Assembly (NCBI GenBank): GCA_963969395.1
Contig: OZ017796.1
Coordinates: forward strand, 7,566,501 to 7,630,500
Length of the DNA: 64,000 bases
Direction: 5' to 3'
DNA from: Pseudoscleropodium purum
Taxonomy: Eukaryota > Streptophyta > Bryopsida > Hypnales > Brachytheciaceae
A model generated the notes under the pieces. That model searched no databases, had not been told where the DNA came from, and saw only the letters and a program-made list of their open reading frames with translations. A program made the position numbers and the translations under genes. Below are positions 1 to 64,000 of the stretch, piece after piece. How positions within the stretch are numbered: position 1 is the stretch's first letter; each line of letters begins with the position of its first letter.

Positions 1-2
1 AC

Positions 3-839
3 AGACCGGCCCCGGAAGAGAAACCGGAAGCCGAGAAGACTGTTTCCGGGGGAGACCCGGAAATGCAAGATCCGTTCAACGGTCTGATCAACGTCCTCTG
101 CAACATCAGGGCGGATTGGGAGGTCAAGCACAGGACGATTGCGGCGATCGGCAAGTTGGTAGGTGCGCCACCGGACAGCAAGTTGGCGGAACAGGTGGCG
201 GAGTGCATCACGAATCCGGAAGAGACCCGGAAGCAGGAAGCAGAGATCCGCCGGTTGCAGGAGGAGGTGGATAAACTGAAGGCAACTCTTTTTGCCTATC
301 AGTAAGACGTGACGGCCGCCCGGGAGATGGTGGAGGAGACTCGGAAGATAGCCGAGCAGATCAAGGCGGTCCTGGGAGAGACCGGAACGGCCGCCGCCAA
401 AGCGAAGCTCTTCGACGAGAAGATCCACGAAGAGAAGAAACTATCCGGTTCCCGGATGGTCCGGATTCTCGCCGACTTCGCTGAGCAGGTGGAGACGGCA
501 ATGGTGGAGGGGCGGAAGGCTGCGGACCGGATCGAGGAGAGCAGCCGGAAGCTGACTGGAGCGACGTGCGACAAAGGTATTCATCTTTCAGACATCTCTC
601 TACCGGATCTCTTTCCGGACGCAACCATTCAGAAGGATAGGAAGGATTGGACTCCTGAGTCCAAGAAGTCTGCACGGACTGGGACTCCGGGCACGAGACC
701 GGATATCACCATCGACCTAGAGTCTCCACCCGGATCGAATCCTATAGAGGGGGAACGGGTCCGAAATTTGAGTGAAGTCTTCGAGGAGCTGGTCCTGGAG
801 ATTGGAAGCCCGACCATAGGATCTAGAGTTGTAGGGTAG
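3..839 (+). pseudogene. 3' part of unknown coiled-coil ORF of a GC-rich retroelement, one in-frame stop
   Basis: The frame is open from the left edge of the window and ends at the stop at 837-839, interrupted only by a TAA at 303-305; reading resumes in the same frame, so this is one protein with a nonsense mutation. The part before the stop (from a Met at 63) ends in a charged heptad-like stretch (EIRRLQEEVDKLKATL), and the part after it starts with more helix (REMVEETRKIAEQIKAVL), which suggests a long coiled coil. The C-terminal half is Pro/Ser/Asp-rich and probably disordered. I recognise no enzymatic motif. Codons are GC-rich and the sequence CCGGA recurs, unlike the AT-rich host DNA after 2009. 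Its position just before an LTR-like segment suggests a structural or accessory ORF of a retroelement, but gag, pol or a captured gene cannot be told apart. Confidence 0.5.
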
Positions 840-2009
840 ATAGGATTTTGGATTTCAGTTAGGAGTAGGAGCGGATCCGGCTCAACAGTATTAGGTTAGC
901 CGGAAGTTAGATTAGGATGGCGGCGGACCCCTACGGGTTTTCCGCTCCTTTTTGTGCTTTTAGGGTTTTTACCCTTTGTATATAAATCGGTTCTCGCGAT
1001 GGGAATTGGGAGTTGTTCATTTTGCAAACTTCTTGTACTTTTCTATTCTCTTCATTGTGTGTCTCTCTCCAGCGCGACAGGATTGTATGATGTGGAGTTA
1101 GGATAGTACGAGTTGGTTTGCGAGTGATTTCTCCCCTTGGTGTTTATTTTCCGATCCTAGGTGCATATGAGTAGGTATCGAAGAGTTGGGAGTGAACTTA
1201 GTTCCTCAGCACTTCTAGAGTTTGTGATTCTGGGTGAGAAAGCCGTTATTAGGCTAGGCGGGTAGGGAGGGATTCCTTAGCTGCGCTAGAACTCCCGGGT
1301 GGGAAATCCGGTTGAGTGTCCGATCTCCTGTGAGGTCTCACCACCCGTATGGGTAACGGAAGAACTTTAGTTGATGTTGGAACGGACGGGTGCACTTGTA
1401 ACCACCTGTCTTCGCACGGATCGGAAGTAGCATCAAGGTCGTTGTAGTACGAGAGGGTCGAGTGTGGGGTCTTTGTGTGACCTACAATCCGGATTGCTAT
1501 CTGGGTTGTTGTGAAGGACCAAACCGGATCCGGATTAGCTTAGGATTTTAGGAAGTAGGACAGTGGGTCTTCAGCCACTATAAGTTACGGAAGGAGTGGT
1601 GGGCCTACCACTCTCAAAATTAAGCGGCGACCCCTCTGATGGTGAAACAGAGGCAAAACTAAACCGGATAGGATTACGGATACAGGATGACCATCCCGAC
1701 CGGATTGGTCAGGACGGATTTCCAGGATCGGAAGTTGTGAGATCCTGGGATTTGGGTATTTGTATGGACCGGATAGTAAGTAGGACCGGAAGAAGGAGTA
1801 ATCCGGTCTGTAGTTATCCGGTGTGGTGGTATTTCTGGTTCTAGATCTAGGACCGGAAAGTAAGATTGGGATACTGACTTAGCTTAACTGCTTAATAGAG
1901 CTAGATACTTCACAGGATCTCGTGGGTTCGATCTTTAGAGTCACTTAGTTATACTCTAAAGCGATTTTTGTGAGTATAATGGGGAATTGACCTACCCTGT
2001 GCTGCGACA
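830..2009 (+). mobile_element. LTR-like GC-rich segment (putative 3' LTR) of the left-edge retroelement
   Basis: About 1.2 kb without a credible ORF directly follows the coiled-coil ORF. It starts TGTAGGGTAG, overlapping the end of the ORF, and ends with CTACCCTGTGCTGCGACA. It is thus bounded by TG and CA, and the two ends carry an inverted GTAGGG/CCTAC motif. It holds a TATA box near 979 and is dense in CCGG(A) throughout. Composition changes abruptly to AT-rich host DNA at 2009-2010. The matching 5' LTR would lie left of the window, so target duplication and LTR identity cannot be tested, and the left boundary is uncertain by tens of bases. Confidence 0.45.
979..986 (+). promoter_or_regulatory. 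TATA box in the LTR-like segment
   Basis: TATATAAA lies in the first quarter of the LTR-like segment, preceded by a TTAGGGTTTTTACCC stretch and followed by a pyrimidine-rich tract (about 1030-1070). This is the usual U3/R arrangement of a plant LTR promoter. The start site itself is not determined. Confidence 0.45.
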
Positions 2010-4067
2010 AATACCTTCTTTCCTAGCAGAACAAACAAAGCTCAAACTCCACTTCAATGTGCACAAAAATAACTCCATAACAAAAGACTTTGTTTGTATT
2101 GACACTTTCCAAACATGCTTCTTCCATTTCTTGCTTCATAAAATTGCTAGTACCACTATTTGAGTTCTAGAATCGTTCTAATTTTTCCTTCACCTCTCAG
2201 CTTCCACATGCCTATTCCAACAGACCTCACCAAGTACAAAATTGTAACCATTCCATTTGTACCCATCAATGCACTTACAATTCTAGTCATTTGGTTGACA
2301 TTCTATAGACCATTTCACATGCTATTCATTTTGAAAACAACGTATATAGTATTTGGCAATTCAAATAACAACCATTTCATTCCTCTATACTTCACAGAAG
2401 CACTATTAATGCTACAATTATAAAACTACTCTTTTTCCTACTAACATACACTCATAATTCAATTTCAAATAGTCCCTTCAATTTGTGTCTTCAAATAACA
2501 TTAAAAGACCAGCAACAAGAAAAAAAAAATACCAAGTACACAAAGGAAGATCTCTATCACTACTAACATCACACTGAAATTCTCAAAATTCATAAATGTT
2601 TTTTTCCTATTCTATTATTTGTTTATTACCTCCCTTTGATGACTTATATTATGCAAGTACATACAATAATGATTGGCATCCACCATATACTAACTTTTTC
2701 TACACTTACATATTCTTCTTCCTTCGCTTCTATTACATTTAAGCATTCTTGGTTCACCGTCTCACTTCCTACTTTGAAATTGCCATTACATGTTCCAAAA
2801 CATTCAAAAAAACTTTCCTACTTCTATTTATTTTTTATGGCGAATTCTCCACATGCTCCTACTTTCTGATGTCTACTATACTTGTCGTTAGCTTTGGACT
2901 ATCTTCATATCAAAACACCAATTGCCTATTTCCAGATCACAAAAGGAATAAAAAATTAAACTGCTAAAAAAAAGCTCTTCAATATGACAACAGTGAACTG
3001 GCCCTTACAATGCGCTTCATAATTTATTGTAATAGATCTTCATTCGGAAAATATATGCTGCACATCTCTACATTTAATCTAATTTTAAATTTGGCAATAC
3101 TATAACCATCTTCAAACAAAACTTCTTTGACAATCTTCGGAAAATAACTTAAATGCACTATTTCTTCCTCAATTACAAACCACTAATTGCATAGCTACTA
3201 AATTACCATTCACATATGTTATCAATAATGTCTACATCTACTACTGTTATAGCACAATGTAGCACTTCAAATTTTTCAAGAACTACTAATTAAGTAAGGG
3301 CATTCAAGAATAACTTTAATTCATTATGATTCCAACTTTCTTCACAAGTTTTTAATCACTACAATATACATAAATGAATATGGATTTGTAATACACTAGA
3401 ATAACAAACTTAGCTAAATCATTTCTCGTAAAAAAACCTCCACTACAAGCATGCACTCATAAGCCTTCATTTGCTGATACCCTCCCAATTAATCGGTATT
3501 CTTTTATTAATTTTGTTGATATTTCTCTTCAAATTCTAAACTGCTTCAATTTTTATTGTCCTACCTCTCTAAATTCTCCTTGAAGTTATTCTATGCTATA
3601 ATTCTTCATTTGCAATGCATTGCCCTCTGCAGTCTAAGATAATTACTTGCTCTTATTCAATTATCTCAATAAAGAAGTAGTTAGTTTTAACAACATAAAA
3701 TTAATGCATAAAAATTTCATGAACATTATATTTTTATACTTTATAACCAAATCATAAACTTCATTTACGATAACTATCATATTGTATTTTCTTTTCTTTT
3801 TACTGAAATTTGCGAAAAGTACATTATTGTACTCAATCATCACCTCTATGTAGACATACACAACATTCCAACAATGTCGTTTGTTTTACAAGTCCACATT
3901 CCAAACTTCCTTGAAAAAATTACGTTATGGTAAGACGTTGCCGTTTCTCTATTGCATCAACAACTTCAAGATTATCAATCAACACACTACCTTCCACTCC
4001 TGCACTTCCTCATTTGTACTACCTTCCCTTAGAAACAATACTAATATTTGTTAGCAACCTGAACATT
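2010..4067. other. AT-rich, G-poor noncoding DNA
   Basis: No conserved coding signal is seen on either strand; the short ORFs here are random openings in AT-rich DNA. The plus strand is strikingly short of G (at 3961-4020 there are 21 C and 3 G). It looks like a long-decayed, strand-asymmetric relic. Confidence 0.6.
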
Positions 4068-4711
4068 TTAACCCCTAACTGCCCACGGCATCAGATTCTG
4101 GTGTTTACAATAATTTGAAGTTAAATAAAATCCAACCAAATTGATATTTTTAGTAGTTTGTATTTTTGAAAAACTCTATTCAAAGTCTAGTTCTAGCATC
4201 AAAAATCCGATCTTCAAAATGATTGATTATGATTTTTCTATTCAAGATTTTGTGCAAGGGTACCCATTGCAATCTTGGCTTCCCATAGTGTAGAGGGCTC
4301 TTGGAAATGAGCCTCAAATACACTAGGCCATGGAGGAAAAATCACATTAGAAATTCATTAAAAAAAATTGTAGAGTAGATTTTGGAAAGTTGTAAATTGA
4401 TTAGAGTTGTGCATGTTAGGCCCTATAATCTCATATTTTTTTGGTTACCAACTTTTTAGATCTCACATATGAAAAGAGGTTTGAAAGATTTTTTTAGTTT
4501 TAACACCCTTGTGATCAAACATTATAATCTTTCAATCTATAAGTAATATTGTTGTATTTTCTTTTCCTATGTGATCTCTAACATCTCTAGTTTGAATTTG
4601 TATAGTTACAATTTTTTTGGAATGATACAATTTATCAAAATACTAGCTTTTTGTTGGATTTCAAGCAAATTCCAAGAGCCTAAAAACAAGCCTTGGGAAG
4701 TTAGAGGTTAA
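4068..4711. mobile_element. TTAA-flanked TIR element (copy A, 644 bp)
   Basis: The left end reads TTAACCCCTAACTGCCCA and the right end, reverse-complemented, reads TTAACCTCTAACTTCCCAAG, giving imperfect inverted repeats of about 20 bp bounded by TTAA. The interior is AT-rich and non-coding. Long interior stretches match, in the same orientation, the element at 59665-60241 (for example around 4435-4560 versus 59945-60065), showing that both belong to one dispersed family. TTAA plus a CCC start is the piggyBac signature, but no transposase is present to confirm the superfamily. Confidence 0.65.
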
Positions 4712-7700
4712 TCAACATGTCCTCTTTGCCCGAAACACATAAATGACTTTGTTCATTGATTACGAAAGAGTAGCATAAGATTCAAGAATAAACAAAGAAT
4801 TTTGACGAACATGAGGTTAGTATTCCACTTCCAATTCCCCAACTAAGTACTATAAATACGACATTGTATCCGCGTCCTGTCCTAATGTTTCATTTTGCAT
4901 CTTCAAATTTGGACACAAGTTTCTTGGACATTGACAACTTTCAAACATTTGCATGAGGACTTACATAGTGAAATTATACTCCTTCAAGCAAGGTAGGTGA
5001 CGTTACCTTCTACAAAAGGGCTTGCAATTTATAAAACTAGATTCAATAACATAAATACAAAAGGAAGCCAATACAGCTTCCATTGGATTCTTAAAATGTT
5101 TGTAACTTCCTCCATCCTATGAACAACATGTGCACAAAAGTATTCAATGACTACATAAAGCAACTGAAGTAGTCAAAAGGCAATATGATTCATCACTTTC
5201 ACAAACATCTCAAATTTTGCAGAAAGGTCTATAAGTCATCAACTGTAAGAAAGGTGTCAAATACTTCACATGAAAACTTATTACAAATAACAACATTGAC
5301 TACGGAACTGTATTCAACTAACAAAAACAAATATTTGGCATCCACTAAAAAAATGAATGCCATCCCTATTCAATTTGCACACCTTCTTTGTCTTCAGTCT
5401 CTTGCTTTGGACTTCCGCCATGCTCTATTTGCTTGTACAACTCTATATGCCAACATAGTTCTCAAAACAAATTCCTTGCCCAATCATTTGTAGTAGGCCA
5501 GCAAACTTTGAAGCCTTTGGAATAGTAGTTCCTTAATTCATGCACATTCTTCAAAAACACAATATTAATCACTTAACTTGTACTTCACATGGTCGTCTTC
5601 TTATAAGGATTTCACTAACATTTTAATGTCTACATATGTCTTGCTTTCAAAACTTACTAACATTTCGTACCTCACAATTTTCCAAAATCACCAAAATAAG
5701 TGAATTCATTATCAAGAAAAGGACAACCAATTTTTCATCCTCATGACAAATTCGCAATGCAATACAGAAAAAAATGAAGTGAATCTTCTTTTTCAAACAA
5801 TCACCAACTAATCTTCAAAAGAAACACATTAATCTACTATGATTACTCTTGATTTATTGAAGTTGACATCTTCTCTCTAGGTTCCATTACTCGAATAAAT
5901 TGAACATGGAAATACATAGGATTGGAGACAAACTGAAATCTTCAATGCATGAAAACATTAAACACAATTCCAATGCTCTAACAAAGCAAACATCCATTTA
6001 ATAAATGCAAGAAGTAGTGAGGAATTTCTTTGGAGTAATTATTGATTTTGACAAGCTTCCTACCTATTTCACTTTAATATTACCTACCTCCAGCTAGAAC
6101 AACGACTTTGAAGGTAATGGGTAAGGAGCATAGTCATCATTCATCAACGAAGGTAATTCATTAATGCAACATTCCATATGAACCTGTTGAAATTTTCTTA
6201 GACTAAAAGAAAGGTTTAAACTATCTTGAACCTACAATAGATTCAGTTACTACATGAACTTGTCACACCTCAAACTATACACTTCTCCATTCATAATATA
6301 ACATGATGAAACATATAGAAATAACAGTATAACACTGAAACTCATTGAACTTACATTTAATCTACTATATACTTTGATTCTCTTTTAGTGACATCTAAAA
6401 TAGACGGCAACTACTTCCTACTTCCATGTGACATATACATTCAATTCCTACATCAATTCCTATGGTTGCTCAATTTATATACAACTACCACTCATAAACG
6501 AAATTAACTTATAAATAACACATATTCATGTGCTATTGTAATGCCTTTCTACTACAAATCCTTTATCACTTACCCTTTGGGTTATTAAATTTCATGATAA
6601 CAAAACATCCAAAAGTACGTCAAACAATAACATGACAACAAGGACACTTCATTTTACTAGAAGTTCACATAATACGTGTTTCATTCACATATTTTAGAAA
6701 CTACACAACATATTTGAACAAGCATGTTCATTACTAGTTCCGTGTCAACATTTACCTAACATTAACATTGAAACACAAAATAGTGAATCGACCACATCTC
6801 CATAAACTATTTCCTTATAAAATTCAATTTGCATTTCTCTTCAAATCTGTGTTGTGTCCCCTACTTAATCTTCAGGAAAAAAATGCTTCATTGCCAATTA
6901 AATATGCAATAGAACAAGTTTCCTGTCCATTTTTTACTCCTTTAACTTAGAGATTAAGAGGAAAACAAGACAAACACAATACATAGACGACTAATGCAAA
7001 GGAATTTAGCAACATTCATTATTACATAAGACATTCTTTAGTATAGCAGGAAATACAAGACATACAATGCTCTCACCGCACAAAAACATTCATTCCTCTT
7101 AGTCAATCTCTATAAACTTAAATAAATAACCCAAGGTGCATTACGTAATTCTGAATTGACATATATCATTGTTTTTGACAAAATCATATTGTTAGAGAAA
7201 CATATTTTCATTACAAAATCAAATTCTCCATTGGCAACTACTCTTTCTATATATTAGACATTATATTCTCTTAGTAATCTCCATTCCACTACTGCATGAA
7301 GTACACTTCATGCTGGCCCACTTATATGAAGAGCATTGAATTTCAAAAATTAATTACATGACCTTCAATCTTTTATCCGATCTGACAATTTGCATAAGAA
7401 GCAAGAGGACCCTACAGAGGAATTCATGACAAATGACAATTATTTTCGAATAATGAAAACTATACACTACTCCTTTAGGTTAAAAAATTAGCATCAATGT
7501 ACAAAGAAGATTCACAACCGCCTATACATGTCATTTGTAATACCAATGTGTTATACAAGCAATGTCATTATCTAAAAATGAAAACATAAATTGGTTTCTT
7601 CATTTCACAATTCTTGTATACATACCTCTTTTTTATAACAACACACACGTGGCAGTAACTACTTTTTGGCAGATATACCTCCAGTTTTGTAAGAATCTTC

Positions 7701-8068
7701 AAATACGGAAGTCAGGAGGTGCATTTGCAAAGCACCCCCCTATGTCACTCGATGAGTTCATGAAAAAGGCCATTTCTTCAAGAAGGACTTTGTTAATATG
7801 ACGTTGTCATTTGTATTGAAGAAGGAATTGCACAACTTACTAAAAATGTAACTAATCAAACATAATATGTACTAAGAATGAAACTAAGAAGCAAACAATT
7901 AAAAGAGAAAACAATATATTAAACAAAGATAGTCTTTTACATAAACTTTCAAAAAAGTAGTCTATTGCATTCTTGAATTGTTAAATAAGAAAAACATCTT
8001 CAGACTTCGTGAACTTGTCCACTTGCATGAAAATAACAGAAGTCGTCAAAGACACTCTCCATCAATCT
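4712..8068. other. AT-rich, G-poor noncoding DNA (continuation)
   Basis: Continuation of the strand-asymmetric block. ORFs of 60-100 codons (for example 5185-5493 and 7562-7801) have no recognisable domain, splice context or codon bias. The block ends abruptly where the retrotransposon LTR begins, and similar sequence resumes after 17487, suggesting that the retrotransposon inserted into it. Confidence 0.55.
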
Positions 8069-9019
8069 TGTCATGTTAATCAATGGCGGGTGGTTGGTAG
8101 GCTCTGTAGAGCATGTCGTAGGCTTAGTATTGTCCAAATGGTCATGTATTGGTCATTGGGGGCCTATATTAGAGTTTTGAGATTGAAGGAGGTGTGAACA
8201 GAGCTATTTGGGGGCTCCTTTAGGGTGGTTGTAACCCTAGGCCGCCCCTTTGCTCCTTCACTCTCTTCAAGTCTTGCATATGTGTGTAGTTTATGAGTTG
8301 ATAGGAATTGGAGCATGGATGTAATGATGATTGGTTGTTATACCAATCTTTACTAGTGTTATTCCTTGATTCATCTCGGTTTGTAAGACTAATCCAATTG
8401 AGACAAAGTATAAGCTATCTTGGAGTGTTAGGGAAGCTTATTATTTGAAGAGAGTGAAGGAGGTGTTGATGTGAGAGCACTAGAGTTGTTAGAGACGTTT
8501 GAATTGCTGTATTAGGGTTGCTGGCATTGGTGGTAACGTGCGGAAGCGCTGGCAAAATCAAATCTTGGAGCTTTGGTGTTGGAGGTGCTGATGTTGAGGT
8601 GGAGGGTGTTGGAGAGTTTCCAAGGGTGACAAGAAGATCTAAGAAGAAGCTCTTTAATGTAAAAATTCCATAGAAATAAGTTTCAAGCAATTCCGACACT
8701 TTTTGCAAAAGTTGTGTGAGTTTGAGTAGAGTGGTGAAAACCCTCATGTGTGCTGGACCAAACATGCAAAAGTGCTGATTTAGGGTTTGAGGGCCATTAG
8801 GGTGACTTTTTAGTGTTATAAACACTAGAAGTTGTTGTATTCCAAAAACTGTAAAATTGTCGAAAACTGTCAATTTTTGAAGAAGTTATGGCAGTTTGAA
8901 GTTTTGGAGTTGAAGCCTTGTTTTGAGAGGTGTTTTGTGAGGTTTGTTGACGTTGTTCAAGCTTTGATAGCTTCGAAGAACGAGAGAGACGAAGACCAGT
9001 TGACTTTTGATAGTTACCG

Positions 9020-9165
9020 GACCATTTACTAGAGTAATTTTGAATATTACTGGATCAATTATCGGGGTAACTTTTGGAAGTTACTAGGGTAGTTACTGGG
9101 GTAATTTTGAAAGTTACCAAGGTAATTTCTTGGATAACTTTTGAGTAGTTTTTGAAAATTACCAC
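9020..9165. repeat. Array of TTACT/GGTAA inverted motifs inside the LTR
   Basis: Units such as GGTAATTTTGAAAGTTACC, GGGTAACTTTTGGAAGTTACT and AGAGTAATTTTGAATATTACT follow each other; each is an imperfect palindrome with a TTTGA-type centre. The last unit, AATTACCACAA (about 9158), pairs with TTGTGGTAATT at 9213-9223 across the A-rich tract. The role is unknown; clustered palindromes in a U3 region may bind protein or form hairpins. Confidence 0.5.
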
Positions 9166-9174
9166 AAATTATTT

Positions 9175-9211
9175 TAAAAAATAAAAAATAAAAAATAAAA
9201 AATAAAAAAAA
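9175..9211. repeat. (AAAAAT)n simple repeat
   Basis: Five to six A-rich hexamer units lie within the LTR. Confidence 0.85.
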
Positions 9212-9666
9212 TTGTGGTAATTCCCTATTATACTAGGGGCTGATTTTAGTTTGGAGGTGTAGAAGGAGGCCATTTAGAGGGGTTTGGAGGGCTATTAGTG
9301 GGTTACAAATTTATTACTTGTAGTTGTGATGCCCTAGCCTATTTTGGAGGCTTTCTTTTATACTTTGTGCATCATTGTTGTTGCGGGCAGCGTGGGTTAC
9401 ACCATTGCTTAGCTCCATTTCTTGTTACGGTGACGAAGTGGGAGTTGTGACCCACATGGTCGAGACTTGCTTGTTCTCATGGTAAGGCTGGAGTTATGAC
9501 CAGCAGACCGTGATTTTGAAGTTTAGGATCCATTTTCACCGACAGTATCTCGTGGAATGCCGTCGGTTCCACCTATCCCATATCCCGTGGTTTTCTTATC
9601 CCTACCTGGATACTTGAACCAATCTAGAGCTTCAACAGGATAGGCCAACGGGGAGCAGTTTGACAG

Positions 9667-9678
9667 TGGTATAGAAGA
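9667..9678 (+). promoter_or_regulatory. Primer-binding-site-like sequence (initiator tRNA-Met type)
   Basis: TGGTATAGAAGA lies two bases after the LTR end (TGACA). Plant LTR elements primed by initiator tRNA-Met usually carry TGGTATCAGAGC here; the first six bases and several later ones agree. It fixes the 5' LTR end and the plus-strand orientation, and gag starts 22 bp downstream. Confidence 0.6.
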
Positions 9679-9699
9679 TTCGACATTCAAAGGTCGTTT

Positions 9700-11458
9700 A
9701 TGGTTCAAACACGGACGCGTGACTACGTTGCAGAGGAAGACCAGGAGGTCGCAGTTCACGTTGAGGAGGACAGAGAGGAGTCAGCTCTACCCTCCGTGAT
9801 AGTTGATCCCCTTAAGAGTTGGAGAATTAGCGTTTTTGACGACATGGAAGACCATAATGGTGGATCCATGGTTCGTGACCGCTACTCCGGAAGAGCTGAG
9901 GACGTGGCCTTTAATGATTGGAAGACCAGGTTTCGATCTTGGCAACGCACACAAAGACAACACAATGTTCTTTTCAATGATTGGTGGGCTTTTGAGCAGC
10001 TACCCACCCATCTTGAGTTTGAGGCGTTGCAAACCTATGATTCTTGGTTTGAGGATCATAGGGTTGAGCTTGAGGAGGTGGAAGACTATTGGGCTCGAAG
10101 GGTGGAGTTAGTCACGGCGTTGAAAGAGGGAGATGCATTCCCAGCAACTCAAACTTCAAAGACTAGTGATGGAGATGAAGAGAAAGGCGAGGAAGCTACC
10201 TCGGGCCCTGATGCAACACGAGCTGCGCGGTTGCTTTCTAAAGCTGCTACGAGTGGCGCTAGTGGGACTGCAACTACATTCATCTCTCGGTTGGCTTGAG
10301 CTTCAAATGATGCAATAGCCACGATGGGCCCTCTTCCTCAGTTTGATCCACTCCGATTGTTTTTTGAGCATTTGGAGATGGAGTTTGGAGGCATTCGCCG
10401 CGATTGCATGCGCCACATCCAGGATTTCAAGAAAGAGATTGGAGACACTTCCCGCATTATGTATGCAAGACTCTCCAAGTTTGCTCGTGATAGCGGAGAT
10501 GCATTCACGGAACGCCAGTTGGTGGAGCTTTATATGGGGAAGCAAGACAAGAAGATTCGTGATATGGCACACCCTCACATGTTGTTGGCATATGATTGGA
10601 GGTCGAGCTACTTTAGCTCAAGCTTTTGCTATTGTGGAGCAATTGGATCGAGGGCTATGTGTAGAGGAGGTTGGAAGATTGTCATCCATTATGACTTCAA
10701 CACCCAGCTAGACTAAGATTGTTGTTGGTAGTTCTAGCAAGAGCCAAGGGAACCCCAAGGTCTCCAAACAAATTGCTATGGCAGCTGAAGTGGAAGTGAC
10801 AACCAATTCTCGTATGCGGTGTTGGAATTGTGGATTGCTAGGCCACGGAAAGAGAGATTGTCCTACAGATACATCATCTGAGGGTAAGAATGGTGGGCAA
10901 TCAGTTACCAACAAGGGCAATGCAACCACAACAAATAGAGGCCCACAAAAGAAAGTACAAGGTGGAGGAACACCTCCAAAGTGCACTTATGCACCTTGTA
11001 GTCGGGTTGGTCATACGGAGGACAAATGTTGGGTGAAGAACCCGCAGTTGAGGCCTCAATCTTTCACCCCACAAGGTGCTCAAGGGGGTGGATCAAATTC
11101 TGGGGGCAACAATCTTGAGGCACGCATGGGAGAGTTGCAAAATACCCTAGCATTGCTTATTGCAGCGACAACAAAGATCACACCAGTTCCTTCTAATTCA
11201 AAGCCTGGACCAGATAGGTTTGAATATGGAGCATTTGGTGAGGTGGTTGCAGCGGTGGCTACGAGATCACAAGCCAATTCTTTACCAGTTGCACCCATGG
11301 TGGAAGGAAACTCAACTACTCCAGGTGGGCATCATGTGCGTCACCAAGGGCCTCCTGATAGTATTGGGCAATCAAGATTGCCAATGACATTTGGCTTGGC
11401 AGATGTGGTGACTAGTCCATCACTTGAAGCTAGCCCTGATGGAAGAAATTTCCCGTAG
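9700..11458 (+). pseudogene. gag: gag of the methyltransferase retrotransposon (capsid plus CCHC knuckle), broken
   Basis: It starts at ATG 9700 (MVQTRTRDYV), the first ATG after the primer site. An acidic N-terminus is followed by a Trp-rich helical region (FNDWKTRFRSWQRTQ) and a capsid-like region (RQLVELYMGKQDKKIRDMAH, about 10519-10578) typical of plant Ty3 gag. After a frameshift near 10590 the reading continues in the next frame with a zinc knuckle, CWNCGLLGHGKRDC (10820-10861, pattern CX2CX4HX4C). A second Cys/His cluster (CTYAPCSRVGHTEDKC) follows at about 10982. Breaks: TGA at 10297-10299, the frameshift near 10590, and TAG at 10709-10711. The frame ends with TAG at 11456-11458, six bases after a slippery heptamer that would lead into pol. 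Gag packages the RNA in particles; this copy cannot. Confidence 0.75.
11446..11452 (+). other. Possible -1 ribosomal frameshift site between gag and pol
   Basis: The heptamer A AAT TTC is in the gag frame, fits the X XXY YYZ rule, and lies just before the gag stop TAG (11456). A -1 slip moves translation into exactly the frame used by pol. The sequence is seen directly; its function is inferred. A downstream pseudoknot was not evaluated, and a simple indel mutation remains possible. Confidence 0.4.
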
Positions 11459-12600
11459 AAAAAGACATGATGGTGAAGAGTTTGGCTGTTAAACTCTTAG
11501 AAGTTCCATTGTTTTCAGGGGTTTAGTTGCAGAGCGACAACTTTGATGCAGCTGCCGTATATCATATGGCAGGGAAAATAATTCAAGGAACGGTCCAGAT
11601 GCCTGCCAATGTGGCCATGAGGGAGATGGAAGAGTCTTCTTTGGCTGAGGGTGATGTGTGCACAAGGAAGGATGCTGCTAAAGAAGCAGCGAATGCCTTG
11701 CGATGTTGGAAGGGGTGGCTAAAAGAACCTCCTTCGCAAGCAAAGTTTGATAGCCACTTGAATTCAAGTGGAGAAGCTGTTGAAGTTGCCACAAGCTATT
11801 TGGCAACGATACTAGCTCGTGCAACTCGTGAACGCTTGCAAGTCAAGCCTGGAGTGGTGCGTTTGGCCAATTCTAGCCATGTCTTTTCTGTGGCTCGAGG
11901 TGAAGCACCTCAAGTGTTTCCACAAAAAATATTGCTTGATACAGGAGCCCAACCAGTCATGCTAGGCAAGTTGCTAACTCAGAGTTTGGGGCTTCTTGCT
12001 AGTGACTTGGAGCCATGTCCTTTCACCATAGCAACATCACTAGGGGGCACAAAGCAGCCTACAGGGATGATAAAAGAGCCCCTACGACTTCGGTTCAAGG
12101 TGGGCACTGATGCGTATACTCACATCTCTATGAGGTGTGTTGTAACAAGTGCTACGAGCTATGACATTCTTTTGGGGCAGCAAGTTTTGTACCCCATTGG
12201 TTTTGGTCATGATTCTTGGACTGAGGAGGTATGGTTTCGACCAGGGTGGTCACAAGGAGATGGACGGAAGGAGGTGATTCCCGTCATCTTTGGAGCTTTT
12301 GCTGGCGTGGTTGAGGGATTGGTGACAGTGTATGGGTGTGTTGCAGAGTGGTTGGCAACCGGAGATTTTCTAATGGAGGGCAACATGTCTGTTATAGACT
12401 CGCCTCTAGAGTTAGATACGCCAACACAAGGCAAAATCAACTCATTTGTAAGACATCCCAAGGATCCCATACCACCATGGATTTCACCAAAAGCTTTGCC
12501 TGAGAAATGCCATGAATTAGTGGAGAAAGTAAACCAGCAGCTATGGCAACCACAACACACACTACCACCTCTACAACAACTGGTAGATCTTTCTGATGAT

Positions 12601-13575
12601 CCTAAGGGTATAGTTCTTGTGGAACTATTTGCTGGATTTGGTACTGGTTTAGCTGCAGTTTTGGAGGCAGGATTGTCTATACAAAGTTATACTTATGTAG
12701 ACAACAACATAGTGGTGAACAGAGCTGCAAAACATCATTTGGACCAGTTAAGAATGAAATTTCCAAAGCAACTACCTGCAAGCGCTATTCAAGGTTGTAT
12801 GTCTCGAGTTCCTTCAGACATTGCTTTGATTGGAGAAGAAGATCTTTTGAGGTTGGGCCAAGTGGACCTTGTGATGGCTGGATGGCCTTGCCAAGGGCAT
12901 TCCCGGGCTGGTTCTCGCCAAGGACTCCAAGACCCACGATCAAGTTTATTTTGGGAGCTCTTACGGTTGTTGCATTGGTGGCAATGTAGACAAGCTACAA
13001 GTGTGGCTTATGTTCTTGAGAATGTGCCTCTATTGGGAGATGTTGGAGCTCAAGTTCATGAGGATGCACGATTGGTATGTTAGCACCTTGGTCAGCTAGT
13101 GGTAGTGGATGCTGCAGCCCTTGGTTCTTACGCCCATCGTTTACGGTGGAAGTGGACCAATTTGGCTCATATGCAAGGGATTTTTGCGGCAGTACATCGC
13201 ATTAGTCGTCCCGAGGGCAGACATCTTGATGACATCTTGGAGGAGGGGCGATCGGCCCAAACAGTGGTGCAAGAAAATCAACCACCGTTAGCTATAATCA
13301 ACTGTGTAGGAATGCCTCGATTGGCATTTCCTACTTTGATGAGTTATCCTCGGTCTTTTGCTTTTTGCAATGGCGGACCGGGCTTGGTATTTGACAACAC
13401 TTCTATGAGATTGGAGGAGCCGAGTGCTACTGAGCAGGAACGTGCTATGGGTTTCCATACCGGCACCACTTCTGGGCTTGGATTGACAGAGTCTCAGCGG
13501 CGTCATTGTCTTGGACAAGCCATGGACTTGACATCCATGGTTTGGTTTCTTGGGATATGCCTAGCAGTTCAACGG
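12601..13575 (+). other. C5-cytosine DNA methyltransferase domain within pol
   Basis: The domain carries the ordered catalytic motifs of DNA (cytosine-5) methyltransferases. Motif I is VELFAGFGTGLAAVLEAG (AdoMet binding, 12622 on). Motif IV is GWPCQGHSRAG with the catalytic Cys at 12889-12891. Motif VI is VLENV (Glu at 13018). Motif VIII-like is YAHRLRWKWTN (about 13129). Motif IX-like is RLEEPSATEQERAMGF (about 13411) and motif X is RRHCLGQAMDLTSMVWFLG (about 13498). The order I-IV-VI-VIII-IX-X is canonical, with a compact target-recognition region between VIII and IX. A TAG at 13081 splits VI from VIII. The domain sits between protease and RT in the same frame with no sign of introns. It would methylate DNA, perhaps its own cDNA or the host target; substrate and sequence preference are unknown. 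Its relation to DNMT3/DRM, DNMT1/CMT or bacterial types needs a tree. Confidence 0.8.
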
Positions 13576-16500
13576 CACAAGAAACTTGGCCTTGAAAGCC
13601 ATCTGGGGGCAGATGTTTCAGGCCAGGGGGCAAAGGGTGTTGTGCCTCTAGCAGTGGAGAAGATGGCTACTCTAAATGCCAAAGCATGGCATGATAGTGA
13701 GCAGGCTTGCAGTCAAATACTTGAAAAGAAGAGAGACCAAGACTCTGTGGAGTGGCTTGTAGAAGATGAATTGCGAGGACAACGTGTATTGGCAGCATTG
13801 GCTCAAGATTTAGGAATGGAAGATGCCAAAGAGAAGTTCAAGAGGGTTTTTCTTACAAAAGAAAATCCATTTCTTGTCACATCACCTCACTTTGTAGTTG
13901 GTGCTAATGTTGGCATTAATGGAGGTGATTCGGTTGGAATGATTGAGAGTGATGATGCATCTATTGTCCTGCAAAAAGGCAATGGTGTAAGCTCTTCCAA
14001 CTAGCAACCAAAGGTGGTGTCAGCACCATTAAAGGGGTCCCTGAAGGAGGAAGAAATCTTGCCAATTTACAAAGATTGGGAGATGGACATAGGCATGGGA
14101 CTCACTGGTGTAGAGGCACGGAAGGTGCGAGCATTCATACGCTCGTACAAGGCTTGCTTTGCTTTTAAACTCACTGACTTGGAGGGTTATAAAGGCAAGC
14201 CTGTGAGAATTCAATTGGAAGATGATCATCCAGTGTTTAAACGCCCGTATAGGCTTAGCCTTTCAGAAAGAGACGGGGTGAAATTGAGGTGCAAAGAACT
14301 TTTGGACGCCGGATTGATAGAACTTTCAGATGGAGAGTATGCATGTGCTACAGTGATGCCAACAAAAAAAGATGTTCTTGGAAATTGGACGGAGAAGAGG
14401 ATGTGTGGAGATTACCGTCATGTTAACAAGAAAACAAAATCCGATCGCTATCCCATGCCAACACCTGAGGAGTTATTTGATGCAGTTGGAAGGGCAAAAG
14501 TCTTTAGCACTTTGGACTTGAGGTCTTGATACCATCAATTGCCATTGAGACTTGAAGATAGGGTGAAGACGGCATTTTGGGGAGTAGATGAGGATGAAAG
14601 AGATATGCTTTTCCATTGGAAGTTCTTACCTTTTGGCTTGAAGAATGCCCCAGCAGAGTTCCAACGTGTTATGGATCAAGTCTTGAAGGGGTTGCCATTT
14701 GCTCAGTGTTACATAGATGATGTGATTATCTTTAGTGATACACTGGAGGAGCATGTACAACACTTGCAGCAAGTTTTTGAGAGGCTGCAAGCTTGGGGTC
14801 TTCCCTTACATTATGGGAAGTGTAAATTCTTCCATGATCAGTTGCCTTACTTGGGACATATGATTACACCAGGAGGCTTGGGAGTACAAGAGGCGAAGGT
14901 GGAAGCCTTGAAGAGGATCCCAATTCCTAGAGATGTATCAAGGTTGAGAGCCTTTATGGGACTAGCAAACTATTATCGACGATTTGTTCGTGGGTTCAGT
15001 CTCTTGGCAAAACCTTTGACTCGATTGACTCGGGTTGATCAAGAGTGGATGTGGGGACCTGATCAAGAGAAGGCATTTGAGGCTTTGAAAGGAGCACTTG
15101 GTTCAGCACCAGTGTTGAGGCGGCCTGATGCTCGACGACCTTTTCAACTCCACACAGATTGGAGTATGTTGGGGATTGGAGCTGTATTGACGTAGAAGGA
15201 TGATGATGGCAAAGAATATGTTATTGCGTATGCTTCACGAAGCAACAATGATGCGGAGGCCAAATATTCATCTTATGAGGGGGAGTGCCTAGCTGTGGTG
15301 TGGGTAGTTGCACATTTCCGTCCATACCTCTATGACCAGAGCTTTACACTTGTGACTGATCATCAACCTCTAAAATGGTTGATGGAGTCTGATAAACTCA
15401 CAGGGAAGCTTTCTAGGTGGGCCTTATTGTTGCAAGAGTATGATTTTGAAGTAGTCCACAAGGCGGGGTTGCAAAACTTGGATGCTGATGGCTTGAGCCG
15501 CAATCCAAGTCCCTTGGAGGAAGATGTGACTGGTGCTCGGTGGCATGGCTCATGTGATCAAGAGGCAGTGCCAGGGTGGCATGCTTCATCTTATTTGGCT
15601 TGGATGGAAGGAAGATCCAGCCAAGATTTAGGAAAGACTCGATTGAATGTTGTTGATGAGGACTTGGATGAAAGAGGACCTCAAGTTACCACTGATGTGT
15701 GGAAAGACCAAGGGGTTCTACATCGTCTTCAACATGGGGAGTTTTTGCCTAATACTATATCTCAAGAAAGGGACCGGATAGTCCATCGTTTGGCTAGGTT
15801 TCATTGGAAGGGTTGCCTTATATTTCGTCGATGGCCGGATGGAACAAGGAGGGTTGTTCCTAGGCCTAACCAACGTCTTCAACTGATACGTCAGGTTCAT
15901 GAAGAGTTGGGTCATTTTGGAGTGCTTCGTACGTATTCCATGTTACGTGGTTTGTATTGGTGGATGGGTATGCGACAAGAGGTAGCAACCTATGTAGGGA
16001 GGTGTGAAGTTTGCGATCGAGTTAGATCAAGCTTCAATACTCTAACTCCCCAATTACAGCCTTTGCCAATCATGGGTTTGGACTATAGGTGGAGTCTTGA
16101 TTTTGCCGGGCCATTGATGACTACATCACGAGGTGCTAAGTATGTACTTGTGATGGTAGAGCATTTCAGTAAGTGGATTGAGTTGGTGGCACTACCACAA
16201 AATTCCACGGAGTTAGCAGCAATGGCCTTCCTTGACCGTGTATTGGATAGATTTGGAGCTCCAGCTGAGGTGTTAACTGACCAAGGAAGAGAGTTTCTTG
16301 GGGCATTTGAAGAGCTTTGCACTAAAGCTCTAATTGATCACCGTACAACATCAAGAAACCACCCAAAGGCTGATGGATTAGCAGAGAGGGTGGTTCAGAC
16401 GGTGAAGCGCAGTTTGCGCAAGTACAGGTTGTTGGCAGGCAATCACCGAGATTGGAATTTGAAGTTGCCATGGATAGCAATGGGTTATTGTTTCAGTCGA

Positions 16501-16986
16501 CAGGCATCTCTTGCATCTTATAGCCCTTATCAGCTATTGTATGGCAGAGAGCCAATGTTACCGTCGGCTTTGAGGGAGAAATTAGATCCAGTTGTAGACT
16601 TGGATGACCCAAGAATTTGGGCACAAGTACTACATGATCGAGCTGAGTATTTTCAAAGGGCCATGCCAATGGCTATGGAAAATTTGGCAATAGCGCAACA
16701 CAGAGATACTCTCAGATATGCGCACATTAAAAGTGGGACTTATAGGCCTCAACTTCGACGGTTCAAGGTTGGAGATTACGTGTATTTACAACGTGAGGCA
16801 CCAACAACCTTGGATGTACGGGCTGGACGGACCATTTTGAGGGTCAAGGCAATTTTGCCTAGTGGAGTTCTTCTTTTGGAGGGGAAGGATGGACAAGAGT
16901 GTAGAGACAACACAAAAAACTGCGCTCCTTGTCATTTGCCAATTGAAGGGACTGTGGATCTAGAGTTGGTAGTGGTTCCACTTGGA

Positions 16987-17136
16987 TTTAAATGTTTTGT
17001 ATGTGGTGAGAGCAAGGGTGTTGCAACCATGTTATTGTGTGATTCATGTCAACGAGGTTGGCACATGGCATGTCTTCGACCGCCATTGATTGCTCTTCCT
17101 GTTAGATGTTGGACTTGTCCTCGTTGTAGAAGTGAT
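16987..17136 (+). other. C-terminal PHD finger of the retrotransposon integrase
   Basis: The last 50 residues contain CFVC, LLCDSC, GWHMAC and WTCPRC, giving the C4HC3 zinc-ligand pattern and the aromatic/hydrophobic pattern (MLLCDSCQRGWHMAC) of PHD fingers. PHD fingers commonly bind the histone H3 tail. Fused after integrase it could tether the pre-integration complex to chromatin, as chromodomains do in chromoviruses; this role is inference. Confidence 0.75.
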
Positions 17137-17139
17137 TAG

Positions 17140-17487
17140 CTAGTACTACTTTTTCAAGTGGTTGCTGATTACTTTTCTCATTGACGGAAGATGTACTCAT
17201 TTTGTAACATTTAATGTTGGAGTATGAGCGGTGGTTCTTGATATTGAAACTTGGATGGAGATTTCGTGGAGTCCAACTACAATATTGGAAGCGATTGAGG
17301 ATGGGGCTCAATTGTACCCAACTTACCCCCTCACTTATGATTGATTCAAGCTCAGCAATGGATGGGGGCCTTTCGCCTATCTTCTTCAACATATTGATTA
17401 CATAGTGAGTGTAGGGAAGTTTATTTCATTGGACTTCTATTGTTAGCTGAGTTGCAAGGGCGCTTTACTCAGCTAGGGGGGCAATTG
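17140..17487 (+). other. Element 3' noncoding region and polypurine-like tract
   Basis: No ORF is credible here. A short G-run (AGGGGGGC, 17475-17482) is the best polypurine-tract candidate. The sequence after it shows no similarity to the start of the 5' LTR (TGTCATGTTAATC), so the expected 3' LTR is absent at that point. Confidence 0.4.
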
Positions 17488-20137
17488 AATGGTTGTTTAT
17501 TCATGCCTTGTTGTAGTGTGGATTTGCATGTGGGCATGTGTGTATGTAGTAGTACATGTAGTTTACGACACTTACTGTTAGCGATACGGAGTGATACGAC
17601 AATCTGCAAACCCTCAATATCCTTTTGTCAACCAAGCAACTACTACATTTAAAAAAAATAAATGCGGCATCGAAATCAATAGTACAGAAACTTCTATGTG
17701 TACTAAAAATGCCAACAAAATTTAATGTATATTCTTTTATTTTTAAAATCTTCCATTTGTCATTGGCACAAACAATGGCTGTAGATTCAAAGGACACCAT
17801 AAAATGTTCTCATCAATGAAGAACTTCAACATTTTGAATTACAATTGAAATTTCAAGAATTTGAAAGCATACATAATAATCAAAAAAATGACCAAAGCAA
17901 GCCTCCATTGAATGTTAACTTCATTCACTGATATGTGCTACCCACTTCAAGTTACTTTCGCTCTTCAAAGGACATTGTCAGTGCAAATAAATGGTTAAAC
18001 ATATGCAACATTACAATTCCTATCTACATGTACTAGTTGAAGTTACAACAACAATATCTTCTTCTATACATAGTCATCTAACTTACCTATAAAGAAGAAT
18101 GTCTTGCGCACAACTATGAATATCTATCTTCCTAGACTTACCTTATGATTGAAAACTTATTAACTCCATTAGTCATTCTTCATATTCAGTTAACCAACAA
18201 CTAGATTAGCTACCATTTAATCAGATCAACAAATATTTTGTTATATGATTTCATGCTATGAAACTACACAATCCAACTAACATTCACAAAACTTCAATGA
18301 AAATTATTTTCCAATGCAAACTCGAAGCTTAGTCTGTAACAACAAAGAACTTAAGAGAGTTGAACTCCAGTCTAAAATCACATTCCTAATATGTGCTTCT
18401 CCACTCACTTAATGGCATTTAAAACTGAACATCTAAAACATAACTTTTGATTATCTACTTCCAGCTTAGTGGGATTGAAAGTGTTTCATACATTAATTAA
18501 CATGTCCTATTAGAATTTTTCATCTATAATAGACATTTCTAAAATCCTTTAGAGACCCAACGTCTTTTTTTTTTAGAAATACGTATTTCATAGTAAAATG
18601 ATATGTGTGCACATGAATAATAAAAAATTAAAAACAAACAAACAACTGGACATGTTTTAGTGAGATGTAAAAATGCACTTTACAATGCAAAAATATATTT
18701 TACTGTAGTACATTATGACATTTTTTGGGACACTTCTTACTGAAATATGAGAGCCCTTAAAAGTACAACAATATAATGTAAAATTCTAAGCACTTCCTTG
18801 CTCTTCAACATGAAAAATTTAAGTTACATAACTAACAAACAAACGGAATGAAACATGTACCGAAACTTTCTCATCAATTAGAAGACAAGAGCTACCACTT
18901 CCTAAACATTCCATAAGACTAAAATTAATATATCATTCGTAAATAGCATTCACTTACAACAATGTCTACACATTATTGTGGTTTTTATAGAAATCCGTAG
19001 ATACAAGCAGTTTTGTATGACATGTCACTTACACATCTCTTTCTTGGTTCATGTCCTATCATTTGTGCCAAGTTTGGAAAGATGATGCATAACTAAGTTC
19101 AACACACAATGAAACAAACATGTAAACATTTTGTGCACATTGTGCACTAGATTACAACCAGGCATGTGGAGTCTTCATTCCACATGTTCTCATACAATCA
19201 CCCTTCACAACGTTTTCCTTTGCAATTTCTCGCGTTCATTCTTCCTTGACTTGAAGAACTCAAGTGTATATCCAACCTTAATACACTTCATTAGCCTTCA
19301 AGTGAAAATGCCATGAAACAATGATAACAAAAATTAAAAAATATGGAATTTAGCACAAAAATCTATGTTGACTTAGAATTTGAAATAACTTTTCCTTCTT
19401 CCACTAGATCCAATTACTAACTACACCTCAATCTATGTCTCCACATCTCACTGCTTTAGAATGAGACATCATGATCGTTCCAAATGAAGAGCCCTTCCTA
19501 GAAACACCTTTCAAGATTCGAAATTCAACTTCAAGTCGTTTTATATATTCTTTGGTAGAAGTCTTGCTTGTCTTAGAAATTATTCATTCAATGTTGTCTA
19601 TGATAGATCCTTGAGGAAGCCCGTCTTTGCCTTTGTAAGGAAATTCAACCAATTCCTTATTCACCTTCAAAATTAATAAGTATTCTACTAAATTCATTAG
19701 TTACCATCAATAAACAAGGACACAATATACAATTGAAATGCGGAAGGTGATTATACAGACCTATACATCCATTCTCCACACCACTATCCCCCTTTCAATG
19801 TCGATGTCTTCATTGTTGTATTCTTCGATTGGATATTCCTGCAATGTAGAATTTCTTATTTTATCCTCCATGAATTGCTTGCTCCCTCCCTCAATTCATC
19901 TTCTGGCAATTTTTCCTGATTTAGCTTTTTCTTTTCCAAACCCTTTTTTGTGTTGCCTTTCATCTATTACCTTGTCAAGATTGGGTGACTGCCATAAAAT
20001 TCACGAAGTCTTTGTCGCACTCCAGTCTTGCCTATTAAACTGGTCCTTCCCACAACTTGATGACATCTATTAGCATATCTTCCATGCTCAGTTTTGTTTA
20101 ACCTTTGTTTACTTTCTACAAGTTTTTCAAGTCGAAG
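17488..20137. other. AT-rich noncoding DNA resembling the block left of the retrotransposon
   Basis: Similar base composition and C-over-G tendency to 2010-8068. ORFs such as 17625-17819 and 19738-20073 show no domain. I see nothing else in it. Confidence 0.5.
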
Positions 20138-20524
20138 CTAGATATCCTCGTCTATATGCACTGGAGGACTTTTGTTTTTCCTGATACAAGATATCAATTG
20201 TATCCTCTTCTTGGTTACTACCTTCCCAAATAAGCCTCTTAAGTAGTCTTCATTTAGATCTCCTGAATACTTGAAATCATCGTTCAGGTGGTCCTTCAAA
20301 ATGCACATACTTTCGTGTATTTGCTTATGGATATGTGTGCAAGATGGATCCAGCTCCGCAACTAATTTGTTCGCCGTTGCTATCCATATTGCTCTACCAA
20401 GACCGTAAGGTTTTCCTTTGGGACACAGAGTCACGTAGAATGGCTTCTTCCTTCTTTTTCTTCTCTTAGATTTTGCTTCCTCGCGGATTGCTTCTTTATA
20501 TCGTCTAGTTCTTCTATCCATCAA
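20138..20524 (-). pseudogene. CACTA-type (Ptta/En/Spm) plant transposase domain fragment
   Basis: A 128-codon minus-strand ORF starts with a basic stretch (RRYKEAIREEAKSKRRKRRK) followed by KPYGLGRAIWIATANKLV, LDPSCTHIHKQI, DFKYSGDLNEDYLRGLFGKV and TKKRIQLISCI. The pattern (G.G...W, an acidic Y..LNE..L...G..V block, then a basic helix) resembles the plant transposase domain annotated with Ptta/En/Spm elements, from memory. No terminal repeats were located for it. It is probably one exon of a decayed gene that also includes coding-like minus-strand segments up to about 24330. Confidence 0.5.
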
Positions 20525-23500
20525 AGAAGTTGAAATAACATGACGATCTCTTTTTATGATGTTATCTCCACTATCATTATTCCTGCCTCATTCTTTTGGT
20601 GATCGCAACTAATATATAGTAGGGGATCTAGATCTCGAGTACCTTCTAATCCTTCTTATTGTCCTATATGGAGACAACGACTTGTCTTATCTATAACGGA
20701 TGTCTAGCATTAAGGATTGTCTACTTTGATGATTTTGTCGGTCCTTTCCATTGTCCATGTCAAGTACTCCACCATCTACAATTCGAATATTAGTTTTTCT
20801 ATGTCTAAGCCATTTAGAAATGCCTAATTTTGCTTTGAATTCTGTGTTTTTCAATAATTATACTTTTAGTTTGTGTTGCTTAATTAAAATTAGTATCACT
20901 TGTTCTTACATATATACAAGGTTTTAAACAATTTAGAAAATAAATATACCACATCACGATTGTAGTATTCTCACACTTAAATTGTTGTTGAATCATAGAA
21001 CTTCCTATGTATGATTCACTGTCATTGTTTAATGATATTCAATAAAGTCCTATACAATAACATTACAATAACATTCTTATTATTTAGAGGAAACACACTC
21101 AAAATATAATATCATGTTCATCAACAATAAATAAAAATAAGGTTATAAAATTATGAAATTCGTAATATCCTTATTTAAATTACAAATGCAGTGTTATCCA
21201 AAAAAAAGGACCTAAGATCTATTCATTGGGCAAAATGTTTTGAATTACGGACCAAGATGAATTCTATGAGGAGTCATGCACTTATTGTTGTCTTTCTTGT
21301 AAATCTCAGTCTTGCTCCACTCCTGTCTTCTTCTATGGTATGTAGGACTCCTTGAATGTGGTAGACTCGTAGAGTCTCCTCTACAACTCCTCTATTGTTG
21401 ATGATGTGAAGGACTCTTGCGGATGTAGTCCAGAGAGGCATAGATTGAGAATGGTATTGTCTTCTTCTATCTTCTGGAGAGACATTTACACCTCCTTCTT
21501 TTCTTTCAGACTTCATCAAACATAATTACAATCCTAAATTACTAAACAACTCAATTCTGCAATGTTTAATTCGAAAATAAAATATGTTTGCTACATTATG
21601 ACTTCATGTTGTAGACACACTTCAAAACATTGAATACAATAGTTAATAAAGAAAATAAAAAATGTCTAATGAAATTCTTAGTTGCACATGAAGAATGCAA
21701 ATATGTGTGCCATACATTTTTTAAAAACTCCTATTCAATGGAAAGGCAACATGGACAGACTAATTTACTAGAATCAATCCAAAATATTTTAGTATCATAT
21801 GTCCAATAAAATATAATTGAACAGAACTCCTATTTGTGGGTTTCATGTGTCGTTACAAGAAATAAAATTTTGCACTTTCTGAGTTACTTACAATTTTCTT
21901 TGACTTGCACTTACAACTACGCTACTCACATAATTCACAAGAAAATGTGGTTTGATGAGTTTGTCGCTTTTTAAAAAATGGTTGAACATCAATGTTGAGT
22001 GCAGTCATGTACACTTTGGACACCCTCTCAAAAGTAAAACATACTTAATAAGCATTTCTGAAACTATAAGTGCTCTAACAAGTTTAATTCCTAGAGAAAT
22101 TTTTACCTTGTCATGGTTGTGTATTGCTGGAGAGGGACTCTGCACATATCTTCATTCACCTTCAATTGGGTGCAACTCTAGGTGCAAGTCCTTCAACTAC
22201 ATACTGTTGTTTACTACTCTCTCCATCTTGCTTTGTGATGTATTGGTTTGGCTAGCTTTTGGAGTTGAATTTGGCTATTGGATATTTAATGAACTCAAAA
22301 TTTCTGGACATCCTTGTGCATGTGGTTCCTCTTCAAGTACATTGCAATCCTCCTCAAAATCTATAGAAGCCTTTTCTTTTTCATTAGGAAACTTTGCATT
22401 ATATCAGAAAATTAATAATAAAATCTACATTAATTTAAAAACTATGTAAAAGACGATTTCAGTGGGCAATCACATTCAATTTTTTTGTTACTATAATAGA
22501 CCTGTCAAAACCACACTTAAAAACATGTTCTAAGATACTTTTGCAGATTTGGAAGAAATGCTTGTTATCTCGGATGCTTTCCGTAATGTATTCACGTCTA
22601 AAGTAGAGGAGGACTTGTATCGTAAATGATTTTGAGTCTCCACATTTAGGACACTTTGTATTTGTCAACCACATTTCAATGCATCTTGTTCTCATTTTCG
22701 CTTGAGTTATTCTATAGTAGTCTACAATAGTCTTACAATAGTCTTACCATTTCCAAAAACAACATCCACCACTGTAGGAGAAATTGTTTTTGAGTGTTTC
22801 TTCCCTTTTGGATGATTACCTTCTTTGGGGACATTCTTCCTGTGGACATGGCTCCTACTAGGCTCGCCAAATATGTAGTGACAATTGACATTTTCTTCAG
22901 CAGTAACTATTGCCATTACTCCTCTAGTTTTCCTCCATTTCTACTTTTCTACTTTCTCCATTTGCACAAGTGGTTTTGGTAGGTCGGCACTCTTCTTGGA
23001 AGTCACCATCACGTAATCTTTAATCTGTTACAATGCACACACAGTATTGAAGTTGAAATTGACTCTACTATAAACGCCAATAAAATACCATACTTTTGAA
23101 GGCCTGTTTTTCTACATGCCTATTGAAATAATACATGATCTATGTCAATATAGAAGAAAATGTAAACATCAGTTCTGTTTAAGCAAACAATACTACATTT
23201 CACCATCAATGCTTAGGAATTAACGAAACCAAGTCATTTACATTGATAAATAGTCTTCAATCCATAGATGAGTGTGTGGTATACTATACAAAAAATAATT
23301 TTAAACTTTACGATTTCTTTATAGTTTCAACGAGAACTCACTTTTACAATCTACAAGATAAGATCACGAACTATCAAATATTTTGAAAGACAAGAATATG
23401 AAATCCCTTGTCATTGTGGACTGAATTATGAGCAATTGACGTTGGTTATTTTTTTCTAACACTAAACTAAGTAGTGTCGTTTTCAAGTTTGGACTAACTT

Positions 23501-23812
23501 GAATGCCTACTACATTGTCTTCATTATGCAATGCAATCCCTTACCATGTACTATAAACATGACTATAATCATATTTAAGCTTTTGAAATCTAATTCTCCA
23601 TTTGCAACGACGTCCACTTTTCTCACATGATGAGCATTTAAAAAAAAATCGAACCTAATTGTTAAAGGAAGGCTATGTATGATAATTTTACTTGTAATTT
23701 TTCCAACAATGTGCAACAAGTCAAGGATTGTACAGTTTTCAAAATTTTTATGAAATGTTGCACTAAAGGAACTTGAGGTTGATAATGAACTTACTAGTTC
23801 TCCTAGAGTAGA
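20525..23812 (-). other. Decayed transposon interior, scattered coding-like fragments
   Basis: Minus-strand pieces with coding-like composition occur at 21274-21519 (PEDRRRQYHSQS ... RVLHIINNRG) and 22459-22695 (a Cys pair in TKCPKCGDSKSF). They may be exons of the same decayed gene as the neighbouring fragments. The 165-codon plus-strand ORF at 21952-22449 is the longest opening but has no recognisable domain. No complete gene is supported. Confidence 0.35.
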
Positions 23813-24330
23813 TCAGTTATAGTCTAATGTCTTCTCTCTACTAATACAAGTTCTGCCACTCAATAGAAGTGAAGGTATCGTGGTAGCATTAAATTTGGCT
23901 AAGATTTCACCCTTTGTCTCCATGGATTGTAGTATTGCCACACTTCTATTAGCAATTGCTTCATAGTCAATGCGGCCTGAATGGAACTTGTTCTCCCTAC
24001 TCCTTCTCAAGTGATCAATGCATTTCAATGGCTTTGAATTCTCTAGTGATTCTCCTTCAGGTCAATGACATTCGCAGATATCATCATCTGTGTCGCTAGA
24101 GAGCAATATGATGACCTTTGATGAAACTAAGTCCAAACCTTGCTTCAAGTTAGCAAATTGCAGAAGTTCCTCTTCTTCCATTGCTATCAAGTTATCTTCC
24201 ATTTCACCTTTTAAATTTTCAAGAACATAGTCATCTAAGTTGGAATAAGGCAATGGTGATGGAGTCCTCACTCTACCCGTTCGGGCATACAGCTTGGCGT
24301 CCTCGAGGGCCCTTTTGTTTAACTACACAT
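23813..24330 (-). pseudogene. Unrecognised decayed ORF, probably transposon-derived
   Basis: On the minus strand one frame runs from about 24330 to 23813, broken by a single TGA at 24062-24064. It reads NKRALEDAKLYARTGRVRT at its start, then an acidic stretch (MEEEELLQFANLKQGLDL ... SSDTDDDICE), and after the stop IDYEAIANRSVAILQSMETK. Charge-rich coding-like composition contrasts with the flanks. I do not recognise the family; proximity to the En/Spm-type domain at 20138-20524 on the same strand suggests one decayed CACTA gene. Confidence 0.4.
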
Positions 24331-27300
24331 ATCTTCATTTTCAGAAGCAACAAAGAATCAGATGGAAGAGTGCATAATAATTCTACATTAACATTTCACA
24401 TGGCCAACTTACTATTACGTAAAAAGCTGACACATCATGTAGACGCCATATTTGACATTCCATTAAATGAGTGCAAACAATTCTAGCAATGACAAAAGAA
24501 GAAATAAGCAATAGCAATGTCAATCAATGAGTATGGCCGGCAGAGATTGATATCATTGTACACAAAAGACATCCTTGAGGTAGCGTTACAAGATAAGCAA
24601 AGGAGATTTCCACGTACCGCTAGAGGAACACTTTTTCATCCAAAAGTTTGAAATTAGGTTTTTCATAAGGTACAAGTACCGAGACTTCCTAGAGAATTTC
24701 GATACTTCTATTATTACCAACTTGTCTTTGGAATTTCTTTTTTGCCACATGAAGTTGGCGCACCTATTCTACAATTTATGCTATATACTACAACTCATAC
24801 TGCCTAAAGTGATGGTCGCCATTGACTCAGGTACATGCATTTTTTTTCTATTCCAGAGTCTTAGGTTAAATTAGTATCAGAATACAAGTGGAAGCATGTG
24901 ATATGAAGATAATTGCGTATATACTAATTCTATGGAATAACTATAGCATCCATTACTTTTAGCATGAATCTCTCTGAGAGTCTTGCTCAATTTGGTGGCA
25001 ATGACAGGCGCAATGAAGTCGATGATGTCGCTTGCATTGGCAAAGACAACTTCTCTTGGATAGTGAGCTATTCTTCTCCCTCTCTTAACTTAGCATTTTT
25101 AGCACTCATATTTTCCTACGGCTTGTTAGAAGATGAAGGTATGAGATACTATATTAGAAATTACTTACACTGAGTTTTTGTGGTTGAGAGCCTCTTATAA
25201 CTGCTGATTGTTATTTGCAATCACTTGTAAGTGGAGAATTTCACATTTTGTAGGAATTGGCATTTCCTCTGTCTGAACATCAACCTCTATAATAATTCAA
25301 GCAGAAACCTGTGAAATGATCTGCAATAGTTTATAAAGGAGTGCTAATTCAAATACAATTGTGATGGCTCCAAAGCTTGAGGTAGACTGAAGAACACATT
25401 TGTAGGTAAGTTCATTATTTCCTAGTCTACAGAACTACCACCGTCTCTAATTAAATTGTAAATTTGAGAGCAAGTTATATACATCAATAATGATGTTCTT
25501 TGCAATGAAGTTGTCATGTCTTCTAATATCATTTGTGATTTTGATTTTGTTTGATAATGACTAGGTACAAATGGCTAAGCAATTGGCTTTTTAAATATTA
25601 ACTGCATATTAATGTCAGCTGCATTAGTCACGACTGTTAACTTACGGCAATAGTAGTATATTGCTATTTACAATTCAAATGAAATTGGCAAATGATTATT
25701 AATTCAATGTTTGCAAGTCAAAATTTTGAAATGTGAAGTTGTCCTCTGCTCATGGACATTGAATTGTAATTCCAAAATGTAATGTGCATAGTGTTGCTTC
25801 TTTGGACAATATTTTTTTCAGAAAACAAATAGGAAGTGATATCAGATTGAAGAACCTCCTTTTAATCACATTTGAATGCGGAATAGGATGTACTGTTGCC
25901 TTTTTTATATTTTTGGTATTATTTCTTTGCAAAAATCTCTAAAATACATGCAAAAGCTCTTGTTAGAGAATTTTTTTTAGTTTGTGCTCTTTTTCTTTAA
26001 TTCCATTCTACTAATGTATCCATTTATGACCGTTGCCTTCATCAAATTTCCTGATGGTCTCATATTGTGAAAAAAAATGGAGTGAAAAATCAAACTTCAT
26101 AAATCATTAGTCATCCAATTTTTATTTATTCAAATGACATATTTATGTGAGGACATCCTTCACTAAAATACGTAAGTGAATAGAGGTGGGGGAATTTTGT
26201 CATGATTTCACAGGTTCATGAAGAGGACATCAAGAACTCTGTGAATTTGAGAATGTTGTTCTTCTAGAAGAATATATGTCCCATGACATAGATGTCCTCA
26301 ATCTTCAGTCTACTTGAAGATTTTGTTCTACTTTCAGTATTTCAGCTATTGAGTTGGAAAATCTTTAATACTTATTGCAATTTGTTGGTTGAGATTTGCA
26401 AATGAGGAGTAGTTGTCAACGTCAAGTCCGCGTCTAATACTATAAGTGTCCACTAAAAATGCACTTTGAATCTTGAATATGGAAGTCCAGTTTTTTATTG
26501 ATCCTTTTTCATTATTCAAATCTTTTACCACACATTTGTTTTGGAACTGTCCATGTTTATTTCTTCCTTCTTCATATGAATTGGAGCTTATAGAAGTAAG
26601 ATTTGGATGTGCAAAAGTTAGAAGAAAGAATACCAATTGGATACGTCTACTTTTTGTCCCTTTTTAATGATTTAATTATTACTATTGAATGAATTACCTG
26701 CACAATATGTGGACAAATTGAATAAGACATTCTGCATTCAGGATATTTTGGTTTAGTAAAAATACAAAATGTGATCATTTGTAACTGAAATACCATTTTG
26801 GAATAATCTAATTAGAGAAGACATATTTATTTGTAGGTAGCTTGAACCATTAATTCTGCAACCTTGAAATTATGTGGGTGTCTACAAAATTTCATTTCAA
26901 ATTAGTCATATAAGGTTCTACACTACGAATGGTGCCCTATACTGTAAAGAGTTCTCATTATTTTGTGAACTTGTATGACATTGGTACTACGACTCTATGC
27001 ATTTTGGCCATCTTCATAACTTGAAACCATAATTACTTGAAAACTCCAAAGATGGATTCCATTATGTGAATTTGTAAAAATGATTCTAATTAGCGATAAG
27101 TTTTTCATATATAGATGTTAGTTCTGACTCACTCATTGTAGTATTGTAGGTTCTATTAAATGCCACATAAGTTGCATATCTCTAGCATGTCTTTAATTTT
27201 GTGAATCCTTTGACTTCAAAAGGTACAAAAAATCATGGAACTTGAATGGAAGATTGTTGTTATAGAAAAAGAGGACATTGAAAATGTAGTGGTAGAGGGA

Positions 27301-29065
27301 AATGTACTGAAGGCCAAGTCGTAGTGCGTGGGAATATGCAAATTTCCACATTCTCAATGTGCCCATGAGCGATACAGTTTACTGCTTCAAAAGAACGGTA
27401 GTGATGGAGGATTCTATGGGAGAAAACGGTCAAAGTAGTAAACTCATGATTAGGAAACAATTGCTTGACATGCTCTTTGATTCACAAACCATTTTTCAAA
27501 AGGCAAATTCTCTGAAAGAGAAATGTGAACCTCTATTGCAAGACGATGTAAATGAGACAAAAATAGCTACTCGTGGTAGGGAGAAAAAAGTGAAATTTAA
27601 GTTGTAATAGTTTTGTGGTTCCAAATTCTAGAATGCACAATATTATGGCTTGAAACATAATATATCATTCAAAAAGTTGGATGTGTATATGTGTATGTGT
27701 AGACCACTATTTTTTTAACTATGTAAGTCTGATGAATTGTTTCCTCTATTTGTTATTTTCAGGGATTGTGGTTCCAAATTTGAAGACAAATCTTGACATG
27801 TCATTTTACAATGCAATACCAAGAAACAAGGTATGTACCGCCACTCCTACAGTGGTGCATAAATGTTAAGGTTATTTTGAGTATTGCTCCCTTAGGGAGA
27901 ACAACAATTAAATATTTCTACTCATATAGGGATTGCATAATTTAAAGGCTTGCAGTTGACTATGTATTCAAGCAATACAAATTAGGAATTCAAATGACTA
28001 TTAGTGAAAAAAAATTCGCAAGTAGCTTCAACATTTAAACAAAAGAATATGATGTCTTGCATGACATGTGATGCATTTAATGCTAGGCTTTTTATAACTA
28101 ATCGACGTTTACAATGGTTACTATTATTCATTTTTATTAGTGCAAATAAGGATGTAAGATAGATGGTCAATTTCCTAACATGTAATAAAAATAGTCCTAT
28201 GAGAGAAATGTAGCAATATTTTATGTACTCCTAAAGTGAAGGACTAATGTATTCATTGTAATGTACTCATTTTCCAAGAAATATAAACGCAAATTTCATT
28301 GATTCATAATTAGTTAACTGAAGATGTGCTATTTTGTGCAATTTGTCTAAGAAGGAATATAGACTCTAAATTAGTGGGCAATTTTTTCTTACATGTTGAT
28401 ACAAATTTGTTTTAATGACCTTAAGTTTTAGTTGTCACCACTTCTTAGACCAGAGAAACACGTGTGTTTTATAAAGCTCATTTGCAAAAACCATTTGCAA
28501 GAAACTCTTAATCTGAAGTGACGGAAAACACCAACACAAAGTGGCTACTTTTGGCTGTCATCAAAGAGGTGAGCATTGAAATAGGAAGTATTCAGTCTAA
28601 CAAAATATTTTTGTTGTGAATGTGTCATATCCATTTGTTAGGATAATTTCTTAAACCTGTATTTGTATAATTTCATTTAAAGTAAAGAATATGTGAAATG
28701 TTATTAAGATATCAACTATTATTCATATTTGAATATGTAGTTCTAACTCATATTTGTAGTTTGAATGTTATTTTTCTATATTTGTAATTGATTTTGAATT
28801 TGGTAATAGCATGTCATCTATCCAAGTGCATAAAATAATTGTGTATTATAATTCTAGATCGACAACTTAGGATTTTTTTCTTCAAGTACAAAGTTTTGGT
28901 TTGACATGAATGTGATGTATGATTAATAAATATAAATGGAGGTTTAATTCTAAGTTAAAAAAATGCATAATATAATTTTAAGGACTTTTTGATTGACATT
29001 TCTTCAATGGTTTGATACGAATAAAAGTTTTAATAGTTTGCTCAATTGTTGAAAATGTTTTGTAG
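24331..29065. other. AT-rich DNA, mostly featureless; possible 5' exons of the CACTA gene
   Basis: No conserved gene is seen up to 27240. At 27359-27607 (GQSSKLMIRKQLLDMLFDSQ) and at 27764-27829, where TTTTCAG precedes GGATTGTGG and AACAAG is followed by GTATGTA, there are coding-like plus-strand stretches with plausible splice borders; they may be upstream exons of the transposase gene that follows. The evidence is weak. Confidence 0.3.
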
Positions 29066-31322
29066 GATGGATTTAGGATTGTGTGCGGCCTACCATATTG
29101 ACCGTTCAATAGTAAATAGATTGGGATTACCGAAATATTCCTATGCCTGCAATCGATGCAGAGGTGCCTATGTTAAAAAAGTGACAATAGTGGCACAACA
29201 TCACATGAGGCATGGCAGAGATCTTTACTTGTTTTATCCCGTAATTGTGAGTTTCTTGAATCCCATTAAATTTGTCATTGCCACTAATTATTTTATAAGC
29301 AAATCTTCAAAATCCAAAAATTAAGAGGCAATAAATTGTAGGCATGTACTCATTATCTATTTTATTCAAGTCATAAGTATTGTCTTTTGACTTGATAAAA
29401 GAGTAATTTAGATTGTTTTTTACAATGTGAAAATTGCATAGATAAACACTCCAATGAGCATTGATTACTTATGTCAAATCATCTATGGAAATGTTTGTGT
29501 ATTAGAGGTATTGAAATTTGTTTTTGATGTTGCTACACAAACAGTGGATGGAAGGAATGTTTAAGGTCCTACTCAATGGGTGGATAGACAAGAAGAACCA
29601 TACCATCATCAAGAATATGAGAATGTGGACAACGTTTTCACATGGCCTTAGCGAAATTTTGTGGATGTTGAAAACCTAGCTCGAGATGCTTTCTTTAGAG
29701 TTGTTGAAATTCACGACATCATGAATGAAGCACAGGAAGCAACAGGTGATGGCTACAACATGGACAAGGAGGACAAATTTGATGAAGCCAATTTTCAGAG
29801 GTTGGTATGAGATTTTACAACAATAATATTTGATGGAAGCAATTTGAATTGTCTTCAATGTAGCATAGTTCTATTTTTGTTGTGCAGCTTATACTCAATT
29901 CCCTATACCTTTGCGGATGCTCTATTGACGTGGATAGTAGGAGATTTGCTACCAAGATCAAATTGCTTTTTGAGAACCATATATGAACTGAGAAGCATGT
30001 AGATGAAAGTTGGGTTGAAGCACAAGCAAGTGCATTTTTGCCTTGAAGGTCATGTATCATATAAAGGGGAGAATGAAGACCTAGAGCAATGCCCAACTTG
30101 TTCGCACCCATGTTATGTTGATGGTTCAAATAAAGTGCTTCAACGAGTAGTGTGATATTTTGATGTCATTAAACATTTACTGCACATGTTCAAATGCCCA
30201 GAGATAGCTAAGCATATGACATGGTACCATACTCACAAATCAAGGGATTCCAAAATGCGGTCAATAGTAGACAGTGAGCAATGAAAGACTATAGATAGAA
30301 CTTACATTGATTTTGTTGAAGTTCTAACTAACCTACGTCTTGGTTTGGTAGGAGATGGCATAATCCATTTCAAAAATAATGCCAAGGCATAAAACATTCT
30401 ACATTCATTTTGCTTATAACAATTTACAATCTCCCATTGTGGTTGTTGACGAAAAAGTTCTTCATATTGCTTGTCATTTTAATTCCAGGGCCAAAGTCAC
30501 CAACATCAAAGAATATCAATGTGTTCATGGCTCCTCTTGTTCAAGATTTACTTAAACTTTGGACAGGAGTATCGGTGGTAGATATGTCTAAGCCTGTTAG
30601 TGAGAGATCATTCACACTACAAGCCTTGTTAATGTGGACAGTGAATGACTTCCTAGCATATGGACTTTTGTCTGGCCAATAAGTACATGATTTTTAGGGG
30701 TGCTCATTATGTGGTCCCGAGACTTGTGCAGAGCATGCTGCACTTCTTCAAAAAATGATATTTTTAGGTGGTAGGCTTTATTTACCTACTGATCACCGCT
30801 TTAGGAGGGAGAGGACTTCCTTCAACAACTAGTAGGAGTGGCAATTGCCTCCTCAAAAGAGCAACAAGAGATGAAGTGCTTAGATGGAGTGTCCAAAGAG
30901 TACAATTCCTTATGGATGGTGGTGTAGAGAATTTTGATGAATTCTGTAAGGCTACATGGTGTCAAACATCACAGTATTTTATACGATCTTCCTTATTGGA
31001 AGGTAAGAAATTAATTTTTGTTTTGTTAAATTAGAATGTTCATTTTTCATATGTATTTATGAGTAGAATGTAGAGTATCTTTATTCATTTTTGTAGTTGA
31101 GAAATTGAAGTTTATATGAGTTAGTGTTTACAACGTCATGGAAGTTGACATAAGTTATTAATTGTTTGAATAGGATCTATTAGTTCATCATGTACTTGAC
31201 GTTATGCATTGCAAGAAAAAACTATCAGAGAATATATTGAAGACAATATTTGGTGACAAAGACACTTTAGCTATACGAGTAGACATACAAGCACATGGAA
31301 TTTGTCTACATTTGCACTTGTG
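29066..31322 (+). pseudogene. CACTA (En/Spm) TNP2-like transposase, heavily decayed
   Basis: Successive plus-strand pieces match the order of a TNP2/Transposase_21 protein. At 29066-29240 a clean exon (TTTTGTAG before it, GTAATTGTGAG after) has a Cys pair (YACNRCRGAYVKK) and HHMRHGRDLYL. At 29887-30395 are EDLEQCPTCSHPCYVDG, MFKCPEIAKHMTWYHTHK and LRLGLVGDGI. At 30410-30682 are YNLPLWLLTKKFF, LIPGPKSP, VFMAPLVQDLLKLW and LLMWTVNDFLAYGLLSG, which are hallmark blocks. Near 30765 GGRLYLPTDHRFRRERTSFN, and at 31174-31322 DLLVHHVLDVMHCKKKLSEN, correspond to the later conserved blocks. Several stops and frame changes separate the pieces. The enzyme would cut CACTA termini; this copy is dead. Its own termini were not found. 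Confidence 0.7.
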
Positions 31323-31399
31323 ACCAACCGGCCCTAACCATAATAGATTGCATCAAAGTACATTGCTAGATTCACAATTCAACCTAATAGACATGGTAT

Positions 31400-31983
31400 T
31401 GAACCTTAGGCTCTAATTTTACCATCATCAATTTTTGCAATACTCAATGTTAAGGAGAAGATGGGGAATAATGCATCAACATGGAATCAAATGCTTCATT
31501 TTGTCCCAAAAGTAAGGTCTATGTTCTCTAGCCTTGTTATGATTAATTTCTTTCATTTCACAATAAGTTATTAGCATGATATAGCAATTCATTCATACAT
31601 CTAACTTATAGTGTGCATTTTTTATTGTCAAGGTTGATAGGGACCGGGTGCGAACTTTTGGAGGCTTTGTGAGTCCTATTGTATGCTTTGACTTGATTGT
31701 TGCCGATATTCCAGATGGACTACCGGTCCCCAATGTTTTCATTCCACCTTCTAATATTCTTGCTTGGAACATGTTGAATCAAGAAGAGGTTATTGAACCC
31801 ATCTTTGAATTTGCTTCAGAGTTTGTTCATGATGATGGAACAACTTTGTTGTTCCATCTAGAAAATAGTAAGGTAAAGGAATTTACCCTTGAGCGTGCCA
31901 ATACGTATGGTTTTTGTCTACTTGACTCTTGGACGGATATCAATGAAATGAAGCTTTCGAATTTAAAAAAATCCAAATGTTGG
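31400..31983 (+). pseudogene. Two spliced exons of a methyltransferase-like protein of unknown family
   Basis: An exon ending at 31511 (STWNQMLHFVPK, followed by GTAAGG) joins in phase with an exon at 31633-31983 (preceded by TTGTCAAG, followed by GTGAGT). The second exon has 117 codons without a stop. It contains PIVCFDLIVADIPDGLPVP, EPIFEFASEFVHDDGTTLLF and YGFCLLDSWTDINEMKLS. The order of a hydrophobic strand ending in D-x-P-D, a helix, then a strand with DDGTTLLF resembles the motif IV-VI part of class I AdoMet methyltransferases. The usual catalytic DPPY/DPPW is not present (ADIPDG here), so activity is doubtful. It follows the TNP2 pieces on the same strand; it may be a host fragment captured by the element or another transposon gene. 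No upstream or downstream exons are certain. Confidence 0.4.
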
Positions 31984-32040
31984 GTGAGTTTCACTGAATT
32001 TTTTTTCATTTGTAGTTTTTGATGTTTTGAACAACTTCTA

Positions 32041-32371
32041 CACTATACCTAAATGTGGTAAAAAGAACCGTAGTCAAAATTCATTGTAGTTTTTCTTTCC
32101 ATAGTGTTGTATATGTTGTTGACTATTGCTGCAACCTTCTTTTTTCATTTTCTAACTTAGATTTTGAAATTCGAAGGTATGTAATGTACTATAGGAAAGG
32201 TATTTTTAGTACCTTTCCAATGATACATTACACGCCATGAAACTCTAAAAATTCAATTCAAAAACTGAAAAAGAAGGTTGTAGTTGTAGTCAACAGCATG
32301 TATAGCACTGAGGAGAAAAAAATTGCAATGAATTTTGACTCTGGTTCTTTTTACTACATTTTGGTATAGTG
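32041..32371. mobile_element. CACTA-type foldback MITE (331 bp)
   Basis: The left end is CACTATACCTAAATGTGG and the right end reverse-complements to CACTATACCAAAATGTAG. The two halves pair along about 165 bp, almost the full length. The element is flanked on both sides by CTA (32038-32040 and 32372-32374), the 3-bp duplication expected of the CACTA superfamily, whose termini start CACTA. It has no coding capacity. Transcribed as a whole it would form a long hairpin, a likely small-RNA source. Confidence 0.85.
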
Positions 32372-32531
32372 CTAGTAACACTGTATTTCTCAAATACTAA
32401 TTGTCATCCTTGTTTATCCCTCGTAGTCACAGCATTTCAAATCCTCTTATTTGTACAAAGACAATGGGAGGAAACATCGGTGGTATCTAAGTTTTCTATC
32501 ACTATAAACCAACAGCTTAGTGATGCAAGTA

Positions 32532-33107
32532 CAGTGGGGTACCAATCAAAATGTCGTTTTCGAATTCGCAGTGAGAAAAATTCTAGTACTACCAACTTTG
32601 AAAGCCTTCCGAGAGCTCAAAAATTGGTATTTTACCACAAAATTTTTAACAAAGAATTATCTTTATGTTAATTATATGTGTGACAAATTTCAAGGCCAAA
32701 AGATTCACCAAAAGAAAGTTATTCAAAATCTACCAACATTGGTAGCTGTGGAAATGTTTTCACTGCTGCCAACTTTGACAGCCTTCCAAAGATTGAATTA
32801 TTTTTTTTTTGCCATGAAATTCTTGGAAAAGAAACCTCTTTATGATAATAACATATGATAAAAATTTCAAGGCCAAAATATTAATACAAAAAAAGATATA
32901 AACAATCTACCAACATGTGTCGTTTTGAGAAACAATTGTGAAAACCGTTTCACTACTTCAACTTTGACACCCTCCCAAGGGCTGAAAAATTGCTTATTTA
33001 CCATGAAATTTTTGGCACAACGTGCTCTTTATGATAACAACATTCAAGCCAAATTTCAAGGTCAAAAAATTTATACAAAAAGAAATATTTACAATCTACC
33101 AATGTGT
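32532..33107 (+). repeat. Left terminal inverted repeat of the Tc1/mariner element
   Basis: It consists of three related units of about 180-200 bp, beginning near 32569, 32752 and 32930. Each contains a CCAACTTTGA(C/A)A(G/C)CC block, a CATGAAATT-type block, TTTCAAGGCCAAAA and a CTACCAA end. The whole is inverted at 34751-35326 at the same length. Confidence 0.85.
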
Positions 33108-33755
33108 AGTTGTGAGATACCTTTTATTAAAGACATTGAAATTGTTGAAGTATGTCAGACAATCATGCTTCTAGATTGAAATTCTCCAGATGATGCAATC
33201 TCTAATCATAAATGCTTCTCAAAAAAATCAAGGATAGCCAAATTTAGTTGTGTGCACTTGTCACATCTCAAAGACTACACTTGTTTAAAAATTGGAAACC
33301 ATACATGTATGAAGAAGTTTTTTCCTCTCAATAAGAATGTTGCATTTACAGTAGAGCATTATAGGAGGTGGGATGTGGGATGATGAGAGAAGAAAGTGAT
33401 GGTGATTATTTTCTAAGCACAGGACTGAAACTTTGTGAACATGAGTGAGTGCATGAAAGATGAATTAACTAAGTAAGTCTAGGTTATGTGATAATTGGGT
33501 GGATGAGGCATGGGATGAATGTCTGAGGATATATGGAGGTATGTGAGATTTTCTTCAAGAATGAGTGAGGTTATAACTTACATGTGGTGACTGGTGAGGT
33601 CTGGTGAATGAGTGAAGGTTGTAAGGCATGATGATGGTGAGTGATTGAGGGTATGTGAGATTTTTTTCTGATGACTGAGTAAGGTTATATATGTGCTCAG
33701 TGAGTGAGGCTGGATCATGGTGATTAAGTGAAGGCTAGATCATGGTCACTGAGTG

Positions 33756-34762
33756 ATGACTATTTCAAATGAAACTCATACTCGCATAGTAGATTTGAGT
33801 GAGGCAAGGAAGACATGAGTTGACATTGCAGCTATTGTTGGAGTCCATGTTAGAACAATTAAAAAGGTAGTGAAGAAATTTCGAGAAGATGGAACCTATA
33901 AGTGCAAACCTTGTGGTGGAAATCATGCTAAAAAGCTTAGTGATAGAGATGTCCGTGCTATTATACGTGTCTCAAAAACTCATCATCGCTCGACACTCTC
34001 TGAGATCACTAATATATATTCTATTCAAGTGTCTAGATCGACTATTCAAAGGGCTTTACGTGAGAGTGGCATTTTCAATTGAATTATTGTTAAAAAAACT
34101 TTTTTGATACATCATTACATGTCTCAACGATTGGCATTTGCTCAAAAGTATTGTGGGTGGATTATAAAAGAATGGGAGAGAGTTGTTTGGACAAATAAGT
34201 CTACCTTTGAAGTTGGAAAAAATTCTAGACAAGTTCATGTTTGGAGAAATGCATATGAGCGCTATTTATTAAGTTGTATAGTTCCAACTTTTAAGAGTAG
34301 GAGAACTTCTTTGATGATTTGGGGTGCATTTGCTAGAGGGCAAAAGTCACAACTTGTTTTTATGCCCAAACATAGACGTTCTGCTAAGAATTTTGTTGAA
34401 GTGGTCTACAATGTCGAGTTGCTTCATTTTATGAGTAGAGTGCTATACATATTGCTCATAGAAGATGGCGCACCTGTCCATCGTAACAAAGTATGTGAAG
34501 AATGGAGACAAACACACCTTTTGGAGAAGCTCGATTGGCCTACAAATTCTCCCGATCTCAATCCAATTGAGAACCTTTGGAAGATTTTGAAAGATGCTGT
34601 ACAACATAGCCCAATATGTCCAAAAAATTTAGATGACTTGAAGGTAGTTATTGAAAGAGAGTGGGGTTAATCAATGCTACAAAGCTCCTTCAACTATGTC
34701 ATTCTATGCCCTCTAGGTTACAAGCAATGATTGAAGCAAATGGAGGACATACACGTTGGTAG
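33756..34762 (+). pseudogene. Tc1/mariner DDE transposase, broken
   Basis: The frame from ATG 33756 (MTISNETHTRIVDL) contains a helix-turn-helix (VDIAAIVGVHVRTIKKVVKK), a second one (SEITNIYSIQVSRSTIQRAL), then the DDE domain: VVWTNKSTFEV, LIEDGAPVHRN and TNSPDLNPIENLW. Breaks are TGA at 33816, TGA at 34080, a TAA at 34668-34670 that follows a probable frameshift (homology resumes in the next frame and ends RW at 34762), and loss of the first catalytic Asp (WTN where the family has WTD). The second Asp and the Glu are retained. Upstream (33108-33755) there is no ORF, but G-rich plus-strand sequence with repeated GTGAGTGAGG-like words. Confidence 0.75.
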
Positions 34763-35326
34763 ATTATAAATATTTTTTTTTGTATAAATTTTTTGACCTT
34801 AAAATTTGGCTTGAATGTTGTCACCATAACGAGCATGTTGTGCCAAAAATTTCATGGTAAATAAGCAATTTTTCAGCCCTGGGGAGGGTGTCAAAGTTGA
34901 AGTAGTGAAATGGTTTTCACAATTGTTTCTCAAAACGACACATGTTGGTAGATTGTTTATATCTTTTTTTGTATTAATATTTTGGCCTTGAAATTTTTAT
35001 CATATGTTATTATCATAAAGAGGTTTCTTTTCCAAGAATTTCATGGCAAAAAAAAAATAATTCAATCTTTGGAAGGCTGTCAAAGTTGGCAGTAGTGAAA
35101 ACATTTCTACAGCTACCAATGTTGGTAGATTTTGAATAACTTTTTTTCGGTGAATCTTTTGGCCTTGAAATTTGTCATACATATAATTAACTTAAATATA
35201 ATTCTTAGTTAAAAATTTTGTGGTAAAATACCAATTTTTGAGCTCTCGGAAGGCTTTCAAAGTTGGTAGTACTAGAATTTTTCTCACTGCGAATTCGAAA
35301 ACGACATTTTGATTGGTACCCCATTG
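34751..35326 (-). repeat. Right terminal inverted repeat of the Tc1/mariner element
   Basis: Reverse complement of 32532-33107 with scattered substitutions; for example, ATTGGTACCCCATTG ends this copy where CAGTGGGGTACCAAT begins the other. Its inner edge overlaps the last codons of the transposase gene. Confidence 0.85.
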
Positions 35327-35344
35327 TACAAGTTTTGCACTAAG

Positions 35345-35809
35345 GGATTTTAAAGCTATTTGTAAATTCATTTTTTAATCAACTTAAATAATAGTTTTTG
35401 TGGCACAAGTATTTTCCTATTCTTAAATTATCTTTGTATAGCAAAATTCTAACATATTATTCCTCCAAATTCCAATGTTCATAAATGTTAGATTTTGCAT
35501 TTGTAGATAATACTTCACATTATAAGAAGATGCAAGATCTAGCTTGTAGCGATGGGACTAGCTCTTTGGTTGAACTGTGATTCAAAGCTTCATTAAATAA
35601 ATGAAATGAGACAAAGAAAGACTTTAAGTAGACACCAGAAATATTAGATGTCAAACAAGAGTGGGGTTTAGGTGTGGAGCTAGGTTAGCTTTGCCTCTCC
35701 AACAGAAGCTCAGGACCTAAGGTTCGCCTTAAAAGAAGAAGTGTAATTCATATACACAAGGCTATCTAATCTAGATCATTGAGATTAGGTGGTTGAAAGA
35801 TCACTTAAG

Positions 35810-35878
<69 letters not shown>

Positions 35879-37935
35879 GTGTACTTATTGTGCATGGTTG
35901 GCCTAATTGGAATATCTTACTTTTCATTGTATAGATTTATTTTAGGGCATATACATTTTTTTTTCTTTTTAGGGTATGAAATGGGACCTCCTTGAATCTT
36001 GCAAATGTATACAAGGCGCGTAACTTTTTTTCTCACTTTGTTGTCTATTTCTACCTATCTATGTACTACATGTTTGTCTTACACAACATAATTATATATT
36101 GTAGGATGCATGTTGGACCCTGTGGTTCAATGTATAGCAAAAAGTAATTCAATATTACACACCACTTCATCTCAACAAACAACCCTAAACTATTAACTTA
36201 GTGTCTACCTCCCTTAATACTTTTCACTAGAAGCTTTTGTAGCTATTGATGACTTGTAATGCGCACATATGTATTGTTGATTGTCTTAGCAAGCTGGTAT
36301 TTATTGATCTATTGTTATTTCTTAGAATCAAATATTAATTTGCAACTTACGCTCTAAGAACAACATTTGAGAGGCTTTTGATGCTTGGTGTTGTTTATGC
36401 TAAAAGAATGCTCCATGTAAAGCAAGCATTGTTCATGGCAACCCATCATTAGTACATCAAGTAAATATTCTCTATGAAAAAGTAACAAGATATGGACAAA
36501 TACACTCCAACAACAATTTCCCAAAATATCATCTTCTACTTCACTTCTTTCAATTCAATATGATGTCTAGTGAGGTTTGACCTCTTTTTCTCAAAATTAG
36601 CCTTTTGGTTCTTGAGATCTACAAAATTTGTGGTCAATATCCTATTCTTCCTATAGCAACATATTTATTGAAAATGTTGAGCTTCTCCTATCAACTTGTT
36701 GATTGTTTATTATTAACACCTCTATCAATATTCAACCAATATTTGAAAACTTAAACTAGTATTTTGACTATGAATGTATGAATTTGCATTTCAAGTTTAC
36801 AAATATCAACTAATTGTTGAAATATATACATAATATCAATGTTACTTTAAACTATGAATGCATGAATTTGCAACATAAAATTAGTTAGGAGTAGACTATT
36901 AATACTCTTGTTATCTAAAAATACTCTCAATTTAATGAATATAATGTTATACTATATTGAACCTAATAGCACCATTTCTCTCAATGAAATGTGGGTTGGA
37001 AAAAACATGTATTGCAAGTGTAATTCCAAGAATAAAACAAGGCTTCAACACCAACCAATGAGATGTAAAGAGTTCTATGACATAACCAATGGGAGTTGAG
37101 GTACTTTGTACAACTTCAAAAGTTTTTAAAGAGAATTTAGTCTCACAAGTAGTCAACTATAAAAAATTCATAGAATATTGTCTAAGTGAGAAAACTACAA
37201 AACAACTTGGGTTGAAGCTTGACAAAGTTACAAGAAAGCTAATATTCTTATGAAAATCATCATAAAAACAACCAACGTAATTGGGGCAATAAAGTGATGG
37301 TTTTGGATGCTTCTACTGTACTTTCCTTTGATTCAAAGATTTAAAATTCAATGCTCACAACTTTGGGAATGTGAAAGAACCTCAACCTCCTTTCCATTGA
37401 CCATGTCCCAGTGAGATCAATATTAAGAAATGCATGACACTTGTTGGGATCAAAAATGTAAAAGAATACCAATGCAAAAGGGCAACCAATGAATTGAAGA
37501 CATGTAAAGTCGTTACAGTACTAGTATCACTTCAAATGGGACGAGGGTTACTTAAAAGCTTGGTACGAAAAAGGGTAAGAGATGATGCACACTCACACGA
37601 CTGCAACGCAAGATTGGAAATTGGGGACACTTTGCTTCACAGTGCGCTCTGAGAGTGTATCCTCAAATGCCTCAATAATCCACCAAGTTGGCTCTAGTGT
37701 CTATCATATGCTTCAAATAAGAACTTCGTGTAAAATACATGTCAGTCAAAACTCATGTTCACTTTCACACCTTGTGCTCTATCCAAGTTCCACTCGCTCT
37801 TCGCGGATCTGCAACATGCAGTACCAAGTGCTCCTTAAAGACAGCAAATAACGCAGAACTTCACAAACTTGTGTTCAAATGCATGGCACAAATATCTTGC
37901 TTCATTCACTCCACTCAAGGGTTGCGAAGGCATAT
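35345..37935. other. AT-rich intergenic DNA
   Basis: Apart from the (AT)n tract at 35812, I see no gene. ORFs at 37434-37652, 37582-37851 and 37739-37987 are antisense to, or beyond, the 3' end of the NNF1-like gene and lack domains; part of this stretch is likely that gene's 3' UTR. Confidence 0.5.
35812..35875. repeat. (AT)n microsatellite, about 32 units
   Basis: Uninterrupted AT dinucleotide run. It creates a spurious ORF of alternating Tyr and Ile. Confidence 0.95.
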
Positions 37936-39804
37936 TCAATCCCGCTGTCGACAGTTTGCGAAAATAATTCTCAACACCGATAGGTGAAAATGTCTGGTGT
38001 TATGTACCTTGGCAAGATAGGCGGCTAGAGCTCTTGGTTCCTCGCGAGCTTGGGCTTGTAACGCCTCTCGCTGCAGCTTGAGCTGTGCAACAAGCTCTTC
38101 CTCCTGGGAAAAGAACGATGAACTTGACACTGAGGAGACTCATGACACATTAGTGAAATAGGGACCACTACATTCCCGACTTGACAACTAGATCATACAT
38201 TCCTTTGCAATAGATCAAAGAAGACGCAAAATGTTAAAATATTAGACATGGTAATTTAACACTTCTTGAGAGAATCGCGGAGATTCGAACCGTCACCAAT
38301 GCAGTCAAGTATGCCAAGATAATGCTGTAGAAATTGGAAAAAGTAACGCTAAGATCACCTTTGGAACCAGGAGATTAAGTCTGTCCACCTCCTCTTGCTT
38401 AATTTTTGTTGTCATTGCTCGAACATCGTCTGTCAGAGGAGCGGACCTGAACGAAGAAGCAACCATGTCAGGGACCACAGCAATGCCCTACTGAGATGAA
38501 GCGAGAAGCCTTCATGAATTCGGTCTCCATCTCCATTGACTAAGCACCACAGCACTTTTCAGAAAATTTTCTAAAATTTCATGCCTAGACCTCATTCTCA
38601 GGGATGACATGTGCATAACAAAAGAGGCACGTGATAATCATGACTGCAATATCAAGTGATAACACCATCCAGCGATGTTGGAAGTCATCTAATCAACAAA
38701 ATCCGATCACTGACAGACCAAGCCGAAATAAAAGCGTACCTGAAACTTAATCCACCACCTTCCCTATGCTGCTCGACAAGCTCCTGTAACTCTTCAAGTA
38801 CCTCCTTCAGCTGGTTCATACATCGTTTCCTTAATACAGGTGCAGATATTCTGCGTCACTAGAGCCTAAGCCACTATAACATATCAATGAAAAGGAAAAT
38901 CAAACTTCGAAAAAGTATCCAATAGAGAAGATGAATGTAAACCTCCCAAGCTTCACATCGAGCCTTAAAATCCAACTGCAAAATACAGAAGTGGCACGAA
39001 TGAACGTCAAAACATCGAGGTTGCTCATTTAACTTCCATAACCTGTGTATAATGTAGATAAATGAGAAGTACACAAGAATCGATTTCAGCACGACAATAG
39101 AATTGAACAGTAGCTCCTTCGTACCACTCGTCAGTGCATCATTATTGCACTTAAAAAAGAATAAGTATCAAAAAATTATCACAACAGTTGGTTCCAAAAT
39201 TCTGCATCCTTGAGCGATCGACACATTATGGATATTCCATTCCGAGAGAAGCTTCAAAGAGCTTCATATCTAACTCAAAGACCGACCCAGCAAGGTTAAA
39301 TGTGCAAATGAAGTTGGCGGTGCCCTCACCATAACATGCTCTTGCATCTTCGCCACTACCTGCATACACAACCAATGTGCCAAAAAAATAAGAACTGGCC
39401 AGAATTTCGAGAACAAGCCTGAAGGAGGAAATTAGTTAAATTAAAATCACAATTTATGCACAAAAAATTGGCTATGGCTGTTTCCTTACCCGCGTGTATA
39501 TAAGGAAGAGCTTGTCTTTCTCCTTGGCCGTGAATTGCGGAAAACATTCCACAAATTCCTACACAACGGCCCCCCAAAATAGATTCAACAAGAAGTAAAC
39601 CATTGGACGAGCCCAAAATCACCAGGCTTCATATACACGAACCAATTCAAATAAACCTTAAAAAAATTCACTCTTTCATGGAATGGAAAAGGCAGAGGAA
39701 CTACGAACATTTTTATCAACTGCGTTTAAGGCGCCACGGCTTGCGACGCTCATACGATTCCACAAAAGTTCGTGCCGCAATTTATTCTCTCCGTCGGTGC
39801 CCAT
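37936..39804 (-). CDS. Small-exon coiled-coil gene, possibly NNF1/PMF1-like kinetochore (MIS12 complex) subunit
   Basis: Minus-strand exons with GT-AG borders: 39709?-39804 (MGTDGENKLRHELLWNRM), 39490-39558 (EFVECFPQFTAKEKDKLF...), 39330-39359 (VVAKMQEHVM), 38943-38975 (LDFKARCEAWE), 38740-38850 (VLRKRCMNQLKEVLEELQEL...), 38359-38446 (SAPLTDDVRAMTTKIKQEEV...), 38008-38103 (EEELVAQLKLQREALQAQAR...) and 37936-37944 (RD, stop). The last four join in phase. The 38943 exon ends in phase 0 while the next begins in phase 2, so that junction or exon is wrong or the gene is damaged. The end of the first exon is not fixed. A FV..FP.F block followed by L..L..LVE.. and coiled coils resembles NNF1/PMF1, which links kinetochores to microtubules; this is recalled pattern similarity only. 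Another small coiled-coil protein is possible. Confidence 0.5.
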
Positions 39805-41238
39805 TGCCTGCTAGCACCTAATATCATTTCCCGTCCATGATCCCGTATCAGACCCAAACTCTACAGAACCTAAAGAGCTGAAACTTAAAATCGACAGCTC
39901 AGAAAAAACTCCAATTGCAGCAGTGTCTCTGTCACTGTTAAAGAATGAGAACCGTCTCTGTTTCAATGGCATCACAATCTCGAAGATCTTCCTAATCAAA
40001 CCCTTTGATAAAAACTCTAACAAAACCTGGAGGTAAAAATCTGAGGGAGGGACAAAAGAATGCTCACGAGGTCTGTGGTTTACGGAATGGAGAGGAGATT
40101 TTCTTCACTAAAGATGACACTCGCAAGCTCGGGAAGCCGGTGTCAACCTATTGTAGTAATTGACTGCCCCGTGCGCACTCCATCGTGCTCCTTCACCTGA
40201 ACCCCAAAATTGTTTTGTGAATCATCAGGGTTTTTCTGTGCTAAACTCAGTCGACAAGAATATAAAGAATCGTCAGGAGTATGCCATTTTCACACACATC
40301 TGGCACATTCGCAGTACTAAACATAAGGAAAGAAGCTACAAAGGTTTATGAGGAAAACTCCAGGAACCTTGCACTAAACCTTGAAGATGAAAGCATCACG
40401 AAATTCGACAACACCGCAAGATTGAATCTAATCTCGGAAGGAGAAAATTCACTAAACTCAATGAAGAAAAAATCTCAAAAACAATCTGACTCCAAGAGCA
40501 ATGCGATCGGACAAAACGAAAGTCACGAAGTTGCCGGTCAAATCGTTTGAACAAAGAACCCGCCCCCGCGCAAGCGAAGGGCATCATAACATGGTGAAGA
40601 AGGAGAAGAAGGAGAAAAAGAAAAGATAAAGAAAAGATAAAGAAATGTAGCAACTCTTGATTTCACCATCTTGATTTTTCTGTGTTGTATTGGTATGAGG
40701 TCAAGACCATATCCAAACCAACCCCTCAAAATGGTATAAGGAATGTTTTTTATTCATATTGAATCTAAATTGGAAAAGATTTTAATTGAAAGAATTTTTT
40801 TTAAATCACATAGAATAAATATAATTTTATTTAATAAAACTTGGACATGGGATGATCTAAATAGTCCTAAATATCTTCAATGCAAGGTAAAGAAAAATAT
40901 TGGTTATATCATTATTTGCTAAATTCGCTAATAATCCACAAATCATCCAAAATTCACTAAGTCCACAACAAATTTTAGCAAATTTTTTTAATGTGGACAC
41001 TATTTTCTTTACTTTTACATTAGAAGGTCTTTAGGGATTGCTTGATTATGTCATGTCCAAGTATAAAAAAAATTTGGATCTATTTTAGTGTGCTTCTAAT
41101 TGAAATATTCTCAAATTTTGATTCCAAACATATAAAAATACTTGTTTTTTTGTTTTGGAGGCTTGGAGTGGAAATATTCTTATTCTATTTTAGCTTTAAG
41201 TTTTGTTTCATAAAATTGCATTCAAATACTGAGCTCCT
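39805..41238. other. Promoter side of the NNF1-like gene and AT-rich intergenic DNA
   Basis: Moderately GC-rich up to about 40700 (probable 5' UTR and promoter of the minus-strand gene), then AT-rich. ORFs on both strands at 40160-40729 overlap each other and have no recognisable domain; a short unannotated divergent gene cannot be excluded. Confidence 0.4.
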
Positions 41239-42169
41239 TTAACCCCTAAATTCCCAAGGCCAATTTTCTGTCAAAAACCACTCAAAACTGCTATTTTTGC
41301 TGCATTCATTCAAGAATACAAAAAAAAATCATTTTTTTAGAATCTAACCACAGGATCTTGTACTTTACTTGTCTTAGCTCACATGGTAAAAATTTCATGA
41401 AGTTTGACCTTATAGATTGGAAGATATCAGCATTCAAAGTTGAAAAAGAAGGTTTTTTTGAACACTAGCGTGTAATTTCAGATGACTTTGACCGCCAATT
41501 GTGAAATTTTTTTGCACTACAAACTTTGAATTTAAAATTTTATATATTGAAAAATTGAGTTGAAAGTCAAGAAAAAAAAATTAAAAAAAAACACACTTGA
41601 TTTTCATTCTTTAAAAAAATGCTAAGTAGAAGTAGGTCCAAGATTGGAAAAAAAACTAAATTGTTAATAACTTCAAGATGGGATTGAAAGACAATAATTC
41701 CAATGGTGAGATTGTTTTAGCAATCAAACACAACATTCTCAAAAGAAAATTGCGAAAAATTGTGAAAATTGCATTCAGAAATGAACCCTACAAGTTATTT
41801 TTTCAAGAAGATGCTGAAATTGCCCAAAAAACAAAATTGTCTTTAACTTTCTCATTATTAGTCCAAATAGAACGAATCAAAGCTTCACATGTAGACAAAA
41901 ATGAAAAATTTTAGGGAAAAAAAAATTAAAATTTAATTTGATTTTTTGCAATTTTTTTTGTGCTGCCCACCGAATTTAGTTTCAAGCTTTTTGTAGTATA
42001 ACTTTTTCTCCCAAGCACCAATTGAAATAAAAATTATATTCCCACTTAGATAATCAGTTTTCCTATCTAATGGGAAAGTTTCAAAACAATTCATCAAAAA
42101 TTGAGATCACAGGAACCTGCTCGAAATCTGATTTGTCCTTAGAGGGGACATTGGGAATTTAGGGGTCAA
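41239..42169. mobile_element. TTAA-flanked TIR element (copy B, 931 bp)
   Basis: The left end is TTAACCCCTAAATTCCCA; the right end reverse-complements to TTGACCCCTAAATTCCCA. The ends are thus nearly perfect 18-bp inverted repeats with TTAA on the left and TCAA on the right. The interior is AT-rich without a gene. A further start-like sequence (CAACCCCTAAAGGACTG) abuts the right end, possibly a nested or neighbouring member. Confidence 0.65.
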
Positions 42170-42506
42170 CCCCTAAAGGACTGTGGTATTTCTTAATTCA
42201 AAATTATTTCAAAATATTTGTATCCAACGCAAAGCTATAATCTTTATCTCTATGTATTCATTAACAAATCCATTCATAAGATCCTCTAGTTAATTTATTA
42301 GAATACATGTCCCTTCTAAAATTTTAGAACAATAATCTTTACCAATTGTAAAATCATGATGCTTGAATTTCAATAAGAAGTATCTTCGACTCTTCCCAAA
42401 TGGTTAAGTTTCATCTTTCAAACTTTTTACCTAGAACTATGTACATCCTACAATTTACATCTCTCCATAGTATGTTGGAAAAAGAAGAAGTTGGAAATAC
42501 ATGTAA

Positions 42507-42530
42507 AATTAATTAATTAATTAATTAATT
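42507..42530. repeat. (AATT)n microsatellite
   Basis: Six AATT units in a row. Confidence 0.9.
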
Positions 42531-45500
42531 TTTTAAATTTCATATTTATGCTTCAAAAATATTGATTAGAAAGAGGCAATTGAAGGTATGATTAAAAGTA
42601 CTAAATTGTTAAGAATTTAGTAATAGAATTATGAAAATTTCAATTCCCATGGTTGTAATGTTGTAATTAACAATCTACATCCTAATTTTTTTATCTTTTA
42701 CAAAAAGTACTAAAAATTGAATTCAAAACAAGACTTCAAAGTTTTTTCAAGGGGTAGAGACTCTATAACTACCTACAAACTAAAACTCCTCACAACTTTC
42801 ATCTTGTTAATCAAAATAGGATGATTTGTCAAATATAGAAAAACATAGGAAATCAAGTTCAAATCTTTTTTTTTAAGGTATTTTTTTCAACTGTTTGGAT
42901 TGCATGGACTTCAAAAGAAACTACATATAATAGAATAACTTTTTAACCATTTAGTCAAATTTTATAAAAATGGTTGTGCCTTAAAGCTACTCCTTGATCA
43001 CATGTTGTGTGAAATTTTTTTTAAATAAATAGGAGTTTGATTTGTAAATGAATAACCAAAAATTCTTTGTTGTCAAAGAAATGTGCTTCATAGCTTAAGT
43101 TTAGAGGTTAAAGTTGTAAATACAAATGCAACACTCAATAAGTTTTTGTAATTAACTATTGAATTTAGTTCCTAAACAAAACAATTCTATTGTTATATGG
43201 TCAAACACCATTTCTAAGTTCAACTTGATTTGAAGTCAAATTTCAATGTTACATTTCTATTATATAAGTCTATATGTTTTTCTATCAATTTGAAATATTT
43301 CTATTAGTTGTGTGAAAAATTATCATTTTTTGGCAAAAAGTGAAAATAGATTAGTAAAAAGAACAAAAATATCCAATTAATTAAAATTTCTTCATATGGT
43401 ACAAATAGCCATAAAGAATAGTAAGAAATTTTCTAGTCATTATTTTTCTTTTCACCCTAAAACACCCTTAGTGATGATCTTTGAGTCAAATAGCGACTAT
43501 TAAGCCAAATTTATTTTGAATATAATTAAATGACAAAATTTTGGCAATTTTTAAAGGTAGAAAAATCCTCTTTGCTTGATGTTGATTTTTCTAAATAATT
43601 TGGAGAAAAATTAAGTTATTGTGATTTTCTCAAAAACAAAAATTAGAACCTCAAGTATGCAAAAAAAACTTTTGATCTTCTCTTTTTGCAAGGGTAGAAG
43701 CTAAACCTCTATTTACAAAGAAAACAATGTAATGTGATGAGATTGCATGCAATCATATCCATGATCATACCTTGTAGTCATTCAAAAGAAATCATTAAAA
43801 AGTCAAATGCAATTTAGAATTATAAGCAAACTAAAGACCAAAAAAAAGATGACTTTTAAGACTTTTAGAATATTAACTCTAATGTAGAAGTAAAATTATA
43901 TCAAATATAGTATATATTTGAATAATTGTAGATATTGACCAAAAACAAAAATAAGAATGGGATAAAAATATTTTGTAATTAAAGCTTTAAAAAAATTTAT
44001 ATGTAAAAATTAGAAATAAAAATCATACAACATTGCATACCAATAATTTGATTTTTAACACAAATGACATGCAATTGCAATAATTCATTGAAAGTTTGGA
44101 TTAAAAAAATGAAAAAAAATTAGAAATGAAAAAAACCCAATCTTTATTTTCTTAGTTTAAGCCAAATATCCAAAATGGATATCTTGGAAGTTTCAATCAA
44201 GGTTAACCAAAGATCATCTAATTTTAGGATGTGGGGATGTTTAGGGGTTAAGCATGTATCAAAGTCAACTTTAATGCAATCTAATTGAAATAAGATAACT
44301 ATAGCTACAATCTCATGAAGAATCATTTGAATGTGATCTCTAGTAATCATTAAACAATCTTTGTTTTTCATGGGGCTTGTTGGCAACTAAAAGATGGAAT
44401 TTTACATTCTTTTGGCATCTATTTTTTGGACATCATATGAATAAGCAATGAATTATTGAAGTAATGATTATAGGTATATTAAATAGTGATATAATCTCTT
44501 AATCTTAGTAATAGAGGAATAGAATACAATATTCTTACAAATTCCTCATGGTGCTATTTTAAAGAATTTTTCATATAAAATTCACCTTGTATTTTGATTC
44601 ACACTTGAAATTGAATTCATACTCAATTTCAATCATACTTTCAATATCAACGTTAATTTTAAGATCCAAATTCTATTAAATTGAGCAAGATCATAGATGG
44701 ATTGGTTTCAATAACTAGTTTCAAATTATGTGTGCTTAGATGCAAAGGTTAGATCATTATTCAAATTAGTCATTTAAAGAGTTTTATGATAGTTATAGAA
44801 GAGAGAATTTTAAAAAATTTGGTAAATTTTTTGGATATTAAAATAATACTTAATTTTAAAAGTATTCTTATTAATAAATGAATAAATTTTATAGTTGGCT
44901 TCATCATTGATTGAAACTTTATAGATGCTTCTTTATTTGAAAGATCATCAACCACTTCATTGACAACATCTTTTAGCATGGTAGTAACACCATTTAAGAT
45001 TCATTTTTGTAATCACAAGGATTGAAATGATGAAACATTCAAAATTATATAAACTATAACAAAATGTAGAAAACATTAATAGCATGGCATTTGGGGATTT
45101 TTCATAAACTCAAGGATATTGGCGTCAATTACTAATAACTATGAATACTCTATTGGGTGTAATTTTAATTGTTGTTGCATTTACTTTGAACTACAAAATT
45201 TCAAAAAGTACATTCAATGTATTCATTAATTACTATACAAAGACATATTTGCACTACCACATTGAAAGCCACCATGGAATTTTTTTGACCTCAAATTCTT
45301 AAAACCATAGACATTGGTCTAGATAAGGAATTATAGATAGGACACTACTTTTGAGAATTAGTCATAAGTAAATTGAGGCAATTTTGAACAAAAAATATGT
45401 GAATTTGTAGTATATTTTTATATTAATTGTTGATTGGCAAATAAAGTCATGAAATTATATTTGGTTGCAAAACATTCATAATGAGTTGAAAACTTCATAA

Positions 45501-45865
45501 GCTTCTTATATTTGAACTTGGTCATAATTCTATATTAAAAATATATAAATTCCAAGAAATCACCTTTGATGGTCAAATAGGCCACATATTTGGGTATTGA
45601 TAAAACTTTGAAGTTAAATAAAACCTTAACAAGTTACTAATAAGCCACTATATTTTGATATCAATAAAACCACGAGGACCTTTTGTTAATGCAAAGTCTC
45701 TCCTTCCCTTTGGTCCAGAGCTAACTTAATCCTTAAACACTTAGAGAAGCCCAAAATGGCCTACAATTTTTTATACAATATAATATGCTTGGTCTTAATG
45801 AAATTCACTATTCACTTTTTCTGCTTTCCATTAATTGTATAGTAAGTCCACCCTTGTCTTTGCCG

Positions 45866-45989
45866 TATGGTCTTAGTTGGACAATTATAACTAGATGGCT
45901 CATTTGCTCATTCACTTTGGATCCTTTTATGGTCTTAGTTGGACAATTGTAATTGGATGGCTCATTTGCTCATTCACTCTAAATCCTTT
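45866..45989. repeat. Tandem duplication, 62-bp period
   Basis: Two copies beginning TATGGTCTTAGTTGGACAAT and containing GATGGCTCATTTGCTCATTC, with few differences. Confidence 0.9.
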
Positions 45990-46162
45990 TTATTAATGCA
46001 ATTTATTGTTGGGATGCATGGCAAAAAGACAATATTGTAGATAAAAACAGTAATCACTTGGTAGAAATTTGTGCAATGTTAGGCTTTCATGCCATGTATA
46101 TTATTACCAAACATAATGTATTGTACATGGATTTTAGTATTTGTATGCCAACTCTCAAGCGT

Positions 46163-47129
46163 TTAAACCTTCACCACCCAAGGGGACCAAAAGTGTCCTT
46201 ACAAAGTTTTAAGTCAAATTTAAAGTGTTGTAACTTTTGCATTTGACATCCAAATTCAATAATACTTGTTGGGGAATTTGCGCCCTCTCTTCTAGTTTGT
46301 GTGGTAAGATTTAAGGATTGACCTAAGATGAATTGATTAATTTGAAGCCAATCGAAGTTCTTAGGTTCAATTTGAGTCCACCAAATTGCATTTGATGGCT
46401 GAAACTTTGGGGGATTGTATCTCCTTTTTAAATGTTTGTTTTCAATAAAATTTGTTGGATTATGTTCCCCTTGAAGTCTAGTTATTGTGGTAAAATTTTC
46501 ATGTAAATCCAAGTTGTGTTGAATGTTTAAGAGCAATTTGAAATTCAAAATCTGGACATTTTTGGATTACTATGAACTTTTGTAGCTTGTTTCTTCTTCA
46601 TAAAGGGTTTGCTTACAATATTTTTTTTGGAAAAGTTGTGCATACTAGTCTAGTTTGTGTGGCTATAATTTCATATCAATCCAAGGTGTTATAGGGGATT
46701 GAGAAGCATTTTAGTAGAAGGAGGTTCAGTCTTAGATGTGTTTTTTGCAACTTTTTTTGCTTATTTTTTGACATTTGCAAGCCATTTTGCAAACACATTG
46801 AGTCAATTTATTGATATTTTTTTTTCTTCAATGTGTTTGTATGTTGGTTTTGAATCACTTTATAATTTCAAGTTTTTTCATTTGAGTAAGTTTAGAAATC
46901 GAATTTCACCTCCAAGTGTGTTGCTGGAAAATTTCAGCATCTTTTTTTAACACTAAAACATTATAATCTTTCAATCTATACGGTCAAATGACTCCATATT
47001 TGATCAACATCATCTACAACATGTTCACTACAAAATTGTACGGTTAAGATCTTTATAACTTAGTGACATATCACTTCAAAAGCATTGATGTTTTGGAATC
47101 CAAAACGGCCTTAGGTGGTGAGGGGTTAA
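46163..47129. mobile_element. TTAA-flanked TIR element (copy C, 967 bp)
   Basis: The left end is TTAAACCTTCACCACCCAAG; the right end reverse-complements to TTAACCCCTCACCACCTAAG. The interior carries three diverged repeats built around CTAGTTTGTGTGG(T/C) (about 46290, 46480 and 46650) and the phrase ATTATAATCTTTCAATCTAT that also occurs in copies A and D. The minus-strand ORF at 46171-46548 is a by-product of the interior repeats. Confidence 0.6.
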
Positions 47130-48700
47130 GGGTTAATTCAATTGGGTCTTGTAAAGGAAATTTGGCAAGTCCATTAGTCTCATGTAAAGGACTCCAAACT
47201 AAGGTAGGAATACCATAAAGAGTGCCAATCCATAAATGGTTTCAATGTACCTGCTCTTGTCATTTATGCCTTGAAATAAGAACAACAGATTCATTGAATT
47301 TGTTTATGGACTGGCACTCTTTATGGTATTCCTACCTTAGAAAGCTCAGTTTCATCAGTATCAATGCCTTGACAAAATTTTGCACAGTATCAGAACATTG
47401 CACCATTGGTTTGCAAAATTCAATCTTCACCTGGAGAGAGAATAAGGGATAATACTAGTAAAAATCACATGAACAGGACTATAAGATCACAAAGTGAACC
47501 ATAACCCCTTAAGGACCAGGGGTAGTCCAAAATCCAAAATTGTAAAGTATGATCTAAACTAAGCTTTGATCATAACCTGATACAGTTGAATTTACAACCA
47601 TGCTAACCAGAGTTTATGAATGAAAATTTCATCTAAAATTGATAGTAGGTTCATTTGTATATTCGTAGTTGTCACAAGAGTTTTTTCTTAAGTTCAAGAT
47701 GTTCCAATCACAGTGACATTTTATGAATTTGTTTATTTTAGTTTTTTATTCGAGTCATTACTGAAGGGTCATTTTTTGAAGTGGAACAACAACAATACAC
47801 ACTTGTACCCTTTCAATTATAGAATATTTGCAAAAAATATTTTTGAATCTAAATAGTACTCCGTGCAAGTTTTCTAGAACTAAAGCAAGAACATACAAAC
47901 ATTTAGATGGATAAGAAAGCTTATGTGTGCTTGGGATGTGTTTGCATTCATTAGCTGTTCACAAATTGAACGCCTGCAATACTTCAAGGGTTAAAAATCG
48001 GCTCACACTTCAAGGCTTAAAGGCTCACAGAAAGTAGACTTGAAACGGAAACAACCACGACGAACTGCTCATAAGCAATTCGTTTGCACTGATATAAGCT
48101 TACCCAAGCAAATGAGCTCTAAAATCCAAATCAACAAGCTGAAATTTAAAATGGGTTACCAAAATCAGTTCTAAAAAAAAGCAGGGACGGGAACTGGCTT
48201 AGTAGCATTAATAATGCAATTCCACCGAATTCAAACAGGTCCCTCAAACGGACACCAATGGACACCACGACAACCTTTGATAATACATACATATTGAGAA
48301 TGTACAGAACGTCAACATCAAACTTGTGTCTGTTTTCGGTCATCTACAAAAAATACATTGAACTCTTCTAACTATTGCACAGAGTTTTTTAAAATACAGC
48401 TGCTCAGCTGCGATAGAACTTCCTTGTAGCTGCTGACAATGAGAAAAAGAAACTTGCCCAGTCTAGTAATAATAACAATAGGCATTATACTGAATTAGAC
48501 TAAGTTACCTTAACCACAGTTTGTCACTTGAAACTTGTGTTGTGTCTTCAAGCTAAAATTCTCGTCATTGTTTGGAAGCCCGATCAGCAGTAATACCGTT
48601 AGCCACTCGTTGCCGCATTTCGAAAGGAGTGAGAAACTGTCCCATCATGAGGTGCTGTCCTTGGCAAAGCATAGCCACATGTGATAGAGACAATATTCGG
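47130..48700. other. Intergenic DNA and probable 3' UTR of TGS1
   Basis: Contains the hairpin at 47199-47340; otherwise no gene is seen. ORFs at 47222-47452 and 48146-48343 lack support. The last few hundred bases before 48701 are likely the TGS1 3' UTR (minus strand). Confidence 0.45.
47199..47340. repeat. Long near-perfect hairpin (miRNA- or MITE-like)
   Basis: The arms CTAAGGTAGGAATACCATAA...GTGCCAATCCATAAA (47199-47236) and their reverse complement at 47303-47340 pair with a single mismatch over about 38 nt; weaker pairing continues inward (TTCAATG/CATTGAA), leaving a loop of roughly 40 nt. AAA flanks both sides. The size and shape fit a plant miRNA precursor or a small foldback element; no expression evidence is available. 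Confidence 0.6.
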
Positions 48701-52700
<4,000 letters not shown>

Positions 52701-52774
52701 AGAAGGCACGGCTTCATCAGAAAAAGGCACAGCGGCAGATGAAGTGATTCGCACAAACAACAGAGAACTGGGGA

Positions 52775-52872
52775 AGACAGAGTGACGTGCAGACAGAAGA
52801 CAGATAGAGTAGCGCGGGGTTTAAGACAGAGTGACGGGCAGACTGAAGGCAGACAGAGTAGAGTGGGGTTTA
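52775..52872 (-). repeat. 49-bp tandem duplication in the TGS1 promoter
   Basis: Two copies starting AGACAGAGTGACG(T/G)GCAGAC and ending GGGGTTTA, 75 bp upstream of the TGS1 start codon. Confidence 0.85.
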
Positions 52873-52908
52873 AGCTTCACTTAGGGTTTAAGCTTCATTT
52901 AGGGTTTA
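52873..52908 (-). promoter_or_regulatory. Paired telo-box motifs in the TGS1 promoter
   Basis: Two 18-bp repeats AGCTTCA(C/T)TTAGGGTTTA each hold TTAGGGTTT (52881-52889 and 52899-52907), the reverse complement of the plant telo-box AAACCCTAA. Telo-boxes are common in promoters of plant translation and RNA-processing genes, which fits a cap-hypermethylase gene. They lie about 180-210 bp upstream of the start codon. Confidence 0.6.
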
Positions 52909-53371
52909 AGGACCTTCTACAGTGACCTCATAGAATGAGTCAACGTACATAGTCAACGTTGGAATTATGTACTCCGTATTTTCTTAATTCTAATAATGGA
53001 GTTTTTTTTCAATTTTCTTGGGCTTGTGTGTTACTTCATGCTCTAAAATTTTATGTTCAAATTCTATTTTTTCTTACAATAGATTTTTTATCACTTTTCT
53101 AAGTTAATTACTCATATAGGCTTATTTTTTGAGGTCATTGTATCTTCATTTTTTGGGGTCATTAGTATTTTTCTAATTGGACATTCTCATTGAATTTTTA
53201 AAAAAAGTGGATACTTTGACATAAGATCATAACATATTTTATTTAACTAATACATGATATTATTAATTGAATGTGTTTTCACACACTTAAGGTTCTTTCC
53301 AGAAGGTATAATCCTCCCAAAGATATGTGAGGAGATTTCAACATATATAAAGTATTATTTTTCTTCACAAG
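52909..53371. other. AT-rich intergenic spacer
   Basis: No gene or repeat is recognised between the TGS1 promoter and the minisatellite. Confidence 0.5.
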
Positions 53372-54301
53372 TTTGCAAGTTCCATAAAAATGGTATCAAC
53401 GTGAATCTAAAAGGGACATCTTGTAATTTTCTTTACAAGTTTGCAAGTTCCATTAATGGTGGTAGAGGCGCAATGTGAATCTAAAAGGGACATCTCCTAA
53501 TTTTCTTCACAATTTTGCAGGTTTCATTAATGGTGGCAGAGGCGCAACATGAATCTAAAAGAGACATCTTTTAACTTTCTTCACAAGTTTGTACCATAAG
53601 TTCCATTAATGGTGGCAATGCGCAACATGAATGTAAAAAAGACATCTCTTAACTTTATTTGCATCTTTGTAGGTTCCATCAATGGTGGCAAAGGTGCAAT
53701 ATGAATCTAAAAGGAATCGACATCTTTTAACTTTCTTCACACATTTGCAAGTTCCATTAATGGTGGCAGGGCAAATTGTGAATCTAAAAGGGACATCTTC
53801 TAACTTCTATGCAAGTTTGCAAGTTCCATCAATGGTGGCAGATGGGAATGTGAATCTAAAAGGAACATCTTCTAACTTTCTTTGTAAGTTTGCCAGTTCC
53901 ACCAATGGTGGTAGAGGCACAACATGAATCTAAAAGGGACATCTTTTAACTTTTTTCACAAGTTTGCAAGTTCCATTAATGGAAGCAGTGCGCAACATGA
54001 ATCTAAAAAGGACATCTCCTAACTTTATTTGCAAGTTTGCAAGTTCCATCAATGGTGGCAGAAGCGCAACGTGAATCTAAAAGGAACATCTCCTAACTTT
54101 CTATGCAAATTTACAGGTTCCATCAATGGTGGTAGAGGTGACATTTCCTAAATTTCTATGCAAGTTTGTAGGTTCAATTAATGGTGGCCAGGCACAATGA
54201 GAATGTAAAAGAGACACCTCCTAACTTTCTTCCCAAATTTGTAGGTTCAATCAAATGGTGGCAATGCGCATTGTAAATCTAAAAGGAACATTTTCCAACA
54301 T
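53372..54301. repeat. Minisatellite, about 13 copies of a 74-bp unit
   Basis: The unit begins TTTGCAAGTTCCATTAATGG and continues with TGGCAGAGGCGCAACATGAA, TCTAAAAGGGACATCTTCTA and ACTTTCTTCACAAG. Copies range from about 55 to 78 bp and differ by 10-20 percent by eye. No coding function is likely: the unit is not a multiple of three, though short ORFs of repeated peptide (LKGTSSNF) arise. Confidence 0.9.
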
Positions 54302-55283
54302 AGGTCATAGGTCAATAATGTATTACACATATATGAGAGATTGGATTTCGTTGATAGGAATGGGTGGAGGATTTATATAAATTTTAAGACCTTAAACTTC
54401 ATTTTCTTATTGGAGAGATTTTAAGTTATATAGCTTTTTTCCAAAGTCTAAAAGTTCAATTAATAATAAAGAAGGGGGGGGGGAGGGGAGGCATCTTGAT
54501 TTTGAAAGGGACCTTCCTCCAATACATATGGTAGGTGAATAAAACTATGTACCACATATGGTGGTGTCCTTTTTGTGTAAATGATTGGATTTGGTTAGTA
54601 TAAATGGGTGAGATATTGACGTAAATTTTGAGACCTTTGACTTCATTTATTTATTGAGGAAATCTAAAGTGAATATAGATGGATGAGACATTGATGTGGT
54701 TTGAGTATTGATGTAAAGTTTAATACTTTAAACTTCATTTACCAATTCAACTAGCAATCAATGTGAATGTGGTTAAAAATGAATATACTAAGAATTTATA
54801 ATATTTGTAGGACTCATGCCAATTACTAATCTAAATTTTAAAGAACCTACATCATGATTTATAGATCACATATATAAATAAACAATTTGAAATGGAATAA
54901 AAAAAATTCAATTTTTTCAAATAAAAAATGGAATAAAAATAACGATTCACATATATATATATAATTAAAAAAATCTAAATAATTCCAATCAAGAATTGTA
55001 AGTTTCTAATTCATCACTTAGGACTCACTAGTTTTTTTAATTTTTTTCATATCAATTTAAAGAGACGTTTATTATGCAAAAGTCTTTAAAAGAGTGTTGA
55101 ATTGAATCAAATATGTCTATTTTAAAAATTGAATGTTACACTATAAATTGTCCAAAATCCTACATGTGGATAGACTAGAAATTATAATTTGTAGAAATCG
55201 TAAATATTGATATAATATTTGGTCGAAAATAGAATGTTATACTATAAATTGTCCAAAATTCTACATGAGAATAGACTAGAAAT
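54302..55283. other. AT-rich DNA with a G-run and a local duplication
   Basis: A run of ten G followed by AGGGGAGG lies at about 54474-54491. Two copies of a roughly 55-bp segment (containing ACTATAAATTGTCCAAAAT and ATAGACTAGAAAT) occur about 100 bp apart at 55129-55185 and 55228-55284. No gene is seen. Confidence 0.5.
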
Positions 55284-55547
55284 CTACACAAAATAGTGAA
55301 ATTAGGTTGCCTTCCCAATTAGGTTGCCTTACTTCACATAAATTACCTTATGGGTCAATGCTTGTACACATGGAGCCATGGAGGCACATGTAACTATGTC
55401 AATGGAGCTTTGAACTTGGTGCACTAATTTATGCCATACACATGGCTCTAGATTGAATGCATCATTGTATAGTAAGAGTGAATATTTGTATGGTGTGGAT
55501 TGTTGAGAAATTAGTGAGGGGCAACCTAATTTCACTATTTTGTGTAG
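55284..55547. repeat. Foldback with perfect 28-bp arms
   Basis: CTACACAAAATAGTGAAATT and the following AGGTTGCC (55284-55311) recur as the exact reverse complement at 55520-55547. The 208-bp centre has no gene. It may be a small inverted-repeat element. Confidence 0.75.
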
Positions 55548-55800
55548 AATATGTAGAAATTGAAATATTAAGTGAATAGTGCCTTCCAAATTGTCTAAAC
55601 CTACCATGCATGTGACTCTTTTGGATTAAATTGGTTCAAGGGAACTCTAATAAGATCTTTAAGCCAATTTTTGAGGATAGGTTTAAGTTTCCTAGTTAAA
55701 TCCCCCAAATGGTAAAAAACCCAATTGTTAACTTACAAGTGACACAAACTCAAGATGAATTAGTACTATAAGGTATCTATGGCCAGAGTATAAAGTTTCC

Positions 55801-56923
55801 AAGTTGTCACGTGAAGTAACATCAGAGCCATTCTACTTTGAATTGTATTGTTAGATGGACTGTTTTAGGAGTTCATCTTAGTTTTGGATGGATTTCATCC
55901 AAATGTTATAATACATCCACCTAAAGGTTTGAGTGTTTAGATAGAGAAAGCTTCTTGACTTGACATTGTTGTCAAGTCAAGTTTTGTGAGTGTTTTGGAG
56001 AGAATTGTGTGTTTTGCATTGCTTGGAGATGATGGATTATCATTTAGTAAGAGCTTCACTTCTTTTCTTACGTTTATCCTCTTCCATTCTCTCTTTGTAA
56101 AGTGGGAGTCACTTGACTTTGTGTGTATAGATGCAATAATTTCTCACTTGACAACAATTTCCTTCTTTCTTTCTTATAGTACTAATTTCTAGTGGAAAGA
56201 CAAAATTTCAACTCTTAGATTGTTGCTAGTACTTGTAGTAAATTAAAGATGCTTTAAAAAATGCAAGATTTCAGTCATTTTTGAGAAAGTTATAGGGTTT
56301 TGAAGTTTGCTGAAGTTTTTGTAATGAGTTCCTTAAGTGGAGTGCAGCATTGTGACATCTACAAATTCTGAAGGTATTTCAAAATCTAGATATTTTGAAG
56401 ATTGTTTGTGAAAATCTAAGATATTTGAATATTTCTGAAATCTAGGAAAATTGAAGATTTTGAAAACTAGGACTTAGGAAGATGTCTAACATGTTCCAAT
56501 AGTATACATTTTGCAAAAATACAGAATCTTGCATATTTGTAGATTTAGAATTTTTTTTAAAGAAAAAAAAAGAAAAAGAGTAGGGTGCAAACTTTGAAAT
56601 TCAATTCTAGGGACATATTAGCTTGGATTTGAGTGAAATTTGTACCTATTCTATATAAAAATTTCCAAGGAATTTGATGATATACTTAGTTTAGCATTTG
56701 GACTTGTTATTCAATCTATATTAGTGTTTTTCATAGGCTTTATGGTGTTTTTGAACAATGTCAAGTCAAGGAGCTCACTCCACCTAAACATTCAAACCCT
56801 AAGGTGGATGAACTTTAACATTTAGATGAAATTCTTCCAAAACTAAGAAGAATTCTTAAAAAAGTCCATTTAACACTACAATTTGATGTAGAATGGCTCC
56901 AATGTCACTTCACGTGACAACTT
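55801..56923. mobile_element. Foldback element with about 167-bp inverted repeats (1.12 kb)
   Basis: The left repeat 55801-55967 starts AAGTTGTCACGTGAAGTAAC. The right repeat 56755-56923 is its diverged reverse complement (AAGTTGTCACGTGAAGTGAC when reversed). The inner ends of both arms carry CTTGACTTGACATTGT; on the left this forms its own 12-bp hairpin with TGTCAAGTCAAG. The 790-bp centre encodes nothing recognisable. No target duplication could be identified with confidence. Confidence 0.7.
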
Positions 56924-59664
56924 CTAAGTATTCAATTTATCTCCTATTAAAAAAAATTCATTAAGGTTTGGCTTAGGCTAAGATTCTACGGATTTACTTA
57001 TTCTACTTGTGTCTCTAAAACAAATTTTTTCAATGAAAAATAAAATATTAGCCTCAGAAAAGTAATTAACGAGGGATAAAACTTTGAACAATCAAATGAA
57101 TCATTTGAAAGAATACAAAGTATCTTTTGAGAAAAATAGTTTACAATAAATTGATTAAACTATTAAACTACATTATTATTTCTAAAATCTTTTGTTTTAT
57201 CAAAAAAATTGAATCTTGGTGGTTGCAAGAAACATTAGTCTTTTTATTTTTTAATTCCTTTAGCTTCAAATGGGTGGTTTCTTGGCTATAAATTTTGTGG
57301 TGTATATCCAATGTACACGAAATTTGAAATGTAGGTATATGTGTTAGTTTTAGAAGTAGAATAAATTTTTTGCATTTAAAAAAAATTAATCTACTATTTT
57401 TTAACTGCCCTCTAATTGAATGTTTACTTTTGCCATTTTGGAGGGTTTTAGTCCTATTTTCAACCTAAAAATTATGCAAATTGAAAGCCGAAACTTAGGA
57501 AAATTGTTGTATTTAGTTTGCATGTAGTGATTATGAGGTTTTATACAAATTATGACATATGGTGTGTATATAGGCTTAAAGTGTGCATCCTTTGTGTAAA
57601 GACTAAAATTAGAAAAAAAATTCTTTCAAAAGTATTTGGTATAATTTGAGCACATCAAAGTGTTAGTAGAAAAATGATCATTTTTCATTTTTTTTATATT
57701 TAAAAGAAAATTACTATATAAATCAAAATGTTCAAGTACTCATTTTCTATTCATTTTTAGTCACCTATTTCTAGTAGTCCACAACTGTTAATAGTAGTAG
57801 TGCATAATATTTTACTTATTATTAATTCATTCTTAATGATTTCAAATTTTCTTCATATTCTTTATTGAATTTTTACTGATTTGTAGATTTCATTTGGAAT
57901 GTTTTGAATGTTTTGTATAATTTTGAATGATTTTTCTAATTTTTACTAAATTTTGCTTATTTTTCAATTCTTTTTTTATAAAATTTAATTTCTTTTCATG
58001 ATTTGAATTACATTGCTCTTCCACCAAACTTGTAGTAGTGACAATCTTATGGCCTAAAACAACATTCTTGAGAGAAAAACATTTAAGTGTTTCTTGTAAT
58101 AGCCATCAATGTCTCAAAATTATTTTATTTGAGAACTATTTTCCCCTAACTATTTCAAAATAATCTTTTGGTTGAACACAATGTTTAAGATTAAGGTTGA
58201 AAATAATGTTACTTCAACCTATTTCAAGCTGTAAGTAGAATTGAGTGCACTCCTATCATCTTAAAATTTTGAGTTTCAAAAGTACTTTTTAAAATGTAAT
58301 TTCAAAGATTGCTTAGAAGTAGAATTTTGGGGGCATATTCAAAGAACACTTAAGCAAGCACTTATTTGTTGAATGTGAGGTTGTTGTTTTGTGACCCCAT
58401 GACTATGTAACATCAATCATGTACTATCTACTGACCTATATTCTACCTCCTCTAAAGTTCTTGAGCTTCTTTTCCTCCAATTAGGCAACACTCAACAAGA
58501 TGCAAAAAATAGAAATGATTCTACTCATTGACTAATGTTTATATTACACAAATAGAAGGGAACCTCGATTGTTTCTACACACATGATGCTTGTTGATTAC
58601 CACTTCAATCATTTCATTTAGAACTAAGGTAATTCTGTCAATGATAGTCCAAATGAGAGTTAGTCCATCACATGCAAATATATTGCAATGGTGCACATTT
58701 CACAAGTTACCTTATTTCTAGTCCTTTTTCTCCCATAGTTCTACATCACAAGGTGCAATCGGAAGATCATTTTGGGGCAAAGACATAAAAGAAATCAAAA
58801 GATCATTTTGGGATTGAGGGAGTATTAAAGAAATTCTGGATTCAAATCTTTACTAGCTAAATCCTTGAAAGGCCATTAGGGTCCCTCTATATATATGACT
58901 TGTATTTAGCCTTATTACTCTTCAATTATAATTTAATATATGAATTGTGATACACTGTTATTTACATATTATCATGATCATTAATTTGCATTAAATAGAA
59001 AGTATTTGGTTAGTATTTCTTTGATTAAATATCAACAAATTCATAATATACTATACACCCACAAAGAGCTTTTTGACCCATTGGAAGAGTTTTGGGGGGT
59101 CCAAAAGCCTGTTTCGGGCCTGTTCCTCGCAGCGAGGGAAACGGCCCGTTGTTAGAATTTTTTTTCATAAAAAAAATAAAAAAATAAATTTGGTCAATGA
59201 CATCGCAAGGTCTCGGCCACTTTAGACCACTGCACTGAACCTGTTTCCTGCATTCACAAGCTATGATAACTCGTAGGCATCTAGATGCCCCAAAAATCTT
59301 CTAATGCTTTAAGGATTAAAAACTAGACTTCTTTATGAATACAACTATAAAGTGTTGCAATGCAAAAACTTTTCACTAGATTTAATTGAATTACAAATGA
59401 CATTACAACCAATAAACATTGTAGTTTGGGAAGCGGTCAAATTCTTTGTACTATAAAGTTTTTCAACCTTTTTATTGTTTTGTATTCTATTATTTTATTT
59501 TAAGAATTTCATAGGATCTCAAATTTGAAATGTAAAGTTTAGCAAAGATTTTCAAAAATCTATTTGTTCATGAAATTGGGGTTTCAAAATACTATTTTGC
59601 ATTTTTGTCATTGAAAATTTAGTGATTGTCATTGTATTGGTGACTTGTAGCCCTAAACATAATA
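56924..59664. other. AT-rich intergenic DNA
   Basis: No ORF over 60 codons and no domain. The only GC-rich feature is the hairpin at 59115-59148. Confidence 0.5.
59115..59148. repeat. GC-rich hairpin
   Basis: CGGGCCTGTTCCTCGC and GCGAGGGAAACGGCCCG pair with few mismatches around a one-base centre. It stands alone in very AT-rich DNA, as at a transposon end, but no matching end was found. Confidence 0.6.
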
Positions 59665-60241
59665 TTAACTCCTAAATGCCCAAAGCACCAAATTTTGGTA
59701 TCAAGCAAAACTTTGAAGATAGATAAACCTTTACTAAGTTACTATTTTTAGTGGATTATATTTTTCAAAAATTCTTTTTGAAGTTTAGTTTTAGCATCAA
59801 AAATTCGATTCTGAAAATAATTTATTACAATTTTTCTATTTTAGATTTTGTGCATGGCTGTTCATCGCAATAAAAATTCATTTAAAAGAATTATAGAAGA
59901 GATTTTGAGATTTTGATTAGGGTTTTGCATGTTATGTCCTTTAACTTCATATTTTTTTGATGGCCAACTTTTTAGATTTGACATGTGAAAAGAGGATTGA
60001 AAGACTTCAAATCACTTACGTAGTTTTAACATCCTCATGATGAATCATGATTATAATCTTTCAATCCATAAAAGATTTTGTTGTGTTTTTTTTTCCTATG
60101 TGATCTTTATCATATCTATTTTATATTTGTACAATTACAATTCAAAAAAAATTAATGCAACTTATGAAAATGTTAGCTTTTTGTTCAGTTTAGAACAAAT
60201 TCCTAGAAGCTCAAAAAAACTCTTAAACATTTTAGGGTTAA
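59665..60241. mobile_element. TTAA-flanked TIR element (copy D, 577 bp)
   Basis: The left end is TTAACTCCTAAATGCCCA; the right end reverse-complements to TTAACCCTAAAATGTTTAAG. Its interior matches copy A (4068-4711) in the same orientation over most of its length, for example the phrases CCAACTTTTTAGAT, GTGAAAAGAGG and ATAATCTTTCAATC. It ends 50 bp past the stop codon of the minus-strand thioredoxin-domain gene, so it probably lies in or at that gene's 3' UTR. Confidence 0.65.
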
Positions 60242-60291
60242 AGAATATTAAACTTATTTGTCTTTCCTAATTAAATTTTTTTTAACTTCCA

Positions 60292-62631
60292 CTACTCGAA
60301 AACTTGAACAAATTCAAGTAATGCATCAACCTCCCGATTTTCGGAGTGATACTTTACTATATTTGAACTATCTTTAGGAAAAAAGAGAACTGTTGGAAAA
60401 TGTTCAAGTTGCAAATATCGTTTTGCATACTCTTTGTAATCGCCATCTGCTCTGAATCTGCCAACCTGAAATTTTTTAAATGAATATATTACAATTATGA
60501 TACATTATTTTTATAATTATTTACAGTTGAATCAAGTTATTTTAAGTTAGAACAAAAGATGTTCCAACTAATGTGCAAGGATGCCATTTTGAAAACACTC
60601 TCGTATGCATTTATATACAGATTTCATTTGAAAGAAGGAACTTCATGAGTAAAATCTATAATAACATGTGAAATTATTTACTTGTAAATCTTTTGAAATT
60701 ATTTCATTTGCATTATAGCATGCATGAGTAGGACATCATTGATATAAACTAATATAAAAATGTGTATATAATTTTACATAAATTCATGAAAATTAAAATC
60801 TTACAATTTTGTTACTAACATATTATTATACCATTGTGATTCAATAAATATATTACTAAAAAATATTCCAGTTTATCATCTAAAAGATAAATTTCAATGC
60901 ATTTCATAAATATCAAAAATTTGGTAAATTACATGGTCATTTTTCATATTATTGAAACACTCTCTAAGAATAAAATCAATAATTGGAAAATAAACTTTCA
61001 CAAATTATCGATTCAATTTGAAAGCTTTCAACCACTTTAGGAAACATGAATATAGAAGTTTCAATCATTTTCACCCAGTTAGCATGTTTCATGTCTAATG
61101 TAAAGCATTTGAATAAATTTATTGAAATATCTTTGAAGTGAATTAGTCAAATAACTCACATAGACATTGGAGTTCTCAAGGTGTCGGGCCACCCTTTCAA
61201 AGTTTGGCTCCATAGCCTGGCAAAATGGTCTTATTAGATTTTCAAAACCATCATAATATAAAATTGGAAAGACTTGTGATAGATATATAGACATAGACAT
61301 GTCACAAACCTAACTTCAAAATTGCAAAACTTGCAAAGCCTTCAGGATTACAGCATGAAATTAAATAACTTGACAAAGCAACCAATCTAAACAACATTAC
61401 CCAGGGAAAAATGAATGCTAGACCTGACAAAAGCGGCACCAAGGGGCATACAAAACCACCAGCCAAGCGCGAGAACGATGAGTGCGGGCAAGCGCATCAA
61501 TCTCATCGAAGGTCAAATTCACAACACTATCACTAGTGAACAAATCGGTTCGATTAGAAGCTTCATGTTCATGTCCAACTTCATGTCCATGTCCAGAGGT
61601 AGGCGGAGGAGGAGAGTGGTGTTCCTGCCGAATCTCATACCCTGCACTTGAGTCATAACCTTCATCATCTCGATAATGAGCTGATTGCCTTGCTGGGGCA
61701 TGAGCCATGTTGGAGGCGTGGGTGGGACTTCCATAAGAGTTGCGGCCATCACCTTGGTCATCGTTGGAATCATGCCACCCATAGCTTTGTCGACCCCTGT
61801 CTTCTTCCCCGTTGGACTCACGCCCACCATAGTTTTGTGGATCCTCATAGGACTCATGCCGCACGCCGTAATTATGACGGGAAGGGCTGGCTCCAGGCGA
61901 TCGTTGGCCGTGATAGGAGTGTGCATCATCTTGCTGATGGTGGTGGTGATGATGATTGTGGTTGTGGCCTGTGTGACCATGGTGGTGGTGATGGCTATGG
62001 TCTCTGTAAGATTGATGCGCTCCACGGTAATCAGAGCTTCCACTATGAGATGCGTATGGGTCACGGTACTGTTGTCTGTCCTCAGGTGGGTAGGACTCCC
62101 CTTGCTCATCCCAGTCCCACATTGACATTACAGCTAGCTGCCCCAAAATAGCGTTCACAGCTAGTTTTCAAGGTACTCAGAGTGCACATCTTCTGCTTCA
62201 GTTGTTGAGACCCAATGCCTGCAGCAATTAGCCAAGGGTATTCTCATAGTTCGCTCCAACTACCTGCTTTCCATTCTGATCATTAATGAAGCAACAATCC
62301 AATTGGCCGTACCATAAAACCTATCAATCCCAGTTGCTCCCACAGCAGCTTGAGAAGTGAAGCAATGTGGAGAAAGTGCGATCACTCGCCAGCAAATTCA
62401 AACGCTGGATCTCCTTTCGACTTGCGGCACCTGTTGTGCCCATAAAGGCATGTAACGCGCATCAACGATGACAGTCAATGCCACATAGAAGTGCTGTTGG
62501 GATGAAGATTCCACCTATCATGTACCTGTTGTAAGCGACTGGAGAGCCTTCTTTATCTCAAGGGGAAAATCGTCGTCAGGGTTTAGTCTCAATAAACGAT
62601 CAACAGAAGCGAAAATTTCAAAATCACACAT
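60292..62631 (-). CDS. Protein with APS-reductase-type thioredoxin domain and His-rich N-terminal region
   Basis: Minus-strand exons 62526-62631, 61424-62160, 61160-61216 and 60292-60465 join in phase (357 residues). The start is ATG 62631 (MCDFEIFASVDRLLRLNPDD). Residues about 90-110 are a His run, followed by a Gly/Ser/Tyr/His-rich disordered region to about 240. The C-terminal third is a thioredoxin fold: WLVVLYAPWCRFCQ (active-site CRFC), AMEPNFERVARHLENS, GRFRADGDYKEYAKRYL, FPTVLFFPKDSS, then YHSENREVDALLEFV. These blocks closely match the C-terminal glutaredoxin-like domain of plant 5'-adenylylsulfate reductase (APR), but no PAPS/APS reductase domain is present here. Likely a redox protein; substrate and compartment are unknown. 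The His run could bind metal. Further 5' exons cannot be excluded, since TTTTGGGCAG precedes the ATG. Confidence 0.8.
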
Positions 62632-63481
62632 TCCAGCACTGCCCAAAAATCACATAAAAATCTTTACAAATTGTGATAGCAGAATTGGGTAAAAATTCCG
62701 GAAACAGAATTAACACTCCCTGAATGCTTCCCCTGGTCGATTCGAGACTGAGGATTCAGAGGTCTGAAAAGGTGGTGGCGCTTCAAGGAACACGAAGTGA
62801 CTATAACCCGAAGCCCTCTTCAAGCTTAACCCTTGTAGGGAAGCTTAACCTAGCTTCTTTCATTGCTAACCCCTGGTTCTCCAAGTACTACGTTCTCTTG
62901 AGCATCCTCAGTTCCTCTATTCTCTCCGCCTCCAAGCGCTCTAGATGAACTGGGATTAATATGATACGCCGAAGGACACAAACAAATGGAATTGCTCAAG
63001 AAACATGGAGAGTTGGAACTATTCTACACAATCTACGAAACTAATTCCTCATTTGCTTGTGATGTTAGAAAATAGTACATACAGCAATGATTCTCAAACT
63101 TAAATCCACCTAGCTAATAAAACCAGATTATATCCTAAGGCCTTCAGTCTAGAAATAGAAACTTTTTGAATCATATGTCTTCAATGTAGCTGCTTCTCTT
63201 CTAAAACGTATCTCTGTACCTAACGCGGAGGAATATTGTAGCCGAGAACTGCCACTGGAACCACCAGAAAATAGGACATATCAAAATAAAAACATATACT
63301 TTTTTATACATGAATGTAACTTTCTTGACATAAGAGAAAGAGAGATACAACATGCCACCAATTGCATTTTTCAAATTCGGGAATTTGCTGATGCCCCAAT
63401 GATCGATTCAAAATGCTGGATATCTTGAAGTGCCTCCACAGTTGAGCAACTGAATGTAGGGTTTAAATCAACTAACCCTTC
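62632..63481. other. Intergenic DNA between two minus-strand genes
   Basis: It should hold the 5' UTR and promoter of the thioredoxin-domain gene and the 3' UTR of the next gene. The plus-strand ORF at 62724-62948 has no recognised domain. Confidence 0.45.
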
Positions 63482-63580
63482 TTATGTAAGATCTTCTTCG
63501 TTTAAGTTGGTATCACTCGATTCCCCTGGCAAAATAGCTTTAAGCTCACCCATCGGCAACTGCTTAGCCAGCCTTACAAT
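63482..63580 (-). CDS. Last exon of an unidentified gene extending beyond the right edge
   Basis: TTTTGCAG precedes a 33-codon phase-0 exon reading IVRLAKQLPMGELKAILPGE, then SSDTNLNEEDLT and TAA. Coding-like composition and a strong acceptor support it. I do not recognise the protein. Earlier exons lie right of 63580, possibly outside the window. Confidence 0.5.
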   Translation of the reverse strand: MVRLAKQLPMGELKAILPGESSDTNLNEEDLT

Positions 63581-64000
63581 CTGCAAAAGAGACCCACGAA
63601 CAAAGGTTTAGGTTATGGCAACTATCTGCAATCAACAGTAAGTATCATAGAGCCTACAGAGTGGACCATTTAGTCAACAGCACTTTACTGGTTATATTGA
63701 ATTCTACAAAGGCATATGTTGTTTAACTACAGTAATTCAACTTTATTAATAAATCAAGTGAAAAAAACTAAGTAGTTACAAAAGACCCTCCCATTTCTAT
63801 GACGGAATCACCCATAGGATAAATTAGTGTGATTTTGATGAGTCAAAAATACGGTGGGTTTAAAACTTTGAAAATGCACACGATTGAACTGCCAAGGCAT
63901 GGGTGCATAACCTAATTTAACCCTTAAAGGACATTGCAAGCCTGGCAGGAATTTCAAAAGTCAAATCTTGAATTTTCACATAGTTCTTGATTTTAAATGT
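63581..64000. other. Probable intron of the right-edge gene
   Basis: AT-rich with no clear exon. A TTTAACCCTTAAAGGACATT sequence at about 63918 resembles the left end of the TTAA family. Confidence 0.35.

Follow-up and report, generated by a model that had tools for sequence, protein, structure and literature searches.

The nearest known kind to the element reported here is KnitGypsy-Dnmt3 of Klebsormidium nitens, a Gypsy element with a Dnmt3 inside its Pol ORF that is under purifying selection (de Mendoza et al. 2018, PMC5890265); we draw the likeness from its published description and not from a comparison of sequences. The legend of Fig. 4 in that article presents its repeats as DIRS-like with a Gypsy domain composition, and the Klebsormidium Gypsy methyltransferase gave no methylation in yeast, a result called inconclusive by the authors (PMC5890265) and counted here against our best explanation. 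A second element described there, SymbioDIRS-Dnmt3, likewise carries a Dnmt3 within a retroelement with A-coding-B-A-B repeats, and its enzyme methylates CG in yeast (PMC5890265). Among the Ty3/gypsy elements of non-seed plants, the Tcn1 clade chromoviruses of mosses and club-mosses are predicted to self-prime and bear a chromodomain, and the words methyltransferase and PHD do not appear in the text of that plant LTR survey (PMC6317226). Capture of a nucleic-acid-modifying enzyme is described for orchid Ty3/gypsy elements, where the domain is an m6A RNA demethylase and not a DNA methyltransferase (PMC9289625). A 2019 article states that methyltransferase-bearing transposons of this sort are absent from land plants, such as tracheophytes (PMC6338049), and at the level of titles and abstract openings we found no land-plant retrotransposon with a methyltransferase in the literature.

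Within the window (the whole 64-kb stretch of DNA that was analysed) we observed a Ty3/gypsy element with a cytosine-C5 methyltransferase (MTase) domain between its protease (PR) and reverse transcriptase (RT), as the initial annotation had proposed and as its frame +1 motifs, Pfam matches and family copies agree. Our best explanation, to which we give a probability of roughly 0.6, is that this is a defunct copy of a Ty3/gypsy family which took up a DNMT3-type MTase, makes it ahead of a leaky stop codon, methylates its own cDNA with it and integrates from ends in the middle of its LTR. With KnitGypsy-Dnmt3, as described, it shares a Gypsy element, a non-rearranged and intronless MTase of Dnmt3 type, multiple copies, purifying selection and DIRS-like repeats. 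The host is different, and the window family has moss and liverwort relatives; the MTase of KnitGypsy-Dnmt3 is placed in the Pol ORF (PMC5890265), whereas here it lies in the pol frame but before a conserved TAG; and the self-priming primer-binding site (PBS), the position of the polypurine tract (PPT), the mid-LTR ends and the PHD finger are not met in the published description of KnitGypsy-Dnmt3. SymbioDIRS-Dnmt3 differs in using a tyrosine recombinase, where the window family uses a DDE integrase, and the Tcn1 clade is likened to our family by description, not by RT. The features of the window element were as follows.

8069 to 17601, + strand: whole Ty3/gypsy element as inserted, form A-int-B, about 9.5 kb, delimited by homology edges and the ATCT/ATCT flanks
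8065 to 8068, no strand: left target-site duplication ATCT
17602 to 17605, no strand: right target-site duplication ATCT
8069 to 8445, + strand: repeat part A, 377 bp, starting TGTC; a second A is joined to an adjacent B in L045, L048 and L050
8253 to 8269, + strand: segment of A complementary to the PBS (17-nt perfect complement), putative transcript 5' end
8446 to 8462, + strand: putative self-primed PBS, with a like arrangement in 8/8 further copies
9026 to 9144, no strand: degenerate tandem repeat of a 33-34-bp unit in the 5' leader
9700 to 11458, + strand: gag, broken here by in-frame stops and frameshifts (reference ORF, L029)
10820 to 11029, + strand: two zinc knuckles of CCHC-like type in Gag, one at 10820-10861 and one at 10982-11029 (the zf-CCHC match falls short of the Pfam cut-off)
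11932 to 12183, + strand: aspartic protease, LLDTGAQPV ... ILLGQQ (Asp_protease_2, E=0.001, below the curated cut-off)
12607 to 13530, + strand: DNMT3-like cytosine-C5 MTase, motifs I to X in canonical order
13081 to 13083, + strand: in-frame TAG within the MTase, a lesion of the window copy (aligned homologues have no stop there)
14002 to 14010, + strand: conserved TAG CAA CCA, separating MTase from RT, a putative site of programmed readthrough
14011 to 15195, + strand: RT and start of RNase H (RVT_1 5.9e-23, RT_RNaseH_2 7.2e-13), with in-frame stops at 14527 and 15193
15196 to 16398, + strand: rest of RNase H, H2C2 zinc-binding domain and DDE integrase core (RT_RNaseH 7.8e-14, Integrase_H2C2 5.2e-17, rve 1.2e-13)
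16993 to 17127, + strand: PHD finger at the integrase C terminus (Pfam PHD, 3.1e-8)
17473 to 17483, + strand: putative PPT, CTAGGGGGGCA
17484 to 17601, + strand: repeat part B, 118 bp, with final GACA

Homology to other copies in the same genome, where these reached so far, ended at 8068-8069 on the left and 17601-17604 on the right, and the first bases of the element itself are TGTC, from 8069, its last are GACA, up to 17601, and ATCT borders it at both ends. The Ty3/gypsy order Gag, PR, RT, RNase H, integrase was present (PR, RT and integrase in 10/10 copies fetched with flanks), PF13650 was assigned in the protease of the homologues P0001 and P0002, and the combination of a DDE (rve) integrase with a short target duplication is that of Ty3/gypsy (Metaviridae). 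The family lacks the usual pair of identical terminal LTRs and has split repeats of the form A-int-B-A-B or A-int-B instead; an LTR search within the window alone found no LTR pair, because this copy has just A and B. No tyrosine recombinase family was matched at E<=0.01 in the eight reading frames scanned, and tRNA and Rfam scans returned nothing. The MTase has an in-frame stop at 13081, RT one at 14527 and RNase H one at 15193, and gag has both stops and frameshifts; the window copy is a dead, decayed element.

Several unrelated features lie elsewhere in the window. Inverted repeats of 580 bp, 97% complementary, surround a DDE_3 transposase fragment (34083-34670, which we take to be of Tc1/mariner type) at 32529-35329, and this is probably a DNA transposon of rather recent origin. 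Exons of a host gene, with a WW domain among them, occupy 50012-51783 on the minus strand; one of them, without a Pfam match, contains a motif that we presume to resemble trimethylguanosine synthase. An array of about ten copies of a 74-bp unit is found at 53397-54138, and a histidine-rich ORF at 61418-62167 (minus strand; the ORF alone has no Pfam match) ends in a thioredoxin-like CxxC start, WLVVLYAPWCRFCQV.

In frame +1, the MTase of the window reads GIVLVELFAGFGTG at 12607-12648, AGWPCQGHS with the presumed catalytic Cys at 12877-12903, VLENVPLL at 13012-13035, HRLRW inside 13129-13161, and the C-terminal blocks ERAMGF and LGQAMDL at 13438-13530, which we take to be C5-MTase motifs I, IV (PCQ), VI (ENV), VIII and X. 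The N half matched Pfam DNA_methylase (E=1.7e-11), and the C half alone matched no Pfam family at E<=0.01. The domain had been described as complete, which holds for the canonical order of its motifs but not for the window copy, where motif VI is cut off from motif VIII by the TAG at 13081. A predicted model of the homologue P0015 had DNMT3A/B as its best structural match, which points to a fold closest to the DNMT3 catalytic domain, and the lack of AdoMet/DNA fold similarity that had been named as a possible refutation was thus not what the predicted structure suggests. When solved structures were searched with the window N half alone, HaeIII ranked first (3.4e-5) and DNMT3A second (9.5e-5), which counts against our best explanation. 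We rejected an origin from DRM, in which motifs VI-X precede I-V; the motif order here is canonical, unlike that of the host DRM-like sequences L031 and L088. The MTase tree was built from 47 proteins with a long enough MTase match, out of up to 129 candidates, together with L029 and the window, and the careful version dropped 12 further retroelement rows, P0176, P0223, MET1 and 9/13 phage-type or bacterial rows. Retroelement MTases formed a separate clade (support 99/99), and their grouping with host DNMT3-like genes was not rejected by the test (p-AU 0.28).

The arrangement was found well beyond the window. A query with the PR-MTase ORF (11527-13080) matched 23 proteins at E<=1e-3, the best at 4.4e-192; the top two are PR plus MTase proteins, 63% and 67% identical, PF00145 was present in 16/23, a number of the rest are fragments of Gag-PR, and the lowest-ranking, P0023 (1.7e-4), resembles a bacterial-type enzyme. 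A family profile matched 169 proteins, and none of the 120 listed bears a Klebsormidium name. By-eye domain reading gave Gag-PR-MTase in Marchantia polymorpha MARPO_0008s0049 (P0169); PR-MTase was found in Calypogeia fissa P0151 and Sphagnum troendelagicum P0195, and MTase alone in Sphagnum troendelagicum P0181. A second Marchantia gene model, Mp_7g09570 (P0126), combines a protease with the remnants of an MTase, an integrase and a PHD. These five proteins contradict, for bryophytes, the stated absence from land plants.

The genome of the window (313 Mb, 52 contigs) contained 72 PF00145 matches. Of the 45 that were read, 34 were classed as element copies, comprising ten fetched with flanks, 20 shorter stretches, L032, L034, L040 and the window, and two (L087, L089) as element-like MTases only. 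Nine were host genes or unclear (two DRM, two MET1 exons, four DNMT3-like and one unclear, L086; the host DRM-, DNMT3- and MET1-like genes are named by motif alone). These host genes and the nearest named relatives suggest that the host is a bryophyte. PR, MTase, RT and integrase followed in that order in 10/10 copies fetched with flanks, MTase was followed by RT in 34/34 copies read (the copies having been selected by their MTase), and a protease was present in all 14 whose stretch extends to it, so that the search for further copies of the same order, proposed at the outset, was successful and the domain is not confined to this single copy. Eight copies, the window included, form subfamily A and are about 92-94% identical to the window (PR-MTase segment, five fetched copies); 25 form subfamily B, 43-44% identical to the window in the same segment; and L074 stands apart from both. 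L087, L089 and L074 are more divergent MTase-bearing sequences of the same genome, and L087 resembles P0158 by eye.

Outside this genome, L029 (contig CADCWO010000201.1) is filed under a cyanobacterial MAG and looks eukaryotic by content. It has a stop-free Gag-PR-MTase frame at 3-3491, open at the contig start and ending in TAG, and a stop-free RT-RNase H-IN-PHD frame at 3492-6635; its ends share 127 identical overlapping bases, and it is therefore a circle or a collapsed repeat. P0015, like L029, is named after a bacterial MAG. In an integrase tree of 107 rows from 122 candidates, the window grouped with P0024, P0026 and P0030, within a 31-row clade (SH-aLRT 99) that also held L029, Riccia, Marchantia and two Calypogeia rows; two other Calypogeia rows and two K. 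nitens integrases (P0080, P0084) fell outside it. The contigs of P0030 and of the MTase protein P0001 are both 36,659 long. Searches of viral contigs with P0015, P0002 and P0024 found no relatives, a profile search there found 28 low-identity MTase loci (12 placed in a tree, all outside the retroelement clade), and the 281 matched phage records were all below 60% identity, with none covering 80% of the query.

The broken state of the window copy is what one would expect had a fragment of a host or viral MTase joined one retroelement by chance. The arrangement is common to 34 copies and L029, the domain occurs in liverwort and Sphagnum proteins, and it is under purifying selection in comparison with L029 (below); a chance join, refuted by the other copies, is thus next to impossible. 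A chance match or single-copy artefact was rejected on the protein relatives and the 34 copies, and a host gene beside a retroelement was rejected because MTase and element share one frame without an intron and the order is kept in other copies.

Behind the coding part of the MTase, TAG, CAA and YYA occurred with the RT frame directly after in all 34 copies and L029, all of them in agreement with the UAG-CAR-YYA readthrough consensus. The hexamer following varied by subfamily (TAG CAA CCA in A, TAG CAA TCA in B and L029, TAG CAA TTA in L074), and the bases upstream of the TAG differed between subfamilies. Both sides of the TAG were in the same frame in the window and L029, some copies were frameshifted elsewhere, and L063 and L074 had an additional stop downstream. 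The MTase had been placed inside the pol frame; the frame is indeed the same, but the domain ends the Gag-PR frame before the conserved TAG at 14002, and pol is not one ORF. Nine homologous proteins (P0002, P0005, P0008, P0013, P0015, P0016, P0018, P0144, P0145) have a like C-terminal tail at the stop, and P0001, P0020, P0021 and P0022 end before that tail. In tobacco mosaic virus RNA, readthrough is reported to require CAR YYA behind the UAG, and candidate readthrough is mentioned for rice gypsy elements (PMC2754532). Retention in 34/34 copies led us to reject mere decay as the origin of this TAG, and readthrough is the best reading of it that the sequence suggests. The first in-frame ATG past the TAG was at codon 117 in L029, L052, L054 and L060, at 91 in L058, at 27 in subfamily A (five copies inspected) and at 5 in L056, and reinitiation at the early ATG may occur in subfamily A and in L056 (a B copy), which counts against our best explanation. 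If the TAG is read through, Gag and the MTase would be synthesised together, in larger amounts than RT and integrase.

The position of the MTase relative to this stop bears on where it might act. It could instead work on chromatin at the insertion site, with the readthrough product or the PHD finger tethering it to histones, so that flanking host DNA is methylated and copies settle in silent chromatin. Such a role would suit the PHD finger at the integrase C terminus and the presence of PF00628 in 76 of the best 120 of 439 integrase relatives, as well as the likeness of a PHD to the ADD domain, the PHD-like reader borne by animal DNMT3. The ADD domain is named in PMC12344493. However, with the MTase upstream of the stop, most of it should be made without integrase and PHD, and we consider this role unlikely.

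Conservation of the MTase was examined by dN/dS (Nei-Gojobori type, own script, stop codons dropped, L074 kept separate; pairs share sequences and are not independent, and some sets were saturated and yielded no ratio). Between subfamily B and L029 the median was 0.093 for MTase (25 pairs), 0.092 for RT (25), 0.086 for PR (8) and 0.069 for integrase (5) at dS of about 0.43-0.51, all pairs sharing L029 and thus amounting to one comparison repeated. Subfamily A against L029 gave 0.157 for MTase (8 pairs) with dS nearly saturated, and L074 against the others gave 0.130 for MTase (32 pairs) and 0.073 for RT (33). The values for B against L029 (0.09) point to purifying selection on the MTase in comparison with a foreign relative, as strong as that on RT; purifying selection, together with conserved motifs, is what the initial annotation had named as support for function. 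Within the genome, dN/dS was 1.16 for MTase (28 pairs) and 0.93 for RT within A, and 0.67 (300 pairs) and 0.42 within B, where the MTase is the less constrained; this is as expected of copies decaying after insertion. At the distance of A against B, where dS is high, the ratio was 0.265 for MTase (200 pairs), 0.146 for PR (40) and 0.122 for RT (60 of 200 computable), and on these ratios the MTase is under weaker constraint than RT, which we count against our best explanation.

Weaker constraint would also fit a domain that no longer methylates DNA and aids packaging or reverse transcription as a nucleic-acid-binding module or by methylating RNA. The Klebsormidium and LINE versions showed no activity in yeast, and an RNA target was suggested by the authors for the LINE type (PMC5890265). 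We nevertheless regard a loss of DNA methylation as quite unlikely, since the WPCQG and ENV letters were identical in 35/35 rows, beyond what mere binding would seem to need. The glycines of motif I and the arginine of motif VIII were kept in 26 to 31 of the 35 rows and varied in decayed copies, a further point against our best explanation, and the MTase codons that were aligned were free of in-frame stops in 12/34 copies.

Traces of methylation were sought in the copies themselves. In the MTase segment, transitions between copies were enriched at CG (24% vs 12% of cytosines in A, 43% vs 20% in B) and at CHG (35% vs 13% in A, 24% vs 11% in B), and the copies have thus probably been methylated in plant fashion. 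Methylated copies are what would be seen if the element limited itself, methylating its own copies so that they are soon silenced and the host is spared, an idea raised in PMC5890265. Host MET1-, DNMT3- and DRM-like genes are enough to explain the pattern, however, and CHG enrichment is unexpected from a CG enzyme, so that self-limitation appears very unlikely and the pattern does not single out self-methylation. The CpG observed/expected ratio was 0.47 in the element, 0.46 in the window beyond 20 kb and 0.65 in its first 8 kb, which is no clear mark of extra self-methylation and counts against our best explanation.

The repeats were read in copies with sufficient flanks. Four-bp duplications, judged by eye in 11 copies, were perfect in 7/9 testable copies and had one mismatch in 2/9; L047/48 and L049/50 are without a 5' end. 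DIRS-like split direct repeats in the complete form A-int-B-A-B were found in subfamily B copies: L051/52, L053/54, L055/56 and L057/58 have the form A-int-B-GC-A-B, and L059/60 has it with extra sequence between A and B. In L060 about 277 bp of element-internal sequence (4284-4563) lies between A2 and B2, after the PBS copy, and this A-B unit may derive from a second, mostly deleted unit. L048 and L050 show the 3' half of the same form, L045/46 is A-B-GC-A-int-B, and A-int-B without any added unit is found in the window, L041/42 and L043/44. Immediately upstream of B there is a polypurine block, AGGGGGG(G)CA, with a near-same block in L048 (one change), L050, L052, L054, L056, L058 and L029 and none seen for L060. 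The PBS, which follows A, can pair with a site some 185 bases inside A over 17 nt in the window and 12-13 nt in subfamily B, with <=2 mismatches, and the complement lay at positions 183-186 of A in 9/9 copies looked at (the window, three further subfamily A and five B copies). This may be self-priming of Tf1 type, with a putative transcript 5' end at that site. In a retroviral-style reading, the LTR would be B-GC-A, with the PPT before it and the self-primed PBS after it. PPT, self-complementary PBS and target duplications together would place the insertion ends at the GACA-GC-TGTC palindrome within this retroviral-type LTR. All three repeat forms would follow if circular or end-joined cDNA were integrated; for the A-int-B form, recombination between repeats is the simpler explanation.

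Under our best explanation, methylation of the element's own cDNA, which had been suggested from the start and stays plausible, is the most likely role of the MTase. Some ribosomes would pass the TAG and yield particles with much Gag-PR-MTase and little Gag-PR-MTase-RT-IN, in which the protease would release the MTase. The transcript itself would prime reverse transcription, and the MTase would methylate cytosines of the new cDNA, probably at CG, before or at integration, so that the cDNA may resemble methylated host DNA or gain protection. The DDE integrase would then act at GACA-GC-TGTC, the palindromic centre of the B-GC-A LTR, probably on circular or joined cDNA, giving 4-bp duplications around elements of the forms A-int-B, A-int-B-A-B and A-B-A-int-B. 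A broader proposal, tentative and at less than even odds, is a streptophyte-wide Gypsy lineage in which the leaky stop makes a DNMT3-type enzyme a major particle protein, the DDE integrase inserts circular or end-joined cDNA at the intra-LTR palindrome, and transposition actually proceeds through the MTase-marked circle; Gypsy components would here make up a DIRS-like cycle.

As judged from the sequences, three things are added to the known kind: it occurs in bryophytes, its MTase precedes a conserved stop of readthrough type, and an element with a DDE integrase has DIRS-like repeats and putative mid-LTR ends. Cytosine methylation is usually directed at retroelements, and a family that keeps its own MTase of de novo type under selection like that on RT (in one between-species comparison) suggests that methylation helps some step of the cycle. 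The probably leaky stop may lead to an excess of MTase over the copying machinery, and the enzyme could label the DNA copies that the element makes; the conserved stop gives a prediction of stoichiometry. The presence of split repeats in an element with a DDE integrase casts doubt on the rule by which a tyrosine recombinase is required for them. Since Marchantia is grown as a laboratory plant, why retrotransposons carry DNA methyltransferases becomes testable outside dinoflagellates.
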